53,468 nucleotides of DNA from Chitinophaga pinensis (GTDB lineage Bacteria; Bacteroidota; Bacteroidia; 2-12-FULL-35-15), in NCBI GenBank assembly GCA_945865315.1, contig CAMBDK010000006.1, forward strand, positions 1 to 53,468, read 5' to 3'. The stretch's first letter is position 1; each line of letters opens with the position of its first letter. The notes beneath the pieces are model-generated. The model ran no database searches. It saw only the letters and a list, made by a program, of their open reading frames with translations, and was not told the origin of the DNA. Position numbers and translations under genes: made by a program. Below are positions 1 through 53,468 of the stretch, in pieces.

Positions 1-530
1 TCATTCAGGCCATTTTGATTTGTATCCCAGCAACTAAACCCTTGGATTCCTGTTGAGCCTATTATTCCTGATGATCCTGCAATACCCGAAGGGCCTGTCG
101 TACCTGTTGCACCAGTGCTACCAGTGCTACCGGTTGAACCGGAGCTACCAGTTGAACCTGTATTTCCTGTATTACCTATTACCCCTACCCCTCCTGAGCC
201 ATTGTTGCACAATGATTTCCATGCAAAGGCAAGCCCATCCCAATAAAAAAAACAAGCAGAATCGGTATCAAAAACCAATAAACTATTTGCCATACCACTC
301 ATTGTTATTCTTTGAACAGCAGTTAGTCTAGGGATTAAAATCCCTTTATTATTTAAAGGACTTGCGTTAATATCAAGCAAGGCTGATCCGTGAGGGCTTA
401 AAGTACCTATCCCAACACTTTGTGCGAGTATAAAAGAATAGGAAGTATGCAAAATTAGCAGTGCAATAAAAATTGGAATATTTGCAAACCGTAATTTTAT
501 ATTCAATTTTTTTTTATTTGTTTTCAGCAT
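1..530 (-). CDS. Collagen-like secreted protein, 3' end beyond window
   Basis: An open frame reads leftward from the ATG at 530 off the window edge, so only about 176 N-terminal residues are visible. It begins with a basic stretch and a hydrophobic segment ending near SYSFILAQ, a plausible signal peptide. A short domain follows ([17 protein letters not shown] ... [12 protein letters not shown] ... [16 protein letters not shown]) of the kind that opens many Bacteroidota tail-fibre-like and collagen-like surface proteins. Then come about 17 Gly-X-Y triplets, rich in GST and GAT, which should form a collagen triple helix. The last visible residues, [11 protein letters not shown], contain a DxNxNGxxD calcium-loop pattern. 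The start is 48 bp from the stop of the giant FN3 gene on the same strand, and the two share the N-terminal domain, so they are probably co-transcribed. Exact function and C-terminus are unknown. Confidence 0.8.
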
Positions 531-578
531 TAAAAGTATTAATTTTTCAATTTTTAAAAAAACTCTGCAGTTTTGTAA

Positions 579-3500
579 TTAAGGTGTTGTTGTTAAACTT
601 ATAGGATTTGAATTAACGCTGGTATTACAACTATTAGCTGCTCTAACCCTATAACGATAGGTTGTAAATGGGGTTAATCCCGATACAGATATGCTATACA
701 CATTTCCAACATTTTTATTATTATGTAAGGTAACAAAATTTGAAAATATACCATCTGTTGCAACATCTAAATAATAAGTTGTTGTGTTTGGAGCTGCATT
801 CCAATTAGCTGTAAAGCTATTGCTAGCTAAACTTGAAGCCGCAGTGGCAACAGGAGCAACTGGTGCTGCAGTATTTACTGTAATGGTATTAGAACTTAAA
901 CTAGTACCACATCCGTTACTTGAACGTACCCTGTAGTAATAGGTTAATCCAGCAGTTAATGAGGTTACATTAAAGGAGGTTTGCCCCCCTGCATTAAAAT
1001 CATTAAATACCCCAACAAACGTTCCCGTTCCGAAAGAAGAGGATGTTGAAACATCTAAGAAATAAGTGGTTGTACCTGCGCTTCCATTATTCCCCCATAA
1101 GGCCAAAAATGAGGTGCAACTAATTTCAGTAAGTGGAACATCTGTAACGGAAGGAATTCCTGGAATTGAAGTTGTAACAAATACATTGTTTGAATTTCCA
1201 CTACTACCGCATGAATTAGCCGACCTTACCCTGTAATAATAATTATTACCTGAAAAAATATTGGTGCTTACACTAAAACACTGAACATTTCCTAACGACA
1301 AATTATTGTATCCACTTACAAATGTAGTGAAAGAAGCATTTGTAGAAATATCTAAAAAATAGTTGGTGGCACCTGCCGATAAACTCCAACAAGCAGAAAA
1401 GGCTGCGGGGGAACAACTAATAGAACTAGAAGTTGGCACAGGGATAGTGGGAGCGGCTATTATAAAGGAGACTACGTTTGAATTTCCACTGGTACCACAA
1501 TTATTAATTGTGCGAACCCGGTAATAATATATAATTCCTGATGATAACCCGGTTACGCTTATACTTGTTACATTCCCTACATTAAGGTTGTTATAACCAG
1601 TAATAAAGGTGGCAAAATTTGAAACATTCGACACATCTATGGCATAACTTGTAGCATTCGAAACGGCTGCCCATGAAGCAACGAAAGATGTACAAGTAAA
1701 GCCTGTAACCGTATTGGACGATGTAATTGCTGGAGCAGTAGTTATTGCTGTTACAATATTAGAATAACCACTTGTACTACAACCATTTCTTGCACGTATT
1801 CGGTAATAATAAATTGTGCTGGCACTCAAACTAATTAAATTATAGGAAGTAGTATTACCTACATTTAAATTATTATAAATACCAACAAATGATCCGAAAG
1901 CAGGGTCTGTAGATAAATCTATATTATATCCAATAGCACCAGATACTGCACTCCAATTGGCATTAAAATCTGAACAAGTAAGATTAGTAGCTGCACTTGC
2001 AGCAGGAGCGTTAGGAGCAAAAGTGCTAGCTGTTATGGTAATTGAATTTGTACTAGTAACGCAAGCATTCACTGCTCGAATTCGATAATAATAAAATGTA
2101 TTGATTGTTAAACCTGTTATATTATAACTTAAGACATTCCCCACATTTAAAGGATACCCTGCCATTATAGTAGCAAAAGATGAGCTTGTAGAAACATCAA
2201 TTTCATACGCTATTGCACCAGCTGCTGCTTGCCAGTTAGCGTTCATATTTGTACAAGTTATGCTTGTAGCATTAGTGGCAACTGGAGCCACAAGTATAGA
2301 GGGGTCAGCCACAATAAAATTAGAATTCCCTCCTGAGGCACAACCACTTGCTGCGCGTACCCTGTAATACCTAACACTACCTGGCAAACCTGTTGCATTG
2401 TAGGTGGTTACATTGCCTACATCTAAATTGTTATAACCAGTAATAAATGTAGCAAAACTTGCAACAGTTGAAATATCCAAATAATAAGTTATAGCACCGG
2501 ATACTGCACTCCAATTACAATTCATAGAAGTACAAGAAATATTTGTTTCTTCTAAAGCAATTGGGGCTGCGGGAGCGTTTGTACTTGCTGTTATGCTATT
2601 TGAATTTGTACTTGTAACGCATGCGTTCTGAGCTCGAACACGATAATAATAATTTGTATTTACAGTTAACCCTGTTACATTATATGTTAATACATTCCCA
2701 ACAGAAATAGGAGAACCTGGAAGAAGTGTTGCGAAAGAGATACTTGTAGAAACATCTAAAAAGTAATTAACAGCACCGGTTACAGCAGCCCAATTCGCAT
2801 TAAATACCGTACACGCTACTCCGCTAGCAGCAAAAGCTACTGGTGCAGCTATGGCAGAAGGATTAACCATGATAAAATTAGAGTTACTTCCAGAAGCGCA
2901 ACCACTTGCTGCACGCACACGATAATAAACAGTGATGCCTGGTAAGCCTGTTACATTATAGGTGGTTACATTGCCAACATTAAAATTACTGTATGCCCCA
3001 ACAAAACTACTAAATGAAGCATTCGTTGAAACATCTAAAAAATAAGTTATCGCACCACTTACTGCTGACCAGTTAGTATTCATTGAAACACAAGTAACAT
3101 TGGTAGCGGCAGTTGCAACAGGAGCAGCAGGGGCATTTGTACTTGCTGTAATACTGTTCGAATTTGGACTTGTAACACAAGCATTCTGTGAACGTACGCG
3201 ATAATAATAATTTGTATTTACAGTTAAGCCTGTTACATTATAGGTTAATACATTCCCAACAGAAATAGGAGAACCTGGAAGAAGTGTTGCGAAAGAGATA
3301 CTTGTAGAAACATCTAAAAAGTAATTAACAGCACCGGTTACAGCAGCCCAGTTCGCATTAAATACCGTACATGCTACCCCGGAAGCAGCAAAAGCTACTG
3401 GTGCAGTTATGGCAGAAGGGTTAACCATTATAAAGTTAGAGTTATTGCCTGAGGCACACCCACTTGCTGCGCGAACTCTATAATAAACGGTGGTGCCAGG

Positions 3501-6500
3501 TAAGCCAGTTACATTATAGGTGGTTACATTACCAACATTCAAATTATTGTACGCCCCAACAAAACTACCAAATGAAGCATCTGTTGAAACATCTAAAAAA
3601 TAATTTATCGCACCAGTTACTGCAGACCAGTTCGTATTCATTGAAGTACAAGTAACATTGGTAGCGGCAGTTGCAACAGGCGCAGCAGGGGCGTTTGTAC
3701 TTGCTGTAATACTGTTCGAATTTGGACTTGTAACACAAGCGTTCTGTGAACGCACGCGATAATAATAATTTGTATTTACAGTTAAGCCTGTTACATTATA
3801 GGTTAATACATTCCCAACTGAAATAGGAGAGCCAGGAAGAAGTGTTGCGAAAGAGATACTTGTAGAAACATCTAAAAAGTAATTTATAGCACCTGTTACA
3901 GCACCCCAGTTTGCGTTAAGCACCGTACACGCAACACCGGTAGCTGCAAATGCAACAGGAGCAGTAATGAGCGAAGGATTAACAGTTATGAAATTAGAAT
4001 TTCCACCGGAAGCGCAACCACTGGCGGCACGTACCCTATAAAAAACGGTAATGCCGGTTAAACCAGTTACATTAAAGGTAGTTACGTTGCCTGCGTTAAA
4101 ATTGTTATACCCTGTAACAAAAGTAGTGAATGTGGCATCGGTAGCAACATCCAAAAAGTAGGTTATTGCACCTGTGGATGCGGTCCAATTTGCATTCATA
4201 GATGTACAGGTAACATTGCTTGCAGCAGTTGCCACAGGAGCAGCAGGTGCATTAGTACTTGCTGTTATGGTAGTGGAATTCGAGCTCGTGGTACACCCAC
4301 TCACTGCCCGTATGCGGTAATAATAAGTGGTGTTCACAGTTAAACCCGTTACATTATAAGTGTTTACATTGCCTACATTCAAATTGTTATAGCCGGCAAC
4401 AAATGTGGCGAACGAAGCACTCGTAGAAACATCTAAAGCGTAGGACACCGCGCCTGATACAGCACCCCAGTTGGCATTAAAAACGGTACAAGCAATATCC
4501 GTGGCTGCAAATGCTACAGGGGCGGTGATGGCTGAAGTTTGAACCGTTATAAAATTGGAATTGACGCTTGCACTGCAACCATTAGCAGCACGTACCCGGT
4601 AATAATAGGCAACTCCTGCAGTTAAGCCCGTTACATTATAGGTTGATACATCATTTACATTCAAATTATTGAAACCTGTTACAAAAGTAGTGAATGAAGC
4701 GTCAGTAGCAACATCTAAAAAATAAGTTATTGCTCCTATTGATACCGACCAGTTGGCATTTATGGATGTACAAACAACATTGGAAGGAGATAATGCTATC
4801 GGAGAACTTGGAGAAGCAATAGTAACATTAATAGTATTAGAATTTGAACTGACAGTACACGCATTACCTGCCCGCACACGGTAATAATAAGTGCTACCCT
4901 GAGTTAAACCTGTTATATTATAAGTTGTTGCATTGTTTACATTCAAGTTACTATAACCTGGTAAAAACGTAGAAAATAAAGGACCTGTAGAAACATCTAA
5001 GAAATACTGTGTTGCACCTATTACCGCGCCCCAATTAGCATTCATAGATGTACAGGTAAAATTATTAGGAGCAATTGCTATAGGAGCAAAAGGGCCGGAA
5101 GTAATAACCATAACCGTATTGGAATTTAAACTGGTACTGCAACCATTGCTTACGCGTAAACGATAATAATAAGTGGTGTTTACTGTTAAACCGGTTACAT
5201 TATAGGTAGTTACGTTACCTACATTCAGGTTATTATAACCTGTTACAAACGTAGTAAATGAGGCATCAGTAGCGACATCTAAAAAATAAGTGATTGCACC
5301 TGCTACTGCACCCCAGTTGGCATTCAAGGAAATACAGGCCAAGTTGGAAGCACCCGCCGCTGTGGGAGAAATTGGAGCAGAAGTACTAACCGTGATGGTA
5401 TTGGAATTTAAACTAGTGGCACAGCCATTCACAGCACGTATCCTATAATAGTAAGTAGTGTTTACTGTCAATCCCGTTATATTCAGGGTGGTTACATTGT
5501 TTACATTCAGGTTATTATAACCCGTTACAAACGCAGAGAATGCGGCGTCGGTAGCAACATCTAAAAAATATGCGGTAGCGCCTGCAACTGCACCCCAGTT
5601 GGTATTCATTGAGGTACAGGTAAAGTTGGAAGCAGCTAATGCTGTAGGAGCAATTGGAGCAGAAGTAGTAACCGTTATGGTATTGGAATTTAAACTGGTG
5701 GCACAGCCATTCACTGCACGCACACGGTAAAAGTAAGTGGTGCCTGTTGTTAAACCAGTTACGTTAGTAGTGGTGGTATTACCAACACCCAGATTATTGT
5801 AACCAGTTATAAACGCGGAGAATGCGGCATCAGTAGCAACATCTAAAAAATAGGTAGTTGCACCTGCAACTCCAACCCAGTTGGCGTTCAGGGAAGTACA
5901 GGTGAAGTTGGAAGCACCTGTTGCTGTAGGGGCAATAGGCGCAGAAGTACTTACCGTTATGGTATTGGAATTTAAACTGGTATTACAGCCATTACTTGCA
6001 CGTACCCGATAATAATAGATAGTGTTTATGGTTAATCCTGTTACATTATTGGTGGTTACATTACCTACATTCAGGTTATTGTAACCCGCAACAAAAGTAG
6101 CGAATGTAGCGCTGGTAGAAATATCTAAAAAGTAAGTGGTAGCGCCTATAGAAACTCCCCAATTTGCGTTGATGGAACTACAGGTAAAGTTAGAAGCGTC
6201 AATTGCCACAGGAGCAAGAGGTGAGGTAGTGGTAATGTTAATAGAATTGGAATTTAAACTGGTGCTACAACCGTTACTTGCACGTAATCTGAAATAATAA
6301 GTCGTATTTACAGTCAAACCCGTTACATTATAAGTGGTTACATTTCCTACATTCAGATTATTGTAACCCGTTACAAGTGAAGCGAAAGAGGCATCAGTAG
6401 CGACATCCAGGAAGTAGGCGGTTGCACCTCCAGCTGCCGACCAATTCGCATTCAGAGATGTACAAGTAATGTTGGAAGCATCAACTGCCACAGGGGCAAG

Positions 6501-9500
6501 AGGAGCGGTAGTAATAACCGTAATCGTATTGGAATTTAAACTGGTACTACAGCCATTGCCGGAACGTATGCGGTAATAATAAGTGGTATTTATAATCAAT
6601 CCCGTTACATTGTAGGTGGTTACATTGCTTACATTCAGATTGCTGTAACCTGTTACAAAGGTAGTGAAAGCGGCATCGGTAGCGACATCTAAAAAGAAGG
6701 AAGTAGCACCCGCAACCGCACCCCAATTGGCATTTAGTGAAGTACAGGTAAAGTTGGAGGCTGCTAAGGCAGTTGGAGCAATAGGGGCTGTTGTACCGGT
6801 AGTTATTGTATTGGAATTTAAACTGGTACTGCAACCATTGCTTGCTCGTATACGATAATAATAAGTAGTGTTAGCTATTAAACTGGTGATATTATAAGTA
6901 GTTACGCTGCCCACGTTCAAGTTGCTGTATCCGGTAACGAATGCAGTGAATGCAGCATCCGTAGCCACGTCTAAGAAATACTGTGATGCGCCTGAAACAG
7001 CACCCCAGTTGGCATTCATAGAAGTACAGGTAAAATTATCGGCAGCCGTGGCGGTTGGTGAAACCGGGGCTGTTGTACCAATAGTTATTGTATTGGAATT
7101 TAAACTGGTACTACAACCATTGCTCGCCCTTATGCGGTAATGGTAGGTAGTATTGGCTGTTAAACCGGTGATATTATAAGTAGTTACGCTGCCCACGTTC
7201 AAGTTGCTGTATCCTGTAACGAATGCAGTGAATGCAGCATCCGTAGCCACGTCTAAGAAATACTGTGTTGCGCCTGAAACAGCACCCCAGTTCGCATTCA
7301 TGGAAGTACAAGTAAAATTGGAGGCTGCTACCGCAGTTGGAGCAACAGGGGCCGTAGTGCCAATGGTTATTGTATTGGAATTTAAACTGGTACTGCAGCC
7401 ATTGCCGGCACGTATCCTATAATGGTAGGTAGTATTGGCTGTTAAACCGGTAATATTATAAGTAGTTACGCTGCCCACGTTCAAGTTGTTGTATCCGGTA
7501 ACGAATGCAGTGAATGCAGCATCCGTAGCCACGTCTAGGAAATACTGTGTTGCGCCTGAAACAGCACCCCAGTTGGCATTCATCGAAGTACAGGTAAAGT
7601 TGGAGGCCGCTACCGCAGTTGGAGCAATAGGGGCCGTAGTACCAATAGTTATGGTATTGGAATTTAAACTGGTACTGCAACCATTGTCGGCACGTATCCT
7701 ATAATGGTAGGTAGTATTTGCTGTTAAGCCGGTTACGTTATAAGTAGTTACGTTGCTTACGTTCAAGTTGCTATAACCAGGAACAAAAGTTGTAAATGCA
7801 GCATCAGTAGCTACATCTAAGAAATACTGAGTAGCACCTGAAACAGCACCCCAGTTCGCATTCAAGGAAGTACAGGTAAAGTTAGAAGCAGATGATGCTG
7901 CAGGGGCAACTGGAGCTGTAGTTCCAATAGTAATTGTATTGGAGTTCAAACTGGTAGAACAACCATTGTCGGCACGCACACGGTAATGATAAGTAGTATT
8001 TGCTGTTAAGCCGGTTACGTTATAAGTGGTAACGTTACCTACGTTTAAGTTACTATAACTAGGAACAAAAGTTGTAAATGCAGCATCCGTAGCCACGTCT
8101 AGGAAATACTGTGTGGCGCCTGAAACCGCACCCCAGTTCGCATTCATGGAAGTACAGGTAAAGTTAGAAGCAGATGATGCTGCAGGGGCAACTGGAGCAG
8201 TAGTTCCAATAGTAATTGTATTGGAGTTCAAACTGGTAGAACAACCATTGTCGGCACGCACACGGTAATGATAAATAGTATTTGCTGTTAAGGCGGTTAC
8301 GTTATAAGTGGTAACGTTACCTACGTTTAAGTTACTATAACCAGGAACAAATGTCGAAAATGTAGCACTTGTTGATACATCTAAGAAATACTGAGTAGTA
8401 CCTGAAACAGCACCCCAGTTCGCATTCAAGGAAGTACAGGTAAAGTTAGAGGCTGATACTGCTGTTGGAGCAATTGGAGCAGTAGTTCCAATAGTAATTG
8501 TATTGGAGTTCAAACTGGTAGAGCAACCATTATCAGCACGTACACGGTAATGATACGTAGTATTTGCTGTTAAGCCGGTTACGTTATAAGTGGTTACGTT
8601 ACCTACGTTTAAGTCATTATAACCTGTAACAAATACAGTAAACGCAGCATCAGTGGCAACATCTAATAAATAGGCGGTAGCACCTGAAACAGCGCCCCAG
8701 TTCGCATTCAAGGAAGTACATGTAAAGTTAGAAGCGGATGATGCTGCAGGAGCAATTGGAGCAGTAGTTCCAATAGTAATTGTATTGGAGTTCAAACTGG
8801 TAGAGCAACCATTATCGGCACGTACACGGTAATGATAAGTAGTATTTGCTGTTAAACCGGTTACGTTATAAGTGGTTACATTACCTACGTTTAAATTGCT
8901 ATAACCAGGAACAAATGTCGAAAATGTAGCACTTGTTGATACATCTAAAAAATAGAAGGAAGCACCTGAAACAGCTCCCCAATTAGCGTTCAAAGAAGTA
9001 CAGGTAAAGTTATCTGCTTGTGTTGCTGTTGGAGATACCGGTGCGCTTGTTGCAACAGTTATTGTATTCGAATTCAAACTTACTAAACATCCATTATCAG
9101 CACGAACACGATAGAAATAAGAAGTATTCGGTGTTAAAGCTGTTATATTATAAGTAGTTACGTTACCTGCGTTCAAGTTACTATAACCGGCAACAAACGT
9201 GGTAAATGAAGCATCAGTAGCTACATCTAAAAAATAAATAGTTGCACCTGAAACAGCACCCCAATTTGCATTCATTGAAGTACAGGTAAAATTCGAAGCT
9301 GCAGTTGCTGTAGGAGAAATTGGAGCAGTAGTACCAACGCTAATGGTATTGGAATTTAAACTGGTAGAGCAACCATTGTCGGCACGTACACGGTAATGAT
9401 AAGTGGTATTAGACAACAAGCCTGTGATATTATAGGTAGTTACGTTTCCAACATTTAAATTACTGTAGCCTGTTACAAAACCAGTGAACGAAGCATCAGT

Positions 9501-12500
9501 AGCTACATCCAGGAAGTAAGTGATAGCTGCTGAAACAGCTCCCCAATTCGCGTTCATTGAAGTACATGTAAAGTTGGAAGCAGATGTAGCAGTAGGAGAA
9601 ATTGGAGGTGATGTAGCAACTGTTATTGTATTCGAATTTAAACTCACCAAACACCCATTATCGGCACGTAAACGGTAATAATAAGTGGTATTTGCAGTTA
9701 ATCCAGTTACGTTATAAGTGGTTACGTTACCTACGTTCAAGTTATTGTATCCAGGAACAAACGTGATAAAAGATGCGTTAGTAGCTACATCCAAAAAGTA
9801 TAAAGTCGCACTAGAAACCGCACCCCAATTAGCATTGAGGGAAGTACAGGTAAAGTTATCAGCAGATGTTGCTGTTGGAGAAATTGGAGGAGTAGTACCA
9901 ATACTAATAGTATTTGAATTTAAACTGGTACTACAGCCATTGTCGGCACGAACGCGGTAATGATAAATGGTATTAGGAATAAGACTAGTTATATTATAAG
10001 TAGTTACGTTACCAACATTTAAATTTGAATAACCCGGTAAAAGTGCGGTGAATGATGCATCTGTAGCAACGTCTAAAAAGTAAGAGATTGCACCTGAAAC
10101 AGCTCCCCAGTTTGCATTCATCGAAGTACAAGTAAAATTGGATGCAGAAGTTGCCGTAGGAGAAATTGGTGGAATAGTACCAACAGTAACAGTATTAGAA
10201 TTTAAACTGGTGCTACAGCCATTGTCGGCGCGCACACGGTAATGATAAACAGTATTTGCAGTTAAACTAGTTACGTTATAAGTGGTTACGTTTCCAACGT
10301 TCAAGTTGCTATATCCAGCAACAAACGTAGTAAAAGAAGCATCTGTTGCAACATCTAAAAAATAAGCGGTGGTACCTGCAACAGCCCCCCAATTTGCATT
10401 TAAAGAAGTACAAGTGAAATTGGAAGCCGAAGTTGCTGTTGGAGAAATTGGAGCTGTAGTACCAATACTGATTGTATTTGAATTTAAACTGGCACTACAA
10501 CCATTGTCGGCGCGAACACGGTAATGGTAAGTAGTATTAGCAATTAAACCTGTAACATTATAAGTAGTTACGTTACCTACATTGATATTACTATAAGATG
10601 GTAAAATTGAAGTAAAAGAAGCATCTGTAGCAACATCCAAAAAGTATGCAGTAGCACCTGGAACGGCCCCCCAATTTGCATTCAAGGAAGTACAGGTAAA
10701 GTTGGATGCTGCTGTTGCAGTAGGGGAAATTGGAGCAGTAGTCCCTATACTTATTGTATTGGAATTTAAACTAGTACTACAACCATTGTCTGCACGAACA
10801 CGGTAATGGTAAGTAGTATTTGCTACCAGGCCCGTTACGTTATAAGTGGTAGTATTACTTACGTTTAAATTACTATAACCAGCAACGAATGCAGTAAAAG
10901 AAGCGTCAGTAGCAACATCTAAATAATAAATTGAGGCACCAGCAACTGCCCCCCAGTTTGCATTCAATGAGGTACAAGTAAAGTTAGATGCAGCTGTTGC
11001 AGTAGGGGAAATTGGAGCCGTAGTTCCAATGCTTATTGTATTGGAATTTAAACTTATGCTACAACCATTGTCTGCACGAAGGCGGTAATAATAAGTAGTA
11101 TTTGCAATTAAGGTAGTAATATTATAAGTAGTAACGTTACCAACGTTCAAATCGTTATACCCAGTTACGAATGTTGTAAATGCAGCATCAGTGGCAACAT
11201 CTAAATAATAGATGGTTCCGCCTGGAACTGCTCCCCAGTTTGCATTCATGGAGGTACAGGTAAAGTTGGATGCCGGTGTTGCTGTAGGAGAAATCGGAGC
11301 GGTTGTTCCAATGCTTATGGTATTTGAATTTAAACTGATACTACAACCATTATCAGCACGCACACGGTAATAATAGTCTGTGTTAGCTACTAAGGTTGTA
11401 ATATTATAAGTAGTTACGTTTCCAACATTCAAATTGCTGTAACCGGTAACAAATGCTGTAAATGAAGCGTCAGTAGCAACATCTAAGAAATAGGCGATTC
11501 CACCTGTTACAGCCCCCCAATTAGCGTTCATGGAAGTACAGGTAAAGTTGGAAGCAGATGTTGCTGTAGGAGATACAGGAGCAGTTGTTCCAATAGATAT
11601 AGTATTGGAATTTAAACTGGTGCTACAACCATTATTTGCACGGATGCGGTAATAATAAGTGGTATTTGCCGTTAAGCCCGTAATATTATAAGTTGTAACA
11701 TCGCCAGTGATCAAGTTATTATATCCTGCAACAAATGTGGTAAACGAAGCATCCGTAGCCACATCCAGAAAATATCCGGTAGCGCCTGAAACAGCTCCCC
11801 AGTTTACATTCATAGAAGTACAGGTAAAGTTAGAGGCAGCAGTTGCAGTAGGAGCAATAGGAGCAGTTGTACTGGCGGAAATGGTATTAGAATACAAACT
11901 GATGTCGCAGCCATTACCTGCACGTACCCGGTAATAATAGGTGATGTTGGCGGTTAAGCCTATAACATTATAGCTGGTTACGTTACTAACATTCTCATTA
12001 TCATAACCAGAAATAAAAGTACCTGGACTAAATAATACACTCGTAGAAACATCTAAATAATAAGAGGTTGCACCTGAAGCTGCTCCCCAATTTGCATTAA
12101 ATGATATACATGTAAAATTGGAAGGGGCTGTTGCTGTTGGAGAAACGGGGGCTGTAGTACTAACTATAATGGTATTAGAAGATAAACTTGTATCGCAACC
12201 ATTTATTGAACGCACCTTATAATAATAAGTAATACTTGGAGTCAACCCTGTAATTCCTACGTTTGAAAAGTTACCAACCTGCAAACTGCTATAGATGCCT
12301 ACAGGTAAAGTAAATGCAGGATCAGTAGCCACGTCTAACAAATAGGTAGTAGCTCCAGGAGTAGCACCCCAGTTAGCGTTAAAAGAAGTACATGTAAAAT
12401 CAGAAGCAGGCAATGCAACAGGGGCAAAGGAAGCTGTAGAAAGTCTTATAGCCAAACAGTTAGTGTCACTAACTTCACAACTATTAGAAGCTGTTACACA

Positions 12501-13016
12501 AACATTTCCATCTAAAGTTCCAAAATTAACAATGATGCTTGTAGTTCCTTGTCCGGAAGCGATCGTTGACCCAGTTGGCACAGACCAGTTATAGCCAGTA
12601 GCGCCCGAGATTGCCTGGATGGAATAAGCGATACCGATAGCGTTTTTACATGCATCAGGAATACCAGAGATAGGACCGGATATATTAAGACCATCTAAAG
12701 AAAGCCAGACAATTCCATTAAAATAATTAAAAACATTACAATCGGTATTATAAATTAATAAGCCCGTTGCCGGTAAAACAATAGCGTCGCGCTGAACAAG
12801 AGTAAGGCGAGGAACCAATAGTCCTTTATCATTAGCTGTTAAATCGAGCAATGAAGTAGGGGCCGGAACTAAAACACCTATACCTACGTTGTTCTGAGCC
12901 ATGGTGTAATTTGAAAGCAAACAATTTAGAGCTACAAAAAAAGTAAACATTGCAAAAGAAAAACGCAAGGATGACATTTTTTTCACTAATGGCTTAATAA
13001 TGTTTTTTGATTTCAT
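579..13016 (-). CDS. Giant surface protein with 42 FN3-like repeats (4145 aa)
   Basis: Signal peptide at about residues 1-41 (ends NYTMAQ). A tail-fibre-like N-terminal domain follows at about 42-106 (NNVGIGVLVPAPTSLLDL ... GLLVPRLTLVQRDA ... FNYFNGIVWLSL), paralogous to that of the neighbouring collagen-like protein, and then one Ig/PKD-like domain at about 107-195. The rest is 42 tandem fibronectin-III-like repeats of about 94 residues with the consensus NFTCTSxNANWGAVSGA, YFLDVATDASF, GYNNLNVGN, TYYYRVRADNGCS. Nearly every repeat keeps two Cys, one in FTC and one in NGC, which could form an intradomain disulfide. The protein stops within the last repeat (SLTTTP) and has no type A or type B T9SS sorting domain, so its export route is not obvious. 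It follows the OmpA/PD40 gene by 58 bp. A structural adhesin or cell-surface filament is inferred from architecture only. Confidence 0.9.
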   Translation of the reverse strand: MKSKNIIKPLVKKMSSLRFSFAMFTFFVALNCLLSNYTMAQNNVGIGVLVPAPTSLLDLTANDKGLLVPRLTLVQRDAIVLPATGLLIYNTDCNVFNYFNGIVWLSLDGLNISGPISGIPDACKNAIGIAYSIQAISGATGYNWSVPTGSTIASGQGTTSIIVNFGTLDGNVCVTASNSCEVSDTNCLAIRLSTASFAPVALPASDFTCTSFNANWGATPGATTYLLDVATDPAFTLPVGIYSSLQVGNFSNVGITGLTPSITYYYKVRSINGCDTSLSSNTIIVSTTAPVSPTATAPSNFTCISFNANWGAASGATSYYLDVSTSVLFSPGTFISGYDNENVSNVTSYNVIGLTANITYYYRVRAGNGCDISLYSNTISASTTAPIAPTATAASNFTCTSMNVNWGAVSGATGYFLDVATDASFTTFVAGYNNLITGDVTTYNITGLTANTTYYYRIRANNGCSTSLNSNTISIGTTAPVSPTATSASNFTCTSMNANWGAVTGGIAYFLDVATDASFTAFVTGYSNLNVGNVTTYNITTLVANTDYYYRVRADNGCSISLNSNTISIGTTAPISPTATPASNFTCTSMNANWGAVPGGTIYYLDVATDAAFTTFVTGYNDLNVGNVTTYNITTLIANTTYYYRLRADNGCSISLNSNTISIGTTAPISPTATAASNFTCTSLNANWGAVAGASIYYLDVATDASFTAFVAGYSNLNVSNTTTYNVTGLVANTTYHYRVRADNGCSTSLNSNTISIGTTAPISPTATAASNFTCTSLNANWGAVPGATAYFLDVATDASFTSILPSYSNINVGNVTTYNVTGLIANTTYHYRVRADNGCSASLNSNTISIGTTAPISPTATSASNFTCTSLNANWGAVAGTTAYFLDVATDASFTTFVAGYSNLNVGNVTTYNVTSLTANTVYHYRVRADNGCSTSLNSNTVTVGTIPPISPTATSASNFTCTSMNANWGAVSGAISYFLDVATDASFTALLPGYSNLNVGNVTTYNITSLIPNTIYHYRVRADNGCSTSLNSNTISIGTTPPISPTATSADNFTCTSLNANWGAVSSATLYFLDVATNASFITFVPGYNNLNVGNVTTYNVTGLTANTTYYYRLRADNGCLVSLNSNTITVATSPPISPTATSASNFTCTSMNANWGAVSAAITYFLDVATDASFTGFVTGYSNLNVGNVTTYNITGLLSNTTYHYRVRADNGCSTSLNSNTISVGTTAPISPTATAASNFTCTSMNANWGAVSGATIYFLDVATDASFTTFVAGYSNLNAGNVTTYNITALTPNTSYFYRVRADNGCLVSLNSNTITVATSAPVSPTATQADNFTCTSLNANWGAVSGASFYFLDVSTSATFSTFVPGYSNLNVGNVTTYNVTGLTANTTYHYRVRADNGCSTSLNSNTITIGTTAPIAPAASSASNFTCTSLNANWGAVSGATAYLLDVATDAAFTVFVTGYNDLNVGNVTTYNVTGLTANTTYHYRVRADNGCSTSLNSNTITIGTTAPIAPTAVSASNFTCTSLNANWGAVSGTTQYFLDVSTSATFSTFVPGYSNLNVGNVTTYNVTALTANTIYHYRVRADNGCSTSLNSNTITIGTTAPVAPAASSASNFTCTSMNANWGAVSGATQYFLDVATDAAFTTFVPSYSNLNVGNVTTYNVTGLTANTTYHYRVRADNGCSTSLNSNTITIGTTAPVAPAASSASNFTCTSLNANWGAVSGATQYFLDVATDAAFTTFVPGYSNLNVSNVTTYNVTGLTANTTYHYRIRADNGCSTSLNSNTITIGTTAPIAPTAVAASNFTCTSMNANWGAVSGATQYFLDVATDAAFTAFVTGYNNLNVGSVTTYNITGLTANTTYHYRIRAGNGCSTSLNSNTITIGTTAPVAPTAVAASNFTCTSMNANWGAVSGATQYFLDVATDAAFTAFVTGYSNLNVGSVTTYNITGLTANTTYHYRIRASNGCSTSLNSNTITIGTTAPVSPTATAADNFTCTSMNANWGAVSGASQYFLDVATDAAFTAFVTGYSNLNVGSVTTYNITSLIANTTYYYRIRASNGCSTSLNSNTITTGTTAPIAPTALAASNFTCTSLNANWGAVAGATSFFLDVATDAAFTTFVTGYSNLNVSNVTTYNVTGLIINTTYYYRIRSGNGCSTSLNSNTITVITTAPLAPVAVDASNITCTSLNANWSAAGGATAYFLDVATDASFASLVTGYNNLNVGNVTTYNVTGLTVNTTYYFRLRASNGCSTSLNSNSINITTTSPLAPVAIDASNFTCSSINANWGVSIGATTYFLDISTSATFATFVAGYNNLNVGNVTTNNVTGLTINTIYYYRVRASNGCNTSLNSNTITVSTSAPIAPTATGASNFTCTSLNANWVGVAGATTYFLDVATDAAFSAFITGYNNLGVGNTTTTNVTGLTTGTTYFYRVRAVNGCATSLNSNTITVTTSAPIAPTALAASNFTCTSMNTNWGAVAGATAYFLDVATDAAFSAFVTGYNNLNVNNVTTLNITGLTVNTTYYYRIRAVNGCATSLNSNTITVSTSAPISPTAAGASNLACISLNANWGAVAGAITYFLDVATDASFTTFVTGYNNLNVGNVTTYNVTGLTVNTTYYYRLRVSNGCSTSLNSNTVMVITSGPFAPIAIAPNNFTCTSMNANWGAVIGATQYFLDVSTGPLFSTFLPGYSNLNVNNATTYNITGLTQGSTYYYRVRAGNACTVSSNSNTINVTIASPSSPIALSPSNVVCTSINANWSVSIGAITYFLDVATDASFTTFVTGFNNLNVNDVSTYNVTGLTAGVAYYYRVRAANGCSASVNSNFITVQTSAITAPVAFAATDIACTVFNANWGAVSGAVSYALDVSTSASFATFVAGYNNLNVGNVNTYNVTGLTVNTTYYYRIRAVSGCTTSSNSTTITASTNAPAAPVATAASNVTCTSMNANWTASTGAITYFLDVATDATFTTFVTGYNNFNAGNVTTFNVTGLTGITVFYRVRAASGCASGGNSNFITVNPSLITAPVAFAATGVACTVLNANWGAVTGAINYFLDVSTSISFATLLPGSPISVGNVLTYNVTGLTVNTNYYYRVRSQNACVTSPNSNSITASTNAPAAPVATAATNVTCTSMNTNWSAVTGAINYFLDVSTDASFGSFVGAYNNLNVGNVTTYNVTGLPGTTVYYRVRAASGCASGNNSNFIMVNPSAITAPVAFAASGVACTVFNANWAAVTGAVNYFLDVSTSISFATLLPGSPISVGNVLTYNVTGLTVNTNYYYRVRSQNACVTSPNSNSITASTNAPAAPVATAATNVTCVSMNTNWSAVSGAITYFLDVSTNASFSSFVGAYSNFNVGNVTTYNVTGLPGITVYYRVRAASGCASGSNSNFIMVNPSAIAAPVAFAASGVACTVFNANWAAVTGAVNYFLDVSTSISFATLLPGSPISVGNVLTYNVTGLTVNTNYYYRVRAQNACVTSTNSNSITASTNAPAAPIALEETNISCTSMNCNWSAVSGAITYYLDISTVASFATFITGYNNLDVGNVTTYNATGLPGSVRYYRVRAASGCASGGNSNFIVADPSILVAPVATNATSITCTNMNANWQAAAGAIAYEIDVSTSSSFATIMAGYPLNVGNVLSYNITGLTINTFYYYRIRAVNACVTSTNSITITASTFAPNAPAASAATNLTCSDFNANWSAVSGAIGYNIDLSTDPAFGSFVGIYNNLNVGNTTSYNLISLSASTIYYYRIRARNGCSTSGYSNIVTAITTAPAITSSNTVTGFTCTSFVASWAAVSNATSYAIDVSNVSNFATFITGYNNLNVGNVTSISVTGLSSGIIYYYRVRTINNCGTSGNSNVVSFIIAAPTIPVPTSSSISCSPAAFSACWSLSAGATNYFLDISTNASFTTFVSGYNNLSLGNVQCFSVSTNIFSGNNYYYRVRSANSCGSSGNSNNVFVTTSIPGIPSVTDVPLTEISCTSFLALWGNNGSAGTTTYFLDVSTSSSFGTGTFVGVFNDFNAGGQTSFNVTSLTAGLTYYYRVRSSNGCGTSLSSNTITVNTAAPVAPVATAASSLASNSFTANWNAAPNTTTYYLDVATDGIFSNFVTLHNNKNVGNVYSISVSGLTPFTTYRYRVRAANSCNTSVNSNPISLTTTP
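582..12422 (-). repeat. Tandem array of 42 coding repeats, unit about 282 bp
   Basis: This is the DNA counterpart of the FN3-like repeats. The unit is about 282 bp (94 codons). Neighbouring units around 6.9-9.0 kb are nearly identical at the nucleotide level, while units at both ends (582-2300 and above about 11.9 kb) have diverged. Units are in frame throughout and no repeat is interrupted by a stop. The array is a likely site of copy-number change by unequal crossing-over or slippage, and of assembly collapse in short-read data. Confidence 0.92.
2300..4530 (-). repeat. Higher-order dimer repeat (4 x about 556 bp) inside the FN3 array
   Basis: Repeats 29 to 36, counting from the N-terminus, alternate between two subtypes. 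Subtype A has ITAPVAFAASGVACT, LLPGSPISVGNVLTYN and RSQNACVTSPNSN. Subtype B has PAAPVATAATNVTCTSM, TGLPGTTVYYRVR and ASGCASGNNSNF. The A-B pair of about 185 codons occurs four times, and the later pairs are almost identical, including at silent positions. The unit of recent duplication here was therefore a dimer, unlike the single-unit expansion in the middle of the array. Confidence 0.82.
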
Positions 13017-13074
13017 GTTTCTGTTTTTATTATTTATGTCAAAAATTCTTTTAATTAAAATAAAATAAATAATA

Positions 13075-14646
13075 TTATTTATCTAGTATTTTAATTTCAG
13101 TACGGCGATTAAGTTTTCTTCCTTCCTCAGTATCATTGGAGGCTATTGGATTTTCCTCGCCATAGCCTCTGGCTATAACTTGATCTCTGCTGATTCCTGC
13201 AGCAAAAAGATAGTCTAAAACAACCTGGGACCTAGCTAGGGAGAGAATTAAATTAAACTCCGCCGAACTTTTACTATCAGTATAACTAGCTATTTCAATT
13301 TTAAAGTCAGTACTTAAATTCACCAATTTAACTAAACGATTAAGTTCAGAAATAGATTCGGGAAGCAGGTTCGCCTTACCATAATCATAAAAAATATTTT
13401 TCAACACCATTTTATCTCCAATAGAAATTTTATTTAATGAGATAACAATTCGTAATTCTTCATAATCGGCATCTTTAGGAATATTCAAATTTTCGGAGTA
13501 AAACAAATATTCTTTTTTGTTAATTGTGATGCCATAGTTTGTACCTGCCGGCAAGGAAACAAGGAATTTACCAGAAGCGCTATTGGACTTTAAAGTTGCA
13601 ATAACTTCATTTTTTTCATTGTCTACTATTTCAATATCGGCACCAATGGGCAATAAAGATTCTTTATCTTTTACTACACCTTTAAAAAGAATAAGCCCCT
13701 GTGTTGTTTTATTATTATTATTATTAATTTTTAATTCATAAATATCTTTCTTGCCTAAACCACCCTCTCGCCCAGAAGAATAGTATCCTGTTTTACCGTC
13801 TGCTGTTAAATTAAAAAACAAATCATCATTGGTGGTATTAATTGTATCACCCATATTGGCAGGGGGGCTCCATTTATTATCCTCAAAAACTGATTTGAAA
13901 ATATCATACCCTCCCAACGAATTATGACCTTTAGAGCTAAAAAAAAGTGTTTTACCATCGGGATGCATGAACACCCCTTCTTCATTTTCTTTGGTATTAA
14001 CAGACTGGCCTATATTTTCAGCTTCTCCCCATTTGCCATCGCTATTAGCGCGACACATCCAAATATCCAAGCCTCCTTGACCATTTTTTCGGTTGCTAAT
14101 AAAATAGATAGTTCTACCGTCAGGTGAAAAGCTTGCCGATGATTCATGTTTTTTTGAGTTAATAGGCTCCGGCATTTTTACTGGCTCCGACCATACCTCC
14201 CCTTCTAAAACCGATTCGTAAATATTACCATTGCGATCGCCTCTGTAAATTAACATGCGCTGACCATCATTAGAAAGCGCAATGGCAGAATTATTTCTGT
14301 TCAATTGATTTATAGGGGGCTCTAAAATTGTTGCTTTCTGCCATTTCCATATCATATCATTATATTCAGAAATAAAAATATTTTCTCTGCCATTAATTTG
14401 ATTTTTAATTTCTATTTCAGAAATTGGGCGCCTAGAAGTAAAAATCATCAAGGAGCCATCAGCCGAAATAATAGGTGCATATTCGTCGTAAACGGAATTA
14501 ACGGTTTCTCCTAAATTAGCAATATTTTTTTTTTGCATCGAGCTCTCCAATATAGAGTCCTTACTCAAATTGCTATCTTTTTCCTGACCCATTGTCTGAA
14601 AATTTATCAAATATAAAAATACTATTATGTAAAATATTTTCCTCAT
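13075..14646 (-). CDS. PD40-repeat / OmpA C-terminal envelope protein
   Basis: 523 aa with a signal peptide (1-20, ending QTMG before Q21). PD40 beta-propeller repeats span about 55-305, for example FSPDGRTIYFISNRKNG near 173-189 and MHPDGKTLFFSSKG near 227-240. A carboxypeptidase-regulatory-like domain lies at about 318-395. An OmpA peptidoglycan-binding domain follows at about 410-523, with YTDS at 455-458 and the NRRTE box at 513-517 (the Asp and Arg that hold diaminopimelate in the family). Unlike PorE and the protein at 38073-40136 it has no N-terminal TPR. Its ATG shares one base with the stop codon of the upstream PorP/SprF gene (TAATG), so translation is probably coupled. The likely role is to anchor the module's outer-membrane partner to peptidoglycan. 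Confidence 0.88.
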   Translation of the reverse strand: MRKIFYIIVFLYLINFQTMGQEKDSNLSKDSILESSMQKKNIANLGETVNSVYDEYAPIISADGSLMIFTSRRPISEIEIKNQINGRENIFISEYNDMIWKWQKATILEPPINQLNRNNSAIALSNDGQRMLIYRGDRNGNIYESVLEGEVWSEPVKMPEPINSKKHESSASFSPDGRTIYFISNRKNGQGGLDIWMCRANSDGKWGEAENIGQSVNTKENEEGVFMHPDGKTLFFSSKGHNSLGGYDIFKSVFEDNKWSPPANMGDTINTTNDDLFFNLTADGKTGYYSSGREGGLGKKDIYELKINNNNNKTTQGLILFKGVVKDKESLLPIGADIEIVDNEKNEVIATLKSNSASGKFLVSLPAGTNYGITINKKEYLFYSENLNIPKDADYEELRIVISLNKISIGDKMVLKNIFYDYGKANLLPESISELNRLVKLVNLSTDFKIEIASYTDSKSSAEFNLILSLARSQVVLDYLFAAGISRDQVIARGYGEENPIASNDTEEGRKLNRRTEIKILDK

Positions 14647-15764
14647 TAATCTAATAATCGCCTAGGTGAATTTTTAATATTTGATGTTATCAGACGAAGG
14701 GATATTTCAATCCCCCCCTTTCCTGTTGTACCTTGAAATAAGGAGGATGTATTCACATCGTAGCTAATGCCTATAGCATATAATGAATATTCTAACATTG
14801 CCATTGGAATAAAGGCATCTTTCATTCTATAGTTTGCTCCCAAGGAAAGAGCCAAACCTTTCACATTACTTGTATAAGTAGATTCGTTTTTTAATGCCCA
14901 GCGAACTAAAGATCCTATATTAATTTCATACGAAGGCCCTTGCTTTAATAGGTAAGCGGATGGAGATACTGTTAAATTAGTATTTTTAATTCCGATCCGA
15001 GATTCCCCGTGAATAATTATTTTAGTATACTGTTCTTCAAAATTACCAGAGGAATAAAAACTTTGTTTGGGGGTATTAATGTTGAAAGCTGCTAAACCAA
15101 CAATCGCTTCTAGCTGATTATTTTCGGAAACTGAAGTTTGTAATTTATTGAACCTCCATGAAAAGCCGGAAGAAAAAGCAGCAAAAGATATAGGGCTAGG
15201 ACTTATTGCCTCATTTGAAAGTAAACCAGAATTGTAAGCTCCTAAACCAGTATCATATTGATTTTCCCATTGCATTGCTGCTACTGAAATACTTTTTTGA
15301 ACATATCCGCCCTGTATGGATCCAGCAATAGATTGCTCTTTGTTAATAAATACAGTACCTGAAAGGGATATGTTCAGTTGCGTTGTACCCAACTTTAAGT
15401 CCCCTGCAACATCTTTAAAAGCTGTAAATCCAAGCGCTAGATACCCTTTCTGCCATTTGCTTTTTTCTAACCTTGTATCGCAAGAAAAGAAGCCTGTATT
15501 AAATGTTGCACCAGAAGCTCCCATTCCTTGCCATTGATTTTTATAATTAAATATACCTCTAAAACTTCCGTCAAAAACTCCTGCTAAACTAGGATTAAGA
15601 AGTAATGGCGTCATATGCGACTGCGAAAAATGGATGTCCTGAGAGTAACAGATACCAGCACTCCCCTGTCCAAAAAAGACAGCTAAATAAATAAAATAGC
15701 AAGACAAAGCTTTCTTAAAAGCATTTAACTTACTAGAATAAAACATTTGTATTGTTTTTTTCAC
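14646..15764 (-). CDS. PorP/SprF family T9SS-associated outer-membrane protein (module B)
   Basis: 372 aa. The signal peptide precedes the family signature QDIHFSQSHMTPLLLNPSLA, followed by GVFDGSFRGIFNYKNQW, both typical of PorP/SprF proteins. The rest is beta-barrel-like with alternating strands and many Gly/Asn turns. In Flavobacterium johnsoniae, SprF-type proteins are needed for secretion or surface attachment of the neighbouring type B substrate (SprB). Here the gene lies 85 bp downstream of a type B CTD protein (15850-17157), the same pairing, and overlaps the next OmpA/PD40 gene by one base. The role as dedicated partner of that substrate is inferred from the family and the order. Confidence 0.88.
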   Translation of the reverse strand: MKKTIQMFYSSKLNAFKKALSCYFIYLAVFFGQGSAGICYSQDIHFSQSHMTPLLLNPSLAGVFDGSFRGIFNYKNQWQGMGASGATFNTGFFSCDTRLEKSKWQKGYLALGFTAFKDVAGDLKLGTTQLNISLSGTVFINKEQSIAGSIQGGYVQKSISVAAMQWENQYDTGLGAYNSGLLSNEAISPSPISFAAFSSGFSWRFNKLQTSVSENNQLEAIVGLAAFNINTPKQSFYSSGNFEEQYTKIIIHGESRIGIKNTNLTVSPSAYLLKQGPSYEINIGSLVRWALKNESTYTSNVKGLALSLGANYRMKDAFIPMAMLEYSLYAIGISYDVNTSSLFQGTTGKGGIEISLRLITSNIKNSPRRLLD

Positions 15765-15849
15765 TTTTCTTTATTTAATATTATTTCTATTTTTAAAAAA
15801 CAATAAATTACTAATGCATGCAAAACGATTTTTTATAAAACATTTTACA

Positions 15850-17157
15850 TTACCTCATTAGTGTAACATTACCTTTTTTACTAATATCGTCGCCATTTTT
15901 TAGTTTCCCTTTTATAAAATAAACAAAAACCCCAATATTAAGGGGTTCCCCTTTATATGTTCCATCCCAACCTATATTAATATCATTCGTTTCAAACACT
16001 TTTTCGCCCCATCTATCATATATTAAAAACTGTAAATCAGTAATCCCTTTTCCAATCATGTGAAGCACATCATTGTTGCCATCTGCATTTGGAGAAAAAA
16101 CGTTGGCTACAAAAATACTGGTAGAAATTTCTACATTTATAGATAAGGCAAAAGGAATAAGTGAAGGCCCGGCACTGAAGTTGTCAAAAGCTTCCGATGT
16201 TAATCCGCTAAAACCATAATTACTGGAAGCTACTGCTAAACCTGGATTTTTCCATTGTGCAGAAACATCGTCCCAATAGGCATTAATGTCGTAAACGATA
16301 ACGCCATCGGTATTTTGGTCGTAATATACTGTAATGTCTGCTTTGTCTGTGCCTGCTGTTCGGTTTATTTTATGAAAGAAATTGGGATTAATATCCCCAA
16401 CTATTTCTTCTTTTATTTGACGGTCGAACGTTTCGATAGTAGGATCTGCATTAGCAAACCTTACCCTAAAAGTATTTGCGGCAGCTGTTTTAGCTGCTAT
16501 GGTAACAGGCCTAAAACGAGGAGTGCCAACACTTGAACCTACAGCAAAAAAATAAGGGTCCTCAGAAAAAGTATTACGTGCTAAAGAACCATTATTAGTA
16601 TTACTGACAAAACCAACAGAACGAGTGATAGAGCCAGTATCTGTAGACAATACAAACACAGTGTTATCACCTGCATCAAATTCGTGGTCATTTAATGCGA
16701 GCGTATCTTCAATTTCAACATCTACATTTAATAATTTTTTTATTCCGGTACCAGCTAATTCTAGGTTGTTAAAATGTGTCAAATGAGAGCCTGCTATTGT
16801 TTGCGATCCGCTATCCAAGTGAACCCATCCGTTTGGACCAGCAGCAAATATAGTGTTCCCTGGATCATTATTATTTTTCCAATCACCTCTTACATAGAAA
16901 TGACCTGTATTGTTGATAGTACCATCCAGCTGATGGCTCACATTTCCATTTATTATAAAAATAGAATTTGAATTTACTATATCGGCTCCGTTATTAACAA
17001 ATTCAGTTTGGGAGTAAGAAAAAGTGGCAAATAAAGAAAAAAAGATAATTAAGGATACACCTAGCAGATGAAACCTTTTATCTTTATAGGAGATAAATGG
17101 CAAGCTATTACCGACAAAAAAGTTGATTATTATTGAATATGAAGTGGAATTCCTCAT
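15850..17157 (-). CDS. Secreted protein with gliding-motility-type (type B) T9SS sorting domain
   Basis: 435 aa. A hydrophobic segment (LLGVSLIIFFSLFATFSYSQ) ends at about residue 50. It is preceded by a long polar leader with no other Met before it, so the upstream ATG is kept although the leader is unusual. Residues about 51-345 are beta-rich and of no family I recognise. Residues about 353-435 are a CHU_C/type B sorting domain: VFSPNADGNND, FLIYDRWGEKVFET, GWDGTYKG, and a terminal GNVTLMR. It is the first gene of module B, has a consensus promoter about 80 bp upstream, and is followed by its probable SprF-type partner. Function beyond surface display is unknown. Confidence 0.85.
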   Translation of the reverse strand: MRNSTSYSIIINFFVGNSLPFISYKDKRFHLLGVSLIIFFSLFATFSYSQTEFVNNGADIVNSNSIFIINGNVSHQLDGTINNTGHFYVRGDWKNNNDPGNTIFAAGPNGWVHLDSGSQTIAGSHLTHFNNLELAGTGIKKLLNVDVEIEDTLALNDHEFDAGDNTVFVLSTDTGSITRSVGFVSNTNNGSLARNTFSEDPYFFAVGSSVGTPRFRPVTIAAKTAAANTFRVRFANADPTIETFDRQIKEEIVGDINPNFFHKINRTAGTDKADITVYYDQNTDGVIVYDINAYWDDVSAQWKNPGLAVASSNYGFSGLTSEAFDNFSAGPSLIPFALSINVEISTSIFVANVFSPNADGNNDVLHMIGKGITDLQFLIYDRWGEKVFETNDINIGWDGTYKGEPLNIGVFVYFIKGKLKNGDDISKKGNVTLMR

Positions 17158-17237
17158 AAAAAAAATTTATATATTTATTGAAAATGATTCCTTTAAATAA
17201 ATAATTATTTTATTAAAAGCAGTATAAAGGTAAAATA

Positions 17238-17268
17238 CAAACTTAATATAAAAAATGAATTAAACAAA
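17238..17268 (-). promoter_or_regulatory. Bacteroidota sigma-A promoter of module B
   Basis: On the minus strand a TTTG (-33 element, plus positions 17265-17268) is followed by exactly 19 bases and then TAAGTTTG (-7 element, 17238-17245). This matches TTTG-N19-TANNTTTG without mismatch. It lies about 80 bp upstream of the ATG at 17157. This makes the sorting-domain/SprF/OmpA/giant-FN3 series its own transcription unit, separate from module A upstream. Confidence 0.75.
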
Positions 17269-17389
17269 CTTTCAAGAGTTATATTTTTGTTATATCCCTT
17301 TTTATAAGGTTTTCAGTGACCTAAAAGTTTCTGCATATATAATGCGTTAACACCTGCCTGTAAAATTGAGAACTTATAAATAAGTTGAT

Positions 17390-19156
17390 TTATTTATTTG
17401 CTTCTACGACATTTGTAGCGGGTACAAGAAAAAAATCTCTTTCGAAGTGTTTTGATTCCGTTAAGGATCTTGTTATTATTGTTCCTGCATCGCTGGCAAA
17501 ATTATTTTTTTGTACTTTAATAAATAATTCTACACCCTCTTTAAGCAGATAAGAATAGGCTCCTGCAGCATCTGTGGAAATAACAAATGGTTCCCAATCA
17601 CTTCTTATATCTTTAAAAGTAATGGTTGCGTTTGGGATTACTTCATTAGTTTCTGAATTATAAACAACACCACTCAAATCAAAAATATTTCTTTCTTTGC
17701 TAACAGAATAAATCTTAAAGCAGGATCCACCATCGCATAAATCACACTCTTTGCGATCGGATGTAAGGTAGCCCAATTCTTGACTTTCATCCAAAATAAA
17801 ATAAGAATCATCATAATTAGAGTTTATCGGCGCACCTAAATTTTTTGGCATCGACCAAATGGAATCACTAGCGTTAAAGGAAGATTTTAATATATCCAAG
17901 CCACCGAAACCGGGATGCCCGTCAGAGCTAAAATAGAGAGTAGATGTACCTACATGAAAAAACGGACTAGACTCGTCATCTGCTGTATTAAAAAGTGGAC
18001 CCATATTTATAGGCTCCCCATAAGTTCTTCCCTCATCATCTATGTTTTCGTACCAAATATCCATTTTCCCATAGCCTCCAGGACGATTAGATGCATAATA
18101 AATAATGCTGCCATCTGGAACAACACATGGGTCGGAACTCTTGTATCCAGGAAGATTAACTTTTTCGTTCATTTTTTGAGATGGAAGCCATTCACCATTA
18201 AATAACCTTGAAAAATAGATAGCGCACTCATTTGTATTGTTTGTAAGCCATCGAGTAAAAAAGAATCTATTGCCATCCGCAGTTAAAAAACCAGCACCCT
18301 CATTTCTATTAGTGTTAATAGGTCCAACCATTTTTTTAAATGGACTATCTGAATTTTCTGTTTTGTCGAGCAAATAAATATCACTTGTAAAAACAGCTTT
18401 ATGTTTTTTATTTGAAACAATTGCTTCTCTTGCAGAAGCAAATAAAAGTTTCCTCTCTTCACCGAAATAATTAACAGCAAAACTAGAAACACCGCCATTA
18501 AAAATGGAATCTAGTTCAGTAACTACAATTCCATTTTGCACGCTTTTGGGATCTATTGCCAAGTAGCAACCAGCTATTTTTGATTTTGATAGGTTAATCA
18601 TTGCCGTATCATTTTTTTCTATGGCAAACGCCAATGCTGTTTCAAATTGCAGATTTGCTGCAGGGTACTTTTTATTTTTCATTAGGGCATCGCCATAACC
18701 ATAACAATCAAAAGGGTATTCCGCTAGGTTTATTTGTAAGGACTGCTGATACCAAGTTTCTGCATTTTTATAATCATGATTAAAGCGGTAACAAGATGCA
18801 ATTTGATGAACAGCATACTTATAATAATAATTTGCAAACTCAATTAATTGTGTTGTATCTTTTATTAGCGTAACACTGTCTTGTGTTTGTTCAGGCAAAA
18901 GCTGTTTTTTAAATATCCTTAGTGATTTTGTAGTTTTATCTTGTGTTACACCTTTAACATAAGGTTTTATAACATAAGGATGGGTAATATCAAAAGGTGT
19001 TTCTTTATTTACAACTTTCAAATAGTATGTTACAGCATTATTATAATCGCCTTTATTAAAAGCGATATCTGCATAATTCATCCATTCTCTTTTTGTTTGA
19101 GCAACAGAGGCAACAAATAAACCAAGAAAAAAGAATAATGTAATAAATCGTTTCAT
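17390..19156 (-). CDS. TPR/PD40 protein related to PorE but lacking the OmpA domain
   Basis: 588 aa with a signal peptide (ends FVASVAQ). TPR-like helices lie at about 22-190 (NYADIAFNKGDYNNAVTYYL; YKNAETWYQQSLQIN). PD40 repeats span about 225-490, for example VPDGSIIYYASNRPGGYGK and TLYFSSDGHPGFGGLDILK. A CarboxypepD_reg-like domain follows (FDLSGVVYNSETNEVIPNAT). It then ends shortly after FFLVPATNVVEANK. In the paralogue at 38073-40136 the equivalent NFCLVPIEKEIRFPD leads straight into an OmpA domain, so this one stops at the domain boundary. No OmpA-like coding remains in any frame in the 232 bp after the stop. It is the last gene of module A. A scaffold working with the PorP/SprF protein is inferred. 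Confidence 0.85.
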   Translation of the reverse strand: MKRFITLFFFLGLFVASVAQTKREWMNYADIAFNKGDYNNAVTYYLKVVNKETPFDITHPYVIKPYVKGVTQDKTTKSLRIFKKQLLPEQTQDSVTLIKDTTQLIEFANYYYKYAVHQIASCYRFNHDYKNAETWYQQSLQINLAEYPFDCYGYGDALMKNKKYPAANLQFETALAFAIEKNDTAMINLSKSKIAGCYLAIDPKSVQNGIVVTELDSIFNGGVSSFAVNYFGEERKLLFASAREAIVSNKKHKAVFTSDIYLLDKTENSDSPFKKMVGPINTNRNEGAGFLTADGNRFFFTRWLTNNTNECAIYFSRLFNGEWLPSQKMNEKVNLPGYKSSDPCVVPDGSIIYYASNRPGGYGKMDIWYENIDDEGRTYGEPINMGPLFNTADDESSPFFHVGTSTLYFSSDGHPGFGGLDILKSSFNASDSIWSMPKNLGAPINSNYDDSYFILDESQELGYLTSDRKECDLCDGGSCFKIYSVSKERNIFDLSGVVYNSETNEVIPNATITFKDIRSDWEPFVISTDAAGAYSYLLKEGVELFIKVQKNNFASDAGTIITRSLTESKHFERDFFLVPATNVVEANK

Positions 19157-19234
19157 ATTTTAATAAATTCTAATATAAAGTTTTTTTATTTTAAATTTTG
19201 TAATTTACATTTACATCAATTACTGTTGGAAATT

Positions 19235-20311
19235 TTAAAGCCTTGGGCAGTTTGCTAAAGGATTCGGTTTGTTTCGGCGTGTAACGTATGTTAATGATAT
19301 TTCAAATCCTCCAGTTGAGCCATAAGCTGTTTTTATCAAGGAGGTGTTAAAGTCGTAACTTACCCGAACAAGGCATCTGCCCTTTTTTATACCTGCTTCA
19401 ATTATTGCGGCACTATTAAAGCGATAAGTAGGACCCAAAAGAATATATGTATCTGATTCTTTAAGAAAATAATGAAGTAATACAGAGAGAGCAAACGACT
19501 GGCTGTTTTTTTGTCTCATGTAAATAAATTTTGGTAATAATTGTATTTTCCCATTTAGATTAAACTTTGATCCACCATGCAAATAAATCCTGCTTGGTAT
19601 TTTATTTGAGCTGCCTAAAAATGTTTCTGTTGGCTGTGTTAAATGGAAAGCTGAAAAACCGAAAAAGGGATTAAAAAGGGAGGTTTCTTTTGCATAATAA
19701 TATAATAAACCTGCATTTATGTCGCTTAATAAAAAACTAGAATTGGTAAAAGTTTCGCCACTTGACAAACTAGGATCAAATCCACCACCATTTAATCCTA
19801 TAAATTGATTTCCAAATGTTAAGGCATCTACGTCAATGCTTTTCTGAATTGTTCCCCCTTGCATCCCCATTGCTAAATGATGGTTATTTTCAGCATCTAA
19901 TACTACGTCGTAACCTATTGACAAGAGTATGCTGTTTACATTATAAGCGCCTCCACCAGCTCTGTAATTCATTATTTGCAGGCCAACACCAAACTTTTTA
20001 ATAGGGGCGTCTATCGATATAGCTGTAGTGTTAAAAGGTTTGTTGGTAAAGGCCGCCCACTGAGTCCTATAATGCGTATGAATACGAGATTGGCCATCAA
20101 ACATCCCTGTCATGGCTGGATTTAAAAATAAAGGAGGTGCATCGTATTGAGAGAGTTGAAAGTCCTGAGCAGTAGCTGTACCAGCAAATTTTGCAAGGAG
20201 GGGGGCAAAAAATAACAGGAGACAAAGAACAATGCCTCTCCAATAAGCTCGCACTAAACAAGCCTTTTTGCTAGTATATGCGTTTAGGTTATTATTTGTT
20301 TTTGCAATCAT
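19235..20311 (-). CDS. PorP/SprF family T9SS-associated outer-membrane protein (module A)
   Basis: 358 aa. A hydrophobic signal segment follows a basic stretch (about residues 27-49, ending AGTATAQ). The family signature QDFQLSQYDAPPLFLNPAMT comes next, then GMFDGQSRIHTHYRTQW, with beta-barrel-like sequence to the end. It sits 71 bp downstream of a PKD protein with a type B sorting domain and 78 bp upstream of the TPR/PD40 gene. This is the same order as module B, so it is probably the dedicated secretion or attachment partner of that PKD protein. It is clearly diverged from the module B copy, so the two modules are not a recent duplication. Confidence 0.88.
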   Translation of the reverse strand: MIAKTNNNLNAYTSKKACLVRAYWRGIVLCLLLFFAPLLAKFAGTATAQDFQLSQYDAPPLFLNPAMTGMFDGQSRIHTHYRTQWAAFTNKPFNTTAISIDAPIKKFGVGLQIMNYRAGGGAYNVNSILLSIGYDVVLDAENNHHLAMGMQGGTIQKSIDVDALTFGNQFIGLNGGGFDPSLSSGETFTNSSFLLSDINAGLLYYYAKETSLFNPFFGFSAFHLTQPTETFLGSSNKIPSRIYLHGGSKFNLNGKIQLLPKFIYMRQKNSQSFALSVLLHYFLKESDTYILLGPTYRFNSAAIIEAGIKKGRCLVRVSYDFNTSLIKTAYGSTGGFEISLTYVTRRNKPNPLANCPRL

Positions 20312-20382
20312 TTTTTATTTATCTATCTCGTGTAAATTTTGTGCTATATTAAAAAATAATAAACACTATGTAACAATTTGCC

Positions 20383-22767
20383 TTACCTCAATAATGTGAT
20401 ATCGCCAGAAATTTTATATTCCGTATCGTCATCAGAAAGTCCAACCACAGAATAAACATAAACACCAACAGCCTGGTCAATATCTTTAAATTTCCCATCC
20501 CATCCATCTGATTGTTTTGTAGACTCAAATAATAATTGACCCCAGTTATTAAATATTTTAAAAGAAAACTTTTTGAAAGGACCGCCATAAATATATAAAA
20601 CATCATTTTGCCCATCCCCGTTTGGCGAAAATCCGCTAGGAACACTAGGGTAAGTTGCAACAATTTCTTTATTGCATATAACATCCATACAACCACTTAA
20701 ATCTGTAGCAACCAGGCAAACATAATAAACTCCTCCTGTAGCATAAGTATGGCTAGGGAATTGCAAATTGGATTCGTCGGAGGAGTCTCCAAAATCCCAG
20801 GCCCAAGAAACAGCATTCGTTGATTTATTTTCAAAAGATACACTTTGCCCTATCTTAGGGTATGCGTCACTTGCAGTAAATGATGCCTGCGGGCCAGTTT
20901 CTAAACTTAATGTTTGTGTAACACTAGCAATACAACCAAAGTTAGAGGTAACAGTTAAGGAAACGGGGAAAGAACCTCCTGTGGGAAACAAATGGCTAGT
21001 ATTAAAAGCAGTATCAATTGCCATATTACCAAAATCCCAACTTGAACTAGATATGGTAGATCCGCTATTAACAGTAGATAGGTTAGTGAAAACTGTAGCC
21101 TCATTAACACAAACTCCGATAGCACTAAAATTTGCAAAGGGATTGCAATATACTTCAATATTTTGACTTTCGGTATCCAAACAACCGTTGCTAGCATATA
21201 CTGTCAATACAACATTTTTGTATCCACAGGAGGAGTATGCATGCGAAGGGGAAGCGGATATGCTAGGGAGGCTAAGATCTCCAAAAGTCCATGTGGAGCC
21301 AATTATTGAATTAACGGATGTTGAAGTATTAACAAATACAACACTGTCGTCTACACAAGCGCTAGTACTTGTAAATGCTGCAGTAGGTGCTGGTTTTGAA
21401 AACACATCCAATGTATCAGAAACAGGTTGACATCCAGCGTTGTTGCCAGATTCAAACATCAGTGTAATAACTCCTGCAAGTTCGTCAGCCGCACTTGGGT
21501 AGTAATATCCGTTAAGGGAAGTATTAGAAGGGACAAAAACACCTGTACCTGAAGTACTCCAAGTTCCTGAGCCGGTTGAAACAGTAACATTTAAAACCAC
21601 AATGCTTCCTGAACAAGCGCTATCCTCTGTTTTAATAATAACCGTTGGGAGTGGGCCAAAAGTTATTGTAAGGGAGTCGCGCGCTGCATTACAAATTCCA
21701 TTTCCTAAAGTTTGTCTGCAAAGAATTACAAAGCCCGCTGCCGTATCTGCTGAACTAGGGTAATAATTAGTTATTGAAGAGGTGGAGTCGGTAAAAGTTC
21801 CTCCATTGTCGGTTGTAGTCCATAATCCACCAAAAGCACCAAGCGAAGATGCTGAGATACTTATCTCAGACACATCTTTACAAACCGTGATGTCGGGGCC
21901 TACATTAACAGTAGGGCCAGTATTAAAAAGAATTACGATGGTATCACTATCGCCTGCACAAAATAAGTTATTGGTTGATATTAATATTAAAGTATCAGAC
22001 CCACTAGCTTTCGCAGCAAGGGTTGGCGTATAAATTGGACTTAATGAAATTTGGTTGGAAAAGGCTCCAGAACCACTCCAAAAAAGGCCTCCGGCATTCA
22101 AAATACTAGCACTTAAATTAACAGTTAAATTATTGTCACAACTAATAATATCAGTCCCTGCATTTACAATTATTAAATTTTGAATATTCAGGCCAATAGT
22201 AACAGAGTCCTTGCATCCAGCTAGCGATGTAGTAACCAATTTAACAAGGAATGTTTGGTTGCCAGCACTGAATAAATGAGAGGGGTTTTTAAATGTAGAA
22301 GTATTGTTAATGCCTGAGCCAGCATCGCCAAAATTCCATTTCCAACTTGCAATGGAGCCTCCAAATTCAACAGAGGAAGAGTCGTTGAATACTACAGAAT
22401 CACTTATACAACTATTGGTATTGCTTAAAAAAGAGGCCGTGACAAAAGATAAATTTACAAAGGATGAAGCAGTATCAGAGCATGCTAAGCCTTTATTGAT
22501 AATAAGTGTAGCGGTATAATTCCCTAAAGTTGGATATGTGTAATCCGGTGGATTTTGAAGTAATGATGTATCAGCTAAGGTGGAATTATCGCCAAAATCC
22601 CAAAAATAAGTATTTGTACCAACAGAAGTATTTGTAAATGAAACAGTTTTCGAATTGCACCCGCTTGTTGCGTTATTAAAACGCACAGTATCACCAGGGC
22701 AGGAAGCCTCTGAAAGCAGGGGCATTAAAAACATTAAAATAAAAAATAAAAGCAGTTTGTATTTCAT
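20383..22767 (-). CDS. PKD-repeat protein with type B T9SS sorting domain
   Basis: 794 aa from the chosen ATG at 22767, which gives a good signal peptide (MKYKLLLFFILMFLMPLLSE). The in-frame ATG at 22812 would add 15 residues and spoil it. At least five PKD-type domains are marked by FWDFGD, WKWNFGD, STWTFGD, SSWDFGN and WAWDFGD. Two or three Ig-like domains lie between them, with the pattern VNVGPDITVC and PYPTSAAD-like turns. The last 85 or so residues are a type B sorting domain (GFSPNGDGQNDVLYIYGG, FKIFNNWGQLLFES, GWDGKFKD, GDITLLR). It is the first gene of module A. A surface adhesin exported by T9SS is the likely role; the ligand is unknown. Confidence 0.87.
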   Translation of the reverse strand: MKYKLLLFFILMFLMPLLSEASCPGDTVRFNNATSGCNSKTVSFTNTSVGTNTYFWDFGDNSTLADTSLLQNPPDYTYPTLGNYTATLIINKGLACSDTASSFVNLSFVTASFLSNTNSCISDSVVFNDSSSVEFGGSIASWKWNFGDAGSGINNTSTFKNPSHLFSAGNQTFLVKLVTTSLAGCKDSVTIGLNIQNLIIVNAGTDIISCDNNLTVNLSASILNAGGLFWSGSGAFSNQISLSPIYTPTLAAKASGSDTLILISTNNLFCAGDSDTIVILFNTGPTVNVGPDITVCKDVSEISISASSLGAFGGLWTTTDNGGTFTDSTSSITNYYPSSADTAAGFVILCRQTLGNGICNAARDSLTITFGPLPTVIIKTEDSACSGSIVVLNVTVSTGSGTWSTSGTGVFVPSNTSLNGYYYPSAADELAGVITLMFESGNNAGCQPVSDTLDVFSKPAPTAAFTSTSACVDDSVVFVNTSTSVNSIIGSTWTFGDLSLPSISASPSHAYSSCGYKNVVLTVYASNGCLDTESQNIEVYCNPFANFSAIGVCVNEATVFTNLSTVNSGSTISSSSWDFGNMAIDTAFNTSHLFPTGGSFPVSLTVTSNFGCIASVTQTLSLETGPQASFTASDAYPKIGQSVSFENKSTNAVSWAWDFGDSSDESNLQFPSHTYATGGVYYVCLVATDLSGCMDVICNKEIVATYPSVPSGFSPNGDGQNDVLYIYGGPFKKFSFKIFNNWGQLLFESTKQSDGWDGKFKDIDQAVGVYVYSVVGLSDDDTEYKISGDITLLR

Positions 22768-22823
22768 ACAGTTTTCTATATAATTCGTAAAAGTAATAAA
22801 AATATTACACATATAATTTTTTC

Positions 22824-22854
22824 TTTAAAATTTAAAATCAAACCTATATATTTG
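22824..22854 (+). promoter_or_regulatory. Candidate promoter for rsmI
   Basis: TTTA at 22824-22827, then 19 bases, then TATATTTG at 22847-22854. This fits TTTG-N19-TANNTTTG with one mismatch in the -33 element. It would leave a leader of about 145 bases before the rsmI ATG and would overlap the divergent -7 candidate. It is a weak call in a very AT-rich divergent spacer. Confidence 0.25.
22839..22846 (-). promoter_or_regulatory. Candidate -7 element for module A
   Basis: The minus strand reads TAGGTTTG, a full match to TANNTTTG, about 70 bp upstream of the ATG at 22767. That spacing is close to the one seen for module B. No TTTG is found at the expected -33 position, where the minus strand reads TATA, so support is partial. 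Confidence 0.3.
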
Positions 22855-23003
22855 TATGTAATAAATATATACTAATTTGAATAATAGCGCTGTAATTTTG
22901 GAAGGGTGTTTTTCCCCCACCCCTCCGCTTTAATTCAAAAATGATTGAGGGGGCTATTATCCTATATAATTAGTGAATAAAAAACAAGAATTTTAAAATA
23001 AAA

Positions 23004-23681
23004 ATGAAACTATATATTGTCCCAACACCTATCGGAAACCTAGAGGATATAACACTTCGGTCAATACGTGTTTTAAAAGAAGTTGACTTAATATTGGCTG
23101 AAGACACCCGTAAATCAGGTATTTTGTTAAAGCATTTAAATATTACAAAAAAAATGCTTGCCCATCACCAACACAATGAACATAAAACAGCCACCATAAT
23201 AGCCGACCGAATTGCTAATGGGGAAAATATAGCCTTAATAACGGATGCTGGCACTCCTGCAATATCTGACCCAGGCTTTTTATTGGTGCGAGAGTGCATA
23301 AAAAGGGGGATTCAAATAGACTGTTTGCCTGGGGCAACAGCTTTCGTCCCCGCTTTAGTAAATTCGGGCTTGGCGAGCGACGCATTTTGTTTTGAGGGTT
23401 TTTTACCTCAAAAAAAAGGTCGTCAAACGAAAATAAAATCATTATTAACAGAACATCGAACAATGATTTTTTATGAATCGCCGCACCGTTTAATAAAATC
23501 ACTGGAGCAATTTATAGAATATTTTGGTGCAGAAAGAAAAGCTTCTGTTTCGCGGGAAATAACTAAAATGTTTGAAGAAACAACAAGAGGGTCTCTCTTG
23601 GAAATACTTAATTATTATAAAGACAAAAAAATAAAGGGAGAAATTGTAATTGTGTTGGAAGGTAATAAAAACACAAATTGA
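23004..23681 (+). CDS. rsmI: 16S rRNA (cytidine-1402-2'-O)-methyltransferase RsmI
   Basis: 225 aa, typical length for the compact RsmI of Bacteroidota. It is a tetrapyrrole-methylase fold with the family N-terminus YIVPTPIGNLEDIT (4-17), AEDTRKSG (32-39) and the SAM-binding loop DAGTPAISDPG (81-91). Further family motifs are PGATAFVPALVNSGL, FEGFLPQKKGRQ, MIFYESPHRLIKSL and REITKMFEETTRG. With SAM it methylates the 2'-O of C1402 in the ribosomal decoding centre. It is divergent from the module A surface genes and is followed after 35 bp by corA on the same strand. Confidence 0.96.
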   Translation: MKLYIVPTPIGNLEDITLRSIRVLKEVDLILAEDTRKSGILLKHLNITKKMLAHHQHNEHKTATIIADRIANGENIALITDAGTPAISDPGFLLVRECIKRGIQIDCLPGATAFVPALVNSGLASDAFCFEGFLPQKKGRQTKIKSLLTEHRTMIFYESPHRLIKSLEQFIEYFGAERKASVSREITKMFEETTRGSLLEILNYYKDKKIKGEIVIVLEGNKNTN

Positions 23682-23716
23682 GTTACTGTAATTAATATTT
23701 AATAATTAATTAAGAA

Positions 23717-24763
23717 ATGGAATATAACCAAAGCAAAACAGGAGCCCCACCAGGAACGCTTGTATACAGGGGGAAAGAAACAGCCGAGAAAGTAAAAATC
23801 ACTCTTGTTGAATATAATGAAGGGACTTATGTTGAGAAGGATTTTTACGATTTTGAGGAGTGTAAAAAAGCCATGACACCTGATAGGATAAAGTGGATTA
23901 ATGTGAATGGAATTCATCAGGTTGAATTAATCGAGACAATTGGCAAACATTTCAATATTCACTCACTAACGCTTGAAGATATTGTTAATACCAATCAGCG
24001 TTCTAAATCTGAAGATTACGACACCTATTTAGTAGCTATTATGAAAATGATATACTATGAAAATGGGATACATTCGGAGCAGCTTAGTGTAATATTAATG
24101 GACGGTATGGTTATTTCGTTTCAGGAAATTTATGGCGGTGATGCCTTTGATATGATCCGCAACAGACTGCGATTAGGGAAGGGGCGAGTGCGAAGGATGG
24201 GAGCAGACTATTTAGCTTATGCCTTATTGGATGCCGTTGTAGATTTTTATTTTAATGTTCTTGAAAAAATAGGCGACAAAATTGAATTGATGGAAGATGA
24301 GGTTGTGGCTGCCCCATCAAAAAAAACATTAACTCAAATTCATCACTTAAAACGAGAAATGATTTTTTTGCGTAAAGCTGTTTGGCCAATGCGGGAGTTG
24401 ATTAGTAATCTAGAGCGTAGTGAAACAGAGTTAATAAAACCTAGTACAGATATTTATTTACGCGATTTGCATGACCACGCTGTTAGGGTTATAGATACTG
24501 TAGAAACTTTTCGTGATTTACTCTCTGGCATGATGGATATTTATTTGTCGAGCGTTAGTAACAGAATGAATGAGACAATGAAGGTTTTAACAATTATTAC
24601 GACACTTTTTGTCCCTGTAACTTTTATTGTAGGTGTTTATGGGATGAACTTCGATTTTATGCCAGAGATTCATTCAACCTGGGGCTACCCAATTACTTGG
24701 GCTGTAATTATTGCCACTATGGCTTCCTTGTTATTGTATTTTCGTAAAAAAAGGTGGATTTAA
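23717..24763 (+). CDS. corA: CorA-family magnesium/cobalt transporter
   Basis: 348 aa. It has a long cytoplasmic alpha/beta and helical part (SLTLEDIVNTNQRSKSEDYD near 92-111 is typical), then a C-terminal pair of membrane helices. The first runs through TLFVPVTFIVGVYGMNF with the signature GMN at 309-311, and the second is ITWAVIIATMASLLLYF, ending in a basic tail (RKKRWI). The family forms a pentameric channel for divalent cations in the inner membrane. The extracellular loop after GMN is FDFMPEIHSTWGYP, close to the usual MPEL form. It is probably co-transcribed with rsmI (35 bp gap). Confidence 0.95.
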   Translation: MEYNQSKTGAPPGTLVYRGKETAEKVKITLVEYNEGTYVEKDFYDFEECKKAMTPDRIKWINVNGIHQVELIETIGKHFNIHSLTLEDIVNTNQRSKSEDYDTYLVAIMKMIYYENGIHSEQLSVILMDGMVISFQEIYGGDAFDMIRNRLRLGKGRVRRMGADYLAYALLDAVVDFYFNVLEKIGDKIELMEDEVVAAPSKKTLTQIHHLKREMIFLRKAVWPMRELISNLERSETELIKPSTDIYLRDLHDHAVRVIDTVETFRDLLSGMMDIYLSSVSNRMNETMKVLTIITTLFVPVTFIVGVYGMNFDFMPEIHSTWGYPITWAVIIATMASLLLYFRKKRWI

Positions 24764-24768
24764 TTTTT

Positions 24769-24800
24769 TTATAATGCTATCGAATTTTGCCGCATTATAA
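24769..24800 (+). terminator. Weak hairpin just after corA
   Basis: The inverted repeat TTATAATGC (24769-24777) / GCATTATAA (24792-24800) makes a 9-bp stem with a 14-base loop, 5 bp after the corA stop codon. corA and the histidine kinase gene converge here, so a terminator is expected. The stem is AT-rich and the T-tract precedes rather than follows it on the plus strand, so support is modest. Confidence 0.3.
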
Positions 24801-24935
24801 ATAGCATTTTAAAACAAATTATTTTTTAAAAGAATTATATAAATAGTAATAATATTTTTTCCAGTTTATAAAAACTAGCCTCATGCAAGGTATACGCACA
24901 ATCGATTCAAAGTGTTAAATGCTATGTTTAAAATC

Positions 24936-26438
24936 TTATTTATTTAATACTATTCTAAAAGTTGTGCCCTTATTTAAATCAGAGTTTTTTACGAATATTT
25001 TTCCCGAATGATAATTCTCTATGATCCTTTTAGTGAGAGACAATCCTAGTCCCCATCCTCTTTTTTTTGTAGTATAGCCTGGTTCGAAAACTGTTTTATA
25101 TTTTGATTTCGGTATTCCTTTCCCTGTGTCTGTTATATCAATATAAACGAATTGTGTTTGATCTGAAATTGTTATACTTATTAAGCCACTACCTGTCATA
25201 GAATCTACAGCATTTTTACATAAATTCTCTATAACCCATTCGAATAAGGGGATATTTAAAAGGGCTATTATTTCTGTTTGATTATCCTGGTCAATTGAAA
25301 ATAAAACATTTTTCGATACCCTTAATTTAATATAACTAATCGACTCAATTAAAACACTTACTAAATTAACTTTATCTAATTTAGGTGTGGATCCAATTTT
25401 AGAAAAGCGATCCGTAATTGTCTCTAGGCGTTTAATATCTTTTTCAATTTCAAAAGCTGTGGCACTATCAAGGCCTTTTATCTTTAAATATTCTAGCCAA
25501 GCGATTAAAGCAGAAAGAGGAGTACCAAGCTGATGGGCTGTTTCTTTAGCCATTCCAACCCATACCTGATTTTGTTCCACTTTACGAGCGGTGCTAAAAA
25601 GTAAATACGCTATCAATAAAAAAAGGCCTATAATTCCAAACATTACGTAAGGATAATATTTTAGCTGTGTCAACAAAATTGACTCTTGGTAAAAAATAAA
25701 GCTTTTGGTCCCATCACCCAAGGCCACTTCAATAGGCTGATTTTTAGCTGCCATATTTGAAATGGTGGTTTTTAAAAAATCGGAGTTTTTAATTTTCAAC
25801 GAATCTACGTTCCCCGAAGCAAGCACATTTAACTTAGTTGAATCGGTATAAATTACAGGCACCGACGCTGAGTTTACGGCTACTTCCGAAATAAAAGATT
25901 TTACGAGGTCGTCCAATACATTTTTTAATTCAGAAAAAAGTTTCGAGTCCTGATAAAACAAATAGTTTTTTTTGCCCATATAAATATTTATTTCAATAGG
26001 CTCCTGAATATTTCTCATCAACTCCATTTGTTGGATTAAATAATTTTTATCCTTTTCTTTGTTTGGGTCTAAATTTCGGGAAGTGATAGGCACCCCTTTT
26101 TCATCGGCAAGTATAACGGGAACAGTAGTGTTATCGGAAACAACCTTTAAAACAAAGCCATAATCGCTCAGGTCCTTGGATAATTGTTTGGTAGCCTCTG
26201 CCCACAATTCGACTTTTTTGCGTTCTTCAATTTTTATTTTATTAAATAATTCATTGGTATATTTCACAAGGTTTGCTTTTTTTTGTACCGCATCGGCCCA
26301 CAACCTCACTTTTTTGCGCTCCTCTTTAGCAATTTTATTTACCAATATATTGGTATACCACAATGAAATGGAAACAATAATAATTGCCGACATAAATAGC
26401 CATAATTTCCATTGTTGTTTTTGTAAATAAATGCTCAT
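24936..26438 (-). CDS. Membrane sensor histidine kinase, orphan
   Basis: 500 aa. TM1 at about 12-30 and TM2 at about 262-283 enclose an extracytoplasmic sensor region. The kinase core has the H-box ETAHQLGTPLSAL with phospho-acceptor His302, the N-box ENLCKNAVDSM (404-414), G1 DITDTGKGIP (434-443) and G2 GWGLGLSLTKR (461-471), so all catalytic motifs are intact. There is no HAMP domain: TM2 runs into the H-box within about 20 residues. Two internal duplications are visible. NKIAKEERKKVRLWADA (34-50) resembles NKIKIEERKKVELWAEA (66-82), and the sensor half from VPVILAD (about 106) to FYQDSKL resembles VPVIYTD (about 193) to FYQESIL. No response regulator is adjacent. It lies 85 bp downstream of the AsmA-like gene on the same strand. 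Confidence 0.92.
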   Translation of the reverse strand: MSIYLQKQQWKLWLFMSAIIIVSISLWYTNILVNKIAKEERKKVRLWADAVQKKANLVKYTNELFNKIKIEERKKVELWAEATKQLSKDLSDYGFVLKVVSDNTTVPVILADEKGVPITSRNLDPNKEKDKNYLIQQMELMRNIQEPIEINIYMGKKNYLFYQDSKLFSELKNVLDDLVKSFISEVAVNSASVPVIYTDSTKLNVLASGNVDSLKIKNSDFLKTTISNMAAKNQPIEVALGDGTKSFIFYQESILLTQLKYYPYVMFGIIGLFLLIAYLLFSTARKVEQNQVWVGMAKETAHQLGTPLSALIAWLEYLKIKGLDSATAFEIEKDIKRLETITDRFSKIGSTPKLDKVNLVSVLIESISYIKLRVSKNVLFSIDQDNQTEIIALLNIPLFEWVIENLCKNAVDSMTGSGLISITISDQTQFVYIDITDTGKGIPKSKYKTVFEPGYTTKKRGWGLGLSLTKRIIENYHSGKIFVKNSDLNKGTTFRIVLNK

Positions 26439-26523
26439 TGCTCTTCTTTATATTAAGGGGTGCGAATTTAAAACTTTTTATTAGAACTACACATATCCTA
26501 TAATAGAGTGACAGACGATGTAT

Positions 26524-29181
26524 TTAAAAATCATCTTGCTCTTCTTTTTTAGGTTTTTTCAATTCTGTTTTTTTTTCATCAGCTTTTGGCTCATCCCATT
26601 TTATAATAAATTTAGTGTTTTTATCATTTGATTTTTTAACTTTATTTTTAATTGCTGTATCTTTTTTAAAAAGGCCAAATTCTTCTTTTAATATTGATTT
26701 TAGGGTTTGTTTTTCTGCTTTTAAATCTTGCTTTATACTTTGTATTGCACTTTTGGGGTCATATTTAATTATTGGGTTGTCGACAGTTCCTGTCATTGAT
26801 AAAAAAATATCGGTCCGACCCAATCCGTCGTCAGCGATTGTTCCAAACTCATCGTTTTGTTTTTTTGCTCTCTTAGCTTTTTTTGATAACAAGTCGTTTA
26901 AGGATAATTTTATTTTGTAATTAATTTCATTGTTAAAAGTGTGTGTGCCATATGCAGTAAGATTTAAAGCACTTGACAGTATCTCCATTTTGGGCATAGA
27001 AATCTTTTTATTTTTAATTTCTAATTTGTTTTTTAAAGTTTCGAATCTAATATTTTCTAATTCTTTTAAGTCTATAAAACGCGACAAACTTTTCATAGAT
27101 TCAACATTGTTTAACTCTCCATTTTCTATTTTCAGATCCACTTCGGCCGATAGTTTTTCCAAATCTATTTCTAATTCAGGGCTGAGTTCCATTATTAATT
27201 TTATCTCAGCATCTGCAGAGCCTTTAATATTTTTATCTGTTATAGTAGTTCCACCAAAGTTTTCAAAAGCATTGAACATTTTATCAATATTTATACCTGT
27301 AGCTTCGGAAACACAAGAAATAAGGATTTTTGTTGAATCGCTTCCATCAATTAGTCCACTAGTGTTGATGTTGCCATTCATTGTAGAAAGTGATAGGCGC
27401 TCTAAATTCATTTTTTTTTGTTCCAATTTAACTAGCCCATTTATATTGAACGCCTCAAACTCTCTGAATTCAATGTGTTTAATTTCACTGTTTAGAATTA
27501 AATTGATATGTTCTGAAAACTGTAGCTTGTAATTACTTTTTGATTTTACATTTTCGTTATTATTAGCGAGTAATTCATTTAAATCAATATTTTTTGAAAA
27601 CAATTTTGCTTCTACTGTTATATCTTGGTTTTCCTTTAGCATATAGTCAATGCTATTTCTGAAAACGCCTTTTAACTCAAAATCGCTATGTGAAATACTT
27701 CCGTCCAATTTCTCCACCTCCAAATCACTGTTGTTAAATTTGAATTGCCCGTTAAAATTAGTGAGCATTAAAGCATTGTTTTTAAATTTCATGCTTACAT
27801 CTGAAATTTGCAAATTACCTTTTGTACTTATATTTTGATAATTTGTACTGTTAAATGCATTTCCCTCACCATTAAAGGAGGCGTCTATTTTTATTTGTCC
27901 TGTTAGTTTTTCTATCGCATCAATTTTAATTAAATGTTGTAAATTTCCTAGACTTATATCTGCAATTAACTTCGCCGAAACCTTAGGGTTTTCAAAATTG
28001 CTAATTGACAACTCTCCCGATATTTTACCCTGATCAATTCTTGCAGAAAAAGGGTTTAACTCAAAGAGTGAAAGATTAGAATTTGCTTTTTTTTCGCTTA
28101 TGTAACGCCCTTTTAAATTTACTTGTCGCAAAACAATATCTTCTTCTACTTGGGTGATTTCGGCGTTATTAATGCCGAAATCCGCTTTTATATCTGGCGC
28201 CAACCCTCTTGCTACACTGCCCTTAACTGTTGCATTAAAATAAAACTCGCCAGCGCTTTTATAATCTTTTATTTTGACTTTATATTGATTTGGAATTAAT
28301 GATAGCAAGGACTGTATATCGATATTTTTACCATTTATGCCTATGTTTACTAAAGATTCATTGTTTGCATTGCTAATGCTTCCAATTACTTCAAACAATA
28401 TCTTTTCAATTTTTATTTCCCCTTTTTTTATTGTGTAGGAAGATATTGTATTATTAATATCTAAATCAAATGCTGTAAGAATATTTTTTTTACTTAATAA
28501 GGTTAAGCCATCATATTTAATGAGATTTACAATGAATTCACTTTCTGTTTGCAAGGTGTATTTTTCTTTAGAAAAGTTTCCAGATATAATACTTTTAATA
28601 ATAAACAGGTTTATGTTTTTATTTGTTGAATTATCGATATAAGATACTTCAATTTTGTTTAATTCCACATTTTCTAATGCAAATGAAAAGGATGTGGAAT
28701 CTTTTACAGAAGATGTTTTCCAAAAATGATAATTGTCTTTTCCATTTTTGTTAATTTTAATTTTAATACTGAGGTCATCCATCCTTATTTTTTTAAGATG
28801 GTAATTTTTATTAAAAATATCGATCAAATTAAAAAAAAATGAAACTTTCCCCGCTTTAAATAAAGTGTCTTTGTTTTTACTTTCGACCACTTCCATCACT
28901 TTTATGTTTTTAAAATCGACACTAGCATGTGGGAAGTTTTGCAATACAGTAAAATCAATGTCTTTTGCATCAATAATTAATTGGGTATTTAATTGCTCGT
29001 TTAATTGTTTAATCACATATTCTTTAACCTCATTCTGATAAATGTACCCTGCAATAAAAATTGCTCCAAGAATTAGAGCGAGAGAAATAAACAGAAAAAT
29101 TAAAATGCGTTTCAAATACCTAAATAGTGTATATGGTTTTTGAGAAGCATTAGAAATTGTGCTTAATTTTTCAGGATTCAT
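26524..29181 (-). CDS. AsmA-like envelope protein
   Basis: 885 aa. One N-terminal membrane helix (about 28-50, IFLFISLALILGAIFIAGYI) is followed by the AsmA-type opening QLIIDAKDIDFTVLQNFPHA. A very long beta-strand region with repeated short strands comes next. The family's conserved C-terminal part is AEIKLIMELSPELEIDLEKL, DLKIENGELNNV, SMKSLSRFIDLKELENIRF and FLSMTGTVDNPIIKYDP. The tail after about 810 is highly charged (Lys/Glu-rich, ending KKEEQDDF). AsmA/TamB-like proteins bridge the periplasm and are linked to outer-membrane lipid or protein homeostasis; the specific role here is not known. The histidine kinase gene follows after 85 bp. Confidence 0.85.
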   Translation of the reverse strand: MNPEKLSTISNASQKPYTLFRYLKRILIFLFISLALILGAIFIAGYIYQNEVKEYVIKQLNEQLNTQLIIDAKDIDFTVLQNFPHASVDFKNIKVMEVVESKNKDTLFKAGKVSFFFNLIDIFNKNYHLKKIRMDDLSIKIKINKNGKDNYHFWKTSSVKDSTSFSFALENVELNKIEVSYIDNSTNKNINLFIIKSIISGNFSKEKYTLQTESEFIVNLIKYDGLTLLSKKNILTAFDLDINNTISSYTIKKGEIKIEKILFEVIGSISNANNESLVNIGINGKNIDIQSLLSLIPNQYKVKIKDYKSAGEFYFNATVKGSVARGLAPDIKADFGINNAEITQVEEDIVLRQVNLKGRYISEKKANSNLSLFELNPFSARIDQGKISGELSISNFENPKVSAKLIADISLGNLQHLIKIDAIEKLTGQIKIDASFNGEGNAFNSTNYQNISTKGNLQISDVSMKFKNNALMLTNFNGQFKFNNSDLEVEKLDGSISHSDFELKGVFRNSIDYMLKENQDITVEAKLFSKNIDLNELLANNNENVKSKSNYKLQFSEHINLILNSEIKHIEFREFEAFNINGLVKLEQKKMNLERLSLSTMNGNINTSGLIDGSDSTKILISCVSEATGINIDKMFNAFENFGGTTITDKNIKGSADAEIKLIMELSPELEIDLEKLSAEVDLKIENGELNNVESMKSLSRFIDLKELENIRFETLKNKLEIKNKKISMPKMEILSSALNLTAYGTHTFNNEINYKIKLSLNDLLSKKAKRAKKQNDEFGTIADDGLGRTDIFLSMTGTVDNPIIKYDPKSAIQSIKQDLKAEKQTLKSILKEEFGLFKKDTAIKNKVKKSNDKNTKFIIKWDEPKADEKKTELKKPKKEEQDDF

Positions 29182-29248
29182 ATATTAGATATTAAAACAC
29201 AAATTTTAAAATAATTATTTTATAAAATTCTATGGAAAACTAATTTTA

Positions 29249-29374
29249 TCAAACAGGAAGAGTTGAAAAGTTATGCTCTTCATCGCCTCTTAATTCTCCC
29301 ATACTTGGGACAAAATTATCCCTGCGGACTAAGTTAATACGTTCTTGTAATTGTACATAAAAAAAATTAAACAT
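29249..29374 (-). CDS. Candidate small protein of 41 residues
   Basis: An ATG at 29374 opens a 41-codon frame ending in TGA at 29249-29251. The product starts MFNFFYVQLQERINLV and continues with RRDNFVPSMGELRGDEE and HNFSTLPV. Its composition (charged, with Gly, Pro and Asp in plausible places) and its GC content stand out from the flanking, very AT-rich DNA, which looks non-coding. I do not recognise the family. Alternatives are a remnant of a larger gene, a structured RNA on either strand, or chance. It is on the same strand as, and upstream of, the AsmA-like gene (68 bp). Confidence 0.35.
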   Translation of the reverse strand: MFNFFYVQLQERINLVRRDNFVPSMGELRGDEEHNFSTLPV

Positions 29375-30100
29375 GGGTTAAGCTAAAAAACTTTAATTTA
29401 ATGGTTGTGCCTTATTTTATTACCCTCCCCGGTTTGTTATTCTGCGTAAAAATTTATACTTTAATCCCTCCCGATATAAATTAGTAAATTCCTTGGTAAG
29501 CAATATATAACTATTTCATATACAGATTTGGCTTAATTATTATTAAATCATTTTTAAAACTACAAAAGGAGTTTATCGCTTTGTATGCTAACAAAATCGA
29601 ATTTTCAGTTAATTTATTGCCTTTTATTACTACTTTTTTATATTTAATCTTCATTCAGCATTTTTTATTGTAATTAATATAATTTTTTTCTCCTGAAATC
29701 TGATGCTACGAAACAATTTTGTGCTTTTTTAAAATAAAATTGCTAATAAAAAATGCAGATTCTAAACTAAAACATTAAAAAGTAAATAGATATTCCAATA
29801 TATTTGTAAACAGAAAGAAGGTTGCATTAAAAACCGGAATAATATACCATACATTAATTTAATTTAAAATTATGGTATGATTAATGCAAGAACACTAAAA
29901 AAAATGGATAAATATCTTTTTAGTGGCTAATTTAAAAACTTAAGTTAAGGATTTATATCAAACTATTTATATTGCTAACAATTGAAGCGTAAAGCTTAAT
30001 AATAAAATTGAAATTACTAAAACATTAAATTTAAGGTCTTTTTAATCTAATTGTAAAATAAGGCGACTAGCTATTAAATACGAACTAAAACAATACATCT
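29375..30100. other. Gene-less AT-rich stretch upstream of a lipoprotein gene
   Basis: About 725 bp with no frame above chance length. A TATATTTG at 29799-29806 fits the -7 consensus for the plus strand but has no TTTG 19 bp upstream. An inverted pair ATACCATA (29844-29851) / TATGGTAT (29871-29878) interlocks with CATTAAT / ATTAATG. I see no RNA family I can name. It may simply be a long leader or decayed DNA. Confidence 0.4.
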
Positions 30101-31297
30101 ATGAAAAATAAAATAATTTATTTTACACAAAAAACCCTTGTTTCTTTATTGGTATTTATTTTTATAGTGTCTTGTTCTAGCTCTTCGAAGCTAATGAATA
30201 AAGGCAATTATGATGCCTCCATTCAAAAATCAACAAGAAAATTAAATCGCAAAAAACAAAATGATAAGGAGGTTGTTGTTTTGGAAAAGGCTTACGCCAA
30301 AGCAAATGAGAGAGATAGGGAGAGAGTGCTTTTTTTAAAAAAAGAAGGACGACCAGAAAATTGGGAGGAGATATTCCTTGTTTATTCTAAAATGTCGCAA
30401 AGGCAGGAAAATATAAAGTCTTTACTCCCATTGAATATTTTGAGCCAGAACAGGTATGCTGATTTTAATATTGTTAATTATAGTGATGAAATTATTCAAG
30501 CTAAAAAAACAGCAACGGAATATTTTTATGTTCACGCGCTTTCTTTATTGAATAATAATAATAAGTCCGATTCTAGGAGAGCATACTCAGAATTATTAAA
30601 GGTGAAAGCTTTTTCCAATAACTATAAAGAAATTGATAAGGAATTGGCTCGTGCAAAAAATATGGGTACTAGTTACGTGCTTTTTAAGATGAAAAATACA
30701 ACTGGGATCCCCCTTCCTCCTTCATTTGAGGATGAGTTAACAAAAATAAGTTTGACGGAGTTAAATTCCGAGTGGTTGTCGTACCACACGCATGAAACAA
30801 ATAATTTAAATTATGATTATGTTATAGTTGTGAACATGAAAAATATTAATGTTTCTCCTGAATCTATTAAAGAATCAAACTTTACCGAAACAAAAGTTGT
30901 TCCAGATGGGTTCGAATATATTTTGGATGCCAATGGGAATGTAAAAAAAGATTCAAGTGGAAGGGATTTAAAAAAGCCTAAAACAAAAACTATTTCCTGT
31001 AATGTGATTGAAACCATCCAGAACAAAAAATCTATTATAGCAGGAACTCTCGATTATATAAATAATAGTACTGGGCAATTAATAAAAACGGATCCAATAG
31101 CAAGCGAAAATGTTTTTTATTATATCTCTTTCCTTGCAATAGGTGACATTAATGCTTTGAAACCTGAAACGAAAGCAAATTTAGGAAAAAGACCAATGCC
31201 TTTCCCTTCGGGTTTTGACATGCTGTTGCAGGCTGGTCAAATATTGAAGAACGTCACCAAAAATATAATATATAATAACAAAGCTGTATTATATTAA
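30101..31297 (+). CDS. Hypothetical lipoprotein, helical repeat type
   Basis: 398 aa. The N-terminus has a signal sequence with lipobox FIVSCSSSS, so acylation is expected at Cys25 or so. The mature part opens KLMNKGNYDASIQKSTRKLN, a TPR-like helical start, and goes on with charged helices (VVVLEKAYAKANERDRERV). A second half, from about 200, is beta-rich (YVLFKMKNTTGIPLPPSF; DYVIVVNMKNINVSPESI). The family is one seen in Bacteroidota genomes without assigned function as far as I know. It stands alone between the long AT-rich stretch and the decayed DUF1761 gene. Confidence 0.8.
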   Translation: MKNKIIYFTQKTLVSLLVFIFIVSCSSSSKLMNKGNYDASIQKSTRKLNRKKQNDKEVVVLEKAYAKANERDRERVLFLKKEGRPENWEEIFLVYSKMSQRQENIKSLLPLNILSQNRYADFNIVNYSDEIIQAKKTATEYFYVHALSLLNNNNKSDSRRAYSELLKVKAFSNNYKEIDKELARAKNMGTSYVLFKMKNTTGIPLPPSFEDELTKISLTELNSEWLSYHTHETNNLNYDYVIVVNMKNINVSPESIKESNFTETKVVPDGFEYILDANGNVKKDSSGRDLKKPKTKTISCNVIETIQNKKSIIAGTLDYINNSTGQLIKTDPIASENVFYYISFLAIGDINALKPETKANLGKRPMPFPSGFDMLLQAGQILKNVTKNIIYNNKAVLY

Positions 31298-31345
31298 TTC
31301 GTCTTGTCATATTAAGATGTTTTTTTAAAAGTAACATCCCCAAAC

Positions 31346-31471
31346 ATACATATTAAGATTCTTGCTATCATTATAGCGATAATTGCAAACTTTATCCTTG
31401 GATTTCTATGGTATATAACTTTCTTCGGAAAATTATGGGGCAGAGAAATGGCGTTTGACAACACTAAATAA
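31346..31471 (+). pseudogene. Remnant of a DUF1761-type membrane protein
   Basis: A frame without a usable start codon encodes IKILAIIIAIIANFILGF followed by LWYITFFGKLWGREMAFDNTK and a stop (TAA at 31469-31471). This matches the N-terminal membrane helix and the LWYxxxFGKxW motif of DUF1761 proteins, which are normally about 130-150 aa. The frame is open upstream only to a stop at 31313-31315 and has no ATG, GTG or TTG in a sensible place. The rest of the family is missing or out of frame (a 68-codon frame from 31455 could be its shifted remains, but I cannot show it). It is best read as a decayed gene. Confidence 0.55.
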
Positions 31472-31605
31472 AACTCAGAGGTCTGCCTTTGCCAAAGGAA
31501 GAATACCAAAAAAACTCGTAGCGTTTAAAATTCCTACTCTGAAAATTAATACTAGCCAAAAAATCAAATTATCTGAATACTTATTAGTCTGTCGTTGCAT
31601 TAAAA

Positions 31606-31648
31606 GCAAAAATCACCAGCAAACACTTGGTTTACTGATGATTTTTGC
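31606..31648 (-). terminator. Rho-independent-type terminator of tRNA-Glu
   Basis: A 19-bp stem (31606-31624 with 31630-31648) and a 5-base loop start 10 bp past the tRNA 3' end and are followed by TTTT on the minus strand. Two of the pairs are G-U when transcribed from the minus strand but would be A-C mismatches from the plus strand, which supports leftward use. Confidence 0.75.
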
Positions 31649-31658
31649 TCTACTTTCG

Positions 31659-31730
31659 TAGCCCGTAGGGGAATCGAACCCCTCTTACCAGGATGAAAAC
31701 CTGGCGTCCTAACCCCTAGACGAACGGGCC
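31659..31730 (-). tRNA. tRNA-Glu (anticodon TTC)
   Basis: A full cloverleaf is readable on the minus strand in 72 nt. The acceptor is GGCCCGT paired with ACGGGCT, including a G-U at the first pair. The D arm is GTCT..GGAC. The anticodon stem CCAGG/CCTGG carries the loop TTTTCAT with anticodon TTC. The T arm is AGGGG-TTCGATT-CCCCT, and the discriminator is A. CCA is not encoded (the next bases are CGA), so it must be added by the tRNA nucleotidyltransferase. It has its own consensus promoter 16 bp upstream and a strong hairpin terminator downstream, so it forms a single-gene unit. Confidence 0.96.
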
Positions 31731-31746
31731 ATTTATTTTAGGAATG

Positions 31747-31777
31747 CAAATGTACGGGAAATAATTATTTTTACAAA
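31747..31777 (-). promoter_or_regulatory. Bacteroidota promoter of tRNA-Glu
   Basis: On the minus strand TTTG (plus 31774-31777), exactly 19 bases, then TACATTTG (31747-31754): a perfect TTTG-N19-TANNTTTG. The mature tRNA begins 17 bases downstream of the -7 element, a fitting distance for a short 5' leader. Confidence 0.82.
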
Positions 31778-31829
31778 TTATTTTTAAAATTATTCTTAAA
31801 ATAGATTCAAAAAAAATATTTTAAGCTGA

Positions 31830-32642
31830 CTAATCAAGCTTTTTTGACTTTAAAAGTGCTGATTTTATTTCACTAAGCGTTCGGCTTAAAGTTTCTAGAT
31901 TGGACTCTATTTGCGGTATTTGGGTACTTATATAGTTGTGAAATACCCAAATCTCATTAATTTCGGACGCTTTTACAACATAGTCCTTAAAAAGAGGGTT
32001 CATGGAGTGCATTTTAAAACTTCTGTCTTTTTTAATATTATTTGTTAGCTCTTTAAAAATAATTCCCTCCTCTTTTGTAAGCACAATACATGCCTGACCA
32101 TTTTTAATATCTCTCCAATCTTGAACAAACGCTGCAATAACAAACGATTTGTCAGGAATAGGAAGCATAGAATCGCCCTCTATTTGAAACATCCTAAATT
32201 TTTTATTTGACGATAATACAGGAAAATGAAAAGTTTCTAATGATTGTATAAACTCAGGATTGCTGTATCCAGCGGAATAGCCAGCCTTTGCTTTAATTGG
32301 AACGATTTCAATATTTTCTCTGTTTTTCGCGTCAAGGGTGGTAGCCAATACACGAATTTGTGTGCCCATAATATACTCGTCATTACCGGCCTCTAAATTA
32401 CGAAGTTGCAATTCGGATAAACGTTTTAAATTAACCCACAGTAAAGAATCTGCGCTTATTTTAAAATATTTGGTAAAGCTTCTTAAAACATCGATAGGAG
32501 GGTTTAGGGCCACTCCGTTTTCATACGAATTGTATTTAGATCGCTTCACACCTATGGCTGACGCAATATCTTCTTGGCTTTTTTTTTGCCTCTCTCTCAA
32601 CAACTTAAGGTTACTTGTTAAATAACTATTTTGCGTTTTCAT
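31830..32642 (-). CDS. HTH-XRE / S24 autocleaving repressor (LexA/UmuD-like)
   Basis: 270 aa. An XRE helix-turn-helix lies at about 11-66 (RQKKSQEDIASAIGVKRSKY), a linker at about 67-112, and an S24 peptidase domain at about 113-235. The likely cleavage pair is Ala120-Gly121 (KAKAGYSAGY), the nucleophile Ser158 in EGDSMLP, and the general base Lys197 in IIFKEL. Spacings of 37 and 39 residues are close to those of LexA and UmuD, so the autocleavage dyad appears intact. A C-terminal helix (about 241-270) goes beyond the usual domain. The gene is divergent from dinB-dnaE-SRAP across a 63-bp gap that contains a 27-bp palindrome. Inferred role: DNA-damage-responsive repressor of that operon and of itself, cleaved in the presence of RecA filaments. 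Confidence 0.9.
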   Translation of the reverse strand: MKTQNSYLTSNLKLLRERQKKSQEDIASAIGVKRSKYNSYENGVALNPPIDVLRSFTKYFKISADSLLWVNLKRLSELQLRNLEAGNDEYIMGTQIRVLATTLDAKNRENIEIVPIKAKAGYSAGYSNPEFIQSLETFHFPVLSSNKKFRMFQIEGDSMLPIPDKSFVIAAFVQDWRDIKNGQACIVLTKEEGIIFKELTNNIKKDRSFKMHSMNPLFKDYVVKASEINEIWVFHNYISTQIPQIESNLETLSRTLSEIKSALLKSKKLD

Positions 32643-32667
32643 TTTTTATTGTTATTATTATTAACTA

Positions 32668-32694
32668 ACATTTGTTAATAATATTAACAAATGT
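32668..32694. promoter_or_regulatory. 27-bp palindromic operator between repressor and dinB
   Basis: Two 13-bp arms, ACATTTGTTAATA and TATTAACAAATGT, are perfect reverse complements around a single central base. The palindrome lies 25 bp before the repressor ATG and 11 bp before the chosen dinB ATG. Its right arm contains, on the minus strand, TACATTTG (a -7 match for the repressor gene). Its left arm holds a TTTG in a -33-like position for dinB. A bound dimer would block both promoters. Confidence 0.8.
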
Positions 32695-32705
32695 ATAAAA
32701 TAAAA

Positions 32706-33860
32706 ATGGAAAGAGCAATAGTACATATGGATTTAGATTCCTTTTTTGTCTCGGTGGAGCGCCTTTTAGATAGCAGCTTGCTTGGTAAACCTGTAATTAT
32801 TGGTGGAACATCAGACAGAGGGGTCGTTGCTTCATGCAGTTATGAAGCAAGAAAATTTGGGGTACATAGTGCTATGCCTGCAAAAATGGCAAAGCAGTTA
32901 TGCCCTCAGGCAATATTTATCCGTGGTGATATGGATACCTATTCAAAGTATTCGAATATGGTTACTCAAATTATAGAAGAAAGGGCTCCTCTATCTGAAA
33001 AAGCCTCCATTGATGAGCACTATCTTGATATAACAGGCATGGATCGCTATGTAAAAAACAGCATGTTGTGGGCACATGAATTACGACATACAATTATTAA
33101 AGAAACGGGCTTGCCAATTTCTTACGGACTGTCCGTAAATAAAACAGTTTCTAAAATAGCAACAGGAGAATCAAAGCCGAATGGAGAAAAAAAAATTGAT
33201 GCAGGAATTGAAAAAAAATTTTTAGCCCCCCTTTCAATAAAAAAAATTCCTGGTATAGGCCACAAAACATATATAATATTTCGGAATATGGGCATTGAAC
33301 AGGTAGGGCAAATCCAAGAAATGCCCATCGAAATTATTAAAAAAATGCTCGGCGAAAATGGTCAAATGCTATGGAAAATGGCCAATGGAATTGACAACAG
33401 CTTGGTAGAAGCCCACTCCGAAAAAAAAAGCATAAGCACCGAAACAACTTTTGATAAAGATACCACAGACATACAGCAACTTAAAAGAGTTTTAATTACA
33501 ATGATTGAAGGCTTGGCTTTTGATTTACGAAAAAAAAATAAAGTAACCGGCTGCCTTAGCCTAAAACTAAGATATTCCGATTTTCAAACACATACATTTC
33601 AAAGTAAAATTGCATACACGGCTTCTGACCATGTGTTACTCGACAAGGTATTGGCCTTATTTAAAAAAAATTATACTCGTCGCGTATTAATTCGTTTGAT
33701 TGGCATAAAATTTAGCCTGCTTATTCCCGGGCAAACACAAATTAATTTATTCGATGATACCGAAGAAATGATAAACTTATACCAATCGCTCGACAAAATA
33801 CGATTGCGTTTTGGCTACAAAGCAATAATGAAAAGTGTTGGATTAAAAACTAAAAAATGA
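32706..33860 (+). CDS. dinB: Y-family translesion DNA polymerase (DinB / Pol IV type)
   Basis: 384 aa from the ATG at 32706 (MERAIVHMDLDSFFVSVERL, the normal family start). An in-frame ATG at 32691 lies inside the palindrome and only adds MYKIK, so it was not used. Metal ligands are Asp9 in HMDLDSF and Asp103-Glu104 in SIDEHYLD. The usual Ala/Ser after SIDE is His here. Fingers motif SYEARKFGVHSAMP, palm GLSVNKTVSKIATGESKPNG, helix-hairpin-helix IPGIGHKT and a little-finger domain follow. A beta-clamp motif QINLF occurs near the C-terminus. It is the first gene of the operon; its stop overlaps the ATG of the DnaE gene (ATGA). Confidence 0.93.
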   Translation: MERAIVHMDLDSFFVSVERLLDSSLLGKPVIIGGTSDRGVVASCSYEARKFGVHSAMPAKMAKQLCPQAIFIRGDMDTYSKYSNMVTQIIEERAPLSEKASIDEHYLDITGMDRYVKNSMLWAHELRHTIIKETGLPISYGLSVNKTVSKIATGESKPNGEKKIDAGIEKKFLAPLSIKKIPGIGHKTYIIFRNMGIEQVGQIQEMPIEIIKKMLGENGQMLWKMANGIDNSLVEAHSEKKSISTETTFDKDTTDIQQLKRVLITMIEGLAFDLRKKNKVTGCLSLKLRYSDFQTHTFQSKIAYTASDHVLLDKVLALFKKNYTRRVLIRLIGIKFSLLIPGQTQINLFDDTEEMINLYQSLDKIRLRFGYKAIMKSVGLKTKK

Positions 33861-36787
33861 TATTAAATGCACACTCAAATTACAGCCTGCGATACGGTGT
33901 TCTTTCATTAGAAGAGCTCGTGGAATCTTGTGTTGAAAATAACTACGAAGCAATTGCAATTACAGATATAAATAATTCATCTGGCGCTTTAAGCTTTGTT
34001 AAGATATGTCTTGAAAAAGGTGTAAAGCCACTTGTTGGAATGGAATTCAGAAATGCTAACGAATTCTTATTTATTGCAATTGCTAGAAATAGGGAAGGGT
34101 TTAAAGAGATAAACGAATTAATGACTCGCTGTAATTTGTCACAAAATAAACTTCCGGAAAAACATACTTTTTTAAACTGTTATATCATTTATCCATATGG
34201 GAAAATTGAAGAAAATTCGCTCAAAGAGAATGAATATGTTGGGGTAAGGCCTAGTCAGCTAAACCAATTAAGACATAAAAAAAAACAGCAACAAGCCAAA
34301 TATGTTATTCAGCAAGCGTATACTTACAAAGATTATCAAGGATATGAAACGCATAAAAAATTAAGAGCGATTAGTCATAATATACTCTTATCGCAGGTAG
34401 AAGAGTCCCAATTAGGAGGCGCAGATGAATACATAAGCACAAAAAAACAATTACTTAAAAAATACGAAGATTACCCACACATAATAGAAAATACAAATAA
34501 AATAATAAACGATTGTAATTTTTCTTTTGATTTTAAAAATACGAAAAATAAAAAATCCTATACAGCCAGCATTTATGATGATAAAATTTTGTTGGAAAAG
34601 CTCGCCTACGATGGCTTAAAATATCGGTATGGCTCGTTCAACAAAACGGCAATAGACCGGGTTAATAAAGAGCTGGAAATCATTCACAACCTTAACTTTT
34701 CAGCGTACTTCCTAATAACAGCAGATATCATACGTTACTCCATGTTAAGGGGTTATTACCATGTTGGTAGAGGCAGTGGTGCAAATAGTATAGTAGCATA
34801 CTGTTTGAGAATTACAGATGTTTGTCCAATAGAGTTAAATCTATATTTTGAACGCTTTTTAAACCCCAAACGAAAATCGCCTCCCGATTTTGATATCGAT
34901 TACAGCTGGAGAGAAAGGGACGATGTTATGGAGTATATCTTCAAAAGATATGGAAAAAAAAATACGGCATTGCTGGGGGCTATTTCAACATTTAAAGACC
35001 GTTCGATTATACGTGAAATGGGTAAAGTATACGGCTTGCCTAAAGAAGATATAGACCGATTAATTAAAAACCCTGGCTCGCCCTTAAATCAGAATGAAAT
35101 TTGCAAAAATATTATAACTCATTATTCAGCCATAGAAAACTATCCTAATATACGTACCACCCACTCTTGCGGCATACTAATATCCGAAGAGCCCATTACC
35201 TATTATACTGCTTTAGATTTAACACCTAAAGGATTTCCCTCAACACATTTTGATATGTATACTGCCGAAGACATAGGATTTGAAAAGCTTGATATACTTA
35301 GCCAAAGAGGGATTGGACATATTAAGGATGCCGCTGAATTAATATATAAAAACAGAGGAGTAAAAGTAGATGTTCATGAAGTTGAAAAATTCAAAAAAGA
35401 TGATAAAATAAAAGCGCAATTAAAGGCTGGCGATACCATTGGGTGTTTTTATATTGAAAGCCCAGCTATGCGAAGCTTATTAAAAAAATTAAAATGCGAG
35501 AACTATTTGACATTAGTGGCTGCAAGCTCTATTATTCGTCCAGGAGTAGCAAAAAGCGGCATGATGAAAGCATATATCCAACGCTTTCACAACCCCTCAA
35601 CTATTAAATATTTACACCCCATAATAGAGGAGCAACTTAACGAAACTTATGGCGTAATGGTCTTTCAGGAAGATGTATTAAAAGTAGGACACCATTTTGG
35701 TGGTTTAGATTTAGCCGATGCCGATGTGCTCAGAAGGATGATGAGTGGCAAATCAAGAAATAAAAAACATTTAGAACTAATTACAGATAAATATTTTGCT
35801 CATTGCAAAGCGGCAGGATATTCAGAAAAGGTAAGTAAAGAAGTGTGGCGACAAATAGAATCTTTTGCCGGATATAGCTTTAGCAAGGCTCACTCTGCTA
35901 GCTACGCTGCAGAAAGCTATCAAAGTTTATTTCTAAAAACGCATTACCCTTTGGAGTTTATGGTAGCTGTAATAAATAACTTTGGTGGATTTTACGCCAC
36001 CAGTGTTTACATAAACGAAACAAAAAAGGCTGGAGGTATAATTCATTTGCCTTGCGTGAACAAAGGCTTCTACTTAACATCTCTTTATGGCAAAGATGTA
36101 TTTCTAGGATTTATACACATCAAATCCCTCGAACAATCTACTGCGCAAACAATCGAAATTGAACGAGAAAAAAATGGGCCGTATGAAAGTTTAGAAGATT
36201 TTATTTCGAGAATAAATACCCGAATAGAAACTTTACGTACATTGATAAGAATAAACGCATTGCGCTTTACCGGAAAAAACAAAAGGCAACTACTTTGGGA
36301 AGCTCAGCTGTTATTTGATAAAGAAAAAACAAAACAATTTGCCTCCTCTATTCCCCTGTTTGCTGCGCCGCCAATAGAATGGAAAATCCCTATATTAAAA
36401 GAGAACAAAATCTCCGACATGTATGATGAATTAGAATTATTGGAATTCCCCGTTTCCTTAAGCCTATTTGATTTAACAAAATCAAACTTTAGGGGAGAAT
36501 GTAAAGCGAATGAACTTTTAAATTTTGTTGGCAAAGTAGTGCGAATGGTAGGTAGTTATGTTACTTATAAAAGAGTAAGAACAATACGAGGTGATATAAT
36601 GGCTTTTGGAACCTTCTTGGACGAGGATGGTGTTTTTTTTGACACCACGCATTTTCCAACAGAATTAGTAAATTATCCTTTTACAGGCGCTGGAATTTAT
36701 TTAATTTTGGGTAAAGTTGTACAAGAGTTTGGATTTCCAAGTATTGAAATTCAAAAGATGGCAAGAATGAGTTATACAAAAAACTAG
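33857..36787 (+). CDS. dnaE2: Short DnaE-type (error-prone, DnaE2-like) DNA polymerase III alpha subunit
   Basis: 976 aa, shorter than replicative DnaE (about 1160 or more). The N-terminal PHP domain is recognisable (NAHSNYSLRYGVLSLEEL, AIAITDINNSSGAL), but the HxH metal motif reads NAH and the TDH motif reads TDI, so it is probably catalytically dead. The polymerase core is intact: GRGSGANSIVAYCL (304-317), PDFDID (343-348) with the catalytic Asp residues, KLDILSQRGI, IIRPGVAKSGMM, YGVMVFQEDVLKV and DADVLRRMMSGK. HhH and OB-like parts follow at about 790-970. ATGA overlap with dinB implies coupling. DnaE2-type enzymes act in damage-induced mutagenesis with a Y-family partner. Here DinB takes the place usually held by ImuB, and no ImuA is present. 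The family is certain, the DnaE2 subgroup less so. Confidence 0.88.
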   Translation: MILNAHSNYSLRYGVLSLEELVESCVENNYEAIAITDINNSSGALSFVKICLEKGVKPLVGMEFRNANEFLFIAIARNREGFKEINELMTRCNLSQNKLPEKHTFLNCYIIYPYGKIEENSLKENEYVGVRPSQLNQLRHKKKQQQAKYVIQQAYTYKDYQGYETHKKLRAISHNILLSQVEESQLGGADEYISTKKQLLKKYEDYPHIIENTNKIINDCNFSFDFKNTKNKKSYTASIYDDKILLEKLAYDGLKYRYGSFNKTAIDRVNKELEIIHNLNFSAYFLITADIIRYSMLRGYYHVGRGSGANSIVAYCLRITDVCPIELNLYFERFLNPKRKSPPDFDIDYSWRERDDVMEYIFKRYGKKNTALLGAISTFKDRSIIREMGKVYGLPKEDIDRLIKNPGSPLNQNEICKNIITHYSAIENYPNIRTTHSCGILISEEPITYYTALDLTPKGFPSTHFDMYTAEDIGFEKLDILSQRGIGHIKDAAELIYKNRGVKVDVHEVEKFKKDDKIKAQLKAGDTIGCFYIESPAMRSLLKKLKCENYLTLVAASSIIRPGVAKSGMMKAYIQRFHNPSTIKYLHPIIEEQLNETYGVMVFQEDVLKVGHHFGGLDLADADVLRRMMSGKSRNKKHLELITDKYFAHCKAAGYSEKVSKEVWRQIESFAGYSFSKAHSASYAAESYQSLFLKTHYPLEFMVAVINNFGGFYATSVYINETKKAGGIIHLPCVNKGFYLTSLYGKDVFLGFIHIKSLEQSTAQTIEIEREKNGPYESLEDFISRINTRIETLRTLIRINALRFTGKNKRQLLWEAQLLFDKEKTKQFASSIPLFAAPPIEWKIPILKENKISDMYDELELLEFPVSLSLFDLTKSNFRGECKANELLNFVGKVVRMVGSYVTYKRVRTIRGDIMAFGTFLDEDGVFFDTTHFPTELVNYPFTGAGIYLILGKVVQEFGFPSIEIQKMARMSYTKN

Positions 36788-36803
36788 ATTTAGAAACAAA
36801 CAG

Positions 36804-37538
36804 ATGTGTTATAATATAGAAATCCCAGTAAAAACAGAACTCAGCACTTTTATTAATTGCGTATTAGATAATAAAATTTGCAATAATGAGTGGGACGAAA
36901 GCTGCCATATAATGTCAGGTTTTACTTTTTCAAAAATACCGGTATTAACAACAGAAGATCAGGAAAACATACAAACATTTAATTGGGGCTTAATCCCTAA
37001 ATGGTGCAAGGATGAGGCGCAAGCAAAAGAAATTAGAACAAAAACATTAAATGCGAAATGTGAAACAATATTTGAAAAACCTTCGTTCAGAGCTAGCATA
37101 AAAGATAAAAGGTGTTTAGTTTTTGTGAAGGGATTTTATGAATGGCGAGATTATAATAATAAAAAATACCCTTATTATATATATTTAAAAAAGCAGCAGG
37201 TCTTCACTTTGGGAGGCATCTACGAGTCGTGGGTAAATAAAAATACAGGGGAAATAATTACTACAACTTCTATTATAACAACAGCCGCCAACCCCTTAAT
37301 GGCAAAAATCCATAATTTAAAAATGAGAATGCCTTTAATACTCCCTGAAAATGCCATGCACCAATGGCTTAACCCATTAACAGACAAAAAAGCCATCGAA
37401 AATTTGATGCTGCCTTTTGATGAAAATAAAATGAGCGCACACAGCATCTCCAAATTAATTACTTCGAGAAGGGAGAATCCAAACCAAGCAAAAATAAAAG
37501 ATGCGTTTATTTATAAAGAACTACCTCAAATAAATTAA
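36804..37538 (+). CDS. SRAP family protein (YedK/HMCES-like, abasic-site DNA crosslinker)
   Basis: 244 aa. It begins Met-Cys, so Cys2 becomes the N-terminal nucleophile once Met is removed, as the family requires. Other active-site residues are in place: Asn83 in LNAKCE, Glu113 in GFYEWR and His170 in AKIHNLKMRMP. WGLIPKW (61-67) is also typical. SRAP proteins shield abasic sites in single-stranded DNA by forming a thiazolidine crosslink. The gene follows the DnaE gene by 16 bp and closes the damage operon. The three enzymes would together handle bypass and protection of lesions at stalled forks; that cooperation is inferred. Confidence 0.92.
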   Translation: MCYNIEIPVKTELSTFINCVLDNKICNNEWDESCHIMSGFTFSKIPVLTTEDQENIQTFNWGLIPKWCKDEAQAKEIRTKTLNAKCETIFEKPSFRASIKDKRCLVFVKGFYEWRDYNNKKYPYYIYLKKQQVFTLGGIYESWVNKNTGEIITTTSIITTAANPLMAKIHNLKMRMPLILPENAMHQWLNPLTDKKAIENLMLPFDENKMSAHSISKLITSRRENPNQAKIKDAFIYKELPQIN

Positions 37539-38072
37539 AAAAATTGCGCATAAAAAAATACCGAATTAAAAAAGAAGGTTAAAAGCATTCTAAATTCTAT
37601 TAAACACGTAAATGATAGTTGAATTTGATACGCGCAAAAAAATATTTAGGCCATAATTGCTTTTAAACCTTTTTTTTGAATATTTTCAAGGCATCGCCCC
37701 ATTTTTATATTTTAATACTTCAATTCGCTGCTTTAAACGAAAAAAGCATGGTTTTAAATAAAAAACGAGCTTTTATTTAAATGTGCGGCCCAAATTCACA
37801 AAGTATTGAGGGGAAGGTAAAATATGAATAAAAACCCTTCTCCTATCTCATATATATGCTTTTTTTATTGGCTATTATCCTTTTTAAACACCCATTAACA
37901 GTCCCGAATATTAAAATTAATTTTAATATAAGAACCAATTTAATATTAATCTATAATTAATTAAATAGGACCATTTTTTTTCAATAATCTTAAAATAATC
38001 ATTTAGATTTTCTTTTGTTTGAATATTTTTTTTAATTTAGCACCTTTAATTAGTTAAATCTAAAAAAAAGAT
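37539..38072. other. Gene-less AT-rich spacer between the SRAP gene and a PorE-like gene
   Basis: 534 bp with no convincing coding frame. An AT-only inverted repeat (TTTAAATAAAA at 37753-37763 with TTTTATTTAAA at 37771-37781) could form a weak hairpin after the damage operon but has no T-tract. TTTG at 38014-38017 and a TAATTTAG at 38033-38040 lie upstream of the next gene, but their spacing (15 bp) is off consensus. Confidence 0.45.
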
Positions 38073-40136
38073 ATGAATATAATTTCAAAAGTACTTGTTG
38101 CACTCGTCGTAACTTTAACATTTTCGGTTAACTCAATGGCGCAGAAAAACTTTTCTGCAGATGCCGATATCGCATTCAGCAACAAACAGTATTTCAATGC
38201 TATTGAACTTTATAAAAAAGCATATACAAAAGCGAAGAAAAAAGAAGATAAAGCACTTATCATTTTCACAATAGGAGAATGTTACCGATTAACTGGCGAC
38301 AACAAACAATCAGAAGCTTGGTATGTAAAGGCTGTAAAAGCTAATTATACAAATCCGCTTGCTAAATTATATTTGGCTGAGGCAAAAAAAGCACAAGAAA
38401 AATACAGTGAAGCCCTAATTGAATTTGCAAATTATAAATCAGATGCGCCTGCTGATCCAAGAGGGGAGAACGGCATTAAATCATGTGAATTAGCTACAAA
38501 ATGGAAAGAGAACCCTTCCCGTTATAAAGTTGAAAATATGACACTAATAAATACCAAAGACCCCGACTTTTGCCCTACTTACGCCGATAAAAAATACAAT
38601 AAATTGTTATTCACATCTATGCGTCCAGGAGTTACTGGAGGAGCTTTCGATGGTTCACTGGGAGAGTTTTATAGCGATATTTTTGAAACCCAAATGGATA
38701 AAAATGGAAGATGGAGCACCCCTACTCCTTTACCTCCTCCAGTAAATACAGAAGAAAATGAGGGGCTTAGTTCAATGACTAAAAAAGGCGATTTATTAAT
38801 TTTTACTCGTTGTACTTCCGAAAAAAACAAAAACTCTTTAAATCAATTGTGGTTTTCTGTGAAAAAAGGCAATGCATGGGGCGAACCTGAAAAATTCTGG
38901 TTCTGTAATGATTCAAATAAATTTGCTTCTCCTTCTATTTCTTCAGGAGGCTTAACATTGCTATTCTCCTCTGATATGCCTGGTGGACAAGGAGGTAATG
39001 ATATTTGGACTAGCACCTATAATAAAAAAGAAAAAAAATGGAGCCCTCCAACTAATTTAGGATCTGAAATTAACACCTCTGCCAACGAAGTTTTCCCTAG
39101 TTTACACGACGACGGCACACTTTACTTTTCTTCTGATGGACATTTAGGTATGGGAGGATTGGATATTTTTAGAGCAGAAAAAAAGGGTAAAGGTGAATGG
39201 GGCACTGTAACCAACCTGAGATACCCAGTAAATTCAGCTGGCGACGATTTCGGAATTATTTTCGAAGGAGCGAAGGAAAGGGGTTACTTCTCTTCAAACC
39301 GCGAAGGTACAAAAGGTTCTGACGACATATGGAGCTTTGTTTTACCGCCATTATTGTTTTCTATTTCTGGTACAGTAAGCGATTGTAAAAATAAAGATGT
39401 ACTTCAGAATGTAATTGTAAAGCTGGTTGGTTCTGATGGTACTTCGGTACAAACTAAAACAGGAGCAGATGGTCAATATAAATTTGCCGAAAACGGAGCA
39501 AATCGTTTTGTATGGCCCAATACATCTTATGTTATTACGACGGAGGTTTCCAACGATTTAATAACCAAAAATGCAGCCAATGGTTTTGTTAACAGCTCTA
39601 CTAAAGCTAAGGTAACAACTGTAGGCGTTGAAGAAGCTAAAACTTTCAAAGGAATTAACTTTTGTTTAGTACCTATCGAAAAAGAAATCCGTTTCCCTGA
39701 TGTGTTGTATGACTTAGCGCAATCTACTTTACGCGCTGGATCTGTAGATTCATTAAACTTTTTATATGAGACTTTAATAGATAACCCAACATTTATTATC
39801 GAATTAAGTGCACATACCGATTCTCGCGGTGGAGACCCAGAAAACTTAATATTATCAAACGAAAGAGCTAAATCTTGTTTTGATTATTTAGTATCGAAAG
39901 GTATTCCTGCAGAAAGAATGGATCCTAAAGGTTATGGCGAAAAAAGATTGTTAATACTGGATACGGATATCAATAAATTAGGAACTATAGAAGAAAAGGA
40001 AGCGGGTCACCAAAAAAATAGACGTACTGTATTTTCTGTTTTACGTAAAGATTATTTTAACCCTAATGCTCCTAAGGAGGTTCCTAAAATAAATCAAAAA
40101 GAAAAATCGGAAGAAGAAGAGGAAGAAACAGAATAA
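38073..40136 (+). CDS. PorE-like TPR-PD40-CarboxypepD-OmpA protein
   Basis: 687 aa. Signal peptide 1-23 (ends VNSMAQ). TPR repeats at about 25-150 (ADADIAFSNKQYFNAIELYK; SEAWYVKAVKANY; YSEALIEFANYK). PD40 blades span about 160-430 (GGLTLLFSSDMPGGQGG; DGTLYFSSDGHLGMGGLDIF; GYFSSNREG). A CarboxypepD_reg-like domain starts at ISGTVSDCKNKDVLQN. The OmpA domain has FPDVLYDLAQSTLR, SAHTDSRG and QKNRRTVF. The tail after about 672 is strongly acidic (EEEEEETE). This is the full domain set of PorE, the T9SS component that ties the outer-membrane complex to peptidoglycan, and the most complete of the three PD40 proteins here. It stands alone with a 534-bp leader region, consistent with a core rather than module-specific role. 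Confidence 0.88.
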   Translation: MNIISKVLVALVVTLTFSVNSMAQKNFSADADIAFSNKQYFNAIELYKKAYTKAKKKEDKALIIFTIGECYRLTGDNKQSEAWYVKAVKANYTNPLAKLYLAEAKKAQEKYSEALIEFANYKSDAPADPRGENGIKSCELATKWKENPSRYKVENMTLINTKDPDFCPTYADKKYNKLLFTSMRPGVTGGAFDGSLGEFYSDIFETQMDKNGRWSTPTPLPPPVNTEENEGLSSMTKKGDLLIFTRCTSEKNKNSLNQLWFSVKKGNAWGEPEKFWFCNDSNKFASPSISSGGLTLLFSSDMPGGQGGNDIWTSTYNKKEKKWSPPTNLGSEINTSANEVFPSLHDDGTLYFSSDGHLGMGGLDIFRAEKKGKGEWGTVTNLRYPVNSAGDDFGIIFEGAKERGYFSSNREGTKGSDDIWSFVLPPLLFSISGTVSDCKNKDVLQNVIVKLVGSDGTSVQTKTGADGQYKFAENGANRFVWPNTSYVITTEVSNDLITKNAANGFVNSSTKAKVTTVGVEEAKTFKGINFCLVPIEKEIRFPDVLYDLAQSTLRAGSVDSLNFLYETLIDNPTFIIELSAHTDSRGGDPENLILSNERAKSCFDYLVSKGIPAERMDPKGYGEKRLLILDTDINKLGTIEEKEAGHQKNRRTVFSVLRKDYFNPNAPKEVPKINQKEKSEEEEEETE

Positions 40137-40315
40137 ATATTGAAATTTTAATTGTAGGTCCCTTTAAAAAATGGACGCAAAAAAAATTAATTGACGTTTT
40201 AATTTTTAAAATACCCTTTCATACTTTGCCATATAAATTTTCAATCTTTGGGATGAGAAAATGAAGCATGGAAAAGTTACAGTGAGAGGGTTTTTTAATT
40301 TTCAGAAAAATATAT

Positions 40316-41551
40316 ATGGCAAACAGATATAATTTACGTGGCGTTTCTGCCTCTAAAGAAGATGTACATAAAGCAATTGCTAATATTGATAAGGGCTTAT
40401 TTCCAAAAGCTTTTTGTAAGATTATACCCGATTATTTAAGTGGCGATGAAGCGTATTGTATTGTTATGCATGCCGATGGCGCCGGTACAAAATCATCGTT
40501 GGCCTATATATACTGGAAAGAAACAGGCGATCTTTCTGTATGGCAAGGTATAGCCCAGGATGCTATAATAATGAATACCGACGATCTACTCTGCGTTGGA
40601 GCTGTTGATAATATATTGATTTCATCCACTATTGGGCGTAATAAGAATTTAATTCCCGCAGAGGTAATTGCTGCAATAATTGCGGGTACAGAAAATGTAT
40701 TGGAGCAATTACGCACTTTTGGCATAGGAATACATTCCACAGGTGGCGAAACAGCCGACGTTGGAGATCTTGTTAGAACTATTATTGTTGACTCTACTGT
40801 TGTATCTCGCATGAAGCGTTCTGAGGTTATAGATAATAAAAATATTCAAGCTGGAGATGTAATTGTAGGTTTGTCATCATTTGGCCTAGCAACTTATGAA
40901 AAACAATATAATGGTGGAATGGGCAGCAATGGATTAACCTCTGCGCGGCACGATGTGTTTAATAAATCAATGGCACATAAATACCCCGAAAGTTTTGACC
41001 CCGCTATCCCCGAAAAACTAATATACTCAGGAAATATTAATTTAACAGAAAAAATAGATATTGAATACCTAGCTCATTCAGCAAATAAAAATTCTAAAAT
41101 ATCCATTGACGCAGGCAAATTGGTTCTTTCGCCTACTCGCACCTACGCCCCTATAATAAAGAAAATTTTAGATACTTACCAAACTAAAAGTCCAACATAT
41201 TCAAGCGAAAACGACAGGTCGCTTATTCACGGAATGGTTCACTGCAGTGGCGGTGCACAAACTAAAGTATTGCACTTTATAGACAATTTACACATTATAA
41301 AAAACAACTTATTCCCTACTCCAAAATTATTTAAATTAATTCAAGAACAAAGCGGCACAGATTGGAAAGAAATGTACACCGTATTTAATATGGGCCATAG
41401 AATGGAGCTATACGTTCCCGAATCAATTGCAGCGAATATAATTTCAATCTCAAAATCATTTAATGTGGATGCTCAGATTGTTGGCAGAGTGGAAGCCAGC
41501 AAAAATAAAAAACTAACAATTAGTTCTGAATTTGGGCACTTTGAATATTAG
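40316..41551 (+). CDS. purM: Phosphoribosylformylglycinamidine cyclo-ligase (AIR synthetase)
   Basis: 411 aa, the longer PurM form typical of Bacteroidota, starting NRYNLRGVSASKEDVHKAI. Family motifs are MHADGAGTKSSLAY, AQDAIIMNTDDLLCVGA, STGGETADVGDLVRT, SFGLATYEKQYNGGMGSNGL, LVLSPTRTYAPIIKKIL, MVHCSGGAQTKVLHF and FNMGHRMELYVP. With ATP it closes the imidazole ring of formylglycinamidine ribotide to give AIR in purine synthesis. Between about residues 235 and 260 it carries extra residues (NINLTEKIDIEYLAHSANKN). Neighbours are unrelated in function; it converges with the small lipoprotein gene on the other strand. Confidence 0.95.
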   Translation: MANRYNLRGVSASKEDVHKAIANIDKGLFPKAFCKIIPDYLSGDEAYCIVMHADGAGTKSSLAYIYWKETGDLSVWQGIAQDAIIMNTDDLLCVGAVDNILISSTIGRNKNLIPAEVIAAIIAGTENVLEQLRTFGIGIHSTGGETADVGDLVRTIIVDSTVVSRMKRSEVIDNKNIQAGDVIVGLSSFGLATYEKQYNGGMGSNGLTSARHDVFNKSMAHKYPESFDPAIPEKLIYSGNINLTEKIDIEYLAHSANKNSKISIDAGKLVLSPTRTYAPIIKKILDTYQTKSPTYSSENDRSLIHGMVHCSGGAQTKVLHFIDNLHIIKNNLFPTPKLFKLIQEQSGTDWKEMYTVFNMGHRMELYVPESIAANIISISKSFNVDAQIVGRVEASKNKKLTISSEFGHFEY

Positions 41552-41634
41552 TATTAAAGCGAGTCTATTGTAAAAAAATTGCAATCAATTTGTAATAAAA
41601 ACACCTAGCATATTCAAAATTTAATTGCAATTCA

Positions 41635-42021
41635 TTACTCTGTTACCTGTATATCTATATTGGTCTCTTTTTTTCTATCAGTCCATTTTATCTTTGCAAA
41701 AATCCCTCCAAATACAGTTTCAGATGCACCTTGGTCATAACCTATGCAATATAGATAATAATCCCCCCTGGCCAAATTGTTAATTGCATATTTTCCCGAA
41801 ATGTCTGCTGTTACTTTAAAATCATAATTTGTTATATCAGCACCAGGAAACTCCTTGGCACCATATTTAATATAAACAATAGAATTAGGAATAACCATAG
41901 TATGGTGTTTTACAGTTCCTGCCAGCGTTGCTTTTCCTCCCATACCTTCTTTTTTACATGCAACTATTGTAATTATTATTAAAGAGCAAATAATTGCACT
42001 GCAATATTTCTTTTGTTTCAT
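41635..42021 (-). CDS. Small lipoprotein with carboxypeptidase-regulatory-like domain
   Basis: 128 aa. Signal sequence and lipobox ITIVACKKEG, so lipidation at Cys22 is expected. The mature part looks like a single CarboxypepD_reg/Cna-B-like beta-sandwich: TLAGTVKHHTMVIPNSIVYI, then DFKVTADISGKYAINNLARG and DYYLYCIGYDQGAS. This is the pattern of a peptidase-associated fold with the GKYAINNLxxGxYxL strand. It is the last gene of the minus-strand surface locus, separated from the cytochrome/propeller gene by a 161-bp palindromic repeat. The function is unknown. Confidence 0.75.
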   Translation of the reverse strand: MKQKKYCSAIICSLIIITIVACKKEGMGGKATLAGTVKHHTMVIPNSIVYIKYGAKEFPGADITNYDFKVTADISGKYAINNLARGDYYLYCIGYDQGASETVFGGIFAKIKWTDRKKETNIDIQVTE

Positions 42022-42071
42022 TTTGTGGTTTCCTTTAACAATAAATAGTTATTTAAAAATAGATTATACTA

Positions 42072-42232
42072 AGGCTCTGTTAAGAAATAACTGATACATT
42101 TTGTCTTATTATTTTGCTCTTTTTCTGCGTTGTAAAATCGTTAAATAGCTAAAGCTATTCGCCTCATTTGCGCCTTGAAAAAGAACAAAATAACTTCGCC
42201 AATTCTGCACCATTTATTTCTTAACAGAGCCT
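42072..42232. repeat. 161-bp palindromic repeat, copy 1
   Basis: Perfect 19-bp terminal inverted repeats, AGGCTCTGTTAAGAAATAA at 42072-42090 and its reverse complement at 42214-42232. An imperfect inner palindrome is centred on AATAGCTAAAGCTATT, with outer segments that also pair (CTCTTTTTC / GAAAAAGAAC). It has no coding capacity and no clear target-site duplication. The right end lies 3 bp past the stop codon of the cytochrome/propeller gene. The reverse complement aligns without gaps to copy 2 at 47602-47762 at about 86 percent identity by my hand count. It could be a MITE-like non-autonomous element or a structured intergenic repeat. Confidence 0.88.
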
Positions 42233-42235
42233 AAA

Positions 42236-43702
42236 TTAATTGGAAATGCCTAGCCCATATGGATCTACGGAAACTTCGGCTTTAAATCCAGAAATAGGTA
42301 ATAGCGTATGCATATCAATTGCTGTTACATAACCATTTCTACCAAAACAAACGGAAGAGTGGTGGGGTGCAGGGCCACTTGTGTTTATATTTCTGTTAGC
42401 AATATAAACACGTTGATATTCCTCGTCTACAACTATTCCATGAGGTTGATAAACAGCATAAATTTGCTTAATTAATGTATTGTCATTATAATTAATTATT
42501 GAAACACTCCCTCTCTCTGAATTGTTTGAAGAGCTATTCTCCTCCATGCAACTTACAAACAAATATGGCATTGTAGATGAAATGCCCATTTCTTGAGGAT
42601 ATTGCCCTGTGGCTAATGTCGCAATCAAGCTATCGTTGGAGGTTTTAAAAATCCTTATTTCGTTGCTTTTTTGACAGGTTATAAAATACTTTGACCCATC
42701 CGGAGAAAAAATTATTTCATGAGGGTCTAATGATGTTGTATTGTTTGGAGGCAGCCCATTTAATGAAATCAATTGTAGTTCAGAAAAATTATTCACTGGA
42801 ATTTTATAAAGATAATTTCCTAATTGTGAAGTTACATATAAGGTATCATCACTTGCATTTAAAGCAGAGCCATGTGGATAACTAAATCCTGAATAAACAA
42901 TTGCTGTCATATCCTCCAAATTTACAACAGCTACCTTACCGGCACTACTCCAATCTATAACATAAGCAACTTTTGAGTCTTTTGAAATTGCAAAAGTGTT
43001 CCAAGAGCCAAAACCAAGTAAAACCTGACCCATAAGTGAATTGTCAATAGTGCTAAATTTTTGAAAATATGTACCGGCAATAAAAGAAACGCACCAAAAC
43101 TGATTGTTAAAAGCTACTTTTACCATGTGTGGGGCTTCAATAGAAGGGCTTGCTCCTACATCCACATAACGCATCGCTAACTTTGATTCAGAATCAATAA
43201 GTGTAACAACATCGCAACCTTGATTGGTTAAGTATACTGTTTTACGATTTACGGTGTCAGGAAACTTTATGTCCCCTTGTGAATTAGGTGCGCCATTTTT
43301 TACCCATTCATATAATATCTTCATCTCCTCCTTGGTCAAGGCTTCTTTTCCAATTGGCATTTTTGGACTTAAATGTATTGCGCCAAATTCATTGTAAGAG
43401 TTGGTATAATAAATCAATGTGCTAAAATCTGGTTGATATGGAATAACTATTGCCCCTGAGCGACTTCCCTCAAATAATTGATTCCAGCTTTCGAGAGACA
43501 ATCCCGCAACGGCTACTTTACTCTTTTCATTGTGGCAGCCGCTTGTGGCACATTTGTTTTCTATAATTTTCCCTACCGCTTGCGGATACCCGTTACCTTC
43601 GTAATAAGGGTCTGCTTTTTCATAAGAACATGCGCTAATAAAAATTAGCAAAAAATAAATATAAAAAAAAGTGTTGCGTTTTGAGTCTATTGAATTTAAC
43701 AT
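42236..43702 (-). CDS. Lipoprotein with cytochrome-c-like domain and YncE-like beta-propeller
   Basis: 488 aa. Lipobox FISACSYEK (Cys25). Residues about 40-140 are cytochrome-like: a haem-type motif CATSGCH (Cys51, Cys56, His57; four residues between the Cys instead of two) and a downstream Met ligand in SPKMPIG (Met115) with LTKEEMKILYEWVKNGAPN, as in planctomycete-type cytochrome c domains. Residues about 150-488 form a seven-bladed propeller of the YncE/lactonase kind (VYLTNQGCDVVTLIDSES; VAYVIDWSSAGKVAVVNL; DPHEIIFSPDGSKYFITCQK; QRVYIANRN). It follows the type B PKD gene by 12 bp, so the two should be co-expressed. The role may be electron transfer or ligand binding at the surface; I cannot say which. 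Confidence 0.82.
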   Translation of the reverse strand: MLNSIDSKRNTFFYIYFLLIFISACSYEKADPYYEGNGYPQAVGKIIENKCATSGCHNEKSKVAVAGLSLESWNQLFEGSRSGAIVIPYQPDFSTLIYYTNSYNEFGAIHLSPKMPIGKEALTKEEMKILYEWVKNGAPNSQGDIKFPDTVNRKTVYLTNQGCDVVTLIDSESKLAMRYVDVGASPSIEAPHMVKVAFNNQFWCVSFIAGTYFQKFSTIDNSLMGQVLLGFGSWNTFAISKDSKVAYVIDWSSAGKVAVVNLEDMTAIVYSGFSYPHGSALNASDDTLYVTSQLGNYLYKIPVNNFSELQLISLNGLPPNNTTSLDPHEIIFSPDGSKYFITCQKSNEIRIFKTSNDSLIATLATGQYPQEMGISSTMPYLFVSCMEENSSSNNSERGSVSIINYNDNTLIKQIYAVYQPHGIVVDEEYQRVYIANRNINTSGPAPHHSSVCFGRNGYVTAIDMHTLLPISGFKAEVSVDPYGLGISN

Positions 43703-43714
43703 AAAATTACCCCT

Positions 43715-46700
43715 TTAAAATTCATTATTTAGTAATACAAATGAACCAATTTTTTCATACTTTTCTAAAGGAATAGATTTTTTCGAATATAGAATACGAT
43801 AGGAATAAACGCCATCAGGAACAAGCTTGTCTTGCACCTTTCCATCCCAGCCATCATTGATATCTACGGATTTAAAAAGGACCTCTCCCCAACGATTAAA
43901 AACATACATTTTAAACCCTGTTAATCCATTTCCTCGAGCTAAAAATACATCGTTAACATTATCTCCGTTAGGAGTAAATGCCGCCGGTACATAAATTGAT
44001 TCAAAATCATTCACAGTAACTTTCAGCAACATGCTATCTAAACAATCGGGCCCATATATCGCATAAAGCATTACGTTATAAACGCCTGGATTTGAATATA
44101 CCACTTTAGCATTTACGTTAATGGAATCAAACGAACCATTGCCAAAGTTCCAAAGCCATTCATTGTAGTTTACACTCTGGTTTTCAAATAATACTTCGGT
44201 ACCAGCATGGATATTTTCTAGGGTGCTAATTTGGAAAAGGGCGTCTGGTCTCAAATTTACATTTACTGCTGCTAAAATGGTAGTATCGTCCTTGCAACCC
44301 AAAGCGTTTTCAACTGATAAGGAGACGTTATATACCCCCTGTGTGGAATAAACATGCATTGGCGGTGCTGCTCCCAAAAATGAGCTACCATCACCAAAAT
44401 TCCAGTTCCACTGAATAGCATTATTTGAAATATCTGTAAATACAACAGTTCCGCCACTACAAATAGTAGCGGCACTTTGTGAAAAAGAGGCTTTGGGCGC
44501 AGGAAGAACAATTACTGTGCTGGTAGCAATATCAGAGCATCCATCTATTGAATTTACCGTAAGTGTTATAGGGTATGTTCCTGGAGCAGCGTATTTGTGG
44601 AAAGGGTTTTGTAGGGATGATCCAATAGAACCATCGCCAAAATCCCAAAGCCAGGATGAAGAATTAGGAGAAATATCAAAAAAATTCTGCGTTAGGGGGA
44701 AACAAATCGTGTCGTTTATAAATGATATGTTTGCCGCAGGCACAACAAAAACTGAAATAATATTCGGACTAACAAGGGTATCAGAATAGATAGCGTTTCC
44801 TGCTATAAGCGTAACGGTATAATAACCTGGTGTGACATAAATATGTGTGGGGTTTTGTAAGGAAGAGGGTGCACTACCATCACCAAAATCCCATTGCCAC
44901 CATGTGGCCGCCCCAATGCTTGTATCTGTAAAAATAACGGATGTGCTGCCACATAGCCTAGTTTGATTATACGTTAATCCTGCATTTACAAAGGGCGCAA
45001 TAACTATATTTAATGTATTTGTGCAAATTCCCAAACAGCCGTTTGTATCTGTAACCGTTAAAGAATAATTATATTGCCCTGTACCTCCATATAAATGAAA
45101 TGGTGCATTAGATGTATCTGTTCCTCCGTCACCAAAATTCCAATTATATAAATAAGGTGATGCACCGCCGGATAGGATGGCACTAAAACCGGTAACGCCT
45201 CCCAAATAATTATTTACAGAACTACATACTACCGAAGGTGGCGAATTTACAGCAATAATAAAAGGCAAAGAGCTTGCTGGAGTATTTAATGGGCATGGGT
45301 AAGAGCTTGTCATGATACAAGTAATTGCATCATTATTATTAAGTGCTGAAGACTGAAAAATATTTGTTGTGCCCCCCGAATTTAAGCCATTTACATTCCA
45401 TTGATAGCTTGGATTATTACCTCCGTTTAATGGGATAGCAAAAAATGTTGCCTGTTCCCCCTCGCAAATTATTGGAGCGGATGCAGAAACATAAACATCT
45501 GTAGGAAGGAAAGGCACAACAGCAACATAAAAGGTGTCTATTTTTGACCAGCCGCAACATGGAGACTTTGTTTTTAGTGTAACCATATATTTTCCAGTGG
45601 TTGTTGGGAAAGAGTAAACAAAACTAGGGCTAGACCCAACTTGATTAGCAATTAAAGAGCCCGGGTTATACATTTTCCATTCGTAATCTAATACAGTAAA
45701 TGAGCTTGGGAATAGGGCAGAATAACTTTCTGTACTGCCCGGACAAACCGTGTCAGAACCACTAATTGAAGGAAGTACTATAGTTCCATCAGAAAAAACA
45801 CCTGTAAAATCAGTAAACATATATGGAACACCATCTACAACAAGTGTTATTGAGTGACGTCCCATAATATCATATTGTGTCATAACGGTATCACCACTTC
45901 CACTAAGAGGAATAGCCCCACCATCAAAAAACCATTGTATGATTCCTGTAGCATTAGTAGTATAATTAACATCAGAAAAAGTACATCCTGAATTTTGAAC
46001 ATAAATAGTAGGTTCAACATTGGCTTTCATATCTGATTGTGCAATTGCAATTCCTGCTGGATCTTCAAAGAGAGGTAAACTTACGCCTGGAATACCGTTG
46101 CCTCCATTGGCGCCCAAACCGCCTGTTCCTCCAGCCCCCCCTTTACCTGCCTTACCTATATCGCAACCAGGGCTGCCAGCTCCGGCTCCAGAACTTCCCC
46201 CGCCAATGCCTCCTGGGGTTCCACCATAGCTGCCGTTGCCTTGCTGTCCCGAATTAAGTAAACAATCTTTCAAGGTTGTATTCACCCCATTGGAATCAAT
46301 ATAAATTGCAAAAGAACCTCCGCCGCCTTTACCTCCTGTTGCTCCAAAACCTCCCTGTCCTCCTTCTCCACCACCTCCTCCTCCCGGACCAGCACCATTA
46401 TTATCTCCAAAACAAGTTGTAATACAGCCCTGTGATCCACCACCACCACCGCCACCACCGCCACCACCATGATTCCCTTGTTGTCCATCCGCTCCGTCAC
46501 CGGGAATAAAGTAATTAGAAAAAACAAAAACACCATTTGCTCCGTTTATACCATCGGCACCATTTATACCATCGGCACCATCGGCGCCATTATTTGCAGG
46601 AGTTTGGTCGCAGCCTATTGAAAAAAAACTTGCGCACAATCCGGCACCGCCAACACCTCCCAAGCCGCCGCCTATGCCTAAACCCATTTGTCCATTTGCT

Positions 46701-47458
46701 GCATTAGGAGCAGTATTGTTTCCCGAACCAAAACATTTCCCTGTCCCTCTAGCTCCACCATTTCCACCAGCACCTCCAAAATTACTTCCAGGATAAGAGC
46801 CCGAACCACCTGTTCCGCCAGCTGTGCAACATCCGCCATCTTCATCTCCAAGCTCGCCAAAAGTGCCATTTGCGCCATTTACTCCATTGGCCCCTGGCAC
46901 ACCATCAATTCCATCAGTACCATTGCCTGAGGTAATTGTTAATCGAGAAAAATTATAAGACATACAGTCGAAAAGATGAATCCCATAAGTTGTTACGCTA
47001 TTAATACTAGGAGTTGCATCACCAACAATTATTGTTAAATCATGTATACTGAAATTACTAATGTTTAAACATTCTACTGCTAAAATTCGATTTGGAAGAG
47101 GATCCGTATTTGTAGAGTCTCTGAAAATAATTGTATGCAGGGAATTTGTTTTTTCCCAGTTGTTTGTTGGGTCAAACCCCCCATCCATAGTTATCCCGCT
47201 AATCATAGAAAGTTCATTTGAAATGCTGTAATCCCCCACAGCAAGCCTTAATTGATTATTAGTAGCGTTAGCAAGTGTAAAGGCATAAGGGAGTGTTGCT
47301 GGGTTTGCTTTGGTGCCAGCTAAACCAGATGATGCACCGGTTGGCGATACGTATATAATATTACATTCCTGAGCAAAGCTTTTTTTTATACTACTACTAA
47401 TAAAAAAAATTGCAAGAGATGCTATAAAAAAAAGGATATTTTTGTAACTAAAAATCAT
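43715..47458 (-). CDS. Beta-helix/polyglycine PKD protein with type B T9SS sorting domain
   Basis: 1247 aa. Signal peptide 1-30 (ends KKSFAQ). A right-handed beta-helix start follows (CNIIYVSPTGASSGLAGTK; TMDGGFDPTNNWEK; NFSIHDLTIIVG). From about 165 to 465 it is glycine-rich (GxxGxx tracts and a run of Gly), broken by beta-helix-like strands such as GGGSFAIYIDSNGVNTTLKD. Five or more PKD domains follow (YNWNFGDGG, WQWDFGDGS, WLWDFGDGS, WNWNFGDGS, WLWNFGNGS). The end is a type B sorting domain (AFTPNGDNVNDVFLARGNG, YVFNRWGEVLFKS, GWDGKVQD). No PorP/SprF gene is adjacent. It is paralogous to the next two genes, which end in type A sorting domains instead. A surface adhesin or stalk is likely. 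Confidence 0.87.
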   Translation of the reverse strand: MIFSYKNILFFIASLAIFFISSSIKKSFAQECNIIYVSPTGASSGLAGTKANPATLPYAFTLANATNNQLRLAVGDYSISNELSMISGITMDGGFDPTNNWEKTNSLHTIIFRDSTNTDPLPNRILAVECLNISNFSIHDLTIIVGDATPSINSVTTYGIHLFDCMSYNFSRLTITSGNGTDGIDGVPGANGVNGANGTFGELGDEDGGCCTAGGTGGSGSYPGSNFGGAGGNGGARGTGKCFGSGNNTAPNAANGQMGLGIGGGLGGVGGAGLCASFFSIGCDQTPANNGADGADGINGADGINGANGVFVFSNYFIPGDGADGQQGNHGGGGGGGGGGGSQGCITTCFGDNNGAGPGGGGGGEGGQGGFGATGGKGGGGSFAIYIDSNGVNTTLKDCLLNSGQQGNGSYGGTPGGIGGGSSGAGAGSPGCDIGKAGKGGAGGTGGLGANGGNGIPGVSLPLFEDPAGIAIAQSDMKANVEPTIYVQNSGCTFSDVNYTTNATGIIQWFFDGGAIPLSGSGDTVMTQYDIMGRHSITLVVDGVPYMFTDFTGVFSDGTIVLPSISGSDTVCPGSTESYSALFPSSFTVLDYEWKMYNPGSLIANQVGSSPSFVYSFPTTTGKYMVTLKTKSPCCGWSKIDTFYVAVVPFLPTDVYVSASAPIICEGEQATFFAIPLNGGNNPSYQWNVNGLNSGGTTNIFQSSALNNNDAITCIMTSSYPCPLNTPASSLPFIIAVNSPPSVVCSSVNNYLGGVTGFSAILSGGASPYLYNWNFGDGGTDTSNAPFHLYGGTGQYNYSLTVTDTNGCLGICTNTLNIVIAPFVNAGLTYNQTRLCGSTSVIFTDTSIGAATWWQWDFGDGSAPSSLQNPTHIYVTPGYYTVTLIAGNAIYSDTLVSPNIISVFVVPAANISFINDTICFPLTQNFFDISPNSSSWLWDFGDGSIGSSLQNPFHKYAAPGTYPITLTVNSIDGCSDIATSTVIVLPAPKASFSQSAATICSGGTVVFTDISNNAIQWNWNFGDGSSFLGAAPPMHVYSTQGVYNVSLSVENALGCKDDTTILAAVNVNLRPDALFQISTLENIHAGTEVLFENQSVNYNEWLWNFGNGSFDSINVNAKVVYSNPGVYNVMLYAIYGPDCLDSMLLKVTVNDFESIYVPAAFTPNGDNVNDVFLARGNGLTGFKMYVFNRWGEVLFKSVDINDGWDGKVQDKLVPDGVYSYRILYSKKSIPLEKYEKIGSFVLLNNEF

Positions 47459-47601
47459 TAATTTAATTTTAATATTTTATTGCGCATTAACATTATTTAG
47501 TTCTTTTTACTTTTTATAAAATTGAAACAATTTGGATTTACTATTTCTAGATACAAAATAAATAGAAAAAGTTGCATTGCCAATAATTGTGAAAAACCGC
47601 C

Positions 47602-47762
47602 AGGCATTGTAAAGAAATAAAGTATACAGAATTGGCGTAGTAATTTTGTTCTTTTTCAAGGCGTAAATGAGGCGAATAGCCTTAGCTATTTAACGATTTC
47701 ACAACGAAGAAAAAGGGCAAAAGAACAAGCCAAAATGCATAGGTTATTTCTTTACAATGCCT
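47602..47762. repeat. 161-bp palindromic repeat, copy 2 (inverted relative to copy 1)
   Basis: Perfect 19-bp terminal inverted repeats, AGGCATTGTAAAGAAATAA at 47602-47620 and its reverse complement at 47744-47762. Inner segments CAAGGCG, AAATGAGGCGAATAGC and TTAGCTATTTAACG are shared with the reverse complement of copy 1. The arms differ from copy 1 at three of 19 positions, and each change is matched on the opposite arm. It occupies half of the 324-bp gap between two paralogous surface genes. The remaining bases of the gap (47459-47601 and 47763-47782) are AT-rich and show nothing else. Confidence 0.88.
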
Positions 47763-47782
47763 TAGTCAAAATATAAAATTTA

Positions 47783-50700
47783 CTATTCCTGATATATTAA
47801 TTTTGTATAAATCTTCTGACCACCATATTCCAATTCTAAAAGATACATTCCGGGAACTAATTTGTTTTTAAAATTATTTATTTTAATTTGTTGCTCTGCT
47901 TCATTAACTTTTCTCTTCTCGGAAAGTAATTGGATACCCTCTAAATTAAATAAGGCAAGGTTTAAAACACTCTCTTTTTCAGGAGAAATTCCAATATTTA
48001 ACTCGTTAGAAAAGGGATTAGGATAAACGACAATATTTGATTTTGTAAAAAAATAATTTTCTAAACCTACGTTTATTTTTACGAACGATGGTTTTAAAGT
48101 AGTGTCGCTGCAACCATAACTATTGGTAACAATAAGCGAAATATTATAATTTCCATTAGCATCGTAAATATGTATAGGGTTTTGAATGCTATCATTATTA
48201 CTATCGCCAAAATCCCAATACCAATTAATTGCATCTATCGAATTGTCTGCAAAATAAACCGTATCGCCAGATTCTGATGTAAAGCTTTGAAAATTAGCCA
48301 CGGGCTTTGAATAAACATAAACTTGACTTGTCACTACCGAACTGTCTACTCCTGTTGCACCAAAAGCCAAAAGAGTAACAGTAAATATTCCTGGATTTAA
48401 ATAATTATGCGAAGGGTTTTCCAAAACAGAACTTTCTCCATCACCAAAATCCCAATGGTATGTAATTGCAAAATCGCTATTATTAGTAAAGTCTACATGT
48501 AAGGAGGGGCAGCCTATTGTGGTAGAGGCATTAAATGCTGCATTTAATTTAGTAATAATTATTATCGTTCCAGAGCAAAACCCATTACAACCATTGGTAT
48601 CAGTAACATTCACTTGGTAATCGTAAGTGCCAGCTAATTCGTAAATATGTGAAACGGTATCACCTATCCCATAGGTATTATCTCCAAAGCTCCACGAATA
48701 GGAGTATGGGGGCTCTCCTCCTGAAGATATAGAAGATGTAAAAAAAGTTGGTGCGCCAGAAATAATTGAATCGGCTGCGCAACTAACAATTGGTAAATCA
48801 ATCACTTTCACCATTATATAAGTAGTTGTATCTTTTTCTCCTGCCGAGCAACCCAAGGAGGAGGTAACGATACAGGCTACGCTATCAAAATTTAATAATG
48901 TTGACGGTGAAAAAATTGCATAATTTGACCCTTCAAAACTACCATTCACTAACCACTGAAAAGCAGCATTTGGACCTGCATTAAAAACTTCGGCACTAAA
49001 AGTAAATGCTCCTCCCTTGCAAGTTTTATTTGTTGTATTTTCTGACTGTATGAAAATTTCCGGCTGAACAATTCCTTCTACAGTAACTGTAATTGTATCA
49101 GGAAATGATTCCCCGCAGCAATAATCAATTGTTTTTAATACCACCTGATAACTACCTGCTGAATCAAATGTGTAGCTAACGTTTTGCAAACCCGCACCTG
49201 TTATCGTATCTATAATATTATTTCGAATAAAATACCAAACATAATTATCATCTATAACGGAAGAACTAAAAGTATTAGAGCTTCCTTTACAAACATTTGT
49301 ACTTGTAGAAATAATAGTAGGGACTGTACTAATACCACTGTTAAATATTTCAATGAAATCAGTAAATGTGTAGGATATACCATTATTCACCATGGTAAAT
49401 GTTTTTCTCCCTAAAGTAGTATATTTTGTTGTTGCAGATATTCCGCTTCCAGATGCAGGGGTAGCGCCAGCGCCAAAAAACCAAATAACTGTACCCGTTG
49501 CATTAGTAGAAAATGTAACAGGAGCATTTGTGCAACCCGAATATTGAACATAAACGAATGGTTGCTGCAGCGAATAAACATTTTGTTCACTTACAGGTGT
49601 GCCAACACCGTCTTCATAAATAAGAAAACTAACTCCGTCAGAGCCTTTCCCCCCCTCTCCACCATCGCCTCCGTTGCCGCCCCTTCCACCATTTCCTCCT
49701 GCACCAACATAAGTATTCAAAGCCCCTCCTCGCGATCCCCCCAATCCCCCCGCTCCTCCAGTTCCACCCAAACCACCAGTTCCTCCTGTACCAGCAATGC
49801 CTGAAGTAATTTTGGTGTCTTTTATAAATCCATTTGCTCCATTATTATAAATATAAATTGCAAAAGAACCGCCGCCACCACTAGCTCCTGTACCTCCAGT
49901 TCCTGCTTGAGCACCTTCACCGCCGCCACCGCCACCAGCTCCTGTTCCATTTTTATTTGGAGGCAATCCAAAAAGACAATCATATGGAATGCCGCCAATA
50001 GAACCGCCGCCGCCACCACCACCACCGCCATGCCCATTTGTTCCATTTGTTCCATTTATTCCATTTCCAGGAATATAAAAACCGCCAACAAATCCATCAA
50101 GCCCAATCGCACCAATAGTTCCGACTAAACCATCAACACCATCGGTTCCTAAGCCGCCATCATTTAAAGATGTTCTAGGAGGGCTTGTAGGGTATATACA
50201 AGTAACAATTTTTTGACCCCCAGCACCCCCATATCCACCTCCATTTAAGCTAACAGTCCCATTTTGTCCCGGAGAACCATTGGAGGCATAACTTGGGTCG
50301 CCGCAGAGGGAACAGTCGGCTGTACCTCTTTGTCCTCCATCGCCAGCATTTCCCCCGGCATTACTTCCAGGAAATGAGCCCGAAGCACCAAGGCCTCCTA
50401 GCCGAGGTCCTGTATCATTATTCGAACCGTTTTCTCCTACAAAACCTGCCGCCCCTGCCATGCCATTACTTCCATTTGTTCCTCCTGCTCCATTTCCCGC
50501 ATTTCCGGCAATAATTTTACAACGTACTATTTCATATCCCGAGCAAGCTTCCATATATATTACATAAACAGAAATACCTCCACCAAAACCATTTGCAATT
50601 CTAATTGTTAAATCCTGTAAATGAAAATTTGAAATACTGTTACAATACATTGCTACCAATCTGTTCGGACCTGTCTGAGGGTTTGAGTTATCGCGATAAA

Positions 50701-51022
50701 TTGTGGTGGTAGAAGAATTACTTTTTTCCCAAGTGCTCACATTATAGCCGCCCTCAATAGTAAGGTTTGACAACATATTTATAGCATTAAAAATTGTATA
50801 TGTGCCCGATGCCATAAAAATTCTATTGTCGGTGGCGCTCACTAAACTGAGGGCATAGGTCAAAGAAGCTGGCGCCAATTTTGTCCCGGCCACTCCGGAA
50901 GATGCCCCGTTTGGACTTACATAAATAATATTGCATTGTTGAGCAAATATTTTTCCAGAACCTTCAATAAAAAAGAAAAACAAAGCAATAAAATATATTA
51001 TATGTTTTATTAATAATTTCAT
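47783..51022 (-). CDS. Beta-helix/polyglycine PKD protein with type A T9SS sorting domain
   Basis: 1079 aa. Signal peptide 1-28 (ends GKIFAQ). The N-terminus CNIIYVSPNGASSGVAGTK and the beta-helix that follows are very like those of 43715-47458. A glycine-rich region spans about 175-445, with GGGGSFAIYIYNNGANGFIK inside it, then a conserved block (FVYVQYSGCTNAPVTFSTN; VIWFFGAGATP). At least three PKD domains (YSWSFGDNT, YHWDFGDGE, WYWDFGDSN) follow. The end is a type A sorting domain: VVYPNPFSNELNIGI ... LALFNLEGIQLLSE ... GMYLLELEYGGQKIYTKLI. Type A substrates are normally cut and attached to A-LPS or released, unlike type B. It is 75 bp downstream of the third paralogue. Confidence 0.88.
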   Translation of the reverse strand: MKLLIKHIIYFIALFFFFIEGSGKIFAQQCNIIYVSPNGASSGVAGTKLAPASLTYALSLVSATDNRIFMASGTYTIFNAINMLSNLTIEGGYNVSTWEKSNSSTTTIYRDNSNPQTGPNRLVAMYCNSISNFHLQDLTIRIANGFGGGISVYVIYMEACSGYEIVRCKIIAGNAGNGAGGTNGSNGMAGAAGFVGENGSNNDTGPRLGGLGASGSFPGSNAGGNAGDGGQRGTADCSLCGDPSYASNGSPGQNGTVSLNGGGYGGAGGQKIVTCIYPTSPPRTSLNDGGLGTDGVDGLVGTIGAIGLDGFVGGFYIPGNGINGTNGTNGHGGGGGGGGGSIGGIPYDCLFGLPPNKNGTGAGGGGGGEGAQAGTGGTGASGGGGSFAIYIYNNGANGFIKDTKITSGIAGTGGTGGLGGTGGAGGLGGSRGGALNTYVGAGGNGGRGGNGGDGGEGGKGSDGVSFLIYEDGVGTPVSEQNVYSLQQPFVYVQYSGCTNAPVTFSTNATGTVIWFFGAGATPASGSGISATTKYTTLGRKTFTMVNNGISYTFTDFIEIFNSGISTVPTIISTSTNVCKGSSNTFSSSVIDDNYVWYFIRNNIIDTITGAGLQNVSYTFDSAGSYQVVLKTIDYCCGESFPDTITVTVEGIVQPEIFIQSENTTNKTCKGGAFTFSAEVFNAGPNAAFQWLVNGSFEGSNYAIFSPSTLLNFDSVACIVTSSLGCSAGEKDTTTYIMVKVIDLPIVSCAADSIISGAPTFFTSSISSGGEPPYSYSWSFGDNTYGIGDTVSHIYELAGTYDYQVNVTDTNGCNGFCSGTIIIITKLNAAFNASTTIGCPSLHVDFTNNSDFAITYHWDFGDGESSVLENPSHNYLNPGIFTVTLLAFGATGVDSSVVTSQVYVYSKPVANFQSFTSESGDTVYFADNSIDAINWYWDFGDSNNDSIQNPIHIYDANGNYNISLIVTNSYGCSDTTLKPSFVKINVGLENYFFTKSNIVVYPNPFSNELNIGISPEKESVLNLALFNLEGIQLLSEKRKVNEAEQQIKINNFKNKLVPGMYLLELEYGGQKIYTKLIYQE

Positions 51023-51097
51023 TTTTTATTTTAATTTATTTTTATTAGCAAAAAAAATTAATTTTTTTGTTTTAAAAATTAATTTTTCCCCTACTAG

Positions 51098-53468
51098 TTA
51101 ATTTAGAATTATTTTTTTAACCACAACCTGATGTGAATCTGGCCAATGCTGCAACAATGGATCCTCAATTGACAACAATGTTTTCACAAAATAAACTCCC
51201 TTAGGAAAAGCGCTTAAATCAAAACTCATGGCATGCCCATCTTTAGAAATTAGACTAGCTGTGTTTTCTGATATAAAAACTTGTTCTCCTAAAATATTTA
51301 TGATCTCAATATTTTTTAATTTATCAATTCCTTCTATTTCTATTGTGAAAACACCATCACTTGGATTGGGGTAAATAATTAAATTATGCTTATCTAATTT
51401 CAAATCATTAACACCAAGAGAACTTTTTATTACTACCATTGTTATGGTTAAAGTAGATAAACAATTTTCATTATAAGAAGTAAGGCTTACAGTATAATTA
51501 CCCTCAACAGTATAAACATGGGTAGGGCTTTGTTCAGTAGAAAAGGACCCGTCACCAAAATCCCATAGCCAAGAATTCGAATTTAAGCTTGTATTGGTAA
51601 ATGTAACCAGCCCGTTTCCGTTTAGGTTAACAGTGTCTTCCGAAGCGCTAAAAGATGCAGTTAATCCTAATGTAGTGCAATTGTTATTAATTGTAATTAA
51701 GGAAAATACGGTGTCGGAACAGGTTGTATTATTAACAATTAAAAAAACAGCATATTGTCCGGCGATAAGGTATGTATAGCTTGGATTTTGTGTTGTATTA
51801 TTTGCTGAGCCATCACCAAAATTCCAATTCCATGCAGTTGGGCTTGGAGAAGAGTTATCTGTAAAAGATACAGCCGCGCCAACAATTCCTGTGCCTGGTA
51901 AATTCATTGCAGCATTTAAAGCAGGTATTACGTTTAACGTAACATTGTCTTGTGCAGAGCATCCTGCTGGACTTGTAACAATTAATGAATAAACTCCTGC
52001 TGCTGCTGTTTGAAGTGTTTGTGTATTTGAACCTATTGGCAATCCATCTAATGTCCAGCTAAATGTTGCCCCAGGATTAGCTCCATTTAACAATGGAAAG
52101 TTTTCATTAGAACAAATCGTATAATTGTTTCCAAGTTCAATTATTGGATCTTTAATTGTTAACAAAATAGTATCCTTACCTAAACAGCCTGTTGAACTTG
52201 TAACTGAAACAGTATATACCCCTGCACTTATAGTTTGTAATGTTTGGTTATTCATCCCTACGGGATTAGAATTCATTGTCCATAAATAATTTTGCATGTC
52301 AATCAGCCCAGCATCTAAAACTGGCAGTGTATCATTCAAACAAATAAGTATATCATTACCTAATGAAACAGGGAGTTTTGTAATAATAACCAAATTCATT
52401 GAATCTTCACTTGAACATGAACCATAACTAACATTTACAGAATATACCCCGGCCAAAACAGTTTGAAAAGTCTGGCTGTTGCCACCTATCACAAGGCCAT
52501 TAAGTTTCCACTGGAATGTTGCACCCGGATTTCCCGCATTTAACAATGGTTTTGGATCTGTAAAACAAATAGTTGAATCTGGTCCAATATTTACAGAAGG
52601 TGCTGTAATCACCTCAATCTCTTTTGTTGTAAGAGATGTACCACAACAACTGGTTGTAGTCAGCGAAACTAAAACTGTTCCTGCACTAGAAAAAGTTACA
52701 TTTCCAGGGTTTTGTAATGTGGAGGAAAAGCTTGACCCCCCTGGTATATTCCAGCTATATGTGTTTGCAGCCCCTGTAGTTGAAAAAACTACCGTATCGC
52801 CTACGCAAACAACTTCTTTGGAAGCAGAAACTTCGGGAGGTGCAAAATCTGTTGGGATATTGATGAAATTTGCTAATGGATAAGGAACACCATCAACAAT
52901 TAAAGTGATGCTTCTAAAACCCGGCATTCCAATGTCATACTGCACACTTACATTTGCGCCAGAAGCTGTTGAAGGATTTGCGCCTACCCCAAAAACCCAA
53001 TTTATATTTCCAGAAGCTACTGTTGAAAATGTAATATCGGCATTAGAGCATCCATAAAAAGTAGCTGTAACTATAGGTTCAAAAACATTATACATGTTTG
53101 AAAGCATTACTGGATTTTGACCAGACTGCTGATAAATTGGAATGCTTAAACCATTCGAACCATTTCCTCCTTGTCCGCCTTGTCCGCCTTGCCCTCCTTG
53201 TCCGCCATTCCCTCCTTCTCCTGTCTGGCAACTGTGCTGCTGAGTAGAATCATTCATAAGGTTGCCTCCAGCACCTCCAATGCCTCCTGTTCCTCCAGCG
53301 CCCCCTAGTCCTCCTATACCTCCCTGTCCCCCTAGGCCGGGAGCCAAGTAACAATCCCTTATCACACCATTTATTCCATTTGCCCAAATAAAAATTGCAA
53401 AAGAACCTCCTGCGCCTGATCCGCCATTACCAGGATACCCTCCTTCGCCTCCCTCACCACCACCACCA
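51098..53468 (-). CDS. Beta-helix/polyglycine PKD protein with type A sorting domain, 5' end beyond window
   Basis: The frame stays open to the right edge, so at least 789 residues are visible. A GTG at 53365 could be taken for a start but lies inside the glycine-rich part, and 34 further codons (GGGGEGGEGGYPGNGG, then GGSFAIFIWANGINGV) extend the paralogy upstream. After the polyglycine tract comes the shared block (YGCSNADITFSTV; INWVFGVGANP). Three Ig-like repeats of about 80 aa follow (SVNIGPDSTIC, VSLGNDILIC, IELGNNYTIC), then two clear PKD domains (WNWNFGDGS, WLWDFGDGS) and a type A sorting domain (IIYPNPSDGVFTIEI ... FPKGVYFVKTL ... VVVKKIILN). It is the most upstream of the three visible paralogues. 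Confidence 0.87.
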   Translation of the reverse strand, partial: GGGGEGGEGGYPGNGGSGAGGSFAIFIWANGINGVIRDCYLAPGLGGQGGIGGLGGAGGTGGIGGAGGNLMNDSTQQHSCQTGEGGNGGQGGQGGQGGQGGNGSNGLSIPIYQQSGQNPVMLSNMYNVFEPIVTATFYGCSNADITFSTVASGNINWVFGVGANPSTASGANVSVQYDIGMPGFRSITLIVDGVPYPLANFINIPTDFAPPEVSASKEVVCVGDTVVFSTTGAANTYSWNIPGGSSFSSTLQNPGNVTFSSAGTVLVSLTTTSCCGTSLTTKEIEVITAPSVNIGPDSTICFTDPKPLLNAGNPGATFQWKLNGLVIGGNSQTFQTVLAGVYSVNVSYGSCSSEDSMNLVIITKLPVSLGNDILICLNDTLPVLDAGLIDMQNYLWTMNSNPVGMNNQTLQTISAGVYTVSVTSSTGCLGKDTILLTIKDPIIELGNNYTICSNENFPLLNGANPGATFSWTLDGLPIGSNTQTLQTAAAGVYSLIVTSPAGCSAQDNVTLNVIPALNAAMNLPGTGIVGAAVSFTDNSSPSPTAWNWNFGDGSANNTTQNPSYTYLIAGQYAVFLIVNNTTCSDTVFSLITINNNCTTLGLTASFSASEDTVNLNGNGLVTFTNTSLNSNSWLWDFGDGSFSTEQSPTHVYTVEGNYTVSLTSYNENCLSTLTITMVVIKSSLGVNDLKLDKHNLIIYPNPSDGVFTIEIEGIDKLKNIEIINILGEQVFISENTASLISKDGHAMSFDLSAFPKGVYFVKTLLSIEDPLLQHWPDSHQVVVKKIILN

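Follow-up and report, generated by a model that had tools for sequence, protein, structure and literature searches.

What the palindromes are

The window, a 53,468-nt stretch of Chitinophaga pinensis contig CAMBDK010000006.1, holds two similar palindromic repeats, which raise the questions of what kind of element they are, how such an element moves, and why its two arms stay matched. Judged from sequence comparisons, the repeats are very probably two copies of a non-autonomous element (MITE) moved in trans by a DDE transposase of the ISAzo13 family (PF07592). An initial sequence-only reading had described two gap-free, 86% identical 161-bp blocks (42072-42232 and 47602-47762), and direct alignment bore this out, with the addition that the copies, whose relative orientation had not been stated, align only after one is reverse-complemented. 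The 19-bp arms likewise differed between copies at three positions and paired perfectly within each copy, as described. The 161-bp block is real; the element proper, however, is 159 bp with an 18-bp terminal inverted repeat (TIR), since the outermost A..T pair is part of the TWA target duplication in nearly every copy. The features are as follows.

42073..42231, + strand: copy 1, a 159-bp palindromic MITE of subfamily A (from sequence match, boundaries and genome scan)
42070..42072, no strand: left target duplication of copy 1, TAA (3 bp)
42073..42090, + strand: left TIR of copy 1, GGCTCTGTTAAGAAATAA
42214..42231, - strand: right TIR of copy 1, the same 18 bp inverted
42232..42234, no strand: right target duplication of copy 1, TAA
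47603..47761, - strand: copy 2, a MITE of subfamily B in the orientation opposite to copy 1, with no intact duplication
47603..47620, + strand: TIR of copy 2, GGCATTGTAAAGAAATAA
47744..47761, - strand: other TIR of copy 2, the same 18 bp inverted
47378..47783, no strand: spacer region of copy 2, 45-195 bp shorter in four element-free congeners

Copy 1 is flanked by TAA on both sides and copy 2 by CCA and TTA, indicating that the left duplication of copy 2 has been lost or changed. The predicted fold of copy 1 had an energy of -50.8 kcal/mol, compared to -23.3 kcal/mol for shuffled sequence (z = -7.7; matched by 0 of 200 shuffles). Elsewhere in the window, a 4145-aa open reading frame occupies 579-13016 (-).

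A repeat family in the genome

A genome-wide covariance-model search, of the kind that had been proposed, located the family at 36 distinct places in the 3.27-Mb genome. The model was made from 21 full-length copies, and the places were counted from a listing in which many appeared on both strands; a search with copy 1 as the query gave 47 matches. The two repeats are thus not alone in their genome, a finding on which the claim of a family depended. Intact copies were mostly 159 bp, lacked a transposase gene, and ended in 18-bp TIRs with 0-4 mismatches in most cases. When copies were aligned together with their flanks, the TAA or TTA duplication was present as identical triplets on both sides of 23 of 29 copies, six of which came from congeners. 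Copies were intergenic, often directly after stop codons, and none of the 22 examined was contained in an open reading frame of at least 100 aa. Being short and gene-less, with TIRs, a target duplication, dispersed copies and empty sites (described below), the element is a MITE.

Variants of the element were also seen. Short internally deleted derivatives of ~45-80 bp kept both ends (L065, at G000:C9:2288-2366; L073, L082, L083, and L085), and some copies carried an extra, GC-richer hairpin segment of ~35-55 bp (CCAGCC...GGCTGG type; L020, L025, L026, L028, L059, and L070), inserted in either arm or in both. The same genome also contains a second repeat of very high frequency (L037-L056), with 248 first-look candidates and 41 scored matches. 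One end of this repeat reads ...CGAAAACTTCACTA, and in seven loci (L006, L009, L011, L014, L016, L017, and L019) this end adjoins the MITE exactly, while in L084 the second repeat is flanked by two MITE-like ends. An effort to delimit the second repeat gave a single instance.

Empty sites and distribution

The sequence-only reading had suggested looking for empty sites in sister strains, and the site of copy 2 was found without the element in five congeners. Copy 2 lies in a spacer between two secreted PKD-domain genes, and no MITE was present in the orthologous spacer of G023, G013, G020, G002 or G045, the last of which also has the flanking PKD gene pair. Relative to the window, the spacer was shorter by 195, 183, 128, and 45 bp in G023, G013, G020, and G002, respectively. 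Since the 45-bp case shows that these spacers vary for other reasons too, the size differences fit an empty site only roughly, and the absence of the element from the orthologous spacers is the firmer fact.

Within the genus, the MITE was present in 5 of 36 genomes. A strict scan of other genomes of the phylum found it in at least 3 of 393, a lower bound because few candidates were scored per genome, and the plasmid and phage collections searched held no copy. When the pattern of terminus plus duplication was run on GTDB genomes, at least 118 loci were obtained, and a matching second end was found for 61 distinct elements among the matches listed. Identical triplets flanked 53 of the 61, although the partner search favored identical triplets and this count is not independent. 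Relatives of 157-161 bp came from several phyla and made up 32 of the 61 elements among the matches listed; the near-fixed length and paired interior persist in Bacteroidota, Chlorobiota, Gammaproteobacteria, Firmicutes, and others. Patchy distribution, together with interior homology in distant phyla, would fit horizontal spread.

Three further observations concern elements with similar ends. L098 (G045:C35, about 278195) has GGGTTTGGGACAAAATAA-type ends and TAA duplications around an element of comparable length with a different-looking interior. L105 (G023:C927) is a ~40-bp element consisting almost only of two ends, GGAGTTGGGACAAAATAA, with flanks TTA and TAA. In a Lachnospiraceae bin, many contig ends fall inside MITE-type elements (GGGACTGTTAAAAAATAACTTTGCATTTTGCG; L137, L147, L148, L163, L186, and L224), suggesting that these repeats break its assembly.

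Covariation between the arms

To the eye, both copies in the window had pointed to matched substitutions in their arms, and at the level of subfamilies this covariation greatly exceeded that in controls made by whole-arm permutation, shuffling, and sliding, both in the TIRs and in the interior. In the set of 21 copies measuring 159 bp, the ends of a given copy differed from each other at 1.6 of 18 positions on average, compared to 4.2 of 18 after arms had been permuted among copies (lowest value in 2000 permutations, 3.1). Over the full hairpin, two-sided changes occurred in 11 of 44 pairs (58 cells vs. 17 in shuffles and no more than 9 in slid controls), and when the ends were left out they occurred in 5 of 28 pairs (18 cells vs. 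5.3). In 24 diverse elements, aligned with MAFFT and with no structure used, 18 of 25 interior pairs were two-sided (79 cells vs. 23.5 in shuffles and no more than 22 in slid controls). Paired changes are therefore found along the whole hairpin, beyond the terminal repeats. Because common descent is retained in these controls, and because the alignments tested also served to predict the structure, we rely on the slid controls and on how many different pairs changed. Compared with a model of sequence alone, structure contributed about 20 to 45 additional bits for the majority of elements in distant phyla; the sequence model still recovered several of these elements over nearly their full length.

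Pairing was kept at one level and lost at another. Among the members of five subfamilies, each with three or four copies, changes at paired positions affected one arm in 17 cases and both arms in 2, whereas comparisons between subfamily consensuses gave 18 one-arm and 91 two-arm changes, counted pairwise and hence not independent. One-arm changes within and two-arm changes between subfamilies indicate that pairing is kept in amplifying lineages and not in each copy. Selection or homogenisation acting on the hairpin or on arm symmetry, as originally proposed, is thus supported for subfamilies and not for single copies; once inserted, copies have arms that mutate independently, which is the behavior that had been named as speaking against the proposal.

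Possible causes of arm symmetry

Taken together, these counts would fit selection through mobility, or correction tied to transposition, and we infer that matched arms are either a condition or a by-product of mobility; steady in-place correction of the arms fits less well. Recognition of the TIRs alone does not explain covariation in the interior of the hairpin, for which hairpin-dependent mobility, arm-to-arm correction, and a folded function are candidate causes.

It is possible, though we consider it the lesser chance, that symmetry stems from the mechanics of DNA, i.e., that intrastrand template switching or hairpin repair copies arm to arm without selection on the fold. Such copying would account for the dominance of two-arm changes between subfamilies, where one-arm intermediates are few, and for covariation that includes interior helices. 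However, the rarity of two-arm changes within subfamilies implies that in-place correction is slow, and non-complementary stretches (for instance, left CTTGTTC vs. right ACTTCG), which correction would erase, persist in distant lineages.

That the hairpin is itself functional, as an RNA or as folded single-stranded DNA, and is selected across phyla while mobility merely spreads it, appears unlikely. Its near-fixed length, the bits gained from structure in most distant-phyla elements, the two-sided changes in most interior pairs, and internal loops with the conserved sequences CGTT and CGCCTTG all agree with such a function. Against it, copies decay like neutral DNA, the family is sparse in the strict scan of the phylum, and a search of Rfam returned no curated family that matches the element. 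Tests for an RNA strand gave no clear signal either. Orientation relative to transcription was even (7 same vs. 8 opposite). An RNA made from one strand should accept G.U mismatches more readily than A.C mismatches. In the unfitted alignment the interior held 16 G.T and 10 A.C cells, a count that leaves out one constant T.G pair and shows no clear excess, and in the model-fitted set there were 63 and 42, where the fitted alignment itself favors G.U. Nothing observed requires an RNA, and the data would be compatible with one that is needed from both strands. A combined possibility, tentative and rather improbable, is that the 159-bp hairpin, whose helices vary but stay paired and which also has an apical stem and two internal loops of conserved sequence, is a folded nucleic acid under selection that is carried across phyla by ISAzo13-type transposition. 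If this were true, either a DNA form would be read by the transposase or a host factor, or an RNA would act for the element or its host.

ISAzo13 transposases as probable partners

Returning to mobilization by an ISAzo13 transposase, the enzyme would recognize 18-bp ends of the form GG(C/G/A)NYTGKNAMRAAATAA, excise or copy the MITE, and place it at a TWA target with duplication of three bases. The element as a whole is an imperfect palindrome of almost constant length; amplifying lineages keep both arms matched over the full hairpin, while inserted single copies decay arm by arm. A transposase gene with matching ends, which the sequence-only reading had hoped to find, was absent from the element's own genome and present elsewhere. 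Among the matches listed from GTDB genomes, three elements longer than 1 kb were closed by MITE-type ends (L155, L162, and L237). Their hosts are a Thermoplasmata archaeon and bins of a Chloroflexi and a Planctomycetota, and each of the three elements encodes PF07592 (E-values 3e-114, 4e-139, and 6e-142, respectively). As the end pattern had itself been used to retrieve these long elements, independent evidence comes only from their PF07592 content.

Within the genus, PF07592 remnants occurred in only G013 and G023 of the 36 genomes, both of which are among the five MITE carriers; for two genomes drawn at random from the 36, the probability that both are carriers is 10/630. In the G023 remnant, the 3' end of the transposase gene runs into GTATCTGTTACGAAATAATATTTACA and then TAA; this end resembles the MITE in pattern and not in sequence, with about 19 of 26 positions agreeing with the closest subfamily when counted by eye. 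Plasmid ISAzo13 elements from Nostoc, Mesorhizobium, and Streptomyces, delimited with no end sequence assumed, also had GG-ends and TTA/TAA duplications. A GG start with a TWA duplication was apparent in 3 of 7 annotated plasmid loci, and the other four had no clear ends. The Nostoc element (L275) ends in GGATTTAAGAAAAAATAA, closely similar to the MITE end, whereas the Mesorhizobium element and Streptomyces L278 share only the GG start and TWA with it. Three-bp duplications are reported for ISAzo13 and also for Zator, its relative in eukaryotes (PMC10045372). Target duplications, together with the termini and the partner transposases, thus identify the family, which the sequence-only reading did not recognize, as an ISAzo13-type MITE. 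In neither the element's own genome nor the 36 genomes of the genus was an intact ISAzo13 element with exact MITE ends found, and no PF07592 gene is left in its own assembly, so the family looks stranded there, or else its source lies in an assembly gap.

Transposases of IS4-, IS5-, and IS1182-like types were also considered as partners in the element's own genome and five congeners, and none had MITE ends. It is very unlikely that the MITE belongs to some other DDE family that makes 3-bp TNA duplications, IS5/IS1031 being the main candidate. GGC... ends and a TWA duplication fit that group in outline, an IS5-like transposase fragment is present in the same genome (L033), and a congener has an IS5-like element with a TAA duplication (L108). 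No IS5-like locus in the six genomes, however, has MITE ends, and the long elements bracketed by such ends, among the matches listed, encode PF07592 without exception. The L108 element (G018:C233) is ~1.3 kb, and its GGG- ends are unlike those of the MITE. Y1 systems are not known to use TIRs with 3-bp target duplications or PF07592 partners. Extragenic palindromes of the REP/BIME type, mobilized by a RAYT (Y1) transposase, which are called to mind by intergenic palindromes in high copy, often directly after stop codons, are therefore scarcely credible here, already being contradicted by the target duplications, and the 159-bp element is much longer than REPs, given as 20-40 bp in PMC3733652.

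Comparison with known systems

MITEs have usually been described one genome at a time, and the common view is that they need little besides their ends. What is unusual for a MITE here is near-fixed length and full-length pairing across phyla, a combination suggesting that spread depends on more than the ends. The contrast between one-arm decay in copies and two-arm change between lineages makes this idea testable. Among the papers searched, none was found to describe an ISAzo13 MITE, and one, a broad survey of insertion sequences, mentions ISAzo13 as well as MITEs; a literature search with the MITE end sequence returned chance matches only.

The repeats share with ISAzo13 insertion sequences ends that start with GG (and in some members finish with RAAATAA) and the 3-bp TWA duplication, and whole ISAzo13 elements can be closed by the MITE end pattern, as noted above. 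Unlike those elements, they are gene-less, 159 bp, and palindromic over their full length. Zator, a group of eukaryotic DNA transposons, has a related transposase and 3-bp duplications (PMC10045372; PMC5718144), and is likened to the present system by published description. Structured repeats on Borrelia plasmids also show compensatory base-pair changes in dispersed inverted repeats (PMC2674063), but their stems are mostly shorter, they reside on plasmids, and they have no tie to a transposase family and target duplications. The repeats also resemble bacterial MITEs that fold into long hairpins, such as Correia/NEMIS and ERIC-type repeats and the QMITEs of Coxiella, which are likewise short, non-coding, intergenic, and present in many copies, with TIRs and duplications, a stable hairpin (PMC10969869), and frequent positions beside stop codons. 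Going by their descriptions, the present family is set apart from these by its ISAzo13 partner, and it further differs in its near-fixed length, interior homology across phyla, and arm covariation over the whole element.
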